64,000 nt of DNA from Arthrobacter echini. GTDB taxonomy: Bacteria; Actinomycetota; Actinomycetes; Actinomycetales; Micrococcaceae. Position numbers and translations under genes: made by a program. Shown here in pieces: positions 1 through 64,000 of this stretch. The notes under the pieces are model-generated. The model made no database searches, had not been told where the DNA came from, and saw only the letters and a program-made list of their open reading frames with translations. Location: the NCBI RefSeq assembly GCF_008107445.1, contig NZ_VSLD01000003.1:1-64000 (forward strand). Direction: 5' to 3'. The stretch's first letter is position 1. Each line of letters opens with the position of its first letter.

Positions 1-239
1 TTGCTTGGTCGCTACCCATTCAAAGAGGCCCTGACCTCATTCCCACCACACCACGCCGCACCAGCACCAGCGAACCCCTGCCGCGTTAGTCCCCGACCGC
101 CCTACCCACGCTCAACTGCGAAGGGCCCGATAACAGCGCATATGTCAACTTCTAGCGGTATGACGTGCTTGTTAGATTGTGTGTCCGCCGCTTACCTAGG
201 CGCGTAGGTCGGATTCACAGTACGGGCATGTTCCACTAG
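1..239. other. Left edge, no gene recognised
   Basis: No convincing coding signal, RNA gene or repeat was seen. A weak open frame here has atypical composition and no recognisable protein. The stretch ends with the CTAG that flanks the insertion-sequence remnant. Confidence 0.5.
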
Positions 240-988
240 GGTCTGTTGATCAAGTTGCTGTGCGTTGTCGGCGACGGTTGGATCATGCATAAGTGGGATG
301 GGATGTCGGATGAGGCGTGGGTCGTGATCGAGCCGCTGCCGCAAGTGCGGGGTCGAAGCCGCCCGTGGTTACCGCATCGGATGGCGTCGAGGGTATCGCG
401 TGGAGATTCCGGGCGGGTTCTCCTTGAAGAGACCTACCGGAAGACGGTTTTCAACCGCTTTGATCGGTGGGCGAAGGATGGGACCTGGCAAAGCGTACTG
501 AGTGCGGTCCAGGCCCGTAGCGATGGACTGGGCAGGCTTGATTGAATCGTCTTGATCAATTCCAGGATCACTTGCGTGTATCAGCATGGTGCGACCCTGG
601 CGCGCACTACGGGGCCTGACCACCAAAATCCATCTCATCGCCGACGATCGGGGACGCCTACTGAGCATGATCCTCACCTCGGGGAACATCAACGAAGCCA
701 CGATGATGACCGCGACGGTCGACTCGATCCGCGTTCCTACAGCCGGTCGAGACAGACCGCGAACACGTTAGGGGAGAGTCTTCGCTGACAAGGGATACTC
801 CTCGAAGGCGAACCGGCTTCACCTCTCCGATCGTGGGATTAAGGCGACCATCCCTGACAAGGCAGACCAGCGGCAGAACCGCATCAACAATGGATCCACC
901 GGTGGGTGACCACGGGAGTTTGATACCACGCCGGCGTGACCCCCGCCGCAACACTGATTTGGATCAACACCGATCTAACCAACATGCC
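240..988 (+). mobile_element. Degenerate IS5-family (IS427-group-like) insertion sequence
   Basis: A roughly 750-bp element whose ends carry short imperfect inverted repeats (GGTCTGTTG on the left, GGCATGTTG on the right read inward). A CTAG lies directly outside each end (236-239 and 989-992), matching the YTAR target duplication known for the IS427 group. The interior encodes pieces of an IS5-type DDE transposase in several frames, so the element is dead. It marks the left edge of the defence island. Confidence 0.75.
303..945 (+). pseudogene. IS5-family transposase, multiply frameshifted
   Basis: Three frames carry successive parts of one transposase. The first has the N-terminal helix-turn-helix part (MSDEAW, later DRWAKDGTWQSVLSAVQAR). 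A second has the first catalytic region (GLTTKIHLIADDRGR, then LTSGNINEATMM). A third has ADKGYSS and GIKATIPDKADQRQNR before a stop. At least two frameshifts, internal deletions and a premature stop separate the parts, and no intact product is possible. The family is clear; the closest named element cannot be told from the sequence alone. Confidence 0.8.
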
Positions 989-1097
989 CTAGTTGCAGCA
1001 GATAAATGATTTACGTCCACGAAGTGATGTGCTTCCGACTCGATCTTGGTGCAGCTACTCTCGATCTATGGTTTCAGGCAACGAAAGAGGAGTGGCG

Positions 1098-2540
1098 ATG
1101 GTTCGATCGGCTGACCTGCTGGTCTCTTCCAACTTCATCCGCGCGGTCCGCGACTCTGGCTACGTGAGCCTCTCGACCGCTCTTGCCGAACTCATCGACA
1201 ACTCCCTGCAAGCCGGCGCGGACGAAATCACCATCGACATCGCACGGCTCACAACCAATGGGCATCCAGAGATCCGCGTTGGGGACAATGGCACCGGGAT
1301 GTCGCGATCCCAGCTTCAGGCGTGCCTCCGCTTCGGTGGCTCGTCCCGCTTTGATGATCGAAACTCATTCGGCCGCTTTGGTATGGGTCTCCCTGCAGCA
1401 TCTCTCAGCCAAGCACGCAGGGTCGAGGTCATTTCGTGGCAGAAGGGCCGGACAGCCCACGCTGTAAACTTGGATGTCGACGCAATCGTGGCAGGGGAGC
1501 AAGTCGACCTCAGCCCTCGTCTCAAGAGAAATGCTGCACGGGGTCAGTCTGGATGCTTAGTTATTTGGCAGGACTGTGATCGCATCGAGTACCGGCGACT
1601 CGCCTGGCTCGAACGAGCCTTGCATCGCGATCTTGGGCGGACGTATCGAAGGTTTCTTCAGCAGAACCTGACTTTGACCCTGAACGGAAAGGCTGTGCAA
1701 GCGATCGATCCAATGCTTCTTGCAACAGAGGCTGAAGGATATTCGGGACGGCTTGCGTTTGAACCAATGCGGTATGAAATAGAGACCACCTCGGGTGTGA
1801 CCTCTTTCGTAACCGTCCGATTTGTTAGCCTCCCCGTCCATCACTGGCACCACCTCGACAATGTAACCAAACGACGAATTGGGATCGTTGGTAATGCTGG
1901 TGTTTCAATCATGCGCGCCGGCCGTGAGATTGCCAGTGGCTGGTATCTTATGGGTTCCAAGCGTAAGGAAAATTATGACGATTGGTGGCGCTGTGAGATT
2001 GATTTCGATCCTATCCTGGACGAGCATTTCGGTATCACGATCAACAAGCAGGGTATTCGGCCCTCACAGGTGCTTCGTGAAGCAGTCGAGTCCGAGCTAG
2101 AATCGATCGCACGACTGCTCAATGGACGGGTGCGTCAAGCTTTCGAAGAAGTCAAGTTCCAAGCCGCAACTGAAGCATCATGTCGAATTGCCGCCGCAGC
2201 AGATGCCGACCTGCCGGTAATTCGTTCAAGCGGGAAGCATCATGGTGCTCTAGGCTACCGAATCAAATCCGATCAGCTCCCTGTAGACACCATGTTCACA
2301 TCTTCGTTGAATCAACGGACTTTAGAAGTTACTTTGAATGTAGACCACCCGTCTTACGCTGCGTTGTACCAACCCCTTCAACTACTCGGTGGTGACGCTA
2401 GTGATCTGCGGGCTGCCTTGGAGCTTTTTGTCCTCGCGTTCGCGCGCACAGCGACACTTTTAGATCACGATGGGAAACTCTGCGATGAAATGCTCCAGCT
2501 ATGGAGCACGACCTACGGACGGATGCTGCAAAAGCTGTGA
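1098..2540 (+). CDS. GHKL (MORC/HSP90-like) ATPase of the Druantia-like locus
   Basis: A 480-aa cytoplasmic protein with an N-terminal Bergerat-fold ATPase. The N box AELIDNSLQAGA lies near residues 30-41, the G1 motif DNGTGM near 62-68 and the G2 motif GRFGMGLPAA near 92-101, the arrangement found in MORC, MutL and HSP90-type ATPases. The remaining 380 residues match no family I recognise. The ATG at 1098 is chosen because AGAGGAG sits six bases upstream; longer in-frame starts lack such a site. The 3' end overlaps the DruA-like gene, implying coupled translation. ATP-driven clamp closure on DNA or partner proteins is inferred from family behaviour; a role in phage defence is inferred from its neighbours. 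Confidence 0.85.
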   Translation: MVRSADLLVSSNFIRAVRDSGYVSLSTALAELIDNSLQAGADEITIDIARLTTNGHPEIRVGDNGTGMSRSQLQACLRFGGSSRFDDRNSFGRFGMGLPAASLSQARRVEVISWQKGRTAHAVNLDVDAIVAGEQVDLSPRLKRNAARGQSGCLVIWQDCDRIEYRRLAWLERALHRDLGRTYRRFLQQNLTLTLNGKAVQAIDPMLLATEAEGYSGRLAFEPMRYEIETTSGVTSFVTVRFVSLPVHHWHHLDNVTKRRIGIVGNAGVSIMRAGREIASGWYLMGSKRKENYDDWWRCEIDFDPILDEHFGITINKQGIRPSQVLREAVESELESIARLLNGRVRQAFEEVKFQAATEASCRIAAAADADLPVIRSSGKHHGALGYRIKSDQLPVDTMFTSSLNQRTLEVTLNVDHPSYAALYQPLQLLGGDASDLRAALELFVLAFARTATLLDHDGKLCDEMLQLWSTTYGRMLQKL

Positions 2541-4516
2541 CAAGCGAAACAAAGTACTTACCAATCAATCTTCCCGTGGGAACAACCCGGATAGATCGGC
2601 AGGGGTTCAATCGTCTGTGTGAGGCCCTCGCTAACGCCGACGTTGTACTCGATAAAGCAGTAGCCGATCATGACTACTGGATTAACGCCGCCGGTCTGAA
2701 ATCGCTCTACCATCGACCCGTGTTAGCTGCTGCCGCACACACCCTCATTGATCTGGTTGATCAGGGTTGGACCGTTCGATTAGTCAAACACGGGCCACTA
2801 CTTGCTCCTCCGTCGCCCGACGGCGATCGATCTGCGGAAAAATCACGAATTAGGCGGCAAGAGCATTTGCGCCGCGACGAGCAGCTGAGAAAACCTAGCG
2901 TCCGCCGTTTCATCCAGAGCATGGAACAGGTACACCAGCGGGGAGCCCAATTAGTATCAATTTTCGACCTCATGCGCGATGGACGGGAACTGGCCGACGA
3001 GCTTGAGCGTGATCCGAACTCGAAAACAGTAATCCGGCCTTACGTTCAGGTTGTAGATGTATCTACTTGTGAGCTGACTGGGTTCAAGCTCCACGACATC
3101 TGGCGGTATTTCCGGCATACGTGGTCAAACGCCTACTCCACTATTCCCGGGCGATCAATGCCCATTTTAATTCGTGACGCAGCTACAAAGTTTCATACCG
3201 TAATTGGTCTCGCTGCTATATCCAGTCCTGTCGTCCAAATTGCCGAGCGCGACCGCTGGATAGGCTGGGATACAGATCAATTTCTCGAAGAGGTCCGCTC
3301 TCAGCCCTCTACCGAGATCGCTCTCTGGTTCAAGGAACGCCTCGAGACGCATCGTAGTGAGATTTATGTCGATGACCTGCTGCGCGACGACGTCCTCCAG
3401 CCTACTGATCTCATGCATCCGAGCCCAGAAGCCATTGCGCTTTTGCGTGCAGATGCGGAGCGCCATCGGAACAAGCATCATCGAGCAAGCACAATCCGCG
3501 GTGTTCGCGCGATAGAGCGTGACTCCTGGGAAGAGCGCGCGGAAACTCATTTATTCCGGAGCAAACGCTCGGCTGCGCTAGCAGAGGCACTCGAGATTTC
3601 GAGCTTGCTCGGGTCGTATCTTTCTCCCACCCCCACTGTGGAGGGGCTAAAAGAGGCTTTAGCTGACCCGAAAGCACGCACTCAGATGCGCCGTCTTGTA
3701 CGGCGAGCTCGTGGAGAACGGGTGGGCACAGTGATCGCCGACCTAACAGTGTGCGGGGCCATCGCGCCATACAACGCTCTTGTCGGCGGCAAGCTAGTGG
3801 GCGCTCTCGCTGTCTCCCCAAAGGTTTTGACGGCGTACCGAAATAAATACATGCGAGCGAGCGAGATCGCCTCAGCCATGGCCGGTCGCCCGATCGTGCG
3901 TGAAGCACGATTGTCGTTCGTTGGAACCACATCGCTGTACGGCACCGGGTCGAGCCAGTACAACCGACTTTATTGGCCGGCCGAGGCAATGGGCGGTACG
4001 GAAAGTGTCCGGATGGGTTTCCACGAGTTGGGGAAGTCACGCTCGTTCGGCACATCGCATTTTTCGCACGAAACGGTGGAGGCGCTTGTGCGTTTGTCCG
4101 TTCACAGCGGTTCACTGGTGCGGGTCAACAGCTTGTTCGGTGAAGGCGTTAGTCCACGGCTCAGGAAGGTTCGGATCGGCCTCACAGCCCTCGGCTGGCC
4201 CGCGGACGAACTGCTGAAGCATGGCCGTGAGCGCATCGTCTACGGGGTGCCGCTCGTTCACAACCTTCGCGACTATTCCTTGGGGATTGACTCAGAGCCG
4301 GACTACCTTCTAGACCCCATGCTCGAAGAGGCAGATTCTCAGGTTTCGGACTGGTGGCTTGAGCGGTGGTGCCAACGTCGTGCAGCCCAACCCGCTGTAC
4401 TTGAGTCCGTGCGATCACATCAGTTGGTTCGACCTGTTCATCACGGTGCTCGCGTAACCCTGCCCCCAGATGACGAGCTTTTGCTATCCACGAATAACCG
4501 GACCGAAGCATCTTAG
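2501..4516 (+). CDS. DruA-like protein (DUF4338)
   Basis: A 671-aa protein. Residues ~205-260 and ~415-620 resemble the DUF4338 family whose founding member is DruA of the Druantia anti-phage system. Hallmarks are RDRWIGW near 251-256, APYNALVGGKL, SLYGTGSSQYNRL near 476-490, and FGEGVSPRLRKVRIGL near the C-terminus. About 170 N-terminal residues are extra and unrecognised. The ATG at 2501 overlaps the ATPase gene by 40 bases. An in-frame GTG at 2537 forms a GTGA junction with the ATPase stop and may be the true start; neither has a strong ribosome site. The biochemical activity of DruA-type proteins is not established to my knowledge. The assignment rests on recalled family motifs and needs a profile search. 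Confidence 0.72.
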   Translation: MEHDLRTDAAKAVTSETKYLPINLPVGTTRIDRQGFNRLCEALANADVVLDKAVADHDYWINAAGLKSLYHRPVLAAAAHTLIDLVDQGWTVRLVKHGPLLAPPSPDGDRSAEKSRIRRQEHLRRDEQLRKPSVRRFIQSMEQVHQRGAQLVSIFDLMRDGRELADELERDPNSKTVIRPYVQVVDVSTCELTGFKLHDIWRYFRHTWSNAYSTIPGRSMPILIRDAATKFHTVIGLAAISSPVVQIAERDRWIGWDTDQFLEEVRSQPSTEIALWFKERLETHRSEIYVDDLLRDDVLQPTDLMHPSPEAIALLRADAERHRNKHHRASTIRGVRAIERDSWEERAETHLFRSKRSAALAEALEISSLLGSYLSPTPTVEGLKEALADPKARTQMRRLVRRARGERVGTVIADLTVCGAIAPYNALVGGKLVGALAVSPKVLTAYRNKYMRASEIASAMAGRPIVREARLSFVGTTSLYGTGSSQYNRLYWPAEAMGGTESVRMGFHELGKSRSFGTSHFSHETVEALVRLSVHSGSLVRVNSLFGEGVSPRLRKVRIGLTALGWPADELLKHGRERIVYGVPLVHNLRDYSLGIDSEPDYLLDPMLEEADSQVSDWWLERWCQRRAAQPAVLESVRSHQLVRPVHHGARVTLPPDDELLLSTNNRTEAS

Positions 4517-4518
4517 GA

Positions 4519-5772
4519 TCATGAGTTGCCGGGTGCAGTGAGAACGAACATCTCAGACGAGACAGTCATGATCGCTGCTGTGGCATTGTTCTCGGGGTCA
4601 TCATCGAGTCGAATCCCCAAAAGTCGGATCCGGCTGCCTCCAGAAAGGGGCGGCGTAGTTGCGGTGGTGCGCAGTAGCAGTTGCTTCTGACCGCTTTTTT
4701 CGTGCAGCAGCCACCAACTTCGTGAGCCATTCTGCGGTCCCACCATGCCCTGGTAATCGAACCAGGTGCCATCTGCAAGGCTCAGGGGATCAGGCGCCAT
4801 TTGCGACCAGTAGACATCACAAAGCTGTCGCACTTGGCACGTGGAGCAGTTCTGATCATTGGGGATTGCTCGTGGCACCGGAGCTTGGATCTCTTCATCG
4901 GCACTGGTCGTGCGTTGCTTGAGGGAGGACTCCAGCTCTCGCAGCGCTGACTCGCTAGGAGCCGGGATGGTCACGTTACGGTTGGGATAAGCGGCCGTGA
5001 GTTCGGAAACAAGACGCCGACTTGGGTTGACAATCTGATCAAGATTCCAAAGGAGAGCATAAAGGCGCAATTGATCCAAGTGGCCCGGGTCTTCGGTGCC
5101 CGTCTTATAGTCGGTGATGTCTACGCGATCGTCAGCAATTTTAAGCAAGTCGATGCGCCCCATGAGACGCAACTCTTCGGCTGCAAGCAGTACCTCAGCG
5201 TGCGCGCCCGGCTTGGCGGGTCTGCGCGGAAGGGCAAACCCAGAGCCGGAGCCCCCGCTGGTCGTAGCATCAGATGCACTGCCTGATGGGGAGGGGATAA
5301 GGGTTGTACGACAGACATAGGCCTGGATTTGAGCGCGAGCTTCTGCGACCCGTCCTCGGAGATTTCGTTCCATGCGCTGCCTTTGGTCAGCATGCAGTCG
5401 GGGGCTCGTAGGTAGCCGTGCCAAACGGTCGTCAATCACTCGCTCCGTAACCGCGGTGTAGCCTCCCAGCTTGCGCAGCACGGCAACAGCGCTGGTGCCT
5501 TGGGGCGAATCACAGCCCGCGTCGACAAACGCCGTCACAATCACGTCGAGAGCACCGTGGATCACGTCGCCGAATAGAGCAGCTAACGTCGGGATTTGAG
5601 GGTATCCCTGCCCTCCCCAAAGATCTGGATAGGAGGCCCGCGAGAGCGAATAACGCCGGGGGCAGGTCTCAATCTCCTTGAGCGCGGAGTAGTTCCAGAA
5701 ACTGGGTCGGGTTGGTAGGACGGCAGAAGACTTTTCGACACTGGTGTGATATTGCTTGGCAGTCACGCTCAT
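4519..5772 (-). CDS. RecB/Cas4-like PD-(D/E)XK nuclease with Fe-S cysteines
   Basis: A 417-aa protein with a PDDEXK_1 nuclease core. SALKEIETCPRRY sits near the N-terminus, GRIDLL then ITDYKTG form the catalytic D...DxK, and LDQLRLYALLW supplies the trailing Q-x3-Y helix. One N-terminal Cys plus CSTCQVRQLC after the core give the four-cysteine 4Fe-4S layout seen in Cas4 and AddB. About 90 further C-terminal residues may be an OB-like module. Its ATG overlaps the stop of the upstream giant helicase by four bases, so it is the last gene of that minus operon. It ends two bases from the convergent DruA-like gene. Probable role: cutting or resecting DNA handed over by the helicase (inference). Confidence 0.82.
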   Translation of the reverse strand: MSVTAKQYHTSVEKSSAVLPTRPSFWNYSALKEIETCPRRYSLSRASYPDLWGGQGYPQIPTLAALFGDVIHGALDVIVTAFVDAGCDSPQGTSAVAVLRKLGGYTAVTERVIDDRLARLPTSPRLHADQRQRMERNLRGRVAEARAQIQAYVCRTTLIPSPSGSASDATTSGGSGSGFALPRRPAKPGAHAEVLLAAEELRLMGRIDLLKIADDRVDITDYKTGTEDPGHLDQLRLYALLWNLDQIVNPSRRLVSELTAAYPNRNVTIPAPSESALRELESSLKQRTTSADEEIQAPVPRAIPNDQNCSTCQVRQLCDVYWSQMAPDPLSLADGTWFDYQGMVGPQNGSRSWWLLHEKSGQKQLLLRTTATTPPLSGGSRIRLLGIRLDDDPENNATAAIMTVSSEMFVLTAPGNS

Positions 5773-8700
5773 GTCAGGGACTTCTGAACAAGTTGAGTGG
5801 CGAAAGGCAGATTCCGGGCAATCAACATGTCATCGATGAGCCGTACGGGGATGCTACCAAACTCCTTTGCGTCACGCAGGGCATCAGTCGGGGCGAGGTC
5901 GGGTGTCAGTGGTCCATGCACCCCAAAGATCCAATGCGCGTCACCTCGTGTTGCAAGAATGGGAACTGCAACGGAACCAATTCCCTCGATCTCGAGTAAA
6001 ACACCGCGTTCGAACGAAACCCCCTCGATACCTCGACTGATGAGATCCTCATACAACTTGTCTGCCGAGCCATCTAGTCGCGCTGTATCCAATGTAGGAG
6101 GCGTTCCGTTGACCAGATAACGAAGCAAGCTCGCGCCGGCGTGACGGTCCAGTAGGTTGTGCTCGAACCGATTGCGGAAGCTCCGAAGACACCGGTAACA
6201 AGACTCGTCACAGTTGACCGGGCAACCCTCGAGGAGGTTCAACGTATCTTCGAAGATCCCCAGGCCAAGGTCATAAACCCGCCGGGTGAACCCGGCGCCT
6301 CCCGAGAGTGTGTCGTATAGGTAAATTTCAGCCTCAAGCCCTTCACTACCAAGCGCAGTAAGCGCCGGTCGAAATTCCGCTTGAATCTCGGTCGCCTCGA
6401 TATCGAGCCTTCTAGTCGCCGCGATTGTAAGTGCCTCCGCTATGGTGCGCAGGGCAATGTGCGTAGATAGAAATTCCGGTCGCAGCGTCATTGGAGAAGC
6501 GACTTTCACTCGAACTAGTAAAACGTCCGAGATGAAGTCGGTCCCCAAAACCAATCCCTTCGTAGCCGCCGATCCCAGACAGTTCGGCTCTTTTTCGTCA
6601 GGGTAGGGCTTCCTATGAGTTCCAGTCACCACGTCCGATGCGGTGGCGGTCGGCTCAATCATTCCGCACCGGGTGCAGTAGGTATACCCTTCGTTGCGCG
6701 GGCCCGTGTTCGTGACGAGTAGAGGATCCCTGCGGTATGACTGCTGGATGTGATCGGTGACGCGCAGCCACGCTGACTCATCCATTGGTCCAGGGTGCAT
6801 AAGCTTGGCCCGAGTTGCATAACTTTTTGATGGGGCATCATCAGGACTCGTCCCGGGATCTTTCGACGCCAGGTGCGCGAAGCCGGGAGGTCGCATCCAG
6901 TTCATAGCCTTACCGAACGTGCCTGCTGCACCACACGCCGGGCAGTCGCGCTCCTCGCCGCGTTCAGCCTGATCATACGGAAAGTGCTTCGCGTAGTGAC
7001 ACACCCTGCATTCGAAGTACAGCAACTTGTCGCGCCAGGCGTTGAACCGTTCCTTCTGCACTGGTGCGTAAATGGCGCCCGACGTCCATTCTTTATTGTC
7101 GATCCAGACCACCTTACCCGGAGCATATTGACTAAGTGCGACATCAAGACCCTGGCTCGGAGCGTAGCGGAATTCCGCTCTGTACGGCTTTGACTTGTCC
7201 AAGTCGAACACATGGAATGCAACCACGTCCGTCGGAAATGCGTAGCGTGGAAGAACACCTTTGTAGAGCAACCGATCTAGTAGATTGGTCTGCGAACGCG
7301 GAGACCTTGGTGCTTCAGCTCCGTCCTCTGCCGGCCCTTCGGCCTCAACCTCTCCAGAAGCGGGCTCAGAATCGCTCACAGAGACCTCGGGAAGATTGCC
7401 TTCAAGGTCGAGATCTAGGGCACTGTCGATATCACGCAGCGTCCGTGTGACGATGTCAGCGAGGACGGAGGCGCGGTCCGATTCCTTCAACTCATGCGGA
7501 AGCCACGAATCGACGTCTTCTTTCAGCTCAGTCTCCTGCTCCTTCAGCCATTCTTCGAGATCACTGCGATTGAGCGGCGAGCTGGTGCCTACGAACGCCC
7601 CGACGGTCCCCAGCACTTCAAACAGTTGAGGCTGTTCAGCCGGATCGATCGTGGGAAGGCGGTCTTGGTGATAGCGCTGCAGCAAGTATGCGATGACATG
7701 ACGGCGAACAATCTCGTCATTGTCCATCGTAAGCACCGGATCGAGGACGCTCCCGCGGATCATAAGTTCTGGATGACGGAAGTAATGGTCATCGTGTGTG
7801 TCTGCACTCCCGAAAGCCAGCACGGTGGCTACAGCGTTACCGCGACGCCCCGCCCGGCCCGCCCGCTGCTGGTAGTTCGCCCGGGATGGCGGCATATTGC
7901 GAAGAGCGACGCCCGACAGATTGCCAATGTCGATACCGACCTCCATGGTCGTCGTGCATGACAGCACGTCGATAGCTGCCCTTGGCTGTTCTCCGGGCTT
8001 TGGGAGGCCTAGATCGACATCCTGAAACAACAATTCATGTTCCTCAGCTTTAGAGAACACGGCGTCGGACTGAGAGGCATTTAGCTGCGCTGTGTGTTCC
8101 GCAGCGATGATGCTCATGGGTGATTCGGGTGGGGTTGCCAATGCCCGCACAGCGCTGGCCCGGTAATACCCCTTGCGTGCTTGGAAGACTGGATCGGTTT
8201 CCGGGTCAAGCGTTCGAACCTCATCAGCGAGGCAATTGATGCAGCGCTTGGTCCCCGGGAACGGCCTCTGTGTAAACCGGCACCGCTCACAGTACCCCCA
8301 AAGGCCTCCAGGATCGAGGGCTATCTTAGAGGCGGAGAGCCGGAATTTACCGGCAATTCCCTCACAAACCAGTGGCAGCAGCAAAGGTAGCCAATCCTGA
8401 TTAAACTTCTTGTCAGCGGTTTTGGAGTTCATCCATCGCTTCAGCGGCAAAAATTTGCCCTTATGCGGCTTTACGCCACCTTTGGTCATCCACCAGTCGC
8501 CTTCGGTCATCGACGAAAACCAGATGCCCTTAGTTGGAGTACTCCACTGGGCCAGCCAGAGCCGTACAAGCGCCAACTTGGCGTCGTCTGTCTCCGCTAT
8601 CCCGTCGATGCTCGGCAATTTGTCCAGCATCTCATCGGTCAAACTCGCTTTCTCCCTGATTGAGGCGAGGCCAAGCGAGGAAAGGCCGTAGTACTTGTCG

Positions 8701-11342
8701 GTCAAGGTCGCATACATGGCCCGGAGAAGAGATTGAGGAGGATCGTCACTGATGAGCGAGAGTTCCATCAATTGGCCCACGTCGCCGTTCAGCGCACCCT
8801 TGTTGATTGCCTTCCCCACGTCCCCAAGCGCGTGGAGGGACTCTGTTGGTCGGAGTTCCGGGCGCAGGCGGACTGACAGTTGCTTAGAGCCCACCATCGA
8901 GGCGAGGTAGAGGCGCTCTAAGCTCATCGAGGGTCCGAGGAGTGGCTGGTCAGCGAGTTCTTGCCACCCGCGGAGGATGAGAGGACGGATGACATCGCGC
9001 ATCGCGTAGTTCTGAAGGTTTGGCGCCAATCGAGCGGCAACTTGCCGCGAGTCGGAAAACGCCAAGACCTTCCTGCCTCTTAGCGGGGCGAAATCTGTAT
9101 AAGGCTGGGGGCCAGGGGGTTGCACCTCAATCTGCCGGGTGACGAGTGCCTGGAACGGCTGGTCGCCTTTAGTTTGGTGATCCTGTACCGATGAGCGTCC
9201 GAACCCCGCGATCTGGCCACAAACGCCGCAGGGCTTGAACTCACCGTTGGCTTCAGCTTCGTCGTCGTCGTCCTCGTCCCCACCTTTGACCACTTCACCG
9301 GAACGCAGACCGGGAATGAAGACCTGACGCATCCGGTCGCTTGGGTACTGAGGATTGAGTCGCCCGGTAACAAGGTCGAGGTCAGCGGGCTCGATCCTAG
9401 CGCCCTCAGACGGCGCTTCAAGTAGAAGGTCCAAAGCGTGGAGTTCGGGGATTGGCCCTGATATTGATTGGAACTCGCCGCCCTGTTCGTGCCACAGAAA
9501 CGACGGGTCAGTGACATCGTTCGTGTAAGTGCGGGCGTACGCCGAGCCGCAATGCCGGCAGGTAAATAGTTCGAAAACTCGCGCTCCGCAACCACAAGTG
9601 GCCCGGGGCTGGGCATACATTTGGCCGATTGGGCCGAAATCGGCGAAGACCGTACGGTCGATCTCGGAGCATGTTGAATCGAGACATGCCCAAAGGCCGG
9701 GTAAACCCCGAAAGAAAGCATGCACGCGGCACGGAAGCAAGCTAGCTTCGTCCGTAGTGCGCCGCGCAGCGCTGCCGAGCGCTACCAAAGTGGAAGCTGC
9801 CCTATCCGCCAGTTCGATGGAGACGTTGGGAAAAATTTTCGGACCAAGTTCGCCCACCGGCTGCGCTTGCTGCATCGTCTCGTTAACCAGTAAGTTCATT
9901 GGCCCAAAAGTACTTAGAGCCTCGCTCAGGGCACCTCCCACGGGTGTTTCCGGTGTAGCGATGATGCCGCGGTGATCAAGGAGCGGCTGTATCGCTGCCG
10001 CGCGCTGGTCATCGGTTTCGCTGTCGTAAAACTCCTGTAATCGCACCGAGGCCAGTACTTGCGCGTCTTCGACTGTCCCGACGGCCGCAGGATTGCGCAG
10101 AGAGAGTTGCCCCCCGATGGTTCGGAACTCCGTGACGGATTTCCCGGTTAATTGCGCCGCGAACTGCCGGGCATATTCTGGACTGGCGAAACTTGCGCTG
10201 GTGCAGATCACCTGGACGCGCTCGGGTGGGATGCCGAGCCGTGACCTGAATCGTCGGAGGAGCAGGGCAACCTCAGCTCCAGCCGCGCCACGGTAGAGAT
10301 GGGCTTCATCGATGACCAGGAGGAATTTTTCGTCCGGGTTTTCTTGCAGCCATGTTTTGGTCGCATCGAACACCGGGCGCTCCAGCGGACGCATCAACAT
10401 ATATTCGAGCATCGAGTAGTTGGTGATCAGGACGTCTGGCGGGTTCGCGAGGACTTCGTGTCGCGTCAACAACTCGGGGTCATTGGGCTGCAGGACAGCG
10501 CGCAAGAACTCGCCATACCCGTTTTTCCAATGCGTGCCCTTCAGGCCGTACCAAGCCTTCAGATCTGGCTTGGCAGGCCATTTGCCGCGTGATTTCAACT
10601 CCTTCATGAGAGCTCGGGCGTCCTCGCGCCAAGGTGAAGTGGGATCATTGGCTTGGTCAATTAGAAGAATATAAAAGTCCTCAATTGGGCTCAGGCGCTG
10701 TTGATCCTTCTCGACTTTTCGGACACCGGGGTAGAGAGTCCGGCTTGTATAACGCGCGAATCGAGCCGGACGGCCAGCCCACTCGTCGAACTGGGTAGTG
10801 ACGCGAGGGTCGCCGAGCAATAGGCGGAGGCGACCAAGTTGGTCGTTAACCAATGCGTTCATCGGATAGAGGATTAACGCACGTACTGCCGGTGTTTCAA
10901 AAGACTTCGGGTTGTGTGCGGCTTCGCTCGCAAGCTTGGCGAGCATAGGCAAGAGGAAGGACTCGGTCTTTCCGGAGCCCGTTCCGGTTGTGATCGCCAA
11001 GCTGAGGCCGTCACGCGCGGTCAATTCCAGGGCCTCGGCTTGATGCGTGTAGGGAGGGTCGTAGAGCAACGGTTTGAGTTCTCCGGTGCCGTTGGTGAGG
11101 CTTGCGAACAGCGTCTGGACCGCATTGTCGAGTTCCAGGTGCGAGAACTTTCGGTCTGTTTTGTAGCGCGGCGTGCTCTCAATGAAAGGTGACCGACCGA
11201 GGACGCCTTCTTCTTCAAGCAATGCCCGTCGTTGCTGGATCAGTGCGGGGTGCCCAATATGGTAGGTTGCCTCGATGTAGTCACGTAGTGCAGCCTGAAT
11301 ATTGGTGACTGTTTCTGCAATTGTTGGTGCTTCTGTTCTCAC
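5769..11342 (-). CDS. DruE-like giant DEAH helicase with DUF1998
   Basis: A 1,857-aa superfamily II helicase. Walker A TTGTGSGKTES lies near residue 119, DEAH (VIDEAHLYRG) near 345, and motif VI QQRAGRAGRRG in the second RecA lobe. Several CxxC pairs follow, and a C-terminal DUF1998 carries GGAGFTRRVYDLG and CDESCYRCLRSF...LLDRH. Length and layout fit DruE of Druantia and the helicase/DUF1998 proteins of related defence loci. The GTG at 11342 is preferred to the ATG at 11375: AAGGAGG lies at ideal spacing, and the GTG overlaps the upstream stop (GTGA), showing translational coupling. The operon is 952-aa unknown, 363-aa unknown, helicase, nuclease. Likely an ATP-driven DNA translocase that acts on invading DNA (inference). 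Confidence 0.88.
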   Translation of the reverse strand: MRTEAPTIAETVTNIQAALRDYIEATYHIGHPALIQQRRALLEEEGVLGRSPFIESTPRYKTDRKFSHLELDNAVQTLFASLTNGTGELKPLLYDPPYTHQAEALELTARDGLSLAITTGTGSGKTESFLLPMLAKLASEAAHNPKSFETPAVRALILYPMNALVNDQLGRLRLLLGDPRVTTQFDEWAGRPARFARYTSRTLYPGVRKVEKDQQRLSPIEDFYILLIDQANDPTSPWREDARALMKELKSRGKWPAKPDLKAWYGLKGTHWKNGYGEFLRAVLQPNDPELLTRHEVLANPPDVLITNYSMLEYMLMRPLERPVFDATKTWLQENPDEKFLLVIDEAHLYRGAAGAEVALLLRRFRSRLGIPPERVQVICTSASFASPEYARQFAAQLTGKSVTEFRTIGGQLSLRNPAAVGTVEDAQVLASVRLQEFYDSETDDQRAAAIQPLLDHRGIIATPETPVGGALSEALSTFGPMNLLVNETMQQAQPVGELGPKIFPNVSIELADRAASTLVALGSAARRTTDEASLLPCRVHAFFRGLPGLWACLDSTCSEIDRTVFADFGPIGQMYAQPRATCGCGARVFELFTCRHCGSAYARTYTNDVTDPSFLWHEQGGEFQSISGPIPELHALDLLLEAPSEGARIEPADLDLVTGRLNPQYPSDRMRQVFIPGLRSGEVVKGGDEDDDDEAEANGEFKPCGVCGQIAGFGRSSVQDHQTKGDQPFQALVTRQIEVQPPGPQPYTDFAPLRGRKVLAFSDSRQVAARLAPNLQNYAMRDVIRPLILRGWQELADQPLLGPSMSLERLYLASMVGSKQLSVRLRPELRPTESLHALGDVGKAINKGALNGDVGQLMELSLISDDPPQSLLRAMYATLTDKYYGLSSLGLASIREKASLTDEMLDKLPSIDGIAETDDAKLALVRLWLAQWSTPTKGIWFSSMTEGDWWMTKGGVKPHKGKFLPLKRWMNSKTADKKFNQDWLPLLLPLVCEGIAGKFRLSASKIALDPGGLWGYCERCRFTQRPFPGTKRCINCLADEVRTLDPETDPVFQARKGYYRASAVRALATPPESPMSIIAAEHTAQLNASQSDAVFSKAEEHELLFQDVDLGLPKPGEQPRAAIDVLSCTTTMEVGIDIGNLSGVALRNMPPSRANYQQRAGRAGRRGNAVATVLAFGSADTHDDHYFRHPELMIRGSVLDPVLTMDNDEIVRRHVIAYLLQRYHQDRLPTIDPAEQPQLFEVLGTVGAFVGTSSPLNRSDLEEWLKEQETELKEDVDSWLPHELKESDRASVLADIVTRTLRDIDSALDLDLEGNLPEVSVSDSEPASGEVEAEGPAEDGAEAPRSPRSQTNLLDRLLYKGVLPRYAFPTDVVAFHVFDLDKSKPYRAEFRYAPSQGLDVALSQYAPGKVVWIDNKEWTSGAIYAPVQKERFNAWRDKLLYFECRVCHYAKHFPYDQAERGEERDCPACGAAGTFGKAMNWMRPPGFAHLASKDPGTSPDDAPSKSYATRAKLMHPGPMDESAWLRVTDHIQQSYRRDPLLVTNTGPRNEGYTYCTRCGMIEPTATASDVVTGTHRKPYPDEKEPNCLGSAATKGLVLGTDFISDVLLVRVKVASPMTLRPEFLSTHIALRTIAEALTIAATRRLDIEATEIQAEFRPALTALGSEGLEAEIYLYDTLSGGAGFTRRVYDLGLGIFEDTLNLLEGCPVNCDESCYRCLRSFRNRFEHNLLDRHAGASLLRYLVNGTPPTLDTARLDGSADKLYEDLISRGIEGVSFERGVLLEIEGIGSVAVPILATRGDAHWIFGVHGPLTPDLAPTDALRDAKEFGSIPVRLIDDMLIARNLPFATQLVQKSLT

Positions 11343-12430
11343 TCTGTTCCTCCTTCGTGCGTTACCCGCATCCACAGCATGTCAGTAAGAAATTTCTGGA
11401 GGTCTGGTTTTGCCTTTAGGGGCACGCGGTACGAGAACAACGATCTGTCCGCACGCTGCACAGCTAAACCGACCAGCTCGAGATATCGTTCCGCCCAGCC
11501 TGGAATTGGCCCGAAAAAGTCGGCGATTATGTGAGAAGTGTTGTTTTGAATGGAGCGGAAGCGGAAGATCTGCGGTTCCTGTCTGACAGCATCAATCGCG
11601 GCTTGCAGCCGCCATGCTTCGTCGCGGCCAGGCAGCGCCGGGTGGTCTACGGGAAAATCGATCAATTGCTGAGGCAAACCTTCGATTACACGGACGAAAC
11701 ACCACAGGTCAGCACCATAAGCTTGGGGTCGCCGAGCGACAAAGTCCCCGGTCTCCGTACCATCTAAGGTGCGCCACCGACCCCTGTAGAAGCGGACAGG
11801 AGCCACTGGATCCAAGATCATCAGTCCCTCCACGTCACCTGCGCGACCCGCAATTGATACTTGCTGCGTTAGCCGCCGCACAAGGTCTCGAGCAACGATA
11901 GGGGCAGGTTTAGCCACCCACCGATCCCGATTGATCTCGTGTAGGCCGAGTGCTGCGAACTGGGCAGCCGCAGTCGCTGGGTCTAACTGGATGATGCGAG
12001 TTTGGCTCTCATAAAGCACCTCGCTACGAAGCGAAGTGCCGACCAGCGAGGTACCAAAAGGGCGCACTCCGAACACCAGATACTGTCCTGGCTCCCGCTC
12101 TACATATGAGGGAGGTCCAAGAAAGAGGAGCCGTGTAGTTAGGGACTCGACTTGTCGGAGTTCCAGCAGGTCGCCTCCTGAAATCAAGAGGTCAAGTTGG
12201 TCCATCAGGTCATCTCGTGAAGGAGTGGCGTCCCCGTGGAGTGGTCGTAGCACCGCAAGCACTGCATCAACAAGTTCGCGTGGTGCTGCCGGACATAGGA
12301 ACGAGGCAGCGCGACGCAGCGAGGCCGACAAACCCTCGGGGGAGATGAGGTCGATAGATTCCTCATCGAGTTCTAGAGATCTCACAGCAAGCGCAGCAGA
12401 TTCTCTTGCCGACGCAGTAAGTATCCTCAC
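11339..12430 (-). CDS. Unknown protein of the Druantia-like operon (363 aa)
   Basis: A 363-aa soluble protein with no family I recognise. The N-terminal 100 residues look helical (LISPEGLSASLRRAASFL, DLMDQLDLLISGGDLLEL). The middle holds a beta-rich stretch around FYRGRWRTLDGTETGDF. No signal peptide, membrane segment or catalytic motif was seen. The GTG start at 12430 shares one base with the upstream TAG stop, and its own stop overlaps the helicase GTG, so it lies inside a tightly coupled operon. Position suggests an accessory subunit comparable to the poorly characterised DruB-DruD proteins of Druantia, but no homology to them is claimed. Confidence 0.75.
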   Translation of the reverse strand: MRILTASARESAALAVRSLELDEESIDLISPEGLSASLRRAASFLCPAAPRELVDAVLAVLRPLHGDATPSRDDLMDQLDLLISGGDLLELRQVESLTTRLLFLGPPSYVEREPGQYLVFGVRPFGTSLVGTSLRSEVLYESQTRIIQLDPATAAAQFAALGLHEINRDRWVAKPAPIVARDLVRRLTQQVSIAGRAGDVEGLMILDPVAPVRFYRGRWRTLDGTETGDFVARRPQAYGADLWCFVRVIEGLPQQLIDFPVDHPALPGRDEAWRLQAAIDAVRQEPQIFRFRSIQNNTSHIIADFFGPIPGWAERYLELVGLAVQRADRSLFSYRVPLKAKPDLQKFLTDMLWMRVTHEGGTE

Positions 12431-15288
12431 TAGAAACCCGTCCCCCCTTCATTATTCTCTTGAAGCGCTCGGGTCCCCAAGACGGCGAAACGAGCTGCAC
12501 GCAGTAGCACCGGTGATCCCATAATCCGCTCGAGCAGTTCGTCTCGATCGACAGCATTCCAGTTCGCGATGTAACCGGGACGTCCCGCTAGGGTCAGCAG
12601 GAACCTGGTTGCCGCCGGCCGACAAGAGATGCCGCTACTTTGGATTGCCCCTTCCATGATTTGTGCAAAACCCGACAACAACGCGCCGGGTGTTAACCAG
12701 TTCCAAAGGTTACTCCCGATCTTTGCAGCAACAGCTTTATGGTTGTCGGAATCTCCTACGCAGTCCCTCATGTCGTCCAAGTAGTCAGAAACATCATCGA
12801 CGTGTACAAGCTTGCGCTCCAGCCTTGCCCAGTGCGTTCCAGCGATCAGCGAGACAATTTCTCTCGTGATCGCCTCCCTTGCAGCATCCCGTCCGTGCAG
12901 GGCAAAGACATCTGCGGGAAGCTCTGCTTCCGACCAAGCGAGATGCGCCTTTGCTAGCCGAAGAACTTCGTGCGATAACTTGCCAGACGTTTGAACTAAC
13001 GGCCGCACCTGGCCCATGTGCAGGAGCCTACTGGGGTCCGTAGGCAGGATGATGGAGTTTTGCACCTCCGCAGCGGTCGCACGGAGCAAACCACCTCGGG
13101 GTGGTGCCTCTATGTCAGAATCCGACGGGCACGGTACAGCGACGGTTGGTTCATCCACTGTGAAAAGTTCTACCAATGTGTTCCTGCCGTCAGTGCGGTC
13201 GAGAAGACGAGCGGTGCGACTGCCGTTCTGCCTTCTAGTCGTCCGCCAGCGCAACGGCTGGAAGCCACGGTCACACGTCAAACGCGCAAAACCGATCCCT
13301 GATCGAGAGACGAGAAGTTCACCCGACTCGGCATCGTCGTATGCATGTTGGAAGACGCGATTATCCCGCACTTCCTTCGCGATGTTCGTCCACGCTTCGG
13401 ACGAGAGGGGCAGGCTCAGCGTTCGCCGAATGTCAGCAAGCACGGAACCGTCGACCGCACTCAGGATCACGGAAAGGTCGGCTTGCGTGTTCGGTGGGCC
13501 GTCAATCGATACCGTTGCACGGCCATCCCACAGGTCGCTTAGTGTTGGCCATGCCGGCGCTGCCAGCAGCCTTATTCCCTCACCCGAGCTGGTGCCTTCG
13601 GGTGCAGTTTGAGGGTCCCGGATAGTGACGACCAAAGCGCCTTTACCCAATTCTTCCTTAGATTTTCCCATAAGCATCACCGTTAGATTGTGAGTCCCAA
13701 TGGTCAAATCCGTGAGAGCGAGGAAAAGTTCAAGCTCTCCTTCGGGCCATGGCATGATAAATCGATGACCCTCTATTGCCACAACACACGTGTCTGGGGT
13801 GCGTTCGGCTTGAATTGCTATAAGTCCAGGTTCGCCGGTTAGCCACTCCACCGAGCCGTCGCCATCCCATGCGCTTGCAACGATTCCCACCGGACGCACT
13901 AAAACATCAGAGGCCACAGAGATTCCTGCTGCAATTATGTCGGAAGCATCTGTCTCGCTGAGTGTTTGAGGGACGACTAAATTGAAAGCTCTCAAACCCG
14001 AAGCGGAAATTACCGTCTCCGACGCCCAAGAAAGGTTCGGGGGAGCTGTAGTTTCGCGGAATACGAGTACGTATGATCCCCCTGGACGGAGAGTCTTTCC
14101 TAAAACTTCCACTGCCAGACCCGCGTCATTTCTCCGAAATAACCAATGGGGGCCACCAGCAATGGTGCACGTATCAGCGAGGAACTGATTCACCGTCGCG
14201 GAGGCTTTCTCCAACTGTAGGAATGGTGTCCCTGAATCAGGTAATGATTTTAGCTGTACCTCCTGTCCGGAGTAGATTAGCCGTCCGGTCGCCAACATCG
14301 TTCCGCTGCTCCCACCAACGCGTACACGAGAAGTACGTAGCTCGTCGTACAGGTGGGGTAGCCGTCCGCGTAGAACGCTTAGGTCCGGGAGTTTTGCGTA
14401 AATGCTCCATCCGCCGCCTTGGACGCGAAGCAGCAACTTGGGATCCGTAGTTGAAGGAACGCGTTCGTGCCGTTGCGGTGACGATATGCTTTTCGTCCCA
14501 GTCTGGAAGCCGCGTAAACGTATGCTGTTCGCTGATTGACGGGCGGATGCAAGCCAAAGCCTGGATTGCTGTTCTCGGGACAGCCCGTCTACCAATCGCA
14601 TAAGTGTCGCGTGAGTCAAATAGGGAAAATTTTCCTCTTCCCCGGATAGCAGTGCGGCTGCTACCTGTCCTAAAAGCGTTGTGTTTTCGCAGAACACCCG
14701 AAAGCGCTCCGTGTATGTTCCTACTCGCGATGCCAAGCGGGTTCCGAGCTCAGAGGGGTTATGCAAAAGGTCGCTGGTGAGTCCGTTGCTGAATTCGAAG
14801 AGGAGTTGGGCAAGGTTTCGCTGCAGGTATCTAGGTAGGACAGCGTGGGTAATGGGCCACGCAATGATAGGAAATTGTGCGGCGAACGCACCCTTTGGAA
14901 CGGCACCGTCGTAGTCAGTTGCAAATTTTACGAACCAACCTCTGAGTCGATCACGATCGCCGTGCTCCCGCCAAAAGGGAGTTGATGCCTCATAAGTAGG
15001 CCAATATTCTTCTCCGGTGTACCCATAGCCCGACTCGGCTGCGTACACTACAAAGGGTAACCACCAAACACGGAATTTGGCGCCGAATCCTTGAACAACT
15101 GCGGCCCGAACAACGGAATTTAGGAGTTTGAGATCAGCCTCGCTTAGGTCATGTTCAAGTGCGAAGACTGGCGTTGTTCCGTCCCCCACCTTGCGACGGA
15201 CGTCACGTAGCTGGCAGAAGTGAACGTCGAGCCTTCTGTGCAAGTGCTCGAGAATCTCCACTGTGCTGCCCGGCCTGACATCCTGCAC
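12430..15288 (-). CDS. Unknown large protein, first gene of the Druantia-like minus operon (952 aa)
   Basis: A 952-aa soluble protein of unknown family. The first ~250 residues are helical and aromatic-rich. A long central part is predicted beta-rich with repeated short strands (GGSYVLVF, TCVVAIEGHRFIM), reminiscent of Ig-like or beta-sandwich recognition domains. The last ~200 residues are helical. No nuclease, helicase or membrane motif was seen. GAGGG lies upstream of the ATG at 15288. As first gene of the operon it may be the most abundantly translated subunit; a sensor or scaffold role is only a guess from its length and lack of catalytic motifs. Confidence 0.75.
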   Translation of the reverse strand: MQDVRPGSTVEILEHLHRRLDVHFCQLRDVRRKVGDGTTPVFALEHDLSEADLKLLNSVVRAAVVQGFGAKFRVWWLPFVVYAAESGYGYTGEEYWPTYEASTPFWREHGDRDRLRGWFVKFATDYDGAVPKGAFAAQFPIIAWPITHAVLPRYLQRNLAQLLFEFSNGLTSDLLHNPSELGTRLASRVGTYTERFRVFCENTTLLGQVAAALLSGEEENFPYLTHATLMRLVDGLSREQQSRLWLASARQSANSIRLRGFQTGTKSISSPQRHERVPSTTDPKLLLRVQGGGWSIYAKLPDLSVLRGRLPHLYDELRTSRVRVGGSSGTMLATGRLIYSGQEVQLKSLPDSGTPFLQLEKASATVNQFLADTCTIAGGPHWLFRRNDAGLAVEVLGKTLRPGGSYVLVFRETTAPPNLSWASETVISASGLRAFNLVVPQTLSETDASDIIAAGISVASDVLVRPVGIVASAWDGDGSVEWLTGEPGLIAIQAERTPDTCVVAIEGHRFIMPWPEGELELFLALTDLTIGTHNLTVMLMGKSKEELGKGALVVTIRDPQTAPEGTSSGEGIRLLAAPAWPTLSDLWDGRATVSIDGPPNTQADLSVILSAVDGSVLADIRRTLSLPLSSEAWTNIAKEVRDNRVFQHAYDDAESGELLVSRSGIGFARLTCDRGFQPLRWRTTRRQNGSRTARLLDRTDGRNTLVELFTVDEPTVAVPCPSDSDIEAPPRGGLLRATAAEVQNSIILPTDPSRLLHMGQVRPLVQTSGKLSHEVLRLAKAHLAWSEAELPADVFALHGRDAAREAITREIVSLIAGTHWARLERKLVHVDDVSDYLDDMRDCVGDSDNHKAVAAKIGSNLWNWLTPGALLSGFAQIMEGAIQSSGISCRPAATRFLLTLAGRPGYIANWNAVDRDELLERIMGSPVLLRAARFAVLGTRALQENNEGGTGF

Positions 15289-16139
15289 CCTCGTGGACCC
15301 CCCTTAAATTGTCTTATAATGCTGACCCACTTTCCCATGCGAGAGTTTGGGACAGAGCACTGACAGTGTAGCGGGTCAGTGATCGAGTTCAGGTGTATAA
15401 CAGGCATTTTGTATCGGAGTTGTCTACATTCTTGAGCTTCGGAGCTCTAAACCGCGTGCCTAAGGGGTGGTACATCTGTTGCGTCGAGTACACCCAAGGC
15501 AACTATGCAGATCAGCTCGGATTGCGTTGTCTTAGGGGATCTTCGCGAACGAGGATGTGGCCAGTTGAGCGTGTGGCGGACTGGGTGAAGATCAAGTCCG
15601 TTGAGGAGGGAGGGGTCTCGTAAAGCGGTCCTTTGCCGCGATACCATCCACCGGCTTCGGCGAGGAGAGGAAATCCATATAGATGCTCACCTCTTCGATC
15701 CCCGGAAGATTCATCCGACCTGATACCCACTGAAGGCCCGAGATGTGGACGCGAGCCAGGAGTATGGACGTCCACAGTAGATCTCATTAAAGGATCCCTT
15801 GACAGGGCAGGTTGGCAGCCTCGGCGAGGGCCGCCATAGGCCCCCATCTGTGCGCGATGCTGCCTCGGAGCATGGTCTCAACAATGTGCCTCACCTCAGA
15901 TTTTCTCAACAAGGCGATACACCGCCTTTGACGGGAATGAGAGGACCGAAGTGAGGAGTGTCGAGTAGGCGAGGGTCAGCGCGGCGGAGGAACACGTTGC
16001 GTCACGGCATCTACGGCTCGGCGGCTGTCGCCGTCCTGAGCGTGCTCACCGACACCTGTCGAAGCAGATGCAAGGCCTCTTGCATCAATTCCCACCGCAG
16101 GTTCAGTTGCCGCAGGAACCCCTCTGGAAGGTAAGTCGG
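15289..16139. other. 850-bp intergenic stretch between two defence modules
   Basis: No convincing gene: the open frames here lack family resemblance and good ribosome sites. The left part must hold the promoter of the minus operon; a TATAAG-like box on the minus strand (15318 to 15313) lies 25 bases before its start codon, without a clear -35. A perfect inverted repeat lies near the right end (16067-16086). Confidence 0.5.
16067..16086. promoter_or_regulatory. Perfect inverted repeat upstream of the PLD-helicase gene
   Basis: GATGCAAG and CTTGCATC form a perfect 8-bp inverted repeat with a 4-bp spacer (GCCT), 53 bp upstream of the helicase start. There is no T-tract, so an operator is more likely than a terminator. 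The regulator is unknown. Confidence 0.45.
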
Positions 16140-19100
16140 ATGGCGGCGCCGCGCGCTTCGGCACAACAACTGCCAGTGATTGCCACAGCACGGACATACT
16201 CTATGACGGTGGAAGAAATAGCTGGAGGAGTGGCGCGGCAGGGGCTAGCCGAGGGCCTCTACGAAACGCTTGTTACTGACTCGCTCTTACGGCGCCTAGC
16301 TGACGCCCCTCAACTCGAAGCAAGAGTTGAGCCGCTAGGCGAAAATGACGCTCTTGCAGCGGTGTCACGGCACCTGGCCAAAGTGATGAAGGAGGCGCTG
16401 CTCAAAGCCGAGCCCGAAAGCCGACTTGCCCTGGTCAATCAACTTCTAGGCGCACTGTCAGCGAACGACGCAATCGATCAGGAGCCGTCGCAGTTACTAT
16501 CGCTACACAAGCGCGAGTCGGTCAAGCGGCGCGACTTGCGGCGGCCAGCGACGGCGCTCTCCAACTCTGCTCTCCTTACAAACGGCAGGGATGAGCCGAA
16601 CTTGGCGGCGGAGCTGCGCGCTGAGATGGAGTCCGCCAACACCGTCGACCTTCTCTGTGCATTTGTTCGATGGACCGGGCTCAGGCTTCTCCACCCGGCC
16701 CTCGAGCGGTTGGCTGAGCGGGGAGTGAAGCTACGCGTCATCACCACCACGTACATGGGTGCCACTGAACGCCGAGCCATTGACGAGTTAGTGAATCGAT
16801 ACGGCGCTGAGGTCAAGATCAGCTACGAATCGCAAGCAACGCGGTTGCATGCAAAGGCCTGGCTGTTTCGCCGCAACACCGGCTTCGATACCGCCTACGT
16901 GGGCAGCTCGAATTTGAGCAAGGCAGCTTTGGTCGACGGGCTCGAATGGAACGTGCGCCTTAGCTCCGTCGCCACGCCAGACCTCCTCAAGAAGTTTGAG
17001 GTGACCTTCGATAGCTACTGGGCGCAGCGCGCCTTTCAGCCCTATGACCCTGAGCGGGACGGCGACAAACTTGATGCGGCGCTCGAACGCAACGGTGGTC
17101 GACGCACCGGTGTACCAAAGACCGAAACTGGACTTGAGCTAGAGCCGTACCTGCACCAGAGCGAGATGCTCGAAGATCTCGAGTCTGAACGACTCAAGGG
17201 TCACACGCGAAACCTCATGGTTGCGGCAACCGGCACCGGTAAGACCGTCATCGCCGCTCTCGACTATCTGCGCCTTTGCGAAGCAGCGGGCCGGCGTCTC
17301 AAGCTGCTTTTCGTGGCGCATCGGCAGGAAATTCTGAAGCAAGCGCTGAGTACGTATCGCACTGTGATGCAGGACGGTGCGTTTGGCGAGCTATACGTGG
17401 GAGACAACAAGCCGGCGCAGTGGAACCAGGTCTTCGCGTCGGTACAATCGCTCGCCTCGCGCGGGATCGAAACGCTGGAACCGGACTCCTTCGACGTCGT
17501 CGTAATTGACGAATTCCATCACGCCATGGCGCCAAGCTATCGCTGCATCATCGACCACCTCCAACCCCAGCAGTTGCTCGGGTTGACCGCCACTCCCGAA
17601 CGTGGCGACGGTGTCGACGTAGCTCAGCAGTTCTTCGACGGCCGGACTGCGAGCGAACTTCGCCTTTGGGATGCTCTTGATGCTGACCTCCTAGTGCCGT
17701 TTCACTACTTCGGAGTGTCAGACGACGTCGACCTTAGCCAGCTGGAGTGGAAGCGGGGCAACTACGACGTCGGGCAACTCGACCGCCTGTACACGGGCAA
17801 CGATGCTCGGGCAGCGAAGGTCGTCCGAGAGCTGCGCGACAAGGTCACCAGCGTCGACGACATGCGCGCGCTTGGCTTCTGCGTCTCGGTGCAGCACGCG
17901 CACTACATGGCAGAGGTCTTCAACCGCGCTGGCATTCGATCGCTCGCTATTGATGGCGGCACCGACGATGTTGAGCGCGCACTCGCCCTGTCAAAGCTGC
18001 GAGACGCGACCATCAATTGTCTCTTCACCGTCGACCTGTTCAACGAAGGTCTTGACTTACCCCAGGTGGATACCGTGCTGATGCTTCGGCCTACTCAGAG
18101 CTCGACGGTATTCTTGCAGCAGCTCGGCCGCGGCCTCCGCAGGGCTGAGGGGAAGTCTGTGCTCACCGTGCTGGACTTCATCGGGCAACAGCGCCGCGAG
18201 TTTCGGTTCGACCTCCGGTATCGGGCACTGACAGGGTACGGGCGCAAGCAGCTAGAGAAGGCTGTGGAGGACGAGTTCCCCTACCTTCCGTCTGGGTCGC
18301 AGATCATCCTCGATCGTGTCGCGCAGAAGGTGGTGCTCGACAACATCAGGAATCAACTCCGATTCAATCGTGCGCAGCTCGTGCGAGATATTGCGTTCTA
18401 CGGCGAGACTAGCTTGGCTGCGTACCTCGAGAAGTCCGGCAATGACCTCAAACAGCTGTATAGAACCACAAAAGACTCGTGGACTGGTTACCTCCGTCAG
18501 GCGGGCCTGATCGGATCGCTTGCCGAAGCGGGTGTGGGCGAGCAGATTCTTGACTTATCTAGCTCTGAGGAGCAAAAGCTCCTTGGCCGCATGGTCCGCT
18601 TCCTTCACGTCGATGATCCCGAGCGCGGTGAAGCGTACGCGAAGCTCCTTGCACCCTCATGCCCGCCCTACGCGGACCTCGGCTCTCGCGAGCAGATTTT
18701 CGCGCGCATGCTGTTCTATACGCTTTGGAGCGACGGCGGCGCATTTAGCACGTACGACGCCGGCCTGAGTTACCTCCGCCAGCATCCCTTTGTGTGCAGC
18801 GAGATTCAGCAGCTGATCGCCCTAGGTGTCGCTGCCTCGCGTCGCGCGGGTAAGGGTCTTGGATTGGGATTGCAGCACATTCCTCTGCTGTCGCACGCAA
18901 CATACCGCCGGGAGGAGGTTCTCGCGGCGCTGAGTTACGGCTCCCTCGAAGCGGGGAAGAACGTGCAGCACCGTGAGGGAGTTGCTTGGTGTTCCCATAT
19001 TTCGACGGACGCCTTCTTCGTCACGCTCAGTAAGGATGAGAAGAACCACTCGGCGTCAACGATGTACAAGGATTATGCAATTAGCCCCGAGCTGTTCCAC

Positions 19101-19358
19101 TGGGAGTCCCAGAACGCGACTTCGCCGTCGAGCTCGACGGGACGGCGCTACCTGGACCGGAAAGGGCACGGCTCCCACGTGCTGATCTTCACGAGGCCGA
19201 CATCAGAGGACGAGACTGGACTCGCCGTTCCGTACACCTGCCTCGGAGCGGTGGACTACGTGCAGCACTCGGGGGAGAAACCGATCGCCATTACTTGGAA
19301 GCTGCACCGCCCTATGCCCGCGGACGTGTTCGCGGAGGCGGCCGCCGTGGCGCAGTAG
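16140..19358 (+). CDS. PLD nuclease-DEAD/DEAH helicase-DUF3427 fusion protein
   Basis: About 1,072 aa. The N-terminal third holds a phospholipase-D-type nuclease domain with an HxK motif (RLHAKAWLFRR, then YVGSSNLSKAAL). It is followed by a superfamily II helicase with Walker A AATGTGKT, DEFH box VVIDEFHHA, motif III GLTATPERGDG and motif VI QLGRGLRRAEG. The C-terminal ~330 residues correspond to the DUF3427 family. This single-chain helicase-nuclease layout is common in bacterial defence islands. The ATG at 16140 is chosen because GGAAGG lies upstream; ATG 16203 is a shorter alternative without one. Two DNA-processing genes follow, supporting a second defence module. The substrate is unknown. 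Confidence 0.88.
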   Translation: MAAPRASAQQLPVIATARTYSMTVEEIAGGVARQGLAEGLYETLVTDSLLRRLADAPQLEARVEPLGENDALAAVSRHLAKVMKEALLKAEPESRLALVNQLLGALSANDAIDQEPSQLLSLHKRESVKRRDLRRPATALSNSALLTNGRDEPNLAAELRAEMESANTVDLLCAFVRWTGLRLLHPALERLAERGVKLRVITTTYMGATERRAIDELVNRYGAEVKISYESQATRLHAKAWLFRRNTGFDTAYVGSSNLSKAALVDGLEWNVRLSSVATPDLLKKFEVTFDSYWAQRAFQPYDPERDGDKLDAALERNGGRRTGVPKTETGLELEPYLHQSEMLEDLESERLKGHTRNLMVAATGTGKTVIAALDYLRLCEAAGRRLKLLFVAHRQEILKQALSTYRTVMQDGAFGELYVGDNKPAQWNQVFASVQSLASRGIETLEPDSFDVVVIDEFHHAMAPSYRCIIDHLQPQQLLGLTATPERGDGVDVAQQFFDGRTASELRLWDALDADLLVPFHYFGVSDDVDLSQLEWKRGNYDVGQLDRLYTGNDARAAKVVRELRDKVTSVDDMRALGFCVSVQHAHYMAEVFNRAGIRSLAIDGGTDDVERALALSKLRDATINCLFTVDLFNEGLDLPQVDTVLMLRPTQSSTVFLQQLGRGLRRAEGKSVLTVLDFIGQQRREFRFDLRYRALTGYGRKQLEKAVEDEFPYLPSGSQIILDRVAQKVVLDNIRNQLRFNRAQLVRDIAFYGETSLAAYLEKSGNDLKQLYRTTKDSWTGYLRQAGLIGSLAEAGVGEQILDLSSSEEQKLLGRMVRFLHVDDPERGEAYAKLLAPSCPPYADLGSREQIFARMLFYTLWSDGGAFSTYDAGLSYLRQHPFVCSEIQQLIALGVAASRRAGKGLGLGLQHIPLLSHATYRREEVLAALSYGSLEAGKNVQHREGVAWCSHISTDAFFVTLSKDEKNHSASTMYKDYAISPELFHWESQNATSPSSSTGRRYLDRKGHGSHVLIFTRPTSEDETGLAVPYTCLGAVDYVQHSGEKPIAITWKLHRPMPADVFAEAAAVAQ

Positions 19359-19474
19359 GTCTCGTCGGTCTAGGACCGCTCGGTACCCGATGGCTTAAGT
19401 GCGCGCCGGTGACCTACTTCGTGAGTCATGTCGCGTAGCTTTGCCCATGGAAATGAAACTCTCAGAGAAAGGCA

Positions 19475-20410
19475 GTGGTTCTAATCGAATATTGGGTAGT
19501 CCGTCAAGGACAACGCGGCCTCTACACCGAGCAGATGACGCAGGCCGGGTATCTTGGCGTTGATTTCATCGGGGACCACGACATCAGACCATATTTAGAG
19601 TCAGACCCGAAAGAGTTTCACGCGGCCTTGAAACAGGTGTTCCTAGAGCGTAATCCTGAAAAGACCAAAATTGCAGCTGGCCTCGCAACGGGCAATCTGT
19701 GGGTGGCATGCGAGGGACTGAACATTGGCGACGTGGTGCTTGCCCCGAAACCGGATCGTACTTACGCATTCGGCACGGTGGCGGGGGGATATGAGTATCA
19801 CCCTGGCACGGAGCTTCCGCACCGCCGCCGCGTGGAGTGGCAAGGTACGTTCGACCGAGATTCCATGTCACCTGAGTTGGCGCGATCAGCTAGTTCGTTG
19901 ATGACAGTTTTTTCACTTGCTCCTTATGTATCAGAGTTGGCACAGCTGACCACCCTGGAGACGACTGCCAGCGTCGACCATGTCCTCGCCCCGGTAGACA
20001 TCATTGATGAAGTTGCTTTTCAGATGGAGAAGCAACTCGAGGACTTCCTTGTGCATAACTGGAGTAACACCCAACTGGGCCAGGAATATGACATCTACAC
20101 AGAGGCCGGACTTCCCGTCGGCCAGCAGTACCCCTCGGATACCGGGCCGATGGACATTCTTGCGATAAGTAAGGATCGGACTCGTCTGCTTGTGGTTGAG
20201 TTGAAGCGCGATCGAGCGAGCGACGCCGTCGTTGGTCAGATTCAGCGCTACATGGGGTATGTGCAGGACGAGTTGCTCGAACCGGGACAGACGGTCGAGG
20301 GCGTGATCATCGCACGAACGGACGACCTTCGGATCAAACGGGCACTTACGATGACCAGAGGCATCAGGTTCATGAAGTACCGGGTTGAGTTTCACCTCGA
20401 GTCGGAGTGA
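19475..20410 (+). CDS. NucS/DUF91-like PD-(D/E)XK endonuclease
   Basis: A 311-aa protein. The C-terminal ~140 residues carry a restriction-like nuclease core: EKQLEDFL, the acidic GPMDILAI, then VVELKRDRASDAVVGQIQRYMGY, giving the E...D...ExK plus Q pattern of NucS/DUF91 and Mrr-like enzymes. The N-terminal half (VACEGLNIGDVVLAPKP, TVAGGYEYHPG) looks like a beta-barrel DNA- or base-recognition domain. The start is GTG at 19475 with AGAAAGG just upstream. It lies between the PLD-helicase and an HhH-GPD protein on the same strand. Likely cleaves DNA with a particular structure or modification (inference). Confidence 0.8.
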   Translation: MVLIEYWVVRQGQRGLYTEQMTQAGYLGVDFIGDHDIRPYLESDPKEFHAALKQVFLERNPEKTKIAAGLATGNLWVACEGLNIGDVVLAPKPDRTYAFGTVAGGYEYHPGTELPHRRRVEWQGTFDRDSMSPELARSASSLMTVFSLAPYVSELAQLTTLETTASVDHVLAPVDIIDEVAFQMEKQLEDFLVHNWSNTQLGQEYDIYTEAGLPVGQQYPSDTGPMDILAISKDRTRLLVVELKRDRASDAVVGQIQRYMGYVQDELLEPGQTVEGVIIARTDDLRIKRALTMTRGIRFMKYRVEFHLESE

Positions 20411-20471
20411 TGGGCAGACGATCCTGCAAGTTTTGAGTACAACGGTGACCAGTAGAAGGAAGAGGCTGACG

Positions 20472-21119
20472 ATGACTGACGTAGACCTACTGCAAGCAAT
20501 GATTGAGAAAGAGCTCCCCAGAGAAAAGTGGGTTGTTTGGCCTGGCGGGCGCGCCGGAGCTATCGAGGCCGCGCTCATCGATGCGGTTCTGTCGATTCAG
20601 GCGAAGTACGGATCAGAGCATAATGGGGTCCGTGGCTCCGTAAATAGATACGTAGCCGCAGTTTCACCTGGCTCGCCTGCCAACGATCTACGACGTCTGG
20701 TTGCTCTCGACGCCGCTGAGCTTCAGGGCCTACTCAATGACCAGATGATCAGTGGGCGCACGAAGGCGTCCGCCATTCAGGAAGCAGCGCGGAACTTGGT
20801 CGGTGTCGGAGTTGAGCAGGCGGATGACCTCGAGGGGATAAACCCGGAGCATAAGAAGGCCTATACAAAGGTGCACGGTCTTGGTTCTGTGACGTGGGAG
20901 TACTTTTGTATGCTTCTCGGCACGCCCGGAGTGAAAGCCGACACTTGGATAGTTGCTGCAGTCAGTCGGGCTGTGAAACGCAAGGCCAGTCCCCAAGAGG
21001 CACGAGAGATTGTCATCGCGGTGGCAGAGGCTTTGAATGAGAGCCCAACACATCTCGATCACGCGCTTTGGGCCTATGAGCGGTCGCGGACAGTGGAAGT
21101 AGAATCTGCCAACGTTTGA
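20472..21119 (+). CDS. HhH-GPD-family DNA glycosylase-like protein
   Basis: A 215-aa protein whose second half carries a helix-hairpin-helix (VHGLGSVTWEYFCMLLGTPG) followed by VKADTW, placing an aspartate where HhH-GPD glycosylases such as endonuclease III keep the catalytic Asp. The catalytic lysine of bifunctional enzymes and the Fe-S cysteines are not seen, so a monofunctional glycosylase or a DNA-binding relative is expected. ATG 20472 follows AAGGAAGAGG. It sits 61 bp after the NucS-like gene and is probably cotranscribed. Pairing of a base-excision fold with a nuclease suggests recognition of modified or damaged bases (inference). Confidence 0.7.
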   Translation: MTDVDLLQAMIEKELPREKWVVWPGGRAGAIEAALIDAVLSIQAKYGSEHNGVRGSVNRYVAAVSPGSPANDLRRLVALDAAELQGLLNDQMISGRTKASAIQEAARNLVGVGVEQADDLEGINPEHKKAYTKVHGLGSVTWEYFCMLLGTPGVKADTWIVAAVSRAVKRKASPQEAREIVIAVAEALNESPTHLDHALWAYERSRTVEVESANV

Positions 21120-21132
21120 TTAGGCGGTAGGC

Positions 21133-21165
21133 CGCCGACGCCCGCAGAGGTGGCGTGCGTCGGCG
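21133..21165 (+). terminator. Terminator-like hairpin at the island edge
   Basis: CGCCGACGC and GCGTCGGCG form a perfect 9-bp stem with a 15-nt loop, 13 bp after the HhH-GPD stop. No T-tract follows. It overlaps the start of the LuxR remnant, so it may also be fortuitous. Confidence 0.35.
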
Positions 21166-21587
21166 TCGCGACCGCCCGCGGCAACGCCTTGCTAGACGGA
21201 GCTATGTTCTCCCGACTCACAGAGACCCGCGGGCATGACGCCGTCAACGCCGACCGGCTGACCGCCCACGAAGTTGAGGTACGCGAGCTCCTCGCCGAGG
21301 GTCTGGCGGACAAGCGGATCGCTACGCGGTTCGCAATTTCGGTGGAGACGGCGGAGAAGCACGTGGGTGCGATGCTTCGGGAGACCGGCGCCCGGAACCG
21401 CACCATGCTGGTGGGGGTGCGGCGCCCGTCCTCAGCCTACGTACTGAGGCGCCGCCAGCACGCCCGCCAGGTGTACGACTCGGAGGATAATTACGTTGAC
21501 CCAGCGGCGGTGGCGTCGAGGATGAACCGGGCTGTGTCCTGCGGCTGGTCCCAGTGCGGAAAGTGCCCGCAGTCCTCGAAGACGTGA
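21150..21587 (+). pseudogene. Truncated LuxR/NarL-type regulator (C-terminal remnant)
   Basis: The frame encodes only the DNA-binding end of a NarL/LuxR regulator: LTAHEVEVRELLAEGLADKR, ISVETAEKHVGAMLRETGARNRTML. It is closely related to the end of the fused sensor-regulator at 28.3-30.2 kb, and similarity starts just before it (GNALLDGAMF versus GQALVEGNIF). No receiver or sensor domain precedes it; defence-island sequence does. After the HTH the frame runs on into the oppositely transcribed hydrolase gene, which is not homologous. Best explained as a regulator cut by insertion or deletion at the island junction. Confidence 0.75.
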
Positions 21588-22282
21588 AGGGTGGCGTCCG
21601 GATAGTGGGACATGGCGACGGCGGCCTCACTGAGCGGTGTGACCCTGTCCGACCGGCCCCAGCCGAACGCCAGCGTCCCCTTGATCGTCCCCTGCGGCGC
21701 ACCTTCCTGGCGCGGTCCGTGCGCGAGTGACTTACGTGCTTCGTCAAGACTGGGGGAGGTGGCGAATCCGCGGAGCTCCGTCAGGACGAGATCCGGGTCG
21801 AGCTTCCAGGGGGCCGCGGAGAACTGGGCGAGCAGCGCCGTCCGGCCCGCGGCCTGCTGGACGAGGGTCGGCAGGACGGACTGGATGCGACGCACCAGCG
21901 CAATGGACGCGGTGATGCTGCCGTTGAAGATGCGGACCTGGGTGTCGTTCCAGAATCCTCCGGGATCGAGGGCGACCACGTTGCCGGCGTGACCCCGCCG
22001 CGCCAGCTCGACCACGATCCGCGCGCCCATCGAGCTTCCGACCAGATCCGCGTTGCCCAGGCTCTCCTGTTCGAGGAACTGCCCGACGGCGTCCGTGAGG
22101 GCTGCGATGGTCACCTCGCCCGCGAGCGGGTCGCTGCCGCCGAACCCGGGGAGGTCGATGGCGATGACCTCGCGCTGGTCCTGCAGCAGGGGGACGATGG
22201 GGTCCCAGGTGCGGAGGCTCGAGCCGAGCCCATGCACGAGCACGAGTGGCTTTCCGGTGCCGGTTCGTTCGGTGTGCAGCAT
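21491..22282 (-). CDS. Alpha/beta hydrolase
   Basis: A 263-aa alpha/beta-hydrolase fold protein. LVHGLGSSLRTWDPIV gives the oxyanion-hole HG, DLVGSSMGARIVVELA the GxSxG nucleophile elbow (Ser), and CGHFPHWDQP the catalytic His region, with GRSDRVTPL supplying the acid. No signal peptide. Start ATG 22282 follows GGAAGG. The substrate cannot be told; close motif spacing suggests an esterase or C-C hydrolase. Its 3' end overlaps the run-on of the LuxR remnant, and it is the first intact core-like gene to the right of the island. Confidence 0.85.
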   Translation of the reverse strand: MLHTERTGTGKPLVLVHGLGSSLRTWDPIVPLLQDQREVIAIDLPGFGGSDPLAGEVTIAALTDAVGQFLEQESLGNADLVGSSMGARIVVELARRGHAGNVVALDPGGFWNDTQVRIFNGSITASIALVRRIQSVLPTLVQQAAGRTALLAQFSAAPWKLDPDLVLTELRGFATSPSLDEARKSLAHGPRQEGAPQGTIKGTLAFGWGRSDRVTPLSEAAVAMSHYPDATLHVFEDCGHFPHWDQPQDTARFILDATAAGST

Positions 22283-22405
22283 GTGGGAGCCTTCCGTAGC
22301 GGACGCGAGTCCCCAGTGTATGCGGGCGCAGAGCGCTGAAGCCGATCCTGGCGCTGGTGAGGGATCGGGCAGGAAAAGCGGTGAGGGCTCTGTGAGAATG
22401 GGCGC

Positions 22406-22906
22406 ATGACTCAGACAGAGATCCGCCACCACGAGGAGTCCGTCACCGTTCAGGCGTCGCCGGACGCCATCTACGACCTTGTCTCCGACATCACCCGCAC
22501 GGGCGAGTGGAGCCCAGTGTGCACGCGGTGCTGGTGGGACGACACCGCCGACGCCGGCCAGGTCGGTGCCTGGTTCACCGGACAGAACGAGCTTCCGCAC
22601 CGCACCTGGGAGACCCGGTCGAAGGTCCTTGCCGCAGAACCCGGGCGCGAGTTCGCCTGGGCGGTTGGCGGCGACCGGGTGCGCTGGGGCTACACGCTGA
22701 CGCCGTCCGACACCGGGACCACTCTGACCGAGTCCTGGGACTTCCTGCCGGGCGGTATCGCCTTCTTCGAGGAGAAGTTCGGGGACAAGGCGCCCGCCGA
22801 GATCGCCGACCGGACCCGGCAGGCGCTCGACGGCATCCCGACGACGCTCGCCGCCATCAAGCGGATCGCCGAGTCCGGCACCTCAGGTGAGGATAACCCG
22901 GCCTAG
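22406..22906 (+). CDS. SRPBCC (START-like) family protein
   Basis: A 166-aa protein of the polyketide-cyclase/START superfamily. The N-terminal ASPDAIYDLVSDITRTGEWSP and the terminal helix region (TRQALDGIPTTLAAIKRIAE) are typical. These proteins bind small hydrophobic ligands; the ligand here is unknown. Divergent from the alpha/beta hydrolase with 123 bp between starts. Confidence 0.85.
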   Translation: MTQTEIRHHEESVTVQASPDAIYDLVSDITRTGEWSPVCTRCWWDDTADAGQVGAWFTGQNELPHRTWETRSKVLAAEPGREFAWAVGGDRVRWGYTLTPSDTGTTLTESWDFLPGGIAFFEEKFGDKAPAEIADRTRQALDGIPTTLAAIKRIAESGTSGEDNPA

Positions 22907-22939
22907 CCACCGCGGCGGGAGCAGCCTCAGCAGGCGGAC

Positions 22940-23359
22940 TCAGTAAGCCGCCACCCCCGCTTCAGCGACCTCCTGGTCCTGCTCGATGGTGCCGGTGGAG
23001 ACGCCGATGGCGCCCATGATGCTGCCGTTCCGCACCAGCGGGATACCGCCGGGAAACACCGCGAGCCGGCCGCCGTGCGCGTCGCTCAGCCCGTAGATAG
23101 GGCCGTCCTGCCGCGTGACGCCCTGGAGGTCCCCGGTCTCGCACTGGAAGGCGATGGACGTGTAGGCCTTGTTGATCGAGATGGTGATACTGCCGATGTT
23201 CGCGCCGTCCATCCGCACGTGCGCCTTCAGATTGCCGCCGGCGTCCACCACGGCGATGTCCATCGGCTGGCCGATCTCGGTGGCCTTCGCTGCAGCGGCG
23301 TCGATGACGCGGCGGGCTTCCTCGGAGGTGATGGTCTCGAGCACTGATCCTTGGGGCAT
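22940..23359 (-). CDS. GlcG/HbpS-family protein
   Basis: A 139-aa protein of the GlcG/HbpS family (also the C-terminal domain of PduO). Family signatures are MDIAVVDAGGNLKAHVRMDGA, INKAYTS and FPGGIPLV near a glycine-rich GAIGVSTGT. Some members bind heme or cobalamin; others neighbour glycolate or diol-utilisation genes. No signal peptide. It is divergent from the aldolase-Dha block, with a 21-bp tandem repeat just upstream of its start. Function unknown, probably linked to short-chain polyol or hydroxy-acid metabolism (inference). Confidence 0.85.
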   Translation of the reverse strand: MPQGSVLETITSEEARRVIDAAAAKATEIGQPMDIAVVDAGGNLKAHVRMDGANIGSITISINKAYTSIAFQCETGDLQGVTRQDGPIYGLSDAHGGRLAVFPGGIPLVRNGSIMGAIGVSTGTIEQDQEVAEAGVAAY

Positions 23360-23377
23360 GGGAGTGTCCTTCGTCGT

Positions 23378-23419
23378 TGAAGTGGTGGAGCACGGAGGTG
23401 AAGTGGTGGAGCACGGAGG
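23378..23419. repeat. Two perfect 21-bp tandem repeats
   Basis: The 21-bp unit beginning TGAAGTGGTGGAGCACGG occurs twice without a gap (23378-23398 and 23399-23419), and a partial third copy (GAAGAAGTGG) follows. It lies 19 bp upstream of the GlcG/HbpS start codon in the divergent promoter region facing the aldolase operon, so an operator array is plausible. Confidence 0.6.
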
Positions 23420-23516
23420 GGAAGAAGTGGCCGGGGCAGCCGCGGCCTACTCAACCACCGGCGTCGTCCGCTGGCGAGGTGGTGATTACCCCCAGCGGGA
23501 GGGAGGGGTACCACCC

Positions 23517-23532
23517 ATACCCCTGCGGGTGA
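23517..23532. promoter_or_regulatory. G/C-tract dyad upstream of the aldolase-Dha operon
   Basis: ATACCCC-TGC-GGGTGA lies 44 bp before the aldolase start. It resembles one half and the core of the copper-type operator at 42268-42284. A second dyad, GGGGTA...TACCCC, overlaps it. Candidate operator for a CsoR/FrmR-type or other regulator. Confidence 0.35.
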
Positions 23533-23575
23533 GGCGCGCCTACGGTGGGGAGCAGCCTAACCAGGAGGACTCACC

Positions 23576-24439
23576 GTGGGCGTTGCACCCCTGAAAGACA
23601 TCGTCGATCCGGCGTTCCAGGCACGCTACGGCGTGCCGGCCATCAACATCTTCAACGACCTGACCATGGAGGCCGTCCTCGCCGGCGCGGTGGAGGCCAA
23701 CTCCCCGGTGATCCTGCAGACCTCCGTGAAAACCGTGCGCAGTGTCGGCTCCCGCGTGCTTTTCGACATGTGGCAGTCCATGACCCGCGGCATCGAGGTG
23801 CCCGTCACACTGCATCTGGACCACTGCCCCGACCGCGCGGTGGTCACCGAATGCCTCAAGGCCGGTTGGAACTCGGTGCTCTTCGACGCCTCCGAGCTGC
23901 CGGTCGAGGAGAACCAGCGCCAGACCATCGACGTCGTCGCCGAGGCCCGCAGCCACGGCGCGCAGGTGGAGGGCGAGATCGAGGCCATCACCGGTGTCGA
24001 GGACGATCACGGCTCCGACGAGGTCTCCCAGCAGCAGAGCCTCGAGGTGGCGCTCGCGTTCATCGACGCCACCGGGATCGACGTGTTCGCCCCCTCCATC
24101 GGCAACGCGCACGGCAGCTACAAGGCAGCCCCTGTGCTCGACGTCGAGCGTGTCACCCAGATTGTCGAGGCGCGGAACGTGCCCATCGCCCTCCACGGCG
24201 GCAGCGGCCTGAGCAACGAGCAGTTCACCGACCTCATCGCCCGCGGCTGCGCGAAGGTCAACATCTCCACCGCCCTCAAGGAGACGTACATGCAGTCGAG
24301 CCTGGCATTCCTGAAGCAGGCCGAGCAGAACAACAAATGGGACCCACCGTCGCTGTTCAAGCACACGCGGGCCGACATCGTCGCGATGGTCACCGAGCTC
24401 TGCACCCAGTTCGGCAGCGCCGGCAAGGGCGGCCGTTGA
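23576..24439 (+). CDS. Class II ketose-bisphosphate aldolase
   Basis: A 287-aa zinc aldolase of the fructose/tagatose-bisphosphate family. Metal and substrate motifs are HLDHC, VEGEIEAI, GNAHG and LHGGSGL, each in the expected order. It should condense dihydroxyacetone phosphate with an aldehyde phosphate. The GTG start at 23576 has AGGAGG eight bases upstream. It heads an operon with a HAD phosphatase, DhaL and DhaK, so the expected role is to draw DHAP made by the kinase into a ketose bisphosphate. Whether fructose bisphosphate or another sugar is the true product cannot be read from the sequence. Confidence 0.87.
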   Translation: MGVAPLKDIVDPAFQARYGVPAINIFNDLTMEAVLAGAVEANSPVILQTSVKTVRSVGSRVLFDMWQSMTRGIEVPVTLHLDHCPDRAVVTECLKAGWNSVLFDASELPVEENQRQTIDVVAEARSHGAQVEGEIEAITGVEDDHGSDEVSQQQSLEVALAFIDATGIDVFAPSIGNAHGSYKAAPVLDVERVTQIVEARNVPIALHGGSGLSNEQFTDLIARGCAKVNISTALKETYMQSSLAFLKQAEQNNKWDPPSLFKHTRADIVAMVTELCTQFGSAGKGGR

Positions 24440-24441
24440 GC

Positions 24442-25254
24442 ATGCCCGCCCTCATCTTCGACTGCGACGGCGTGCTCGCCGACACCGAACAGTACGGGCA
24501 CCTGCCCGCGTTCAACCAGACCTTCACCGACTTCGACGTGCCCGTTCAGTGGAGCGTCGAGGACTACGCCGAGAAGGTGAAGATCGGCGGCGGCAAGGAG
24601 CGGATGCGGAGCATCCTCACCCCCGAGCTCGCCGCGTCGCTCGGGCTGACGGACGACGCCGCCGTGGACGCCGCGATCCTCGCCTGGCACAAGCGCAAGA
24701 CCAACGTGTACAGGGGGCTCGTGGAGAGCGGGGTCATGCCCGCCCGGCCGGGCATCGCGCGGATCGTGGGGCAGGCGCACGACGCCGACTGGACGCTCGC
24801 CGTCGCCTCCACCTCCGCCGAACCCGCCGTGCGCGCCGTCCTGACCCACGCCGTCGGTGACGAGCTCGCCGCGCACTTCTCGGTCTTCGCCGGGGACGTG
24901 GTGCCCGCCAAGAAGCCCGCACCGGACATCTACTTGCTGGCCCTGCGCGAGCTGGGAGTGTCCGCGGCGGACGCGATCGTGATCGAGGACAGCGCCAACG
25001 GGATGCGGGCCGCCCTCGGGGCCGGCTTGACCACCGTGGTGACGGTCAGCGGCTTTACGCGGGAGGAGAACTTCACGGGCGCCGCCCTGGTGGTGAGCTC
25101 CCTCGGTGACCCCGACGGCGAGCAGGCAGAGATCCTCGCCGATCCGCACGGTGCCGGGCCGTCCGGCGTCGTCACCCTCGACACCCTGCAGGCACTGCTG
25201 TCCGCAGCCGGCCCTGCTTCCCAGACCGAGACCCACGAAACGGAGACCCCATGA
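24442..25254 (+). CDS. HAD-family phosphatase (CbbY/PGM-like)
   Basis: A 270-aa HAD hydrolase. Motif I is FDCDGVLADTE, motif II VASTSAEP, motif III KKPAPDIY and motif IV VIEDSANGMRAALGAG. The DGVLADTE signature and cap domain fit the CbbY/beta-phosphoglucomutase group. Start ATG 24442 is two bases after the aldolase stop, and its end overlaps DhaL by four bases. It probably dephosphorylates a sugar phosphate or sugar bisphosphate (CbbY is known to remove xylulose bisphosphate). Role in this operon is inferred from context. Confidence 0.85.
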   Translation: MPALIFDCDGVLADTEQYGHLPAFNQTFTDFDVPVQWSVEDYAEKVKIGGGKERMRSILTPELAASLGLTDDAAVDAAILAWHKRKTNVYRGLVESGVMPARPGIARIVGQAHDADWTLAVASTSAEPAVRAVLTHAVGDELAAHFSVFAGDVVPAKKPAPDIYLLALRELGVSAADAIVIEDSANGMRAALGAGLTTVVTVSGFTREENFTGAALVVSSLGDPDGEQAEILADPHGAGPSGVVTLDTLQALLSAAGPASQTETHETETP

Positions 25255-25883
25255 GCGCCACCGATCTCGCCGACGTCGAATTCGCCGTCCACTCCCTGGC
25301 GCAGACCGCCGTCGAGAAGGAGAAGGAGTTCGGTGACCTGGACGCCGTCGTCGGCGACGGCGATCTGGGCTACTCCCTGGCCCGTGGTTTCGAAAAGGTC
25401 CTGGCGGACTGGGACTCCTTCAAGCGCGACGACGTCGCCACCTTCCTGCAGCAGATAGCCCTGGCCATCTCCAGCAGGATCGGCGGCACCTCCGGCCCGC
25501 TCTGGGGGACGGCCTTCCTGCGGGCCTCCGCCGCCGCGAAGACGGTGGACACGATCGACGGCACCGCCGTCGTCGCCATGCTGCGCGGAGCCACCGACGG
25601 CATCAAGGCCCGAGGCAACGCGGATCTCGGTGACAAGACCCTCCTGGATGCCCTGATCCCGGCCACCGACGAACTCGAACGCCAGCTCGCTGCCGGCGCC
25701 TCACCCGAGGACTGCAGAAAGTCGTTCGCGGCGAAAACCCGTGAATGCGCCGACGCCACCTCGACCATGGAGGCCCGGCGCGGCCGCGCGAGCTACAGCG
25801 GGGAGCGCAGCATCGGCTCCCCGGACGCCGGGGCGGTGGCCGTAGCGATCATCATCGAACGGATCGTCGCCGACTGGCCCTGA
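25251..25883 (+). CDS. dhaL: Dihydroxyacetone kinase subunit DhaL
   Basis: A 210-aa nucleotide-binding subunit. DAVVGDGDLGYSLARGF carries the Mg2+-binding aspartates of the DhaL family. SRIGGTSGPLWGTAFL, ARGNADLGDKTLLDAL and EARRGRASYSGERSIGSPDAG match the conserved nucleotide and lid regions. It overlaps the HAD phosphatase by four bases (ATGA). It works with DhaK to phosphorylate dihydroxyacetone or a related short ketose. In PTS-type systems DhaL holds ADP that is recharged by DhaM; no dhaM lies in this window, so the phosphoryl donor is open. Confidence 0.88.
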   Translation: MSATDLADVEFAVHSLAQTAVEKEKEFGDLDAVVGDGDLGYSLARGFEKVLADWDSFKRDDVATFLQQIALAISSRIGGTSGPLWGTAFLRASAAAKTVDTIDGTAVVAMLRGATDGIKARGNADLGDKTLLDALIPATDELERQLAAGASPEDCRKSFAAKTRECADATSTMEARRGRASYSGERSIGSPDAGAVAVAIIIERIVADWP

Positions 25884-25930
25884 CACGTACCGACAGCCAT
25901 CCATCCCCATCACAACGACGTGGAGAACCC

Positions 25931-26926
25931 ATGAAGAAGTTCGTCAATGATCCCCAGCAGTTCGTCCCGGAGATGCTCGAGGGCCTTGCGCTCGCGAACC
26001 CGGACACCCTGAAGTACGTGCCCGAGTACAACCTGATCATGCGCGCCGACGGCCCCGACCAGAACAAGGTCTCGATCGTCCAGGGTTCGGGCTCCGGGCA
26101 CGAACCCGCGCACGTGATGATCGTGGGCAAGGGTATGCTCGACGCCGCGTGCCCGGGCGACGTCTTCGCGGCCCCGCCCTTCGACTACGTGTACGAGACC
26201 ACCAAGCTCATGGCCTCCCCGAAGGGCGTGCTGCTGCTGGTCAACAACTACACCGGCGACAAGATGGTCTTCGAGATGGCGCAGGAGATGTCCTCCGCCG
26301 AGGGCATCGAGGTGAAGACGCTGTTCATCAATGACGACGTCTCCGTGGAGGACTCCACCTACACGATCGGCCGCCGTGGTGTCGCGGGGAACTTCTTCGT
26401 CATCAAGGCCGTGGCCGCCGCTGCCGAGCGGGGTGCTGACCTGGACGAGGTGATCCGGATCGGCGAGAAGGTCAACTCCGTGACCCGCTCCATGGGTGTC
26501 GCGCTGACCGCGTGCACGCCGCCCGCGAAGGGCAGCCCGCTGTTCGAGCTCGGCGAGGACGAGATCGAGATGGGCGTGGGCATTCACGGCGAGCCGGGAC
26601 GCCGTCGGGCCAAGATGATGCCCGCCAACGAGATCGTCGAGGAGCTCCTGGCCCCCGTGGTGAAGGACCTCCCGTTTGCGGACGGCGACCGCGTGGCCCT
26701 CATGATCAACGGCCTCGGCGGCACCCCCATCAGCGAGCTGTACCTGCTGTACGGGCAGGCCCACAAGCGCCTCGCGGAGCAGGGCATCACCGTGGGCCGC
26801 AGCTATGTGGGGGAGTACTGCACCTCCCTGGACATGGCCGGCGCCTCGATCACCCTGGTCAAGCTCGACGACGAGATCGAGTCGCTGCTCGAGGACCCGG
26901 CGGAGATCCCCATCCGCACGTTCTAG
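25931..26926 (+). CDS. dhaK: Dihydroxyacetone kinase subunit DhaK
   Basis: A 331-aa substrate-binding subunit. SGSGHEPAHVMIVGKGMLDAACPGDVF is rearranged here as separate visible parts: GSGHEPAH near residue 55 and MGVGIHGEPGRRR, whose His forms the hemiaminal with the ketone substrate. NNYTGDKMVFEMA and GLGGTP are also conserved. It lies 47 bp after dhaL in the aldolase-HAD-dhaL-dhaK operon, an order (L before K) opposite to the E. coli dhaKLM layout. Substrate is probably dihydroxyacetone, given the glycerol dehydrogenase at 33-34 kb; erythrulose-type ketoses are possible. Confidence 0.9.
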   Translation: MKKFVNDPQQFVPEMLEGLALANPDTLKYVPEYNLIMRADGPDQNKVSIVQGSGSGHEPAHVMIVGKGMLDAACPGDVFAAPPFDYVYETTKLMASPKGVLLLVNNYTGDKMVFEMAQEMSSAEGIEVKTLFINDDVSVEDSTYTIGRRGVAGNFFVIKAVAAAAERGADLDEVIRIGEKVNSVTRSMGVALTACTPPAKGSPLFELGEDEIEMGVGIHGEPGRRRAKMMPANEIVEELLAPVVKDLPFADGDRVALMINGLGGTPISELYLLYGQAHKRLAEQGITVGRSYVGEYCTSLDMAGASITLVKLDDEIESLLEDPAEIPIRTF

Positions 26927-26941
26927 AACTGTCAGCGCACG

Positions 26942-26978
26942 ACGGCGGGCCGGTCACCTCGGGTGGTCGGCCCGCCGT
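26942..26978. terminator. Hairpin terminator between convergent dhaK and pfkA
   Basis: ACGGCGGGCCG pairs perfectly with CGGCCCGCCGT, and the loop itself contains CACC-tcg-GGTG, extending the stem. It lies 15 bp after dhaK and is positioned to stop both converging transcripts. Confidence 0.7.
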
Positions 26979-27053
26979 TGCGTGGTGGCGGTGATCCGAC
27001 ACCGTCGTTCTCGGAACCGCACCCGGCTCGCCGTCGTGCGTTCGGCGTTCCAC

Positions 27054-28082
27054 CTACCCGAACAGGTAGGTGGCCTCGTCGTACCGGTGCTGCGGCACGG
27101 TCTTGAGCTGCCCGACGGCGTCGGCCAGATCCACGTGGACGATCTCGTCCCCGCGCGTTGCGACCATCCTGCCCCAGGCCTGTTCGTGGATGGCGTCGAC
27201 CGCAGCTAGTCCCAGCCGGGTGGCCAGGACCCGGTCCGTGGCGCTCGGGGCGCCGCCGCGCTGGATGTGGCCGAGCGTCGTCGAGCGGGTCTCGATGCCG
27301 GTGCGTTCCTCGACGACGGGCGCCAGCAGGTCGCCGATGCCGCCCAGCCGCGGCCGGTTGAAGCCGTCCAGGCCCCGATCGGCGTGCGGCGCGGTCATGT
27401 CCGCGGAGACGAAGCCCTCCGCCACCACCACGAGCGGGGTGCGGCCACGCCGGAACGGGCCCTCCACCCAGTCGCAGATCTGGTCGAGGGTGGCCGTCTG
27501 CTCCGGGATCAGGATGGCGTGGGCGCTGCTCGCCATGCCCGCGTAGAGCGCGATCCACCCGGCGTGACGGCCCATCACCTCCGCGATCATGCAGCGGTGA
27601 TGGGACTGCCCCGTGGTCTTGAGCCGGTCGATCGCCTCCGTGGCGATCTCGACGGCGGTGTGGAACCCGAAGGAGAAGTCGGTGGCGGAGAGATCGTTGT
27701 CCACGGTCTTGGGCACGCCGACGATGGGGATGCCCGCGTCGCTGAGGATCTTCGCCGCCGCCATGGTGCCCTCGCCGCCGATCACGATCAGCGCGTCGAC
27801 CCCTTCCGTGCGCAGATTCGCGCGGACCCGCTCCACGCCTCCGCCCTCCCTGAGCGGGCTGACCCGCGAGGTTCCGAGGATGGTCCCGCCGAGACCGGCG
27901 ATACCCCGCACACTGATGCCGTCGAGGCTTATGGTGCTGCCTTCCACCAGACCCCGCCAGCCGTCCGTGAACCCGACGAACTCGTCGCCGTGGACGCGGA
28001 TGCCCCGCAGCACGCAGGAGCGGATCACCGCGTTGAGCCCGGGACAGTCGCCGCCGCTTGTCAGGATCCCGATGCGAGCCAT
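27054..28082 (-). CDS. pfkA: 6-phosphofructokinase
   Basis: A 342-aa phosphofructokinase. GILTSGGDCPGLNAVIR, GGEGTM, TVDNDL and TTGQSHHRCMIAEVMGRHAGW are the nucleotide, catalytic and fructose-6-phosphate motifs. The length matches single-domain bacterial enzymes. It would phosphorylate fructose 6-phosphate to the bisphosphate; GGEGT instead of GGDGS is common in actinobacteria, so donor choice (ATP or PPi) is not settled by eye. ATG 28082 is used. It is convergent to dhaK and divergent from the sensor-regulator. Its presence beside the aldolase, and with hxlAB at 42-43 kb, fits a ribulose monophosphate cycle. Confidence 0.9.
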   Translation of the reverse strand: MARIGILTSGGDCPGLNAVIRSCVLRGIRVHGDEFVGFTDGWRGLVEGSTISLDGISVRGIAGLGGTILGTSRVSPLREGGGVERVRANLRTEGVDALIVIGGEGTMAAAKILSDAGIPIVGVPKTVDNDLSATDFSFGFHTAVEIATEAIDRLKTTGQSHHRCMIAEVMGRHAGWIALYAGMASSAHAILIPEQTATLDQICDWVEGPFRRGRTPLVVVAEGFVSADMTAPHADRGLDGFNRPRLGGIGDLLAPVVEERTGIETRSTTLGHIQRGGAPSATDRVLATRLGLAAVDAIHEQAWGRMVATRGDEIVHVDLADAVGQLKTVPQHRYDEATYLFG

Positions 28083-28190
28083 GAAGTACCTCTTCCGCCG
28101 TGCTGCAGAGAATCCGGGCGCGGAACGCGCCTCCCGGGTGTCCTTCCAGCCCACCACCGCCGCGGTGGCAGCGGTAGGAGGAGTTCCCCG

Positions 28191-28216
28191 CCCGCACGGT
28201 GCGGGAAAACCCGCAC
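28191..28216. promoter_or_regulatory. Overlapping dyads between pfkA and the sensor-regulator
   Basis: CCCGCAC (28191-28197), GTGCGGG (28199-28205) and a second CCCGCAC (28210-28216) form two mutually exclusive perfect 7-bp dyads with 1- and 4-bp spacers. Located in the divergent promoter region, this is a candidate operator, possibly for the adjacent NarL-type protein. Confidence 0.45.
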
Positions 28217-28309
28217 GCAGAAAGGGCTGGGGGTGCGATCATGGTGACGGCATACGCCATGGTGACCGCCGGAGAACCAGCGGCGCGCGGTTCGTCGAGG
28301 AGGACGAGG

Positions 28310-30175
28310 ATGACAGCAGTCGAGCCCGGATTCGATGCCCTGGTCCGCGATCCAGTGCAGCACGAACTGGACACCGTGGCGGCCCTGGCCCGCGATCTGG
28401 CCGGCCGCTTCGAGCTCCAGCCGCTGCTCGGCCGGATCCTGGCCAACGCAGCGTCGCTGCTGGGGTGCGAGTCGGGATCGATCGCCCTGGTCAACGAGGC
28501 CTCCGACACCTACACGAAGAAGGTGGACATCGGCGTCGGCTGCCAGGAGGGCCAGACCTTCTCCCTCCGGGAAGGGTTCACCGGGCAGATCGTGCGCAGC
28601 CGCTCCACCGTCATCCTCGACGCGTACAGCAGCATCGAACGCGGGCACATCCCGCCCACCGATCCGCGCTGGGACTGCGCCGTGATGGGCGTGCCGATCC
28701 AGTGGAGCGGGCAGATCGTGGGCGCCTTCATCGTCTTCAGCCCCGACCCGGGCCGGATCTTCAGCCCAGGTGAAGCGCGGCTTGCCGAGGTCTTCGCCAG
28801 CCACGCCGCGATCGCCCTGGTCAACTCCGAGCTGTACGCCAAGGCCTCCGCCCGGGAACGGGAGGCCGCGATCGCTGCCGAACGCGAACGCGCCGTCCGC
28901 GATATCCACGAAACTGTGGGCAGATCGCTCGCCGGGCTGCTGCTCAGCCTCGACGAGGCCGAGAAGGCCGGCCGGCAGGGCGGCGGAGTGCAGGACGTCA
29001 TGCCCTATATCAGTAACGCCCGGACCATTGCTTACGATGCGCTCACGGAGACCCGCCGCACGGTGCTGGGCATGAGTCCGGCCGCGCTCGCCGGACGAAC
29101 CCTCGCCGAGGCGGTCTCGGGTGAACTGGCCTGGGTGGAGTCGATGTCCGCCACCACGACCCAGCTGACCGTGATCGGAGAGGCCCGTCCACTCGCACCC
29201 GAGATCGAGCACCAGGCCTTCAAGATCGTCCAGGAGGCGCTGAACAATGTGGCCACCCATGCGCGCGCGACGACGGTGCGTGCCGGGCTGATCTATGAGC
29301 GGGGGGCCTTCGCCGTCGTCGTCGAGGACAACGGACGTGGCTTCGACCTCGCCGCCGCGCACGGCGACCATGCCACGCTGCCCTCCGGCTGCATGGGCCT
29401 CCACGGCATGACCTCCCGGGCGGTGCACCTCGGTGGTGATCTGCACCTCGACACGACGCCGGGCTGGGGCACGAGAGTGCGGGCCACACTGCCGGATCGC
29501 GCCCCCGAACCGGAGGCAGTCGCCGGGCCGCGGTGGAAGGTCCTGATCGCCAATGACAATCCCGTCATCAGCGCGGGCCTTGTGCGTCTACTCGGTATCG
29601 CGGAGCCGGCGATCCAGGTGACGGCCGAGGTCGGCTCCGCCGAGCAGCTGTGCGACGCGGTGGAGCTGCTGCGGCCCGACGTGATCGTGCTGGAGCTGGA
29701 TCTCCTCCACCAGGACACCAGCGGCGTCCTCGCCCGGGTCCGCGACCTGGACCCCGGCGTCGCGATCGTGGTTCTCACGGACAATCCCACGGTGGAGCAG
29801 GTGCGCTCGGCCCGGCAGGCCGGCGTGCGCGGGTTCATCAACCGCCGGGCCACAGGAGAGACGATCGCCCGGATTCTCGTGGCCGCCGGGCAGGGCCAGG
29901 CCCTGGTGGAGGGGAACATCTTCGATCACCTCCTCGGCGTCTCGTCCGACGACGCCGGGCCGGCGGCCGAGGCGTTCACCACGCGGGAGAAGGAGGTCCG
30001 CCACATGGTGATCCGGGGCATGGCGGACAAGCAGATCGCCCGTCAGCTCGGCATCTCCGTGAAAACCGTGGAGAAACACGTGGGTTCGATCCTGCGCAAG
30101 ACCGGGGCGCGCAATCGCACCATGCTCGCGGGGATGACGGGAGGCGAACCAGCGGCGTCACACCCCTGGGTGTGA
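28310..30175 (+). CDS. Fused GAF-histidine kinase-receiver-LuxR protein with degenerate receiver
   Basis: A 621-aa fusion of a NarX-type kinase and a NarL-type regulator. In order: GAF domain (residues ~25-180), HisKA_3 with RDIHETVGR, HATPase_c with VQEALNNVATHA and DNGRGFDL, receiver (~410-525), and LuxR HTH (FTTREKEVRHMV, KTVEKHVGSIL). The receiver is unusual: the acidic pair is ND in VLIANDNP, the phosphoacceptor site is Glu (DVIVLELD), and the conserved Lys is replaced in GFINRR. Phosphorylation is therefore unlikely. ATG 28310 follows GAGGAGG; earlier in-frame ATGs lack such a site. It is flanked by pfkA and a D-lactate-type dehydrogenase and probably controls this region in response to a small ligand bound by GAF (inference). 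Confidence 0.85.
   Translation: MTAVEPGFDALVRDPVQHELDTVAALARDLAGRFELQPLLGRILANAASLLGCESGSIALVNEASDTYTKKVDIGVGCQEGQTFSLREGFTGQIVRSRSTVILDAYSSIERGHIPPTDPRWDCAVMGVPIQWSGQIVGAFIVFSPDPGRIFSPGEARLAEVFASHAAIALVNSELYAKASAREREAAIAAERERAVRDIHETVGRSLAGLLLSLDEAEKAGRQGGGVQDVMPYISNARTIAYDALTETRRTVLGMSPAALAGRTLAEAVSGELAWVESMSATTTQLTVIGEARPLAPEIEHQAFKIVQEALNNVATHARATTVRAGLIYERGAFAVVVEDNGRGFDLAAAHGDHATLPSGCMGLHGMTSRAVHLGGDLHLDTTPGWGTRVRATLPDRAPEPEAVAGPRWKVLIANDNPVISAGLVRLLGIAEPAIQVTAEVGSAEQLCDAVELLRPDVIVLELDLLHQDTSGVLARVRDLDPGVAIVVLTDNPTVEQVRSARQAGVRGFINRRATGETIARILVAAGQGQALVEGNIFDHLLGVSSDDAGPAAEAFTTREKEVRHMVIRGMADKQIARQLGISVKTVEKHVGSILRKTGARNRTMLAGMTGGEPAASHPWV
30158..30175. terminator. Short hairpin overlapping the sensor-regulator stop codon
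   Basis: TCACACCC and GGGTGTGA form a perfect 8-bp dyad with a 2-bp centre whose last bases are the TGA stop. It lies 11 bp from the convergent dehydrogenase end. Terminator or operator; no T-tract. Confidence 0.4.
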
Positions 30176-30185
30176 GAACGGGCTA

Positions 30186-33032
30186 CTAGCGGGTCTGTTC
30201 CTCCAGCAGCTCCAGCACATGCTGGTACTGGCTGCCTGTGGCCCGGGTCATGCCGAGCTCGCACGTGCGATTGCAGGACGCGTGGGCGGCGGCGCCGAGG
30301 GCAACCACCTCCGCGGCCTGTTTGCGGGTGGCCGATGCGGTCAGTTCCGGGTGCAGCATGCCGCGGTCCCCGGCGAAGGCGCAGCAGCCCCAGTTCTCCG
30401 GGACGTCCACCTGCGCGGCGACCGCCCCGGCGACGGCGGTCAGCGCAGTATCCAGACCGAGCCGGGTGGACGAGCACGTGGGGTGCAGCGCCAGTGACTC
30501 CAGCTTCGGGTGCTCGGGTAATTGGGGGAGGATCCGCTCGGCCGCGAAGGCCACGGCGTCGAGCACCCGCAGCGGACGTCGGCCGGGGAGCTCCGGCTCG
30601 CGCTCGATGGTGGACAGCAGGCCCTCGGTGCACGAGGAGGCGTCGCAGATGATCGGCAGCTCACCGTCGCGCGTCGCGGCGCGGAGGGCGGCGAGGGTCC
30701 TGGCGCCCATGCTGTCCTGGCCGGCAACCATGCCCTTCGAGGACCACGGCGTTCCGCAGCACAGGGCGTCGATCCCCTCGGGGACCAGCAGGGTGACCCC
30801 GGCGCGCTCGCAGAGCTGCTCGAGGCTGTACTGGACGCCGCGTCCACGCCCGACGCCGTCGGCTCCGGCCGTCGAGTCCGCAGGCCCGAACATCGTCTGC
30901 ACGCAGGCCGGGAAGTACACCGCGTCCGGTGCGTCGACCGGCGCTGGGCGTGCACGGGCCGGGCCGCCGCCGGGCAGCTCGGGCGAGTGCAGCGGGACGG
31001 TGTCCGCCCCGAGCACGGACCGTGCCAGCCGGTTCGGTCCTCCGATTACCGGCGCGGCCACCGCGGGAGCCGAGGAGCGGGCCTTCGCCACCACGGTCAG
31101 GGCCAGACCGGCGCCCTTCGTCACGTGCCCCCAGTGATCGGCAGCGGTCCGCCAGACGGCGCTCTCCACCTTCCCCGCCTCGTCCCGGCGCAGCCGCTTG
31201 ACCAGCGACCCCGTGTTGATGCCCACCGGGCAGGCGGTCTGGCACATCCCGTCAACCGCGCAGGTCTGCACGGACTCGTAGCCGTAGTCCCGCTCCAGAC
31301 TCGCGACCAGGGCGGTGTCGCCGTCGAGCCGGGCCTGTTCGATGGCCCGGAGCGTCACGATCCGCTGCCGCGGCGTGAGGGTGAGGTCCTTGCTGGGGCA
31401 GACCGGTTCGCAGTAGCCGCAGGAGACGCAGCGATCCACTTCCTCCGCTACCGGGGGCGCGGTCTTGATGTGCCGCAGGTGCGCCTGCGGGTCCTCGTCC
31501 AGGATCACGCCCGGATTGAGCAGGCCCTGCGGATCGAAGAGCCGCTTGATCTGCCGCATCACCGCGTGGAGCTCGTCCCCGTACTGCCGGCGCACGAACG
31601 GCGCCATGACCCGGCCGGTGCCGTGCTCGGCCTTGAGCGAGCCGCCCTCGCCGAGCACCAGCTCCACCATGTCCTCGGTGAACGCGCTGTAGCGGTCCAG
31701 CTGCTCGGTGCTCGCAAAGCCGTCCGTGAGCATGAAGTGGATGTTGCCGTCCTTGGCGTGACCGAAGATCACGCTGTCCTCGTAGCGGTACTTTGCGAAC
31801 AGGCCGGTCAGCGCCTCGCATGTGGCGCCCAGCCGGGGGACCGGGACCACGATGTCCTCGAGCAGGGCCGTGGTGCCCTGCGGGCGGGCCCCGGCCACCG
31901 TGGCGTAGAGGCCCTTGCGCAGGTGCCACAGCTGGGCGCGGCGTGCGGGGTCGGTACTGAACGTGGCCGGTGAGCTGAGCCCCAGCGTCGGCAGGAGGCG
32001 ATCGCCGTCGCCCCGGAGCTCCGCGAGCCGCTCCGGGGTCTCGGCCGAGTACTCCACGAGCAGGGCCGCGTGATCCTGCACCTGCAGATCCCGCACGACG
32101 GCGGGCGAATCGGCCAGCGAGCGGCCCACCTTTAGGGACAGGGCGTCCATGAGTTCCAGGGTGGCCGCGCCGGCCGCCACGAGCGCCGGCAGCGCAGCGT
32201 TCGCCGCGTACAGGTCGGGGAAGATCAGCAGCCCGGTGCTCGCATGCTTCAGGGCCGGGACGGTCCGGAAAACGGCGTCGGCGATGAAGCCGAGGGTTCC
32301 CTCGCTGCCCACGATCAGGTGCGCGAGCATGTCCACCGGGCGCTCGAAGTCCAGCAGCGAGTTCAGTCCGTAGCCCATGGTGTTCTTCATCGAGAACTGC
32401 CGGCGGATCTCCGCCGCGGACGCCGGATCGGAACGGACCCGGTGCCCCAGGTCCGCCAGGCCCGCGTGCAGGTCCGGTTCGAGGGAGTGCAGGCGCTCAT
32501 CGGCGTCGGCGGCGCCCGTGTTGATCACGGTGCCGCTGGGCAGCACCACGGTGACGGACTCGAGCGTGCGGTACGCGTTGTCCGTGGTGCCGCAGTTCAT
32601 CCCGGACGAGTTGTTCGCGATCACCCCGCCGACGGTGCACGCCACCTCGCTCGCCGGATCAGGCCCGAACTTCCGGTCGAACCGGGCCAGCCGGTTGTTG
32701 ACGGCCCGCACGGTGACGCCGGGCTGCACGCGGACCCGCGCGCCGCCGTCGAGCACCTGGATCTCGCGGAAGTTCTTCCGCACGTCCACCAGGACGCCGT
32801 CGGTGACCGCCTGTCCGCTGAGGCTCGTGCCGCCGGACCGGAACGTCAGCGGCACTCCCTGCGCCGCGCTCGCCTGCAGCAGCCGGCCCACCTCGGCGGG
32901 GGAGGTCGGCACCACCACCGCCTGCGGGATGAGCAGGAAGTGCGAGGCGTCGTGGGCGTTGGCGTGCAGGTCGATGGCGCGGGTCAGGACCTGCGCCGGA
33001 TCGGCGACGGCATCGCGGAGCGCGGAGAGCAT
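30186..33032 (-). CDS. FAD/Fe-S fused dehydrogenase (D-lactate dehydrogenase/GlcD-GlcF type)
   Basis: A 948-aa fusion. The N-terminal FAD_binding_4 and FAD-oxidase C domains span ~1-480 (GGTSLSGQAV, GGVIANNSSGMNCG). Two 4Fe-4S clusters follow (CVSCGYCEPVCPS and CAVDGMCQTACPV). The end holds two CCG cysteine-rich domains (FPACVQTMFG with CCGTPWSSKGM, HPTCSSTRLG with CCAFAGDRGM). This is the layout of bacterial respiratory D-lactate and related 2-hydroxyacid dehydrogenases, passing electrons to quinone. ATG 33032 follows AAGGAG. Downstream of glycerol dehydrogenase by 26 bp, so cotranscription is likely. The exact 2-hydroxyacid is not readable. Confidence 0.85.
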   Translation of the reverse strand: MLSALRDAVADPAQVLTRAIDLHANAHDASHFLLIPQAVVVPTSPAEVGRLLQASAAQGVPLTFRSGGTSLSGQAVTDGVLVDVRKNFREIQVLDGGARVRVQPGVTVRAVNNRLARFDRKFGPDPASEVACTVGGVIANNSSGMNCGTTDNAYRTLESVTVVLPSGTVINTGAADADERLHSLEPDLHAGLADLGHRVRSDPASAAEIRRQFSMKNTMGYGLNSLLDFERPVDMLAHLIVGSEGTLGFIADAVFRTVPALKHASTGLLIFPDLYAANAALPALVAAGAATLELMDALSLKVGRSLADSPAVVRDLQVQDHAALLVEYSAETPERLAELRGDGDRLLPTLGLSSPATFSTDPARRAQLWHLRKGLYATVAGARPQGTTALLEDIVVPVPRLGATCEALTGLFAKYRYEDSVIFGHAKDGNIHFMLTDGFASTEQLDRYSAFTEDMVELVLGEGGSLKAEHGTGRVMAPFVRRQYGDELHAVMRQIKRLFDPQGLLNPGVILDEDPQAHLRHIKTAPPVAEEVDRCVSCGYCEPVCPSKDLTLTPRQRIVTLRAIEQARLDGDTALVASLERDYGYESVQTCAVDGMCQTACPVGINTGSLVKRLRRDEAGKVESAVWRTAADHWGHVTKGAGLALTVVAKARSSAPAVAAPVIGGPNRLARSVLGADTVPLHSPELPGGGPARARPAPVDAPDAVYFPACVQTMFGPADSTAGADGVGRGRGVQYSLEQLCERAGVTLLVPEGIDALCCGTPWSSKGMVAGQDSMGARTLAALRAATRDGELPIICDASSCTEGLLSTIEREPELPGRRPLRVLDAVAFAAERILPQLPEHPKLESLALHPTCSSTRLGLDTALTAVAGAVAAQVDVPENWGCCAFAGDRGMLHPELTASATRKQAAEVVALGAAAHASCNRTCELGMTRATGSQYQHVLELLEEQTR

Positions 33033-33058
33033 GGGACGGGACTCCTTGGGCTGTGCTG

Positions 33059-34225
33059 TCAGTGCCGGGCGTGGTAGGGCTGCGGATCAGCGAGGCCGGC
33101 CCGCTGACGGATGCCCCGGGAGAGCCGCTCGAGCGATTTCAGTGCGCTGGTCAGCTCACGGACCGGCACCTCGAAGGGCATGTTGTGTATGGTCTCGCCG
33201 GGTACGGTCGCGGCTTCGGCCACCCGGAGGAGGTCCTCGTCGTCGTCGACCGTCAGCCCGATCTCGGTGAGCGTGTTCGGCAGTCCCACCCGGGTGGTGA
33301 ACTCCACGAAGTCGCGGATCTCGTCACTCGGCGCGCCCTCCAGGACCAGCTGGGTGAGCGAGCCGATGTTGACTTTCTCCCCGTGCGCCAGCCCGTGGGT
33401 CTGCGGCGCGGCGGTCAGGCCGTTGTGGATGGCGTGCGCAGCAGCGAGGCCACCGGATTCGAAGCCGAGACCCGAGAGCAGGGTGTTCGCCTCCACGACG
33501 CGCTCGACGGCGGGCGTGACGAGATTGTCCCGCACTGCGTCCAGGGCCGGCAGCGCGTTCTCCCACAGGATGTCCCAGGACAGTCTGGCCAGTGCCGTAC
33601 CGGTGAGGGTGGGCAGACCACCGGCCATGGTGGAGGCGAAGGCCCGTTGCGTGGCACGGGCCTCGAGCCACGTGGCCAGGGCATCACCGACGCCGGCGGC
33701 GAGGAACGACGCAGGGGCGTTGGCCACGAGCTGGGTGTCCACCAGGACCAGGTCCGGGTTCCTGGGGAAGAAGCGGTACTCCTCGAACACGCCGTCCTCG
33801 GTGTAGATCACCGAGAGGGCGGAGGTCGGCGCATCCGTGGACGCGACCGTCGGAACGGTGACCCAGCGGATCCCCGAGGCATGTCCGGCGGCCTTCACGG
33901 CGTCTATGGTGGACCCGCCACCGAGCGCCACGATCACATCGGAGCCGTGCTCCCGGACGAGTCCGCTCAGCCGGTCCACTTCCCGGGCGCTGGGCACCCC
34001 GTTGAACAGGACCCGGTGAGTGGGTAGTCCTGCCGAGGTCAGGGAGGTCTCGACGTCATGGGCCACGAAGCCCCAGACCATGTCATCGGCCACGAGAAGC
34101 GGTTTGCTGCCGAGTGGGGTGAGGAACTCCCCGAGCCGCCGGATGGCGCCCTTGCCCTGGACGTAGCGGCCGGGACTGATCATGGTGCGGATCGGTGCAG
34201 CAGGAACCTGGTTCGCCTCGGACAT
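33059..34225 (-). CDS. gldA: Glycerol dehydrogenase
   Basis: A 388-aa iron/zinc alcohol dehydrogenase of the GldA type. GGGSTIDAVKA binds the NAD pyrophosphate. VGDALATWLEA (Asp), AAHAIHNGL (His) and THGLAHGEKV (His) are the metal ligands. ASTDAPTSALSVIYTEDG and FFPRNPDLVLVDT are GldA-specific stretches. It oxidises glycerol to dihydroxyacetone, the substrate of DhaKL encoded 7 kb away. ATG 34225 follows AAGGAGA. Probably the first gene of a two-gene operon with the FAD/Fe-S dehydrogenase. Confidence 0.9.
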   Translation of the reverse strand: MSEANQVPAAPIRTMISPGRYVQGKGAIRRLGEFLTPLGSKPLLVADDMVWGFVAHDVETSLTSAGLPTHRVLFNGVPSAREVDRLSGLVREHGSDVIVALGGGSTIDAVKAAGHASGIRWVTVPTVASTDAPTSALSVIYTEDGVFEEYRFFPRNPDLVLVDTQLVANAPASFLAAGVGDALATWLEARATQRAFASTMAGGLPTLTGTALARLSWDILWENALPALDAVRDNLVTPAVERVVEANTLLSGLGFESGGLAAAHAIHNGLTAAPQTHGLAHGEKVNIGSLTQLVLEGAPSDEIRDFVEFTTRVGLPNTLTEIGLTVDDDEDLLRVAEAATVPGETIHNMPFEVPVRELTSALKSLERLSRGIRQRAGLADPQPYHARH

Positions 34226-34400
34226 CAGAGTCTCCTTCGCTCGGTGCATGTCACCCCAGAGTAGGGCGCCGCCCGCTGTTGCGCGCCGGGAGTTCTCACC
34301 CCGCGATAACCCGGCTTGGATCGGCGTAGCGGGCGCGGCAGACTGCAGAACAAGCACTACGCATCCGCGGGAGTGCACCCGAGCCGGAAGGCACCACCGC

Positions 34401-34721
34401 ATGATCTTCATCGTCGTCAAATTCAAGGTCAAGCCCGACTGGGCGGACCGCTGGCTGGACCTGACCCGTGATTTCACCGAGGCCACGCGGAAGGAGCCGG
34501 GCAATCTCTGGTTCGACTGGTCCCGCAGCGTCGAGGATCCCGACGAGTTCGTCCTCGTCGAGGCGTTCCAGGACGATGCCGCTGCGGATCACGTGAACAG
34601 CGCCCACTTCGCGCAGGCCATGCAGGACATGCCGCAGGCCCTCCGGGAGACCCCGGAGATCATCAGCGAGAAGATCGACGCCGAGGGCTGGGGCCGGATG
34701 GGCGAGCTCACCGTCAGCTGA
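34401..34721 (+). CDS. ABM-family putative quinol monooxygenase
   Basis: A 106-aa ferredoxin-like antibiotic-biosynthesis-monooxygenase (ABM) protein, similar in kind to YgiN/LsrG. MIFIVVKFKVKPDWADRW begins the first strand and helix; GNLWFDWSRSVEDPDEFVLVEAFQD and HVNSAHF are typical. Members act as small cofactor-free oxygenases or isomerases. It is divergent from gldA and followed by a strong terminator, so it is its own transcription unit. Confidence 0.85.
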   Translation: MIFIVVKFKVKPDWADRWLDLTRDFTEATRKEPGNLWFDWSRSVEDPDEFVLVEAFQDDAAADHVNSAHFAQAMQDMPQALRETPEIISEKIDAEGWGRMGELTVS

Positions 34722-34736
34722 CGAGCCTCCGGCGCA

Positions 34737-34766
34737 GGAGGGGACGGACGTCGGTTCGTCCCCTCC
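34737..34766 (+). terminator. Strong hairpin after the ABM gene
   Basis: GGAGGGGACG pairs perfectly with CGTCCCCTCC around a 10-nt loop, starting 16 bp after the ABM stop and 31 bp before the IclR start. Confidence 0.65.
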
Positions 34767-34796
34767 TCACGCCATGATGAGTGCCAAGATGGGTCC

Positions 34797-35588
34797 ATGG
34801 GACGCAATGACGCATTCACCGGCATGGCCTCGGTGCAGAAGGCCTTCGCCCTGCTCGATGTGGTGGCTGCGGACCAGCGTGGGCTGACCGCGAAGGAGAT
34901 CGCCGCAACACTCGACATCCCGGTGCCCACCGTCTACCGGCTGCTGAAGACCCTGGTGGAGTCCGACCATCTGATTCATCTCAAGGACGACAGCCGTTAC
35001 GCGCTCGGCTACAAGGTCCATGCCCTCGACACTTCGCTGCGCCGCCAGGTCAACACGCCCTCGGCAGTGGTACGGCTGATCATGGAGTTGCATTCCCGCA
35101 GCGAAGCCGCCGCCTATTACGCCGTGCACCGCGGCGACCACATCGTCGTCGCCCATGTGGTGGACTCCCCGGCCCACCGGCGCATCACCCCGATGGGCTT
35201 CGGTTTCAACGACGCCGCGCACGCCACGGCCTTCGGGAAGATCCTGCTCGCCGGCATGGACCCCGCCCGGCGCCGCACCTATCTGGCCCGCCACGGCATG
35301 CCGTCGATGACCGATTACACCCTCGGGAGCGTCGAGGCGCTGGACGAGGAACTCGAGCGGGTCCGGGAGGACGGGATCGCCAAGGAGCGCGAGGAGTTCA
35401 TCCTCGGTGCCTCCTGCCTGGGCGCGCCCGTCATGAACGCGGCCGGGCAGATCCTCGGGTCCGTCGCGGTGTCGATGGACGCCGCCGACTTCGACCGCCG
35501 ATCCGGAGCGGTGGCTACAGTGCTGCGCGACACCGCCGACCGCGTCAGCCGGGCATTGCGCGCGACGTCGGTGCTGCCGCGCCGGTGA
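34797..35588 (+). CDS. IclR-family transcriptional regulator
   Basis: A 263-aa regulator. Winged helix at residues ~5-70 (ASVQKAFALLDVVAAD, TAKEIAATLDIPVPTVYRLLKTL) and an IclR effector domain after ~85 (AYYAVHRGDHIVVAHVV, NDAAHATAFGKILLAG, GASCLGAPVMNAAGQILGSV). IclR regulators commonly control glycerol, glyoxylate or aromatic catabolism. Its neighbours (gldA, GMC dehydrogenase, alcohol dehydrogenase) make alcohol or polyol use a reasonable target. The operator is not identified. Confidence 0.9.
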   Translation: MGRNDAFTGMASVQKAFALLDVVAADQRGLTAKEIAATLDIPVPTVYRLLKTLVESDHLIHLKDDSRYALGYKVHALDTSLRRQVNTPSAVVRLIMELHSRSEAAAYYAVHRGDHIVVAHVVDSPAHRRITPMGFGFNDAAHATAFGKILLAGMDPARRRTYLARHGMPSMTDYTLGSVEALDEELERVREDGIAKEREEFILGASCLGAPVMNAAGQILGSVAVSMDAADFDRRSGAVATVLRDTADRVSRALRATSVLPRR

Positions 35589-35751
35589 CCCGCACCGCTT
35601 GCGGCGCGGGCACGTCCCGACCGCTCCCGACACGATCTGCCGACGTCGACCGGCACTGGACGGGCACCGTCCTGCCCGGGCACGTCCTGACTCGCACCGG
35701 ACGGGAAGCGGAGCCCGCGGCCCGCTCCCCGCCCGGTGGATCCGGTCCTTC

Positions 35752-37347
35752 CTAGATTGCCGAGGCCGCCATCTGCTGCGCGATGTGATCGGCCTGCCGG
35801 ATGGCCAGCGCCACGATGGTCAGGGTGGGATTCGCCGCCGCGCCCGTGGTGAACTGGGAGCCGTCCGAGACGTACAGGTTCGGCACGTCGTGCGTCTGGC
35901 CGAATTCGTTGACCACGCCGTCCTCGGGCCGTTCGCTCATCCGTACGGTGCCCATGTTGTGCGTGGACGGGTACGGGGGCGTGCGGTGCGAGGAGCGCGC
36001 GCCCACGGCGTCGTAGAGGAGCGAGCCCTGCTGGTAGCCGTGGTTGCGCATCGCCACGTCGTTCGCGTGATCATCGAAGTGCACGTTCGGCACCGGCAGG
36101 CCGAGGGCGTCCTTGACGGAGGTGTTCAGCGTGATCCTGTTGGACTCCTGCGGCATGTCCTCGCCGACGATCCACATGCCCGCCGTGTTCTGGTAGTCGT
36201 CCAGCAGCGAGGCGAAGCCAGGCCCCCAGGCCCCGGGGTCGGCGAAGCTCGCCAGGAACGCCGGGCCCAGGGCGATGGTCTCCAGGTAGTAGCCGCCGGC
36301 GAAGCCGCGTGTGGGATCGTGCCGGGACTCATCGGCGATCAGTCCTGCCATCGTCTCCCCGCGGTACATGTGCACGGGCTGGTCGAACGTGGCATACACA
36401 GAACCGGTGGTGTGGCGCATGTAGTTGCGACCCAGCTGGCCGGAGGAGTTCGCGAGCCCGTCCGGGAACAGCGACGAGCTGGAGAGCAGCAGGAGCCGCG
36501 GTGTCTCGATCGAATTCCCGGCCACGGCGACAACCCGGGCCTTCTGCTCCTGCACCCGGCCGTCGGCGTCGATGTACATCACGCCGTCGGCCTTGCCCGC
36601 GGAGGTGTGCGTGATCTGGACGGCCTGGCTGTTGGGTCGCAGATCCAGCTTGCCCGTGCGGAGCGCCTTCGGGATCTCCGAGACCATGGTGGACCACTTG
36701 GACTTGTTCTTGTCGCCCTGGAAGTTGAAGCCGTCCTGGATGGACGCGGGCCGGCCGTCGTAGGGTTCGGCGTTGGTGCCGTAGGGGCCCGTGGCGTAAT
36801 GCCGGTAGCCGAGCTTGTCCGCGCCGGCAGCCAGGACCTTGTAGTTGTTGTTCGCGGGCAGAGCCGGACGGCCGTGGCGGTGGGTGCTGCCGATCTTCTT
36901 CTCGGCCTTCTCGTAATACGGTTCCAGGTCCGCCAGCGTGATGGGCCAGTCCAGCAGATTGGCGCCGTCGATCTCCCCGTAGGTGCTCAGGGCCTTGAAC
37001 TCGTGCGCCTTGAACCGTGGGGTGGCGCCCGACCAGTGCGTGGTGGTGCCGCCCACGGCCTTGACGATCCACGCCGGCAGGTTCGGGAAGTCCCTGGCGA
37101 TCCGCCAGGAGCCCGACGTGGTGCGCGGGTCCAGCCAGGCCATCTGGTGGAACGCCTGCCACTCGTTGTTCTCGTAGTCCTCGTTGCGCAGGTAGCCGCC
37201 GGCCTCCAGGACCACGACCTTCACGCCCTTCTCGGTCAGCTCGTGCGCGAGGGTGCCACCGCCCGCTCCGGAGCCGATGATGACGACGACGGAATCGTCG
37301 TCGTGGGCGAAGCTGGCGGATCCTTCTACTGCTGATTCGTGGGTCAT
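35752..37347 (-). CDS. GMC-family FAD oxidoreductase
   Basis: A 531-aa glucose-methanol-choline oxidoreductase. The N-terminal dinucleotide motif is VVIIGSGAGGGTLAHEL followed by VVVLEAGG. The GMC C-terminal domain has STHNMGTVRM with the catalytic His and GAAANPTLTIVALA binding FAD. It overlaps the upstream gluconate-2-dehydrogenase subunit-3-like gene by four bases, as in membrane-linked sugar or alcohol dehydrogenases. No Tat or Sec signal is visible, so the complex may be cytoplasmic. Substrate unknown: a polyol, sugar or alcohol. Confidence 0.87.
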   Translation of the reverse strand: MTHESAVEGSASFAHDDDSVVVIIGSGAGGGTLAHELTEKGVKVVVLEAGGYLRNEDYENNEWQAFHQMAWLDPRTTSGSWRIARDFPNLPAWIVKAVGGTTTHWSGATPRFKAHEFKALSTYGEIDGANLLDWPITLADLEPYYEKAEKKIGSTHRHGRPALPANNNYKVLAAGADKLGYRHYATGPYGTNAEPYDGRPASIQDGFNFQGDKNKSKWSTMVSEIPKALRTGKLDLRPNSQAVQITHTSAGKADGVMYIDADGRVQEQKARVVAVAGNSIETPRLLLLSSSSLFPDGLANSSGQLGRNYMRHTTGSVYATFDQPVHMYRGETMAGLIADESRHDPTRGFAGGYYLETIALGPAFLASFADPGAWGPGFASLLDDYQNTAGMWIVGEDMPQESNRITLNTSVKDALGLPVPNVHFDDHANDVAMRNHGYQQGSLLYDAVGARSSHRTPPYPSTHNMGTVRMSERPEDGVVNEFGQTHDVPNLYVSDGSQFTTGAAANPTLTIVALAIRQADHIAQQMAASAI

Positions 37348-37964
37348 GCTGAGGTGGCTCCTTCGACGATGTCGGACCCCTTGAAGAGGTCATCGAACGG
37401 GTGGTCGGTGCTTTCGATGGTGTCGCGGTCGGCGCTGGTCGCGACATCCTGTGCGGGTGCTGCGGCGGTGACGATCTCGTAGTCCAGGGGGCCGATCTCG
37501 GTCAGGGTCTCCTCGGACTCCTCGATACGGGGGTCGGGGAGCCAGTCCAGATCGTCGAAGCCTCGATGCAGATAGCCGCCCTTGGAGAAGGACTCGCCCT
37601 CGTAGCCAAAGATGTTCCAGACCTCGGGGTCGTCGTAGAGGCTCAATACCGTGGCCCGGCGGATGGAGCTGAAGAACTCCAGGTCGCCGAGGGCCTGAAG
37701 GGCGCCGAGCGCCTGATCGTCGGGCAGATCCACGAAGGGCGTCCCGTCCGGTGCGTCGAGGGTGAGCAACCCCTGAGTCAGCGCCATCCGCGACCAGGTG
37801 GGTTCCGCCGATTCTGCGATGATCCTGTCCGCCATCCGTTCGTAGGGGCCGTCCGGCACCTGCGGGTGCGGGAAGGCCACCCGGATGACCCTGATGAGGG
37901 TGCGCCGGGCTTCATCGGTGAGCTGCAGCGCGTCAGGAGCGGGTGTGTGTGCGGGGTCCGCCAT
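37344..37964 (-). CDS. Gluconate 2-dehydrogenase subunit 3-like protein
   Basis: A 206-aa small-subunit partner of GMC dehydrogenases (subunit-3 family): LTDEARRTLIRVIRVAFPH, ADRIIAESAEPTWSRMALTQG, FFSSIRRATVLSLYDDPEVW and IFGYEGESFSKGGYLHRGFDDLDW match the conserved core. Most family members carry a Tat signal that exports the pair; none is present here, and about 50 acidic residues extend the C-terminus instead. It is the first gene of a coupled pair with the GMC protein. Confidence 0.82.
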   Translation of the reverse strand: MADPAHTPAPDALQLTDEARRTLIRVIRVAFPHPQVPDGPYERMADRIIAESAEPTWSRMALTQGLLTLDAPDGTPFVDLPDDQALGALQALGDLEFFSSIRRATVLSLYDDPEVWNIFGYEGESFSKGGYLHRGFDDLDWLPDPRIEESEETLTEIGPLDYEIVTAAAPAQDVATSADRDTIESTDHPFDDLFKGSDIVEGATSA

Positions 37965-38010
37965 GATGTTCTCCCTGTGGTGGTGTTCGGTCGGTTCTAT
38001 CGGTCGGGGG

Positions 38011-39039
38011 TCAGGTGGTGCGGTGCGGCACCAGGATGCCGCGGCCCAGGAGCGTGCCGTTGTCGAGATCGTGCATGGCCTGGACCGCGTCCTCGAGGTC
38101 GTAGACCTGGGTGTGGAGCGTGACCTTGCCCTGGGACGTCAGCGTCATCAGCTCCACCAGGTCGGTGTAGGTGCCCACGAGATTCCCGACGACGGAGATC
38201 TCGCGCGAGATGATCTCGATGGTGTCCACGTTCACGGCACCGCCGTAGCCGATGCTGAAGTAGCTTCCACGGTTCCGCAGCGCCGTGATGCCGAGGGACT
38301 CGGTGCCGTGCTCGCCGACGAAGTCGAAGACCACCTGCGCCCCGCCGCCGGTGATGTCCAGGAGCTTCCCGGCGTCGGAGGAGTTCACCGTGTGGTCCGC
38401 GCCGAGCGAGGTGGCCAGCTCCAAGGCGGCGTCGGAGTGGTCCACCACCGTGATCTCCGCGGCGGTGAGGGCCTTGAGGGACTGCACGCCGATGTGCCCG
38501 AGGCCACCACTGCCGATGACGACGGCGTGGCTGCCCGGGGGCAGCAGCGGGACCGCCTTGCGCACGGCGTGGTAGGCGGTGAGGCCGGCGTCGGCCAGGG
38601 CGGCGATGTCCGCGGGGTGCAGACTCGCATCCAGCTTCACCACCGAGCGGGCGTTGGTGCGCATGAACTCGCTCATGCCACCGTCCACGTTGAGCCCGGG
38701 GAAGGTGGAGTTTTCGCAGTGGGAGTCCTGGCCAGCCCGGCACGGCAGGCACAGGCCACAGGTGACGAGCGGATGCATGATCACGGTGTCGCCCGGAGCC
38801 ACATTCGAGACGGCGGAGCCGACCTCCCGGACCCAGCCCGCATTCTCGTGGCCGAGGATATACGGCAGGCTGGGGTGCTGGATGGGATCCCACTGGCCCT
38901 CGATCACGTGCAGATCCGTCCGGCACAGGCCTGCGGCGCCGATCTCCACGATCACATCCCACGGCCCGGTGACGACGGGCTCGTCGACGTCGTCGATCCG
39001 TGGATCCTGGTGGTACTGGTGCACCCGGACGGCCTTCAT
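38011..39039 (-). CDS. Zinc-dependent alcohol dehydrogenase (MDR family)
   Basis: A 342-aa medium-chain dehydrogenase. The catalytic zinc site is AAGLCRTDLHVIEGQW and GHENAG. The structural zinc site has four Cys in CGLCLPCRAGQDSHC. The Rossmann motif is VIGSGGLGHIGVQ, followed by VVDHSD, whose acidic residue suggests NAD+. It would oxidise an alcohol to an aldehyde. ATG 39039 follows a GGGAG. It lies 47 bp upstream of the subunit-3/GMC pair on the same strand order, so the operon may begin further upstream of neither; cotranscription is not proven. Confidence 0.88.
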   Translation of the reverse strand: MKAVRVHQYHQDPRIDDVDEPVVTGPWDVIVEIGAAGLCRTDLHVIEGQWDPIQHPSLPYILGHENAGWVREVGSAVSNVAPGDTVIMHPLVTCGLCLPCRAGQDSHCENSTFPGLNVDGGMSEFMRTNARSVVKLDASLHPADIAALADAGLTAYHAVRKAVPLLPPGSHAVVIGSGGLGHIGVQSLKALTAAEITVVDHSDAALELATSLGADHTVNSSDAGKLLDITGGGAQVVFDFVGEHGTESLGITALRNRGSYFSIGYGGAVNVDTIEIISREISVVGNLVGTYTDLVELMTLTSQGKVTLHTQVYDLEDAVQAMHDLDNGTLLGRGILVPHRTT

Positions 39040-39190
39040 GGAACTCCCTGCATAGGCGGTGATACCTCTGAGTGTGAGGCGGGTCACGCAGGAAGGAAAG
39101 CAGGTTTATCGCGGGATGAGAATGGGTCCTCCGTGTCGGTCGGGCGGCGCGCTTACCGGAATGCTCGGAGGGATCGGTGAGACTTCGTCC

Positions 39191-39928
39191 ATGGACCACG
39201 ACCCCACTCCGCCGTCGATGATCACCCGACTCCTCGAGGAGATTTCGTGGGAGAAAGCGGTGAACTACCGCCGTGGCGGCCGAGGAATGGAGAACGTCCT
39301 CACAGCAGAGGTGCTCATCGGTCTGGACCTGCTGCCGAGGACGCATTTCCTCGCGGCGGTCGTGGATTCCTGCTCAGGTGCCGACGAGGTACGGGCGATC
39401 CTGGCGGACCAGGCCGAGTCCGCGCGGCTGTCGCTGCTTCCCGGGGACATGTCGGTGAATCCCGCTGTGGTAGGCCAGAAGTTCATCGTGCAGCCGGACG
39501 CGCTGATCCTTAGCCCGAGGGTCTTCGCCTTCGTCGAGGCGAAGCGCATCAGGACCAGCGCCTTCCAGCCGGAGCAGCTTGCCCGTGAGTACGTGACCGT
39601 CATGAACAACGCGGGGGACCGCACTCCACTGTTGTTCCTCCTCGGCGTCGAGCCTCCCGTCTCCGTGAGGGGACTCGGCAAGATGTCGCTGCAGGACGCC
39701 GTCAGGCTGCATCTGCCCGCCGTCCTCGAGCGAGCGGGAAACACGGGGCCGACCGAGGAAGAGCTGATGGACCGGCTCGACGACGTCGTCTGCTGGATGT
39801 CCTGGGAGGACCTGCTCGCATCGGTGAGTACGCAGCTGGCCGCCTTCTCCTGCGGAGATATCAGCACCGATGCCGCCGTACATCGCACCGCGAACCAGGT
39901 GATCAGCGCAGTGTCCTGGCACGCTTGA
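39191..39928 (+). CDS. Putative PD-(D/E)XK nuclease-fold protein
   Basis: About 245 aa. The central QPDALIL followed by FAFVEAKRIRTSAFQPEQLAREY has the D...ExK spacing of restriction-like nucleases plus a following Q-rich helix. NYRRGGRGMENVLTAEVL near the N-terminus could supply the first acidic residue. No known family name is recalled. The start is uncertain; ATG 39191 is used and longer in-frame starts exist. It lies next to a toxin-antitoxin pair, suggesting a small accessory or defence insertion within the metabolic block. Confidence 0.6.
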   Translation: MDHDPTPPSMITRLLEEISWEKAVNYRRGGRGMENVLTAEVLIGLDLLPRTHFLAAVVDSCSGADEVRAILADQAESARLSLLPGDMSVNPAVVGQKFIVQPDALILSPRVFAFVEAKRIRTSAFQPEQLAREYVTVMNNAGDRTPLLFLLGVEPPVSVRGLGKMSLQDAVRLHLPAVLERAGNTGPTEEELMDRLDDVVCWMSWEDLLASVSTQLAAFSCGDISTDAAVHRTANQVISAVSWHA

Positions 39929-39946
39929 GGCTGTGGCCAATGGCTC

Positions 39947-40339
39947 CTATATGGCCCCCGGCGATTCGACAGTGAGACCGGCTTGGATAGCGGCTACGCC
40001 CATTTCTGCGTCGTAGGTCACCAGGATGTCGGCTTCGAGGCGGATCGCCGTCGCGAGGTGAAGTGCATCGGCGCTCCTGAGCCGTCCTGGAAGTGCTGCA
40101 GCAACCAGGAAGTCTGATCGCGTGGCATCGGCTAGATCCACCCCTCTCAGAACCGCGTTCACCAAGGCTGGCGATATAGCCGCTCGTCTTTGTGATGCGC
40201 AGTGCAGTTCGGTGTGAAGGAGCATGGAGGACACGATGTCGAGATTCGGCGTACCTGATAGGTACTCGGCCACTTGTTCGGACTCGCGCTCCTCGACAAG
40301 AAGCTTCAGGGCAGCGGACGTATCCAAATAGGCGATCAT
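39947..40339 (-). CDS. PIN-domain toxin (VapC-like)
   Basis: A 130-aa PIN-fold RNase. YLDTSAALKLL gives the first Asp, LLHTELHCA the Glu, RSADALHLATAIRL and DILVTYDAEM the remaining acidic residues. Length fits VapC. Its ATG overlaps the antitoxin stop by four bases. VapC toxins cut specific RNAs, often tRNAs; the target here is unknown. Confidence 0.87.
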   Translation of the reverse strand: MIAYLDTSAALKLLVEERESEQVAEYLSGTPNLDIVSSMLLHTELHCASQRRAAISPALVNAVLRGVDLADATRSDFLVAAALPGRLRSADALHLATAIRLEADILVTYDAEMGVAAIQAGLTVESPGAI

Positions 40340-40602
40340 CGATCAGCGCGAAGATCAGAAAGAATGTCGGCAGACGCGTCCTCGATCTCTACGCGCTGTA
40401 ACAATCGGAAGTCGACTCTTCCTGCGGGCGCGGGGCGTATACCGCCTGAGCGGAGCAGTTGCTCGTAGGGAGTGCGGGACGGCGGGACGAGTATTGCGGC
40501 AACCTCGCCGTTGTTGGTGACGCTGATCGTCTCGCCGTTCTTGACACGTTCGAGGATTTTGCTGCTCTGGTTTCGTAGCTCGCGATGCGGGATTATTGTC
40601 AT
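40336..40602 (-). CDS. Phd/YefM-type antitoxin
   Basis: An 88-aa antitoxin. The N-terminal HRELRNQSSKILERVKNGETISVTNNGEVAAILVP is summarised by RELRNQSSKILERV and NGEVAAILVP, the Phd/YefM DNA-binding fold. The acidic C-terminal tail should wrap the toxin. The Shine-Dalgarno GGAGG sits in a small GGAGGCTCC dyad. A tandem 9-bp repeat just upstream is a candidate autoregulatory operator. Confidence 0.85.
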   Translation of the reverse strand: MTIIPHRELRNQSSKILERVKNGETISVTNNGEVAAILVPPSRTPYEQLLRSGGIRPAPAGRVDFRLLQRVEIEDASADILSDLRADR

Positions 40603-40612
40603 AGGAGCCTCC

Positions 40613-40630
40613 GTAGCAAATGTAGCAAAT
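40613..40630 (-). promoter_or_regulatory. Tandem 9-bp repeat upstream of the antitoxin
   Basis: GTAGCAAAT occurs twice in a row (40613-40621, 40622-40630), 11 bp before the antitoxin start. Phd-type antitoxins autoregulate from repeated sites near their promoter, so this is a plausible operator. Confidence 0.5.
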
Positions 40631-40667
40631 CTAGCTGCCGACCGATAGGGATCGATGGGCGCGTAGC

Positions 40668-40707
40668 GGTGCCGGCGCGAAGGGGACGGGACCTCCACGC
40701 CGGCACC
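40668..40707 (-). terminator. Hairpin downstream of the DUF305 gene
   Basis: GGTGCCGGCG and CGCCGGCACC form a perfect 10-bp stem with a 20-nt loop, between the DUF305 gene end and the antitoxin promoter. It likely ends the copper operon transcript. Confidence 0.55.
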
Positions 40708-40788
40708 TGTTCAGGGGCAATCCGGTCCGCGGATCAAGCTCTCGTTGGCGGTGATCGCGGACAGGATTGCATCAGAGCCCTGTGCGAA

Positions 40789-41508
40789 TCACAGGTCCGC
40801 GCGGAGGCCCTTCATCTCCTCGATCTCGGCCTGCTGGGTCTCCACGATCGTCTCGGCCATGGCAAGGGTGTCCGGGTACTCGCCGTTGTCGATCTCGGTG
40901 CGCGCCATGTCGATCGCGCCCTCGTGGTGGGCCGTCATGGACTCGAGGAATATGCGGGACGCTTCTGGACCATCGGCGGATTCGAGGTCGGCCATCTCGT
41001 CCTCGCTCATCATCCCGCCCATGCCCATCCCGCCCATCTCTCCCATATTTCCCATCGACCCGGAATCGGATCCCATGGAGCCCATGCCCTCGCCGCCCAT
41101 GGGGCTGTCCCACGTCTCGAGCCAGCTCTTCATGGTCTCGATCTCGGGGCCTTGAGCGGCCTTGATCCGAGAGGCGAGGTCCGCGATCTCGGGGGTGACG
41201 CCGTCCTTCGCGAGCATCAGCTCGCTCATTTCGACGGCCTGCTCGTGGTGCGGGAGCATCATCTGCGCGAACATGACGTCCGCGATATTGTGCTCTTCCG
41301 CCGCGGCGTCGGAGCTTGTATTCGCCGTTGCATCACTGGACGGCGTCGCCCCGTCCGGGGCGCTCGTGGCGGGGGCCGCGGCTGCCGAGCTGGAGGTGTC
41401 CGTGCTGCCGGTATCGGCGCCGGCGGTCGAGCCGTCGTCGGTCCCGCAGGCGGAAAGGGTGAGTGCCGTCGCAAGGCTCAGGGCGGCAAGGGAAAGGGAA
41501 CGCTTCAT
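40789..41508 (-). CDS. DUF305-family lipoprotein
   Basis: A 239-aa exported lipoprotein. Signal peptide of ~20 residues with lipobox LSAC, then a Ser/Thr/Ala/Asp-rich linker to ~75, then a DUF305 domain. The domain has HNIADVMFAQMMLPHHEQAVEM and SMTAHHEGAIDMA, each with the paired histidines typical of the family, and a Met/Gly-rich stretch between (MGSMGSDSGSMGNMGEMG). Such His/Met content fits copper binding at the cell surface. It lies downstream of a DUF6153 gene that has a copper-type operator. Confidence 0.88.
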   Translation of the reverse strand: MKRSLSLAALSLATALTLSACGTDDGSTAGADTGSTDTSSSAAAAPATSAPDGATPSSDATANTSSDAAAEEHNIADVMFAQMMLPHHEQAVEMSELMLAKDGVTPEIADLASRIKAAQGPEIETMKSWLETWDSPMGGEGMGSMGSDSGSMGNMGEMGGMGMGGMMSEDEMADLESADGPEASRIFLESMTAHHEGAIDMARTEIDNGEYPDTLAMAETIVETQQAEIEEMKGLRADL

Positions 41509-41667
41509 TATGGTCAGATCCTTCAGAACTCGAAAAAGGGTGTGCTGTCAGTCGCTCTCGCCCGCTCGAAGGGGCGGTGTATGCCAGCTGCGCACGCTGT
41601 CAGGCGCCTGCGGGCACACGGGGAATCCGGCCCTGCCACCAGTAGTGACGGGAGCGGGCCGCGGATT

Positions 41668-42210
41668 CTACGTGCGGCTGATGCAGAGCTGAGCCAGGGA
41701 AGGAGTAGGGACTGTTCGGGAGGTCTGGTCCGCCAGGGGTGGTCCCCGCCGGAGCAGGGAGAATGCCAGGGCGCGGCCGGTCGGGGTGAGGAGCCAGGCG
41801 ATCCCAACGAGGACAAGAGCCAGGATGCACATGCCCAGCGCCATCTCGCCAGAGCAGTCCGTATCGCATCCCACAAGCACGGTCTGGTCGCCGTGACTGT
41901 CTGGCGCCGTCAGCGCAGCAAGCGCCGAGTTCGCGGAGTGCGCAAATGATCCGGCCGCAGATGATGCAGGCCCGCCGTCGATCGCGTCCGTCCCGGCGGC
42001 TGTGTTTCCGGCGACCGCATGCGCGGCCGTGGAGGTGGACGCCGAACCCGTGGCCTGATGCGGCGTTGCGCCGTGGCCGCCCATCCAGACATGCATGGCG
42101 AGGATGCCGATGATCACCGCGGTCAGGCCGATGAGCGAGAACAGGGCAGGAAGTATGGAGGAGGGTGTGTGCGGCATCGCGGGACGACGTCGTCCTGAAC
42201 TGATTCCCAT
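41668..42210 (-). CDS. DUF6153-like small membrane protein
   Basis: A 180-aa protein with one N-terminal membrane segment (LFSLIGLTAVIIGILAMHVWM), a His/Ser/Ala-rich external loop, and a second membrane segment (MALGMCILALVLVGIAWLL). This layout and its pairing with DUF305 fit the DUF6153 family of actinobacterial copper loci. ATG 42210 follows GGGGAGG. A CsoR-type operator lies 58 bp upstream of the start. Confidence 0.72.
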   Translation of the reverse strand: MGISSGRRRPAMPHTPSSILPALFSLIGLTAVIIGILAMHVWMGGHGATPHQATGSASTSTAAHAVAGNTAAGTDAIDGGPASSAAGSFAHSANSALAALTAPDSHGDQTVLVGCDTDCSGEMALGMCILALVLVGIAWLLTPTGRALAFSLLRRGPPLADQTSRTVPTPSLAQLCISRT

Positions 42211-42267
42211 CACCACCACCTCCCCTCGCCCTACCGTCTACCGGTCATGCCGGACAGGTCTAAATCT

Positions 42268-42284
42268 ATACCCCCTAGGGGTAT
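42268..42284 (-). promoter_or_regulatory. CsoR-type copper operator
   Basis: ATACCCC and GGGGTAT form a perfect 7-bp dyad around CTA, the G-tract palindrome bound by CsoR-family copper-sensing repressors. It lies 58 bp upstream of the DUF6153 start and should control the DUF6153-DUF305 unit. No csoR gene is in the window. The hxlB start is 126 bp away on the other side, so an effect on hxlBA is possible but less likely. Confidence 0.75.
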
Positions 42285-42409
42285 GGATCAACGTGGTCTC
42301 CTGAGCCGGAGTCAGCTGTTAGCCGATTCCGGCTCCAAAAGATTCTTCCGTTCGGCAACGGTGATCTACTGGAACGTCACGCAGAAGCCTGCAGAGAGGA
42401 GCACTACTG

Positions 42410-42985
42410 ATGACTGAATCATCGGACCTTCCCTCGGTCACCGCGAGTCTCCGCCTCATCCGGGACGAACTCGCCGGAGCAGCGGACGGCCTCCAGGGGG
42501 ACCAGCTCGGTGCGCTCGTCACCGAGATCCAGCAGGCTCGACGGGTGTTCGTCACCGGCGGCGGACGCAGCGGACTCGCCTTGCGCATGCACGCCATGCG
42601 CCTCATGCACCTCGGTCTGACGGTCCACGTGGTGGGCGAGACGACGACGCCGGCCATCGACTCGGGCGATCTCCTGATCGTCGCGTCCGGCTCCGGTACC
42701 ACGGCCGCTGCGGTCGCAGCAGCCGAGACCTCGGTCTCCGAGGGTGCCCGCGTCACGGCCCTGACCACTGACGGCGAGTCGACGCTCGCGAGTATTGCCC
42801 ACGCCGTCGTCGTCATCCCCGCCGCGCAGAAGACGGACCACAGCGGCGCTGCTTCCCACCAGTACTCCGGCAGCCTCTTCGAGCAGGCGCTGCTGCTGGT
42901 GCTCGACGCCGTCTTCCACACGCTCTGGCAGTCCGACGGCACTCCCGCCGAGGAACTCTGGCCCCGGCACGCGAATCTCGAGTAG
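42410..42985 (+). CDS. hxlB: 6-phospho-3-hexuloisomerase
   Basis: A 191-aa SIS-domain isomerase. FVTGGGRSGLALRMHAMRLMHLG, GDLLIVASGSGTT and the C-terminal SLFEQALLLVLDAV are typical of PHI enzymes. It converts 3-hexulose 6-phosphate to fructose 6-phosphate in the ribulose monophosphate pathway. AGAGGAG lies before ATG 42410. It precedes hxlA by 57 bp. A hairpin (GAGCCGGA/TCCGGCTC, 42303-42335) lies in its leader region. Confidence 0.92.
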   Translation: MTESSDLPSVTASLRLIRDELAGAADGLQGDQLGALVTEIQQARRVFVTGGGRSGLALRMHAMRLMHLGLTVHVVGETTTPAIDSGDLLIVASGSGTTAAAVAAAETSVSEGARVTALTTDGESTLASIAHAVVVIPAAQKTDHSGAASHQYSGSLFEQALLLVLDAVFHTLWQSDGTPAEELWPRHANLE

Positions 42986-43042
42986 AGCACGCGAACCTCG
43001 AGTAGCGCCCCACTCTCCATTTCCAGCAAGCAAAGGACACCA

Positions 43043-43666
43043 ATGAAACTGCAACTCGCCATGGACGTACTGACACTCAAGGACGCCCTCGAACTGTCCG
43101 GGAAGGTGGCCGAGTACGTCGACATCATCGAACTCGGCACCCCGCTGGTGAAGAACGCCGGTCTTGCGGCCGTCACCGCGATCAAGGCGGCCCACCCCGA
43201 CAAGATCGTCTTCGCCGACCTGAAGACCATGGACACCGGCGAGCTCGAGGCCGGTGCGGCCTTCGAGGCGGGCGCCGACCTCATGACCGTGCTCGGCGTG
43301 GCGGACGACTCAACCATCGCCGGAGCCATCAAGGCCGGGAAGGACTACGGCCGCGGCGTCGTGGTGGACCTCATCGGCGTCGACGACAAGGCCGCCCGGG
43401 CCAAGGAGGTCACCGACCTTGGCGCCGAGTTCGTCGAGTTCCACGCGGGCCTCGACGAGCAGGCCCAGGACGGCTACGACCTGGGCACCCTGCTGACCGC
43501 GGGCAAGAAGGCCGGCGTCCCGTTCTCCGTCGCCGGTGGTGTGGAGCTCGACACCATCAAGGACGTGCAGGCCTCGGGTGCCGACGTCGCCGTCATTGGC
43601 AGCGGCATCTACAGCACTGATGATCCCGCTGAGGCTGCCCGCGCACTGCGCGACGCCATCAGCTGA
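43043..43666 (+). CDS. hxlA: 3-hexulose-6-phosphate synthase
   Basis: A 207-aa (beta/alpha)8 enzyme of the orotidine-decarboxylase suprafamily. LAMDVLTLKDAL, EVGTPL-type EL GTPLVKNAGL, FADLKTMDTGELEA (the DxKxxD catalytic motif) and the phosphate site VAGGVELDTI are visible. It condenses formaldehyde with ribulose 5-phosphate. With hxlB it forms a compact formaldehyde-fixation pair, used for detoxification or C1 assimilation. AAAGGA precedes the ATG, and a strong terminator follows. Confidence 0.93.
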   Translation: MKLQLAMDVLTLKDALELSGKVAEYVDIIELGTPLVKNAGLAAVTAIKAAHPDKIVFADLKTMDTGELEAGAAFEAGADLMTVLGVADDSTIAGAIKAGKDYGRGVVVDLIGVDDKAARAKEVTDLGAEFVEFHAGLDEQAQDGYDLGTLLTAGKKAGVPFSVAGGVELDTIKDVQASGADVAVIGSGIYSTDDPAEAARALRDAIS

Positions 43667-43700
43667 TCCTCCCGACTCCCCAGAGGGAGTAGTGCGCAGA

Positions 43701-43729
43701 AAGGCCGGCTCCCGCGGGGAGCCGGCCTT
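43701..43729. terminator. Bidirectional hairpin between hxlA and the symporter gene
   Basis: A perfect 13-bp stem (AAGGCCGGCTCCC with GGGAGCCGGCCTT) around a 3-nt loop lies between the convergent ends of hxlA and the symporter gene. Confidence 0.8.
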
Positions 43730-43749
43730 CCAGTCTGTAAGGGTGCTCG

Positions 43750-45249
43750 CTACCGCACGGAAGTCCTCAGCCCTTTCTCCCGGGCGACGACGCCGTCGAT
43801 ATCCACGAAACCATCGATCGCCTCGACTGCCGGTGGCTTCGTGGCGAAGCTCAGACCGACCATGACGACGACGTTCGCGATCAGCCCGAGGATGCCAGGG
43901 TTGATGTCGAACAGTGGCTCGGCCGCGAACTGGTAGTAGTAGTTCACCAGGGCGCCCACGAGCAGCCCGGCGATCACGCCGGGAGCCGTGGCCCGGCGCC
44001 AGTAGAGGGCGCTGTAGACGGCCGGGGCGAACTGAACGATCGATCCGTACGCGCCGAGCAGCAGCGCGATGAGCCCCTGCCCGCCGAACACCGCGATGAG
44101 GTAGGCGGCCCCGCCGATCACGACGACGGCGGTCCGCATGGTCACCAGCGTCCGCTGCTCCGGCATGTTGGGCCTGATCTGGTGCACGACGCCGTTCGTG
44201 AACTCGATGGAGGCGCTGTGCGTGATCGCGTCCGCAGAGGACATGGCGGCTGCCAGCGCACCCGCGCCCACCAGACCGTAGAGCCAGCCCGGCATCTGGA
44301 GCACATTCGTGATCAGGTGGGGGAGGATCTCGTCGGGAAGGACGTCACCCGACTGCACGGTGCCGATGGCTGCGAAGCCGGCAAGCAGCAGCGGGATCAG
44401 GAACAGGGCGAAGATGGGGTAGATCAGCACGGTGCGCTTGATGGTGACGGGCCGCGACGAGTACGACTTCGAGAACAGGTGCGGCCACATCAGGATGCCG
44501 ACGAGGGACACCAGGATGGTGGTGGTGTAGGCCGTGGCCGACATCGTGGAGCCCTCGGAGCCGATCTCCAGGAACCCTGGCCGATCGCGGGCGATGCTCG
44601 AGAACATGGCGCCGGTGCTGCCGTGGAGCTGGACGACGACGACGATCCCGATCACCCAGGAGATCACCACCATCAGGATGGCCTGGAAGACGTCGGACCA
44701 GGCGGCGGCGCGCAATCCGCCGGTGGCCACGTAGACCACCACGATGCCGTAGGCGGCCAGGGCGCCGAGCCAGAACGGGACCTTCCCGTCGGTCATGATG
44801 TTGAAGATGTACGCCATGCCCTTCATCTGCGTCGCGAGGTACTGCACGAAGGCGAAGAGCGCGATGACGGCGATCAGCACGGGGATGGCCCGGTTGCGGA
44901 AGCGTGCGAAGAGGAAACCGGAGACGGTGTAGAGATCGAGGCGCTGGCCGATCTTCCGGATCTTCGGACCGATGATGTACCAGGGCAGGATGCCGAACGC
45001 CGTGTAGACGATGATGTAGTACGCCGGTGCTCCGCGGTCGAAGGCCCAGCCCGGTGCGCCGAGGAACGAGAACGCGCTGAAGACCGCACCGCCCATGAGG
45101 CAGGCCGTGACGAGGATGCCGAGGGTACGGCCGGCGACGGCGAATTCACTGACGGATCCGCCGCGGCCCTTGCCCGCCCAGAGGCCGATGAGAAGTGCGA
45201 CGGCCAGATAGGCCAGCATGATCATGAGTGCCCATTGCCAGTCCTGCAT
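43750..45249 (-). CDS. Sodium:solute symporter (SSS family)
   Basis: A 499-aa inner-membrane transporter with about 13 hydrophobic segments and SSS-family features: GGSVSEFAVAGRTLG near residue 33, SAFSFLGAPGW, and ALAAAMSSADAITHSASIEF. Last gene of a five-gene minus operon with an aminotransferase, two amidohydrolases and a DUF3311 protein. DUF3311 proteins commonly pair with this symporter subgroup. Probably imports the amide or carbamoyl compound degraded by the operon (inference). Confidence 0.9.
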   Translation of the reverse strand: MQDWQWALMIMLAYLAVALLIGLWAGKGRGGSVSEFAVAGRTLGILVTACLMGGAVFSAFSFLGAPGWAFDRGAPAYYIIVYTAFGILPWYIIGPKIRKIGQRLDLYTVSGFLFARFRNRAIPVLIAVIALFAFVQYLATQMKGMAYIFNIMTDGKVPFWLGALAAYGIVVVYVATGGLRAAAWSDVFQAILMVVISWVIGIVVVVQLHGSTGAMFSSIARDRPGFLEIGSEGSTMSATAYTTTILVSLVGILMWPHLFSKSYSSRPVTIKRTVLIYPIFALFLIPLLLAGFAAIGTVQSGDVLPDEILPHLITNVLQMPGWLYGLVGAGALAAAMSSADAITHSASIEFTNGVVHQIRPNMPEQRTLVTMRTAVVVIGGAAYLIAVFGGQGLIALLLGAYGSIVQFAPAVYSALYWRRATAPGVIAGLLVGALVNYYYQFAAEPLFDINPGILGLIANVVVMVGLSFATKPPAVEAIDGFVDIDGVVAREKGLRTSVR

Positions 45250-45473
45250 CAGTCCTCACCCTCCTGCTGCTTGTTCTCCGGGTCCAGGAAGTAGAGGACG
45301 ATCACCGCGACGAACACGATGAGCACCCAGAGGATCACCCAGAAGAAGCTGAACGGGAAACCGAGAACGATCGGCATCTCGCGATTCGCGAAACCGTAGA
45401 GCGGGAAGATCAGCGGCAGGAACGCCGCCACGGACACGATCGTGAAGATCGTGGTGAACGTTCGCTTTTTCAT
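45249..45473 (-). CDS. DUF3311-family small membrane protein
   Basis: A 74-aa protein with two membrane segments (FTIVSVAAFLPLIFPLYGF and FFWVILWVLIVFVAVIVLYFL) and a charged tail. The size and its place directly before an SSS symporter fit DUF3311, probably a small transporter subunit. It overlaps the upstream M20 gene by four bases and the symporter start by one. Confidence 0.85.
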   Translation of the reverse strand: MKKRTFTTIFTIVSVAAFLPLIFPLYGFANREMPIVLGFPFSFFWVILWVLIVFVAVIVLYFLDPENKQQEGED

Positions 45474-46729
45474 CCTTCACCTGCTTTCTCTGTTGTGCTG
45501 GTGGTCAGTGCCCCATGGATCAGTTCGGTGGCCACGTCGGTGAGGGCGCGGAGACCGGAGACCATGTCGTCGTCGGTGGTGAACTCGCGTTCGCAGTGGG
45601 AGACGCCGTCCACCGACGGGATGAACAGCATCACGGAGGGAACCATGCTGTTCATGGCCACGGAGTCATGTCCCGCCATGGTCTGGATGCGGCGGATCCC
45701 GAGTCCGAGCCTGGCCGCCACCTTCTCGGTGAGCTCCACGCCGTTCTCCGGGAAGTGTTGGACAGGGCGGACGTCGAAGTCCCTGACCGTGATCTGCAGG
45801 TGCTGTTCCTCGGCGAACGCCTCGATGTCACGCATGAGACTCGCCCGGGCAGCCGCCACGATGTCCGGGTCCCCCGAGCGCAGGTCCGCCACCAGGTGCA
45901 CCCGGCGGGCGACGACGATGGGTGAGTTCGGCTCCACGTTGAACCGGCCGACGGAGGAGACCATGGCCTCCTCCTCGAACTCCTTCGTCAGCTCGTGGAC
46001 GAGCTGGACCACTCTCGCCGCCCCGAGCAGGGCATCATGGCGGTCCGCCATGGCGGTGGCGCCGGTGTGGGACTGCTCGCCGAGTACCTCGATGTCGAGC
46101 TTCTGCGTGTACCAGCTCGAATCGACCGCCCCGAGTGCCAGGGACTCGCGCTCGAGCCGGCGGCCCTGCTCGATGTGCACCTCGGCGTAGGCGACGGCCT
46201 CCGGGCGCTCATCCGTGCCGAGGAAACCGATCCCGCCCAGGGCGTCCCGGACGGAGACGCCGTCGAGATCCTGGACCGCCAGCATGTCCTCCTGGTCCAT
46301 CAGCCCGGCGTAGACGGAGCTGCCCATGAGCGACGGCGGGAACCGGGCACCCTCCTCGTTGAACCAGTTGACGACGGCGAGATTGTGCGTGGGGGGATCC
46401 GAGGCCGCGATCTGTTCGCTGATGGTCCGTGCGGCGTGCAGGGCTGCGATGACGCCGAAGGCGCCGTCGAAGCGCCCGGCCAGCGGCTGGCTGTCCAGAT
46501 GGGATCCGATGAGCACGAAGGGCGCTCCGGGTGTCCACTCCAGCAGCGCGAACATGTTGCCGATGCCGTCCACGCGGACGGGCCAGCCCTGCCGCGCTGC
46601 CCATTCGGCGAACCAGGTCCGGGTCCGGCCGTCCTCCGGCGTCGCGGCCTGGCGTTCCACGCCGTTCCCGCTCGTGGCGCCGATGGTCGCGACCTCGTGG
46701 AAGTCCGTCAGGAAGGCTTCAGCGGACAC
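45470..46729 (-). CDS. M20-family N-carbamoyl amidohydrolase (allantoate/ureidopropionase-like)
   Basis: A 419-aa zinc hydrolase of the hydantoinase/carbamoylase M20 group. IGSHLDSQPLAGRFDGAFGV supplies the first metal His and Asp, FNEEGARFPPSLMGSSVYAG the paired Glu, YAEVHIEQGRRLE another His, and TMAGHDSVAMN the last metal His. It likely removes the carbamoyl group from an N-carbamoyl amino acid. The GTG start at 46729 follows AAGGAG. Context with an omega-aminotransferase suggests N-carbamoyl-beta-alanine or a similar substrate, but no dihydropyrimidinase is present. Confidence 0.85.
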   Translation of the reverse strand: MSAEAFLTDFHEVATIGATSGNGVERQAATPEDGRTRTWFAEWAARQGWPVRVDGIGNMFALLEWTPGAPFVLIGSHLDSQPLAGRFDGAFGVIAALHAARTISEQIAASDPPTHNLAVVNWFNEEGARFPPSLMGSSVYAGLMDQEDMLAVQDLDGVSVRDALGGIGFLGTDERPEAVAYAEVHIEQGRRLERESLALGAVDSSWYTQKLDIEVLGEQSHTGATAMADRHDALLGAARVVQLVHELTKEFEEEAMVSSVGRFNVEPNSPIVVARRVHLVADLRSGDPDIVAAARASLMRDIEAFAEEQHLQITVRDFDVRPVQHFPENGVELTEKVAARLGLGIRRIQTMAGHDSVAMNSMVPSVMLFIPSVDGVSHCEREFTTDDDMVSGLRALTDVATELIHGALTTSTTEKAGEG

Positions 46730-46778
46730 GGTGGGGCTCCTTCGGCTCAGGGATGTCGGCGGTCTGGTGGCAACAGGA

Positions 46779-48380
46779 TCATGGGGCGGACCACACGCAC
46801 TCGCCGCCCACCCAGGTGGAGCGGACGGCGGTCCGGTGGATCTCGGAACCCGCGACGGCGGTGATGTCCTGATCCAGCACCACGAAGTCCGCGAGCTGTC
46901 CGGGGGTGAGGCGGCCCTTGATGTGCGCCTCGCCCGTGGCTGCGGCGGAGCCGTGGGTGTAGACCCCGAGGGCATCGAGGACGTCCAGCCGCTGCTGCGG
47001 CCCGACGACGAGCCCGTCGGCGGATTCGCGGGTCACCATGCTCTGCAGGGCCACGAGCGGATCGATGGGCACGATCGGGTAGTCGGAGGACCCCGCCACC
47101 GCGATCCCGGCGTCGAGCATGGACCGGTGGGCGCAGGTGAACTGCGCGCGGTCCTCGCCGTAGTAGGTGGTGATCTGCCGGCCGTAGAAGTGGACGAAGG
47201 CCCCGAACGGGACCGGGGTGACGCCGGCCCGCTTGATGCGGTCGATGATGCCGGCGTCCACGATGCTGCAGTGCTCTATCCGGTGGTTCATGCGTGCTTG
47301 CGCCGGTTCCGGGGGCAGGGCTTCGATGGCGTCGAGGACCTTGCTGATCGCCAGATCACCGTTGGCGTGGACGGCGGCGCGCAGACCGGCGTCGTGCACC
47401 TGCCGGAGCTGCTGGGTGAACTGCTCGTCGTCGAGGACCTGCAGGCCGTTCCCGGAGTCGCTCTCGCCGGGGTAGGGCCGGCTGCAGAGGCAGGTACCGC
47501 CGCCGAGGGCGCCGTCGAGCATCATCTTCACACCGGCGAACTGGAGGCGTGTGTCGGCGGGGGAGACCGGAGGTGAGGCCGGATCGAAGTAGCTGTGCCA
47601 GAGCAGCATGTTCACACGCGGCGTGAGCGTCCCGGCGTCGAGCGCCGCGCGGTACAGCTGCTCCTCCACGGGGGTGACGATGGCGTCGCAGTAGGACGTG
47701 ATGCCCACCGCGTGCAGTTCGGCGTTGACCTCGGCCAGTGCGGCGGTCCGGGCGGACAGCTCGGTCGGGTCCACGATTTTGCCCTTGCCCGTGCCGGGCA
47801 GCCACTGGTCCAGCCAGGCGCACTCGAACATCCAGCCGTTGAGCGAGCCATCCTCATCGGTCAGGAGCTGCCCGCCCGCAGGTGCATCCGCGGCGGTCCT
47901 GTAGCCCATCAGCTCGAGCGCGGCACTGTTGGCGACCGCGCGGTGGAAGCTGTACTGGATGAGCAGGATCGGCCGGTCGCCGGAGATGGAATCGAGGAAG
48001 GCCCGGTTGACGACGTCGGCCGTGAGCCGGCGGTCGTCGAGGGCGTGCCCGATCACCCAGGCGCCATTGGGGACTGTCGCGGCGCGGGCGGTGACGGCCC
48101 GGCGTAGGTCGTCCGGGTGGTCCACCTCGGTGAGATCGAGCCTGGCGCGGGCCAGGGCGGCCTGGGAGACGTGGCAGTGGGCGTCGTTGAAGCCCGGGAC
48201 CACGAGGGCGCCGTGCAGGCGGATCTGCTCGGCGTCCGGGTACTGCTCCTCCAGCAGCGCGAGGGTGCCGGTCGCAGCGATCCAGCCGTCACGGACCGCG
48301 AAGGCCTCCGGCTCCGTGCCGTCGAGGGCGATGATCCGCTCGGCGGTGAAGATCCGCACGGGATGCCCGGCGCCGTCCAC
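46779..48380 (-). CDS. YtcJ-like metal-dependent amidohydrolase
   Basis: A 533-aa amidohydrolase-superfamily (amidohydro_3/YtcJ) protein. LVVPGFNDAHCHVSQAAL gives the HxH metal pair, FAGVKMMLDGALGGGTC the bridging region, and AVHANGDLAISKVLDAI with MNHRIEHCSIVD further metal histidines. Substrates of this subgroup are mostly unknown small amides or N-acyl compounds. GTG 48380 is one base after the aminotransferase stop, so they are cotranscribed. Confidence 0.85.
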   Translation of the reverse strand: MDGAGHPVRIFTAERIIALDGTEPEAFAVRDGWIAATGTLALLEEQYPDAEQIRLHGALVVPGFNDAHCHVSQAALARARLDLTEVDHPDDLRRAVTARAATVPNGAWVIGHALDDRRLTADVVNRAFLDSISGDRPILLIQYSFHRAVANSAALELMGYRTAADAPAGGQLLTDEDGSLNGWMFECAWLDQWLPGTGKGKIVDPTELSARTAALAEVNAELHAVGITSYCDAIVTPVEEQLYRAALDAGTLTPRVNMLLWHSYFDPASPPVSPADTRLQFAGVKMMLDGALGGGTCLCSRPYPGESDSGNGLQVLDDEQFTQQLRQVHDAGLRAAVHANGDLAISKVLDAIEALPPEPAQARMNHRIEHCSIVDAGIIDRIKRAGVTPVPFGAFVHFYGRQITTYYGEDRAQFTCAHRSMLDAGIAVAGSSDYPIVPIDPLVALQSMVTRESADGLVVGPQQRLDVLDALGVYTHGSAAATGEAHIKGRLTPGQLADFVVLDQDITAVAGSEIHRTAVRSTWVGGECVWSAP

Positions 48381-48381
48381 C

Positions 48382-49755
48382 CTACGAGCCCGTGTAGTAC
48401 CGGTCGGCCACCTCGAGTGCGGCGTCGAGGGCCTCGACGCCCTCCGCGATCTCCTCCGCGGAGGTGTTGCACGGCGGGACCACGTGGGTGCGGTTGAAGT
48501 GCGTGAAGGGCCAGAGGCCGTGCTTCTTGCACTCGGCGGCGAACTCGGTCATGGGCCGCGCGTCGTCGCCCGTTGCGTTGAACGGCACGAGCGGTTCGCG
48601 GGTCTCGCGGTCCCTTACCAGTTCCAGGGCCCAGAAGACGCCGAGCCCGCGGACCTCACCCACGCTGGGGTGGCGCTGGGCGAGCGCGCGCAGGGCCGGG
48701 CCGATGGTGTCCTCGCCCAGGGAGCGGGCGTTCTCGACGATCCGCTCGTCGTGGAAGGCGGTGATGGAGGCGACGGCGGAGGCACAGGCCAGCGGGTGCC
48801 CGGAGTACGTCAGCCCGCCGGGGAAGGGCCGGTCGCGGAAGTACTCCGCGATGCTGTCGGAGATGATCACGCCGCCCAGGGGCACATAGCCGGAGTTGAC
48901 GCCCTTGGCGAAGGTGATCAGATCGGGTGTGACGTTCCACCGGTTCACCGCGAACCACTCACCGCACCGGCCGAATCCGGCCATGACCTCGTCGGCGATC
49001 ATCATGATGCCGAACTCGTCGCACAGCGCCCGGACCCCGGACAGGTAGTCCTCCGGCGGCACCAGGATGCCGTTGGTCCCGACCACGGGCTCGAGGATGA
49101 TGGCCGCGATGGTGTGCGCCCCCTCCACCGTGATGGTGTCGCGCAGGTGGGAGAGCGCGCGGTCGCACTCCTCCTCCTCGGTCGTGGCGAAGAACGCCGA
49201 GCGGTACAGGTACGGGCCCCAGTAGTGCACGACGCCGGCCATCGCCGGTTCCGAGGCCCAGCGGCGCGGATCCCCGGTCATCGAGATGGCTCCCGCCGTC
49301 GAGCCGTGGTAGCTGCGGTACGCGGCCATGACCTTGTGCCGTCCGGTGGAGAGCCGTGCCATGCGGACGGCGTTCTCCGTGGCCTCGGCCCCGCCGTTGG
49401 TGAAGAACACGGTATTCAGATCTCCCGGCGCCACCTCGGCGATCAGGCGGGCCGCCTCGGAACGGGCGTCGTTGGCGAAGGCGGGCGCGATGGTTGCGAG
49501 CTTCCCGGCCTGCTCCTGGATCGCCGCCACGACGGCCGGGTGCTGGTGGCCCAGATTGAGGTTGACGAGCTGGGAGGAGAAATCGAGATACCGGGTGCCG
49601 TCGTAGTCCCAGAAGTAGGAGCCGCGGCCACCGGCGACGGGCAGCGGGTCGATATGACCCTGGGCGGACCAGGAGTGGAATACGTGGGTCCGATCGAGGC
49701 GGCGAACCTCGGCACCGGCCTCCGGATCGGCTGAGATGTCAGTTGTCGACGTCAT
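48382..49755 (-). CDS. Class III omega-aminotransferase
   Basis: A 457-aa PLP-dependent class III aminotransferase. FTNGGAEATENAVRMAR, YRSYHGSTAGAISMTGDPR, MMIADEVMAGFGRCG (Asp binding the PLP nitrogen) and ITFAKGVNSGYVPLGGV (catalytic Lys) are typical. It transfers the amino group of a beta-alanine-, taurine- or omega-amine-like substrate to pyruvate or 2-oxoglutarate. First gene of the operon, divergent from the MocR regulator with a 115-bp intergenic region. Confidence 0.88.
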   Translation of the reverse strand: MTSTTDISADPEAGAEVRRLDRTHVFHSWSAQGHIDPLPVAGGRGSYFWDYDGTRYLDFSSQLVNLNLGHQHPAVVAAIQEQAGKLATIAPAFANDARSEAARLIAEVAPGDLNTVFFTNGGAEATENAVRMARLSTGRHKVMAAYRSYHGSTAGAISMTGDPRRWASEPAMAGVVHYWGPYLYRSAFFATTEEEECDRALSHLRDTITVEGAHTIAAIILEPVVGTNGILVPPEDYLSGVRALCDEFGIMMIADEVMAGFGRCGEWFAVNRWNVTPDLITFAKGVNSGYVPLGGVIISDSIAEYFRDRPFPGGLTYSGHPLACASAVASITAFHDERIVENARSLGEDTIGPALRALAQRHPSVGEVRGLGVFWALELVRDRETREPLVPFNATGDDARPMTEFAAECKKHGLWPFTHFNRTHVVPPCNTSAEEIAEGVEALDAALEVADRYYTGS

Positions 49756-49857
49756 GGGGTCCTCCTGCGCATGGGCACCACGAGCGGCTCTCGAATGGCG
49801 GCCTCTTCCTGCCTCCGAGGATAGGGGCGAAAACCTACCACTACAATAGGAGTTTTG

Positions 49858-49870
49858 TTATGTTACATAA
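49858..49870. promoter_or_regulatory. Palindrome directly before the MocR start codon
   Basis: TTATGT-T-ACATAA, a perfect 6-bp dyad with a single central base, ends on the base before the MocR ATG. The AT-rich site stands out in this GC-rich region and could be the autoregulatory operator of the divergent promoters. Confidence 0.5.
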
Positions 49871-51220
49871 ATGAGCGATGTGACAACTGTCCTAGGTGAG
49901 CGTCTCGAGAGCCGCACGGCTCGCGGTCTCGCGCAGGCCGTCAGCAGGGCCGTCCGTGACGGAGTGCTGGATCCCGGCACGAAGCTGCCGGCGATCCGTG
50001 CCGTCGCGCGGGACCTCCAGCTCTCGCCCACGACGGTCAGCGCCAGCTGGTCGCTGCTGGCACGATCGGGCGCGATCGTCACCGACGGCCGTCGTGGCAC
50101 CACGGTGGCCGAACCGCACACGGCATCCGACCGGTACCGGCAGGCGCTGGAGCATCCCACCCTGTTCAGCCTGGATCTGTCCACCGGTGTGCCGGACCCG
50201 CAGCTCCTGCCGCAGTTGGACAAGGCGCTGACCTCCGTCACGGGTGCCACGACGCCGAGCAGCTATCTCGACCCGCCCGTGGTACCGGAGCTGGTGGCTG
50301 CGCTCCGTGCGGACTGGCCCTATGCGGCGGAGGAGTTCGGTATTACCGATGGGGCCATGGACGCGGTGGATCTGGCCATCCAGTGCTTCTTCCGGTTCGG
50401 CGACCGGGTGATCGTGGAGCATCCCACCTTCCCGCTGCTGCTGGACCGGCTCGAGGCAGCCGGGGTGGAGGTGGTGGGTGTGCAGCTGGACGAGGAAGGC
50501 ATGCTGGTGGAGTCGCTCGAGAAGGCGCTGGGCACTCCGGCCGTCGCCGTCATCCTGCAGCCCAGGGCCCAGAACCCCACCGGGGTCTCGCTCACGCGCC
50601 CACGAGCCCGTGCGCTGGGCGAGGCGCTCAGGGGCACCGGCACCCTGGTGATCGAGGACGACGCCGCAGGATCGGTGGCCTCGACGGCACCGCTGAGCCT
50701 CGGCGAGGTGGTGCCGGAGCAGACACTCCACATCCGCAGCTTCTCCAAGTCCCACGGACCCGATCTGCGGCTCGCCGCCGTCAGTGGATCGCGCAGCATG
50801 ATCGGCGCGATGAACGCCCGGCGGCAGCTCGGTCAGGGCTGGAGTAGCCGCCTGCTGCAGCGCATTCTGCTAGTGCTGCTCACCGACGATACTGCCGTGA
50901 CCCAGGTGGCGACGGCGCGGCACGAGTATCAGCGACGGCGTGACGCCGTCGTCGCGGCGCTCGCCGAGCACGACGTCGTGGTGGCGGGCAGCGACGGCAT
51001 CAACCTCTGGGTGCCCGTCCTCGACGAGTCGGCAGCGCTGGTCAGACTCGCGAGCCAGGGGATCGGCGCCACCCCGGGGACGCCGTTCCAGGTGCTGCCG
51101 GAGAAGAGCGGCCACATCCGGGTCACGGTCGCGACCGTGACCGTGACCTCGGGAGTGGAGGAGCTTGCCGGGAACATCGCGATGGCTGCCAGAGCCGGCC
51201 GATGGACGGGTGGGCGCTGA
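49871..51220 (+). CDS. MocR-type regulator (GntR HTH plus aminotransferase domain)
   Basis: A 449-aa MocR/GabR-like protein. The winged helix (residues ~15-80) has DGVLDPGTKLPAIRAVARDL and LSPTTVSASWSLLARSG. The fold-type-I aminotransferase domain has ILQPRAQNPTGVSLT, VIEDDAAGSV and RSFSKSHGPDLRLA with the PLP Lys. Such proteins sense an amino compound through PLP. No Shine-Dalgarno lies near the ATG (GGAG is 18 bases away), so a leaderless transcript is possible. Divergent from the aminotransferase operon, its likely target. Confidence 0.9.
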   Translation: MSDVTTVLGERLESRTARGLAQAVSRAVRDGVLDPGTKLPAIRAVARDLQLSPTTVSASWSLLARSGAIVTDGRRGTTVAEPHTASDRYRQALEHPTLFSLDLSTGVPDPQLLPQLDKALTSVTGATTPSSYLDPPVVPELVAALRADWPYAAEEFGITDGAMDAVDLAIQCFFRFGDRVIVEHPTFPLLLDRLEAAGVEVVGVQLDEEGMLVESLEKALGTPAVAVILQPRAQNPTGVSLTRPRARALGEALRGTGTLVIEDDAAGSVASTAPLSLGEVVPEQTLHIRSFSKSHGPDLRLAAVSGSRSMIGAMNARRQLGQGWSSRLLQRILLVLLTDDTAVTQVATARHEYQRRRDAVVAALAEHDVVVAGSDGINLWVPVLDESAALVRLASQGIGATPGTPFQVLPEKSGHIRVTVATVTVTSGVEELAGNIAMAARAGRWTGGR

Positions 51221-51425
51221 AAGTCCACGTACACCTTCACCAGAGGGTTCGACGGCGGCGTAGAAGCAGGTGACGGTGCAGGCAAGGTTCTCACGGAGGA
51301 ACCAGATGACCGTCCCGCTGGAAGAAGTATGGTCGAGAAGGGGACTGCGGCTGGCAGCCGGATGGTCGTACCGTAATAATTTGTCGAGCTTTGCCTGAAC
51401 TCACATCTCTCAGAGAGGTTTCATC

Positions 51426-52178
51426 ATGTCATCATCACAATTGGCGGGGCACGTGGTCATCGTCACCGGCGGCGCCTCCGGCATCGGCGGAGCCACCACC
51501 CGGGTGTTGGTCGCCCGCGGCGCGAAGGCCGTCGCTGTGGACATCAATGAAGAAGCCGGCCTGGAACTTATCTCGGACCTCGGAGAGCACGCCGCCTTCC
51601 TCAACGGTGACGTGTCCGCTCCGGATGTAGCCGCCCAAGCCGTCGCACTCGCTGTCGAACGATTCGGCAAACTCACGGGACTGGTGAACAACGCTCACGC
51701 CTCACGGCAGAAGCCCTTGCTCGAACTTGAGGCAGCCGACTGGGAGCTCTCCTTCGGAACGGGATTCTGGGCCACGGTCCAGTTCATGAAGGCAGCCCAT
51801 CCGGAGCTCTCGAAGGTCGGCGGCTCGGTCGTCAACTTCGGCTCGGGTGCCGCCATCAGTGGGCAGGAGACGCAAGCCGCGTACGCTGCCGCCAAGGAGG
51901 CGATCCGGGGTATGTCACGGGTAGCCGCCAGCGAGTGGGCGCCGTCGGGGATCCGTGTGAATGTCATCTCTCCGTTGGCCCACACCAGCGGGGTGGAGGC
52001 GTGGTCGAAGGCCGCACCGGAGCAGTATGAGCAGGTCCTCAAGTCCACCCCTTTGGGTCGTTTCGGTGACCCGCAAACCGACGTCGCCCCGATCGTCGCG
52101 TTCCTCCTCTCTGAGGATTCCCAGTACATGACCGGCCAGACACTCATGGCTGATGGGGGCACGCACAAGTTGTACTGA
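51426..52178 (+). CDS. Short-chain dehydrogenase/reductase (SDR)
   Basis: A 250-aa classical SDR. TGGASGIGG is the Rossmann motif, NNAHASR replaces the usual NNAG, and YAAAKEA holds the catalytic Tyr-Lys with Ser upstream (FGSGAAISG). The end has SQYMTGQTLMADGG. VDIN after the second strand suggests NAD. AGAGAGG precedes the ATG. A decayed SDR copy follows directly, so the area once held two SDR genes. Confidence 0.88.
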   Translation: MSSSQLAGHVVIVTGGASGIGGATTRVLVARGAKAVAVDINEEAGLELISDLGEHAAFLNGDVSAPDVAAQAVALAVERFGKLTGLVNNAHASRQKPLLELEAADWELSFGTGFWATVQFMKAAHPELSKVGGSVVNFGSGAAISGQETQAAYAAAKEAIRGMSRVAASEWAPSGIRVNVISPLAHTSGVEAWSKAAPEQYEQVLKSTPLGRFGDPQTDVAPIVAFLLSEDSQYMTGQTLMADGGTHKLY

Positions 52179-52194
52179 TGACCGTGTGAGACCT

Positions 52195-52530
52195 TCCGTC
52201 TCAGGGCGGAGGTGGGTGGTGAGCGTGAGCTCCTCGTTGACGACAGTCCGTTTGAATCTCTCGCGCAGGACGCCGTAACCCGAGTGGTGGAGCGGTGGGG
52301 TTCCCTGGACTCCGCACGTAACGATGCGGGGAATCGGCACCGCCAGCATTCCATTCACTGAACAGGACCTGAGGCATTTCCACCTGATGCCTATGGCGCC
52401 GTTGACGCTGCGGTCCCGATTAAGCGGACGGCCTCGGCTGAGGAACAGGCCGCCGCTGTGTGGTTATCAGGTCAGTCAAGTTACATCACGGGTACCCTAA
52501 TCCAACCTCGAGAGCGGGTGCCGGATTCTC
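52195..52530 (+). pseudogene. Decayed SDR gene with internal deletion
   Basis: One frame (~52205-52360) reads AQDAVTRVVERWGSLDSARNDAG, a mid-SDR helix and the NNAG region. Another frame (~52362-52500) reads DAYGAVDAAVPIKRTASAEEQ then VWLSGQSSYITGTLI, the SDR C-terminus. The catalytic Tyr-x3-Lys region that should separate them is missing and the frames differ, showing a deletion of several hundred bases plus a frameshift. Not a copy of the intact SDR before it: the residues differ. Confidence 0.7.
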
Positions 52531-53174
52531 CGAAGGCACTAGCGCCGAATCCAGGTTTCTACCCGCGCCGACCCCGCATCCGGAGGGGTCTTCGGAGCTA
52601 CCTGGGAGCGAGGGGTTCGCACGGGCCGTGGAAGCCGGACTCGGTGGATTCAGGATGAGATTGGGCACTTGGCCTTAGCCAAGGCATTGACCGAGGCCCA
52701 TCAATTCTCTCGTCGACGCGGCGCTATCCAGGGTGGTCAGAGCTCAGGGTTGATGCGGGAGGGATAGACGAGTACGCAGCTTGGGAGAGCATTTTCAACT
52801 CGTCGTGATCCGACCCTCCCGGAAGTACGATCAACTTCGTGGTGGAAACAGATGGCAGGGTTGTGCTGGAGATGGTGAGCCGGTCAGTGATATCGCTGCA
52901 AGGTGTTCTGCGGCGGAATGGCCAATGCGTGCGGTCCGCGGCGTCGATGAAGGATGTAGCGCAGGAAGAAGCCCTGACACGAAGCCCTCAACCACGATTT
53001 CGAGGCTGCTTGAATAAACCTCGACGTCAGCGCTACAGCGGTCGCGCTGCGACCGTCCTACGAGCGTAGTTTCTGCGTCTTCATAAGGGGTGACACATCA
53101 GCTTCCGTTCCGGGTCCACCAGATGTTCCTCTAACCGATTAGGGTGAGGGAAAGCACTCAAAGCAGGGGGAATC
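52531..53174. other. Non-coding or decayed stretch
   Basis: About 640 bp with short open frames only and no recognised protein, RNA or repeat. Likely relic sequence after the SDR pseudogene, ending in the promoter region of the HsdR-N gene. Confidence 0.4.
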
Positions 53175-54275
53175 GTGGAATTTGCGGAACGACTGACAGC
53201 GTTGGCTGCGAAGGTGCGGCAGCAAAAGTCTCAGATCGATACGGAGGAAGCGACGAAGAACGCCTTCGTGATGCCCTTCATCTCGACCATCCTCGGGTAC
53301 GACGTCTTCAACCCACTGGAGGTGGTCCCCGAGTTCACTGCCGATGTCGGTGTGAAGAAGGGCGAGAAGATCGACTATGCGATCATGCACGGCGGAACTG
53401 TCCAGATACTTATCGAGTGCAAAAAATCAAAAGAACCGTTGAAGATCGAGCATGCTTCTCAGCTCTACCGGTATTTCGCCGTTACCAATGCTCGCATCGC
53501 AATTCTCACCAACGGTGAAACTTACGAATTTTTTACTGACCTCGACGCGCCCAATCGTATGGATGCCAAGCCATTCCTCGTGCTGGATCTCAATGACATC
53601 GACGAAACGCTCATACCCGAGTTGATGAAGTTGACCAAGGAGATTTTCGACCTCGATTCGATCATCAATGCAGCAGGAGAGTTGAAGTACATCGGTCAGA
53701 TCAAGAGGACGCTCGCTTCGCAGTTCAAAGAGCCTGACGCCGAGTGGATTAAGTTCTTGACGATTCGAGTGTACGACGGCGGCGCCTATACGCAGAAGGT
53801 TCGCGAGCAGTTCACAGTCCTCGTAACCAAGGCAACCAAGCAGTTCCTCAACGAGCAGGTGAATGACCGGCTCAAGACCGCGTTAGGAGCTCCAAATTTT
53901 CCGCTGGCAAATGAGTCGGCAGTAGCTGCGACAGTCACCAGTGAACAAATCGTGGAGGAGGACCTCAATGAAACGGGTGTCGAGACAACAGTCGAGGAGC
54001 TTGAGGGCTACCAGATTATTCGTGCCATTGTCTGCAACGAAGTAAAGCCTGCGCGCGTGGTTCAGCGAGATGCGAAGTCCTACTTCGCAGTGTTGCTCGA
54101 CGACAATAACCGGAAGCCGATCGCGCGCCTGCATTTCAACCGAGTACAGAAATACCTGGGTGTCTTCGATGCGCAGAAGGTCGAACAGCGCATTCCGATC
54201 TCGTCACTGGATGAAATCTACGAGCATGCTGACGCGCTTCGCTCCAGTGTCAGGACTTATCTGGCGGCGGGCTGA
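53175..54275 (+). CDS. Orphan type I restriction HsdR N-terminal domain protein
   Basis: A 366-aa protein with an HSDR_N-like PD-(D/E)XK nuclease domain at ~25-130: TEEATKNAFVMPFISTILGYDVFNP, KIDYAI (Asp) and ILIECKKS (ExK), then HASQLYRYFAVTNARIAILTNG. The C-terminal part is a separate mixed domain. No helicase domain, hsdM or hsdS is nearby, so this is the common stand-alone form, not a type I system. The GTG start has GGGGG upstream. Its 3' end overlaps the convergent 431-aa gene by 26 bp. Function unknown; possibly DNA defence. Confidence 0.83.
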   Translation: MEFAERLTALAAKVRQQKSQIDTEEATKNAFVMPFISTILGYDVFNPLEVVPEFTADVGVKKGEKIDYAIMHGGTVQILIECKKSKEPLKIEHASQLYRYFAVTNARIAILTNGETYEFFTDLDAPNRMDAKPFLVLDLNDIDETLIPELMKLTKEIFDLDSIINAAGELKYIGQIKRTLASQFKEPDAEWIKFLTIRVYDGGAYTQKVREQFTVLVTKATKQFLNEQVNDRLKTALGAPNFPLANESAVAATVTSEQIVEEDLNETGVETTVEELEGYQIIRAIVCNEVKPARVVQRDAKSYFAVLLDDNNRKPIARLHFNRVQKYLGVFDAQKVEQRIPISSLDEIYEHADALRSSVRTYLAAG

Positions 54276-55545
54276 CCGAGTGTTGACCTTGAATTACACC
54301 GGGTCTTTCGACGAGTTCGCTCCTGGCTCGCCCTGACCGAGTCAGGCGGGGACGCTCGATCTCTCGCAGCTTCTGAACATGCGGTCCTATTTTGCTGACG
54401 GCTCCTGGAAGAGATCCACCCGCAGTGCCGACCATGTCTTTCGTGTGAGTGGTGAGATCGCTGAGCGACTTGCGCCAACTTTCCCGTTCGACCTTGCCGT
54501 AGACGAGCCCGTCGAGCTTGTACACATTTGCATAGCACGCAACATCGGTCTGAATCTTCTCGGCTGCGTTGAGGGTAGCTCTGCTTCTCAGCGGACTAAC
54601 CACTCGGGAGAAATCGTTGACCTCCGAAATGAGACTTACTGCGTCGTTCAGCTTCTGCAAGTGCACCGCAATCAATGCCCGTCGACGCAGCTCGGCTTCC
54701 TTGATGGCTCGAAGGTGGGGATCGACGTCATTGGGCTCTGCCTTCGCCACGTGAGCAACTTCGAGCGCATCAAACCTGTCTTGGTTCGCGCTGCAAGCAG
54801 CGAGTAGAACCAACCACGAACGGATATCGGTCTTGCTGGCCGCTGTGATCGCGTTGGATCGATCAGTTGCGCTGCCGCTGATCAACGAATCGGCTATGAA
54901 GTCCAGTTGATTGAGCGCGTGGGAGCTGGCCTGCCCGAGGGACGTTCCATGGTTCGCGATCTGAGCCCAGGTAGTCTCACTGATCCGGTTTGTCTCCTGA
55001 TAAAGCGTATAAGCCTTTTCCAGCACCATCGTGATGCCCTGTACATCACCGAGCGCTTTCGCCCTATTATCCGAAAGGAGCCGGTCCAGCTTCACGTCCA
55101 TCGCTTCGACAAGCTTCTCAAGGTCCGCCAGGGCTGCCTTAAGTGCGGCAGCCGCGCTCAGGGCGGCGACATTGGAGACCATCATCGGATTCACCTGCGC
55201 CGGCTCGAATTTCGCGGTTGACGCGATCTGCCCTTTCACCCCTCGAATAATTCCTGCTACGGGACCATCGGGGTTGTACTCTCTGTACTTCTTCAGCAGT
55301 GCCGCCGACTCGGCGGTCATGGTGAACGTCGCTCCTGTGGTGGACGAATCCGCCAGCACGTTGAGCCCGGTCGCAGCGGCAACCGCTTCAATCGTGGCAG
55401 TTTTCGCCTTCTGCGTCAGGTCGGTACGGACCGCGAGGTCTCGAATGAATCGCTGCACTGTATTTGTTGACCCGACAACTGCAACTTCGTCTCCCGAAAT
55501 GAACAGCCCGAGCTCTTGGTTCGGTTTCTCCACGCCCTTATTCAA
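54250..55545 (-). CDS. Unknown 431-aa protein
   Basis: Not recognised. The first ~40 residues form a small beta-alpha unit (LFISGDEVAVVGSTNTV). Residues ~120-330 look helical and coiled-coil-like (ALADLEKLVEAMDVKLDRLLSD, SALNQLDFIADS-like stretches), and no signal peptide or strong membrane helix is clear. A short hydrophobic part (AALSAAAALKAAL) could be membrane-active. The start is uncertain: TTG 55545 or GTG 55533, the latter after AAGGG. Converges with and overlaps the HsdR-N gene, so the two may form an accessory pair. Confidence 0.65.
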   Translation of the reverse strand: MNKGVEKPNQELGLFISGDEVAVVGSTNTVQRFIRDLAVRTDLTQKAKTATIEAVAAATGLNVLADSSTTGATFTMTAESAALLKKYREYNPDGPVAGIIRGVKGQIASTAKFEPAQVNPMMVSNVAALSAAAALKAALADLEKLVEAMDVKLDRLLSDNRAKALGDVQGITMVLEKAYTLYQETNRISETTWAQIANHGTSLGQASSHALNQLDFIADSLISGSATDRSNAITAASKTDIRSWLVLLAACSANQDRFDALEVAHVAKAEPNDVDPHLRAIKEAELRRRALIAVHLQKLNDAVSLISEVNDFSRVVSPLRSRATLNAAEKIQTDVACYANVYKLDGLVYGKVERESWRKSLSDLTTHTKDMVGTAGGSLPGAVSKIGPHVQKLREIERPRLTRSGRARSELVERPGVIQGQHSVSPPPDKS

Positions 55546-55591
55546 CCACTTGTAGGACGAGGAGTTCGTCTAGAAGCTGCCGAAGATATTC

Positions 55592-56386
55592 CTAGGCTTC
55601 AGGGATCTTGCCGAGGACGTCCACATGCACATGGTCCAGATGGCGGAGGATCTCGTTCGCCGGTGCCGGCGCCTTATAGGGGTGCCACTGCCCCCGGGTG
55701 ATGCGGGCGCTCCAGAACTGGTCGTCGAAGATCACGTACTGGATGTCCAGACTCCCGGCATGGGCCACGAGCCACTGCGCCAGGAGCCATCCCCCACGCT
55801 GATTCTCCTCGGTGATCGGCCGGAAGAAGACGTCGATCGCCCGGCCGTCGTAGTGGGTGGATTCCTCCCCGTGTCCCTGGCCGACGCCACCAGGTGCGAA
55901 TCCGCCCAGGCTCTGCTCACCGAATACCTCCACCATCGCCGTGCGTACCTGCTCGGCGCGGGGAGTGAGCCCGCTGTCGGTCAGCGCCTGCTCCGGCAGG
56001 TCATCGGCGGTCCCACCTCGGCAGGTCAGCACCGGTCCGGGGCCCTCCGACGGACCGACAGCCAGCGCCTGCATCACTGCTTCATCGAGATCGGCGGTGT
56101 CCGGGGTCTCTACTCCGCGGGCCTGCAGCGCGGCCGCCGTCGTCGCACGTTCCGCCTCGGCCCGGTCGAGGCCGGTCTTACCGTCCATGGTCCGGACCAC
56201 GCAGTCCGGCTGCGACAGAAGGGATCCGGTCGCGGTTCCCAGGGTGTCGATCGCGCTCGGGCGAAGCAGCACGAGGGCTGTTGCGAGCACGGCGAGCACG
56301 AGGAGGACGACCACCAGTCGCAGGGAGCGGTGCGGGCGGATGTGGCGTCGGTTCGTCGACCTCGTCACGGCATGCATCCGTTCCAT
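55592..56386 (-). CDS. Membrane-anchored M15-like (ARB_07466-type) peptidase-fold protein
   Basis: A 264-aa protein with one N-terminal membrane anchor (LRLVVVLLVLAVLATALVLL) and an external domain. The C-terminal ~150 residues carry GHGEESTHYDGRAIDVFF and HLDHVHVDV, the His...Asp...HxH pattern of M15/VanY-type zinc D,D-peptidases. Similar actinobacterial proteins are often misannotated as heavy-metal transporters; nothing here supports transport. Probable role in cell-wall peptide trimming (inference). Confidence 0.75.
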   Translation of the reverse strand: MERMHAVTRSTNRRHIRPHRSLRLVVVLLVLAVLATALVLLRPSAIDTLGTATGSLLSQPDCVVRTMDGKTGLDRAEAERATTAAALQARGVETPDTADLDEAVMQALAVGPSEGPGPVLTCRGGTADDLPEQALTDSGLTPRAEQVRTAMVEVFGEQSLGGFAPGGVGQGHGEESTHYDGRAIDVFFRPITEENQRGGWLLAQWLVAHAGSLDIQYVIFDDQFWSARITRGQWHPYKAPAPANEILRHLDHVHVDVLGKIPEA

Positions 56387-56593
56387 CGGACGAGGACCTC
56401 GAGCCGACTGCCCACCCTCGCGCAGGGGAGAACCAGCCAGACCGACCGGCAGTTAGGGACGATGACAACTCCTTCTCGACGTGCCCCGGATCTCCGCAGA
56501 CCAGGGACAGGCACTGAAGGATCAATCGACGGCGGCACCTATCGGTTCCCGTGGTGGCCGCTTTGTCCGAGAACTCACGGTGGTCCCTGCAGC

Positions 56594-57262
56594 TCAGGTG
56601 CTCGCGACTGCTGCCAGTACGACGACGGGGAGATCGGCGACGAGGTGAGCCACGATATTCACGGCCAGGCTCCGGCGCCAGAGGTACAGTGCCCCCAATG
56701 CGACGCTCAGCGGGAAGACGACGAAGACGGTGTGGGGCAGGCCCCATGCCCAATGTGTGAGCGTGAACAGGAGTGCGGGCACGAGCAGTACCAGCACGGT
56801 CGGCGCACGCAGGGCAGTGAGCGCGCCCATCGCCACAGCCCGGTAGACGACCTCTTCGGTCACCGCGGCGGTGAGCACCCCGACGACGGCGATACCGACG
56901 TCGAACTGCGCGGCCGTCTCGACGGTGCCTGTCTCGTAGCCGCCGATCCCAGCGGCACCGACGCTCAGCAGGGGAACCGCGATCGCGAGTCCTACCCCCG
57001 CTGCAAGTGCGAGCATCGTGTCCCGAAAGCTCAGGCGTTTCAGGCCGAGCGTTTCGGCCGGGGCGAGGCGACACCAGGCAATCGCGGCGAGGATCGCGAT
57101 CACCCACATCGAGGCGAGAGCTACATACGTCCCCACCGGTCCGAGGCGACTCGCGAGCGGGCCCGAGGCGAGAGTCGTGACGACGGCGGCGACGAGGCAG
57201 GTTGCCGCAAGGCCCACGAGGGCATAGTGCGATCGCGCCTGTGCTCCCGACGACTGTGGCAT
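56594..57262 (-). CDS. CPBP-family intramembrane metalloprotease
   Basis: A 222-aa membrane protein with about six hydrophobic segments. VTEEVVYRAVAMGAL carries the EExxxR motif, LLFTLTHWAWGLPHTVFVVFPL the first histidine and NIVAHLVAD the last, the CPBP/CAAX-type active site. Substrate unknown; bacterial relatives process peptides or act in bacteriocin immunity. It sits between two exported-protein genes. Confidence 0.87.
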   Translation of the reverse strand: MPQSSGAQARSHYALVGLAATCLVAAVVTTLASGPLASRLGPVGTYVALASMWVIAILAAIAWCRLAPAETLGLKRLSFRDTMLALAAGVGLAIAVPLLSVGAAGIGGYETGTVETAAQFDVGIAVVGVLTAAVTEEVVYRAVAMGALTALRAPTVLVLLVPALLFTLTHWAWGLPHTVFVVFPLSVALGALYLWRRSLAVNIVAHLVADLPVVVLAAVAST

Positions 57263-57343
57263 CTGCTCTCCAGCGCATCCGCAACGGCATTACTGGGTCG
57301 GATCAAGCGTGACCCCTTCAGGGCACCGGTAGCAATACCACCA

Positions 57344-58615
57344 TCAGCACGGGCGGTAGGTCTTCCCGCCCGGCGCGTAGCAGCGTGGACCGGTGTACCC
57401 CGGGTACGGGTCCTGGGCTGCCGGGGGAGGCGGGGCGACGTACGGTTCGACGGGAGGGACGTAGGGCTCGGGTGCCGGCGGGAGATTGCGGATCCGCTCC
57501 TGCTCGGCGGCCGCCGCGGCTTCGGCTGCGAGGCGGTCGGCCTCGGCGCGAGCCTCTGCCTCAGCCGTGACCCGCTCGGCCTCGATGCGGGCGATCTCCA
57601 CGGCGTCGGCCCTGACACGCTCGGCCTCGATCCGTTCTGCTTCCGCGAGTCTGGCGGCCTCCGCTTCGGCGGCTTCGGCGGCACGCGCGGCCTCTGCCTC
57701 TGCGCGGGCCTGGGCTTCCGCTTCCTCGAGAGCCGTGATCTCCGTGTTCACGGTAGCGAGTCGCCGCTCGCCGTCAGCGATCCGGATATCGAGGTCGCTC
57801 GCCATCGCCGCCGCTCGTGTGCCACCGAGAGCGAGGGCGCGCACGGTGTCCTTGCCGGCATCGAGCGCCTCCCGCACGGCTTTGGCGGTGACCAGGGCAG
57901 CGGCGATCCCCGCTGCGGTCGAGGCGAGGGCAGTCCCCGTCTCGCCCATGGGAGCCTCGGTTGCGGCAGTCAGGGCCTCTCCGGCCTGCGTCGCTTCGGC
58001 AGGGAGCGTGCACTCCGCCATGGGATCCAGCAGGCCGACACCTGCCTCGGTCGCCTCGTTGTACGCAGCCTGGACGTCGTCGTAGTACTTGCTGTTCGGT
58101 TCGACGAGGAGGGGGACGCCTAGGCCCACCCGCGCGAGTTCGGCGTTGACGAGGGTCTGGTCCTCGACGAAGACGGCGGCGAGGACGCGGTCGTACCGGT
58201 CGGTGCGCTCGACGTCGAAGTCCAGCGCCACCTGGGTGCCGGGCGGCGTGAGTGACTCGAGCTTCTCGGTGGCTTCCTGGCCGAGGCACTCGACCGGCTT
58301 GTCGGGGTGCTTGGTCTCGGGCGTGTCGACATTGAGCAGCCGGACCGTCTGGTCGGAGCCGTCGAAGGCGATGACGAGGGTGTCTCCGTCGATCACTCGC
58401 ACCACGGTGCCGGGCTCGAACTCGGTTGCCGTCTCACCGGACGACGTCGGGCCCGTGCAGGCTGTCAGGGTCGAGGCGAGGATCGTCGCGGTCAGGAGGA
58501 CAGCTGGTGCAATGCGGCGGAACTGAAGCAAATGGATCGGTCTTTTCTGCAGATACCAGGGGGATGACGGTGTACGCGGACCACACTCTACGGCTACCAC
58601 TGGAATTCGAAGCAT
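57344..58615 (-). CDS. Exported SNase-like thermonuclease with coiled-coil tail
   Basis: About 423 aa. A lipoprotein-type signal ends at LTAC. The nuclease domain has VIDGDTLVI, VRLLNVDTPETK, LGQEATEKL and DRYDRVLAAVF, with the two catalytic arginines present. A helical, Ala/Glu/Arg-rich stretch of ~110 residues (repeated EAEAARAAEA-like blocks) follows, then a Pro-rich linker and a short C-terminal CYAPGGKTYRPC module. The start is uncertain: ATG 58615 leaves a long N-region, while TTG 58532 gives a standard lipoprotein signal. Likely degrades extracellular DNA or RNA; the coiled coil may tether it to the wall. Confidence 0.83.
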   Translation of the reverse strand: MLRIPVVAVECGPRTPSSPWYLQKRPIHLLQFRRIAPAVLLTATILASTLTACTGPTSSGETATEFEPGTVVRVIDGDTLVIAFDGSDQTVRLLNVDTPETKHPDKPVECLGQEATEKLESLTPPGTQVALDFDVERTDRYDRVLAAVFVEDQTLVNAELARVGLGVPLLVEPNSKYYDDVQAAYNEATEAGVGLLDPMAECTLPAEATQAGEALTAATEAPMGETGTALASTAAGIAAALVTAKAVREALDAGKDTVRALALGGTRAAAMASDLDIRIADGERRLATVNTEITALEEAEAQARAEAEAARAAEAAEAEAARLAEAERIEAERVRADAVEIARIEAERVTAEAEARAEADRLAAEAAAAAEQERIRNLPPAPEPYVPPVEPYVAPPPPAAQDPYPGYTGPRCYAPGGKTYRPC

Positions 58616-58762
58616 GTCTCGTTGCTGCTGGAGGGGAAATTGTGAATCACGTGCGCTTGTCCGGGGCGGGACACTGACAGGCTGCGGCAATATCCTCCGA
58701 GGAACCGGGAGCTGGTTGCTTCGACCAGCACGACCTCTGCCCTCAAGCTGCACTAGATTTCT

Positions 58763-59419
58763 ATGGTGCAACAACAAGCAGGTGTGACCCTGTTCGACCT
58801 CGACGGCGTCCTGACGCGCCACGACACCATGGCTGCACTAATTGTTCAGCGACTGAAGCAGAAGCCTCTTCGGATCCTTGGGGTCCTGCCGCTCTTCGTA
58901 ATTGCGGCCATCGCGGGAGCCCGCCGTGGGGTAGCGGCGAAGGCTAATCGACTCGCCGTACGATTGACGTTCGCCGGTTTGGCTGAGCAGGAGTACCGCG
59001 CCCTCGCCGCTACGGAGGGACAACGGATGGCGACCCGATCCGGGTTCATCAGGGAAGGCCTTATAGAGCTCTGCCGCGAAAGGCAGAAATCGTCACGCGT
59101 TGTCATCGTCACCGCATCCGAAGTGCACCTTGTCGAGGCATTCCTCACCGCTTGCGGACTCTCCAACATCGAATTGATCGCATCACACCTCGATTTTTCG
59201 ACACGAGTTCCCCGTGTCAAGCTCCACAATGTGGGATCCCAAAAGATCCGTAGCCTCCGTATGGCGGGAGTCCTGATCGAGAACGCCACGTTCTACACCG
59301 ACTCGGCAAGCGATCTCCCACTCGCCCTCGTCGCTGCACGCACCGTCATCGTTCACCCCAGCAAAAGATCACGCCGCCTCCTACTAGCAGCATTGCCTGG
59401 CGCGCAGCTCATCGAGTAG
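58763..59419 (+). CDS. HAD-family hydrolase (PSP/IB subfamily)
   Basis: A 218-aa HAD phosphatase. Motif I FDLDGVLTRHDT, motif II VIVTASEVHLVEAFL, and motif IV FYTDSASDLPLALVA fit the phosphoserine-phosphatase-like IB group that includes phosphatidylglycerophosphatase PgpC. A hydrophobic helix (ILGVLPLFVIAAIAGARRG) in the cap region supports a membrane or lipid-phosphate substrate, but that is inference. Confidence 0.82.
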   Translation: MVQQQAGVTLFDLDGVLTRHDTMAALIVQRLKQKPLRILGVLPLFVIAAIAGARRGVAAKANRLAVRLTFAGLAEQEYRALAATEGQRMATRSGFIREGLIELCRERQKSSRVVIVTASEVHLVEAFLTACGLSNIELIASHLDFSTRVPRVKLHNVGSQKIRSLRMAGVLIENATFYTDSASDLPLALVAARTVIVHPSKRSRRLLLAALPGAQLIE

Positions 59420-59720
59420 GACCCGCGATTACGGACCGACAGGGCCCAAACCGGGAGCGGCGGACCAGTTATTGCAGCTTCTGAGACTCCGAGTGTCGTG
59501 AAGAGCCGCTTATCGTTGCCGTCCGAGGTCTGGGCCATCACCTCCGGATCGAACGACGTCATCGACGAACGCTTGACGTGATGTATCAGCAGGACCATGG
59601 GTGCTTCGGCCATGGCCTCGTTGGGCGATGAGAACGACGTTGCGTCCGATAACGGCGCGTGCCGCGTGGACAAATCCTCTGCTGCTTCCTGCGAGCACGT
59701 GGGGGATCACCACAGCAGGG

Positions 59721-59747
59721 TCCTACACCGTCGAAGACGGTGTAGGA
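59721..59747. repeat. Perfect 12-bp inverted repeat with 3-nt loop
   Basis: TCCTACACCGTC and GACGGTGTAGGA pair perfectly around GAA. No T-tract follows. Could be an intrinsic terminator for an upstream transcript or a mobile-element-type hairpin. Confidence 0.6.
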
Positions 59748-59795
59748 GACGAGCACACCATCGCTAGTGGCCTCGTGAATCGAGTTCCTCACCCG

Positions 59796-59816
59796 ATGAT
59801 CTCAAAAGGAGATCAT
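59796..59816 (+). promoter_or_regulatory. Palindrome at the acetyltransferase promoter
   Basis: ATGATCTC and GAGATCAT form a perfect 8-bp dyad with a 5-bp centre (AAAAG), 33 bp before the acetyltransferase start. A TATCAT box (59838-59843) lies between it and the ATG, and no Shine-Dalgarno is visible, so the dyad would overlap the -35 region of a leaderless promoter. Confidence 0.5.
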
Positions 59817-59849
59817 GTACTACCGAGCTGACCCGTATCATTTGAACCC

Positions 59850-60353
59850 ATGGAACTGCGTCTCCTTTCCGAGTCCGATAAGGACCAGGCACTGCTCGCC
59901 CAAAAGGAACTGGTCGCTGAACAGTTCAATTTCCTCTTGAGTTACGATGCTGATGTCGACTGGACGGAGTATCTCGAGAAGGTCGAGGACACCCGACAGG
60001 GTCGCAATCTTCCCGAGGGGTATGTTCCTGCAACCTTCTTTCTGGCGGAGGTGGGCGGGGACCTGGTAGGGCGAGTGCCGATCCGCCATAAGCTCAATCC
60101 CGTCCTGCGGACCGTCGGCGGACACATTGGATTCGCTGTCCGTCCTCGGTCCAGACGGCGTGGGTATGCCCAAGAGATGCTGAAATGCGCCATTGTGGAA
60201 GCGAAGCGGCTTGGGATCGATAACGTGCTGGTGACCTGCGACAGGGGCAATCTCGGGTCAAAGACAGTTATCGAAAGGTGTGGAGGAGTCGAGGCGCCGC
60301 AAACAGTCGACGGTTGCATGGCAAACAAGGTCCGTTACTGGATTACAACCTAA
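59850..60353 (+). CDS. GNAT-family N-acetyltransferase
   Basis: A 167-aa GNAT protein. VGGHIGFAVRPRSRRRGYAQEML includes the acetyl-CoA-binding V-R-P-x3-RRGYA loop, and LVTCDRGNLGSKTVIERCGG the following strand and helix. The substrate is unknown (small amine or protein N-terminus). The ATG at 59850 lacks a ribosome site but follows a TATCAT box by six bases, suggesting leaderless translation. Confidence 0.87.
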   Translation: MELRLLSESDKDQALLAQKELVAEQFNFLLSYDADVDWTEYLEKVEDTRQGRNLPEGYVPATFFLAEVGGDLVGRVPIRHKLNPVLRTVGGHIGFAVRPRSRRRGYAQEMLKCAIVEAKRLGIDNVLVTCDRGNLGSKTVIERCGGVEAPQTVDGCMANKVRYWITT

Positions 60354-60466
60354 GCTCGGCTTGCTCCGTACTCAGCGTCGTGTATGAGGATTTTTCCCGT
60401 TTTGCGCTGTCACCGTGTCTCTGTCCGACGGTTGTTCCTCAACTCCCTGCAGTACGCTGGGCCATC

Positions 60467-60979
60467 GTGGAAGGGGCTACTACGAAGTCATTTCAGCTCT
60501 CATTGATAATCGCCATGGTGGGCGTTGCCCTGAACGGTTGCAGTGCTAACGGTGACGCCACCACCGCAGAACACACACTACCGCCGCGTCCATTGGAGAG
60601 CAGCAGCAAGTCGACGGTAGAACTGCCGGGGTCACAGGCACTTCCTCTTGAAGGAACGTGGAGCGGGGACGTCCTTCAGGGCGGCGTTGGCGTGTATAGC
60701 GTCCGCATTTCGTTTTCAGGGAACGCGGACGAGACCAAGGCAGTAGTTGAGTATCCGGAACTTGGATGTGGAGGTCTTTGGGCAACGGACAGCGCTTCTG
60801 GGAACGTGCATTCGTTCACCGAAGTAATAACCTACGGTAAAGGTTCATGTGTCACTAAGGCGCAGATCGAAATCGATGCTACTGACGCGACAAAAATAGA
60901 ATATGAGGTTCTGCCGCCTTATCCAGCCAGGGCCATTTTGACCAGGGATGCTGGGCCAGCAGTCGAACTTCGCAAGTGA
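60467..60979 (+). CDS. Putative lipoprotein of unknown function
   Basis: About 170 aa from a GTG at 60467. FQLSLIIAMVGVALNGC is a lipoprotein signal with lipobox-like ALNGC. The mature part has a Ser/Thr/Pro linker and a beta-rich domain (LEGTWSGDVLQGGVGVYSVRISF, TEVITYGKGSC) with two cysteines, resembling the small ligand- or inhibitor-type domains of actinobacterial serine/threonine-kinase-associated lipoproteins. No strong ribosome site marks the start. Confidence 0.6.
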   Translation: MEGATTKSFQLSLIIAMVGVALNGCSANGDATTAEHTLPPRPLESSSKSTVELPGSQALPLEGTWSGDVLQGGVGVYSVRISFSGNADETKAVVEYPELGCGGLWATDSASGNVHSFTEVITYGKGSCVTKAQIEIDATDATKIEYEVLPPYPARAILTRDAGPAVELRK

Positions 60980-61347
60980 TGTCACCCGATGCGGGTCGGC
61001 TGGCGCAACACGGGTCAGCCAGGATTCTGCGAGGCTCTCGCGGACGTCTCGCTCGCGAATTACCGGACGCACGCGGTATCGCCGGCGAGCCCATAAAGAA
61101 GGGCGCCCTCCTCAGCTTGGGCGGAAGCGTTCACGATTCCACTGATCAGGTCCGTTGGCTGCGTTCCAAGGTCGGCCATTGCGAGCAGTGACCGATTTCC
61201 GAGTTCTACATCGACGGCAGTAGTGTTCGCGGGAAACAGCAGCATCGATCCTGGGGGCTTTCCATTTCTTCGCCATCACGTCCGCCTGCCCGCTCGACGT
61301 CGTCGAATCGCCGGCCGATCAGGCCGCTGACCGCCGTCGTCGCCGGT
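60980..61347. other. Intergenic stretch before the HNH nuclease gene
   Basis: No supported gene. The frame of the following nuclease stays open upstream to about 61192 without a good start codon, so that gene may begin earlier than given. Confidence 0.4.
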
Positions 61348-62721
<1,374 letters not shown>

Positions 62722-62826
62722 CGGTCGCGATCCGGCCAGTGGCGGACATGACGGCCTCGACGGGACGAGCGCCGAATCAATGAGATCCAGCAGGCTCTGC
62801 CTCGGACGACGGATTACTGTCAGCTC

Positions 62827-63663
62827 ATGAGAATCCCGCCGACGCTCTGCATGGTTGCGGCCCTCGTGACTGCGTTGGCAGCGTGCTCGGGAGCGCAGAA
62901 GGCGTCGTCGGAGACCGGTGAGGAGTCTTCGACCGACGGTATTGCCGTACCCGAGGGCTTTCCTGCAGGGGCCAAGCTGGACTACCAGCTGGGAGGCGCG
63001 TACGAGCCGGTCGACGGCGTCGACGTGGTCGTGCGGGACGTCACGGACGAACCCGCCGACGGCGTGTACTCCGTCTGCTATCTGAACGGGTTCCAGACGC
63101 AACCGGCGGAGTCGGCGCCGTGGCTCGCGGACGGGCTCGTCCTGCTGATCGACGGCGTACCGCTGGCCGATCCCGACTGGCCGGACGAGTTCCTGCTCGA
63201 CACCTCGACGGCTGATCACCGCGCCTCGATCGCCGAGCGGATCGGTGAGGGCCTGCAGCAGTGTGCCGACAAGGGCTACGACGCCGTGGAGCTGGACAAT
63301 CTCGACTCCTACACCCGGTCCGAAGGACTCCTCACTCTCGCGGACAACGTCGCGCTCGCCGCGATGCTCGTGCAGCGCGGCCACGACCTCGGGCTGCTCG
63401 TGGGGCAGAAGAACGCGGCCGAGGAGTCCGGGGCGTTCGAGGACCTCGGCTTCGACTTCGCGGTGGCGGAGCAGTGCGTCGAGTTCGACGAGTGTACGGA
63501 CTACACGGACACCTACGGTGAAGCGGTTCTGGCCATCGAGTACCCGCGGGAGTCCGGCGTCGAGGACCCGTGCTCGGCCCCGGGCCGACCGGAGTCCATG
63601 GTCCTGCGGGACAGGGACCTGACCATGCCCGGCGACCCCGCGTACCTGTACCGGGCATGCTGA
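62827..63663 (+). CDS. GH114-like lipoprotein
   Basis: A 278-aa lipoprotein with signal LCMVAALVTALAAC (lipobox LAAC). The mature domain resembles the glycoside hydrolase 114/endo-alpha-1,4-polygalactosaminidase TIM barrel: VYSVCYLNGF near the start, GYDAVELDNLDSY with the conserved Asp residues, LLVGQKNAAEES, and FAVAEQCVEFDECTDY. Family members cleave galactosaminogalactan-type polymers. The gene follows the HNH nuclease by 105 bp. Substrate is inferred from the family only. Confidence 0.82.
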   Translation: MRIPPTLCMVAALVTALAACSGAQKASSETGEESSTDGIAVPEGFPAGAKLDYQLGGAYEPVDGVDVVVRDVTDEPADGVYSVCYLNGFQTQPAESAPWLADGLVLLIDGVPLADPDWPDEFLLDTSTADHRASIAERIGEGLQQCADKGYDAVELDNLDSYTRSEGLLTLADNVALAAMLVQRGHDLGLLVGQKNAAEESGAFEDLGFDFAVAEQCVEFDECTDYTDTYGEAVLAIEYPRESGVEDPCSAPGRPESMVLRDRDLTMPGDPAYLYRAC

Positions 63664-63810
63664 GCCCGTTGCATCCACCTCCCACTCATCGAAGTACCGA
63701 GTTGGAAGCACCATGCCGGTGGGTTCCGATTCTGCGTCATTGACGACTAGTTTCTGCGAGCGCAAACTGTTCGAATAATCCTCGTCCTCATCAGTTGGAA
63801 GCCGAGTGCC

Positions 63811-63981
63811 ATGGACGTATGGCTGGAAATCGTCAAAGCTGTGCTGCCGCCCGTGATTGCGGCCGGACTAGCTGCACTGGGTCTCTGGCAGTCGGAGCGG
63901 CGCAAGGATCGGAACGCGTCGCACCACAAGAAAGCGGCCCTGGCTGATGAGAAGGACCGCGTCGTGTACTTGAAGTTGTAG
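63811..63981 (+). CDS. Small membrane protein (56 aa)
   Basis: A 56-aa frame starting MDVWLEIVKAVLPPVIAAG, one membrane helix (about residues 5-25), then a strongly charged tail (SERRKDRNASHHKKAA). GGAAG lies ten bases before the ATG. Composition and layout look genuine, but no family is recognised; confidence is limited by its size and the window edge. Confidence 0.45.
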   Translation: MDVWLEIVKAVLPPVIAAGLAALGLWQSERRKDRNASHHKKAALADEKDRVVYLKL

Positions 63982-64000
63982 TTGGAGGCCGACAATCTCG

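Follow-up and report, generated by a model that had tools for sequence, protein, structure and literature searches.

A recurrent, putative Druantia variant in Arthrobacter echini with an unrecognised protein where DruB and DruC would stand

Within a window of 64,000 nucleotides from Arthrobacter echini (contig NZ_VSLD01000003.1, positions 1 to 64,000), the six genes at 1098-15288 form what their sequences indicate is an intact, recurrent Druantia variant, nearest to type I, in which an unrecognised 952-aa protein, here called X952, appears to stand where DruB and DruC would be. In its full form our explanation is that the locus is a single Druantia defence unit that moves horizontally, is related to type I with X952 for DruB and DruC, and works by the mechanism proposed below; we regard the chances of this whole as evenly balanced. 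Its system-level part is held with high confidence, and its mechanistic part, built on analogy, is a tentative proposal that we would sooner doubt than assume.

All six reading frames are open, and they lie in two convergent, tightly coupled operons, as the initial annotation of this DNA had described. On the plus strand, a MORC/MutL-like GHKL ATPase (1098..2540; HATPase_c_3, 1.2e-23), whose frame opens at 993 and whose start is likely at 1098, overlaps by 40 nt the gene for a long DruA of 671 aa (2501..4516). On the minus strand, X952 (12430..15288) is followed by the 363-aa DruD (11339..12430), by DruE, a YprA-family SF2 helicase of 1868 aa with DUF1998 (5769..11375), and by a Cas4-like PD-(D/E)XK nuclease of 417 aa with four Fe-S-type cysteines (4519..5772). 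Computed from the coordinates, the overlaps are 1 nt for DruD/X952, 37 nt for DruE/DruD and 4 nt for nuclease/DruE, with 2 nt between the convergent DruA and nuclease genes.

The first 20 kb of the window have a G+C content of 55-61%, versus 64-71.5% over 22-52 kb, as would be expected of foreign DNA. Since the locus is low in G+C compared with the chromosome behind it and two more defence-like genes come after it, we place it in a defence island. The adjacent stretch 16068-21119 encodes a PLD-ResIII helicase-DUF3427 protein (PADLOC mREase_IV, 1102 bits) and a NucS/YhcG-like nuclease (PDC-S02, 458 bits), then a 244-aa frame with no match. A second low-G+C pocket at 52000-56000 (57-59%) holds an HSDR_N-like gene at 53175-54275 and a 431-aa frame, also without a match. 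The dead insertion sequence formerly reported at the flank dwindles to a weak, sub-cut-off match at 246-545 (27.8 bits versus 34.3, 20 residues, putative IS4/5 transposase family). A DNA methyltransferase, the criterion for DISARM and ARMADA, was sought with Pfam up to E 0.5, and no such family was found in the six proteins.

Pfam matches bear out the four family calls originally made from the sequence: HATPase_c_3 for the GHKL protein, PF14236 (DUF4338) for the DruA-like protein, DEAD plus MZB/DUF1998 (the latter at 9.5e-12) for the DruE-like helicase, and PDDEXK_1 (2.6e-18) for the nuclease. The absence of a DUF4338 match within 2501-4516 had been named beforehand as one of two findings that would refute the annotation; the match is there, at 2e-28. 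PADLOC models agree that the locus is of Druantia type, with 918 bits for DruA (PDLC00001, residues 12-663) and 1980 bits for DruE (DruE1, full length), and they identify the 363-aa protein, previously listed as an unknown, as DruD (DruD1, PDLC00010, 406 bits). Given these three scores, the type I models of PADLOC already embrace this lineage for DruA, DruD and DruE, and the initial annotation overstated how foreign the locus is. Its claim of an undescribed combination survives for X952, for the pairing of GHKL with a long DruA and for an exchangeable slot behind DruE, and falls for the rest, since DruD is present and the type I models cover three of the genes.

The presence of DruA, DruD and DruE is our reason for relating the locus to type I, and the failure to find DruB and DruC when they were tested is our reason for not classing it as canonical type I. 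The canonical order DruA-B-C-D-E is seen in E. coli (NZ_CP180702.1) and on a P. putida plasmid. The likeness extends from the three homologues to a collinear order of DruA, the DruB/DruC place, DruD and DruE; unlike type I, the locus is without DruB and DruC, carries X952 instead and adds the GHKL and nuclease genes. DruE is 34% identical to E. coli DruE and contains the motifs TGTGSGKT, DEAH, QRAGRAGR and CPVNCDESCYRC. The C-terminal Vsr-type nuclease domain of type I and II DruE has been predicted to be inactive (PMC12458937), and by inspection no E/D-x-K motif was evident in the last 110 residues of the protein studied here. DruD is a distant relative of its E. coli and P. putida counterparts, with which a profile alignment spanned 285 columns (E 5.5e-4, probability 30%), and BLAST found no similarity to the P. 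putida protein. In a DruE tree, the longest branch lies between two canonical DruE and the DruE of 51 X952-type loci together with L090 and L124.

Searches of Pfam, PADLOC and NCBIfam (up to E 0.5) and of PDB sequences (up to E 0.1) gave no match for X952 itself, which the initial annotation had rightly left without a family. Its AlphaFold2 model (mean pLDDT 86.9) is predicted to be helical at 1-260, beta-rich at 284-750 and helical again at 770-942, in a placing of domains that is unsure because pTM is 0.46. An Ig-like domain is predicted in the beta-rich part, where the matches to Ig-like folds are unspecific and such folds are common. Judged from this model, X952 is perhaps a sensor.

Could X952 simply be DruB and DruC in fused, diverged form, which would make the locus a canonical type I system with other gene boundaries? 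In collinear loci it occupies the same place between DruA and DruD, as in the order DruA-X952-DruD-DruE of a Nitrosococcus plasmid, and its 952 aa may be set beside the 548 and 627 aa of DruB and DruC in E. coli. Against a fusion, comparison of 57 X952 rows with profiles for DruB and DruC, both thin at two rows each, gave probabilities of 0.3% and 0.1%, and no PADLOC DruB or DruC model matched X952 up to E 0.5. Neither protein was matched by PADLOC in any of the six proteins; the DruB model PDLC00003 found nothing in the source genome, in a search in which the control was silent too. We consider a fusion improbable, and favour the reading that X952 is a different protein standing in the DruB and DruC place.

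A profile scan with the X952 alignment recovered 64 X952 loci among genome contigs, many of them MAGs, whose titles name Actinomycetota, Acidobacteriota, Pseudomonadota, Desulfobulbus, Planctomycetes, Gemmatimonadetes and Hydrogenedentota, at least seven phyla by record title. X952 also occurs in two viral contigs and in nine plasmid records, five of which contain most of the protein, and in 4 of 396 Actinomycetota genomes, the source genome included and one of the four a fragment. We counted neighbourhoods in the 62 loci, all found through X952, in which X952 scored at least 600 bits. DruD adjoins X952 on the same strand in 58 of them (the others being L042, L060 at a contig end, L062 and L074), and DruE lies within the locus DNA in 55 of these 58, the remaining three of which end at contig ends. 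All six genes are present in convergent order in 19 of the 51 tree rows, the window among them (GHKL genes beyond locus ends were placed separately), and all six run collinearly in four loci (L047, L050, L054 and L068), which include Halotalea (L068) and a Desulfobulbus genome. A search with DruA, an entry independent of X952, matched 6 of the 396 Actinomycetota genomes. Three of these scored over 600 bits (the source genome, G164, which is listed in the same taxonomic order, and G230), and each has all six genes; in the other three DruA is short, and homologues of X952, DruD and DruE were not found in the stretches around it.

These neighbourhoods address whether the plus-strand GHKL-DruA pair and the minus-strand X952-DruD-DruE-nuclease operon are merely two separate systems side by side. 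The convergent order of the window and of most actinobacterial loci would suit that view, as would a locus (L020) with GHKL and DruA and no DruE in the 14 kb of it that were covered. It is countered by the four loci with six collinear genes, by 11 loci that lack an adjacent GHKL gene yet have a short DruA immediately in front of X952 (L053, L056, L057, L058, L060, L063, L070, L072, L086, L088 and L123), and by the fact that DruA is part of canonical Druantia I as well. Two separate systems therefore strike us as very improbable: because X952 and DruD are adjacent in 58 of 62 loci and the six genes are collinear in four, we take the two convergent operons to be one system. The co-occurrence of the two operons elsewhere, which the initial annotation had left to a neighbourhood survey, is thus established; of its single mobile unit, the single unit is upheld by the neighbourhoods, and mobility is indicated indirectly, by relatives on plasmids and viral contigs.

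Several loci depart from the common layout. One (L074, 5373-10921) looks like a deletion: an SF1 helicase fragment follows X952, GHKL and DruA lie on the opposite strand, and DruD and DruE are missing. Another (L069, 14075-17774) has an LmuA-like gene (242 bits) and others between DruD and DruE. L028 carries a second X952 copy of 1045 aa (5048-8185) upstream of a complete locus, and in L028 and L059 DruE is split over two adjacent frames. A Leisingera plasmid (L090, 4691-27009) has two GHKL genes, a long DruA, a 2094-aa DruE and a NERD-helicase, and on the opposite strand an X952-like protein paired with an SNF2 helicase; a similar pair is found in L084, and a second helicase may thus be a partner of X952.

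The GHKL motifs ELIDNS, DNGTGM and GRFGMGLP, or close forms of them, are present in all seven aligned rows, window included. Compared with the 409-aa DruA of one canonical locus, the long DruA is extended at its N terminus by about 94 residues and carries an insertion near 258-403. Among 36 loci with the whole of DruA visible, we separated long (at least 600 aa) from short (under 500 aa) proteins, and found that GHKL adjoins DruA in 25 of 25 loci with the long form and in 0 of 11 with the short. On the DruE tree (40 rows) this coupling corresponds to four changes, all four in step (p 0.125), and because there are only four independent changes we regard the rule as suggestive. Outside the X952 set, L020 (1173-4191) places GHKL beside a short DruA, with no DruE in the 14 kb covered, and a GHKL-DruA pair may exist alone.

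The slot behind DruE also varies, with 10 changes on the DruE tree. Across the 51 X952-type rows it holds the Cas4-like nuclease in 26, in 8 an SF1 helicase that has a D...E-x-K stretch in its N-terminal part, and a DUF4365 protein with its partner, the PDC-M02 pair of PADLOC, in 7; in the remaining 10, among them L040 at a contig end, none was recognised. From their motifs, we read two more of these products as putative nucleases: the DUF4365 protein, with D...Q-x-K, and the SF1 protein in its N-terminal part. Because 10 of 51 rows have no recognised nuclease behind DruE, either the system can do without the cassette or its nuclease is encoded elsewhere. In L067 (5506-7688), a DUF4365/PDC-M02B pair lies upstream of X952 instead of behind DruE. 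In the Cas4-like nuclease, C37, C309, C312, C318, H72, D208 and K223 are invariant in all 23 aligned rows, window included, and the cysteines probably bind an Fe-S cluster; its score with the Cas4 model TIGR00372 is 23.5 bits against a curated cut-off of 65, with the cysteines and PD-(D/E)XK residues still conserved.

Starting from the observed gene presence, intact motifs, co-occurrence, GHKL-long DruA coupling and cassette exchange, we infer the following activities. X952 would recognise a phage product or structure through its Ig-like part and signal to DruD and DruE, DruE would travel on phage DNA as an ATP-driven helicase, and the nuclease encoded behind it would cut the DNA that DruE opens. 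The GHKL ATPase and the added segments of the long DruA may together provide an ATP-gated clamp or a licensing step. Elsewhere, DUF4338 was interpreted as a GNAT-like acetyltransferase domain (PMC10853773); the scheme has no step for this, and such a reading would add one.

We chose X952 as the best candidate sensor in the locus by analogy with type III: there the sensor is likely to be DruH, which has three Ig-like domains, and the helicase DruE is the effector (PMC13192584). Both loci combine a YprA helicase with a large protein, which has Ig-like domains in DruH and a predicted Ig-like part in X952. DruH, however, belongs to the YjiT family and has nuclease activity (PMC13192584), no PADLOC model matched X952 up to E 0.5, and type III is a two-component system (PMC13316683). 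PADLOC covers DruH (PMC13192584); its matches up to E 0.5 for the five smaller proteins included no DruH, and neither did the best 25 of the 40 for DruE.

The same genes might instead form a helicase-nuclease unit that repairs DNA or restricts plasmids and is not directed at phages, with X952 as a mere scaffold. YprA helicases do act in repair too (PMC12458937), and GHKL proteins of the MORC kind accompany SF2 helicases in restriction-like operons (PMC2292703). The patchy occurrence of X952 in Actinomycetota (4 of 396 genomes), its presence on plasmids and two viral contigs, and the neighbouring mREase_IV and PDC-S02 genes argue for defence, and a unit for repair or plasmid restriction seems to us a poor bet.

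Parts of this architecture have precedents. A Cas4-like (pfam12705) nuclease linked to a YprA/DUF1998 helicase was described in 2017 (PMC5704561), a nuclease-helicase pair like ours; unlike our locus, the passage describing it names no DruA, DruD, GHKL or X952. DruK of PADLOC is likewise a PD-(D/E)XK nuclease among the Druantia models, but it matches the present nuclease with 38 bits over about 130 residues. MORC/paraMORC and MzaB provide parallels for GHKL ATPases with SF2 helicases and nucleases in restriction-like operons, but the GHKL protein here scores 101 bits with MzaB, against a curated cut-off of 850. Druantia IV has been defined in PADLOC (PMC8565338), and unappreciated diversity has been remarked upon (PMC12458937). 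A literature search resting largely on abstracts and excerpts found no description of the six-gene set. Three features look new: X952 in the DruB/DruC place, the association of GHKL with a long DruA, and the slot behind DruE with its exchangeable content.

For type I, the relevant passage of PMC12458937 names DruA-D and leaves them unexplained in sensing and cutting, the nuclease domain of DruE being predicted inactive. The apparent natural replacement of DruB and DruC, with the swapped predicted nucleases, offers natural experiments for telling sensor, switch, motor and cutter apart. X952 is also a missing marker for defence annotation, its loci being scored only in part by the PADLOC models used here. 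The predicted nuclease behind DruE appears exchangeable among three different cassettes, or none recognised. In an extended reading that we think rather unlikely, an X952 Ig-sensor replaced DruB and DruC, GHKL and the long-DruA extras would be a co-inherited ATP-gated switch, and the cutter would be a plug-in cassette exchanged so as to escape phage counter-defence. If this were true, Druantia would here be a modular chassis, its cassettes a Cas4-like Fe-S nuclease, a nuclease-SF1 helicase or a DUF4365 pair.
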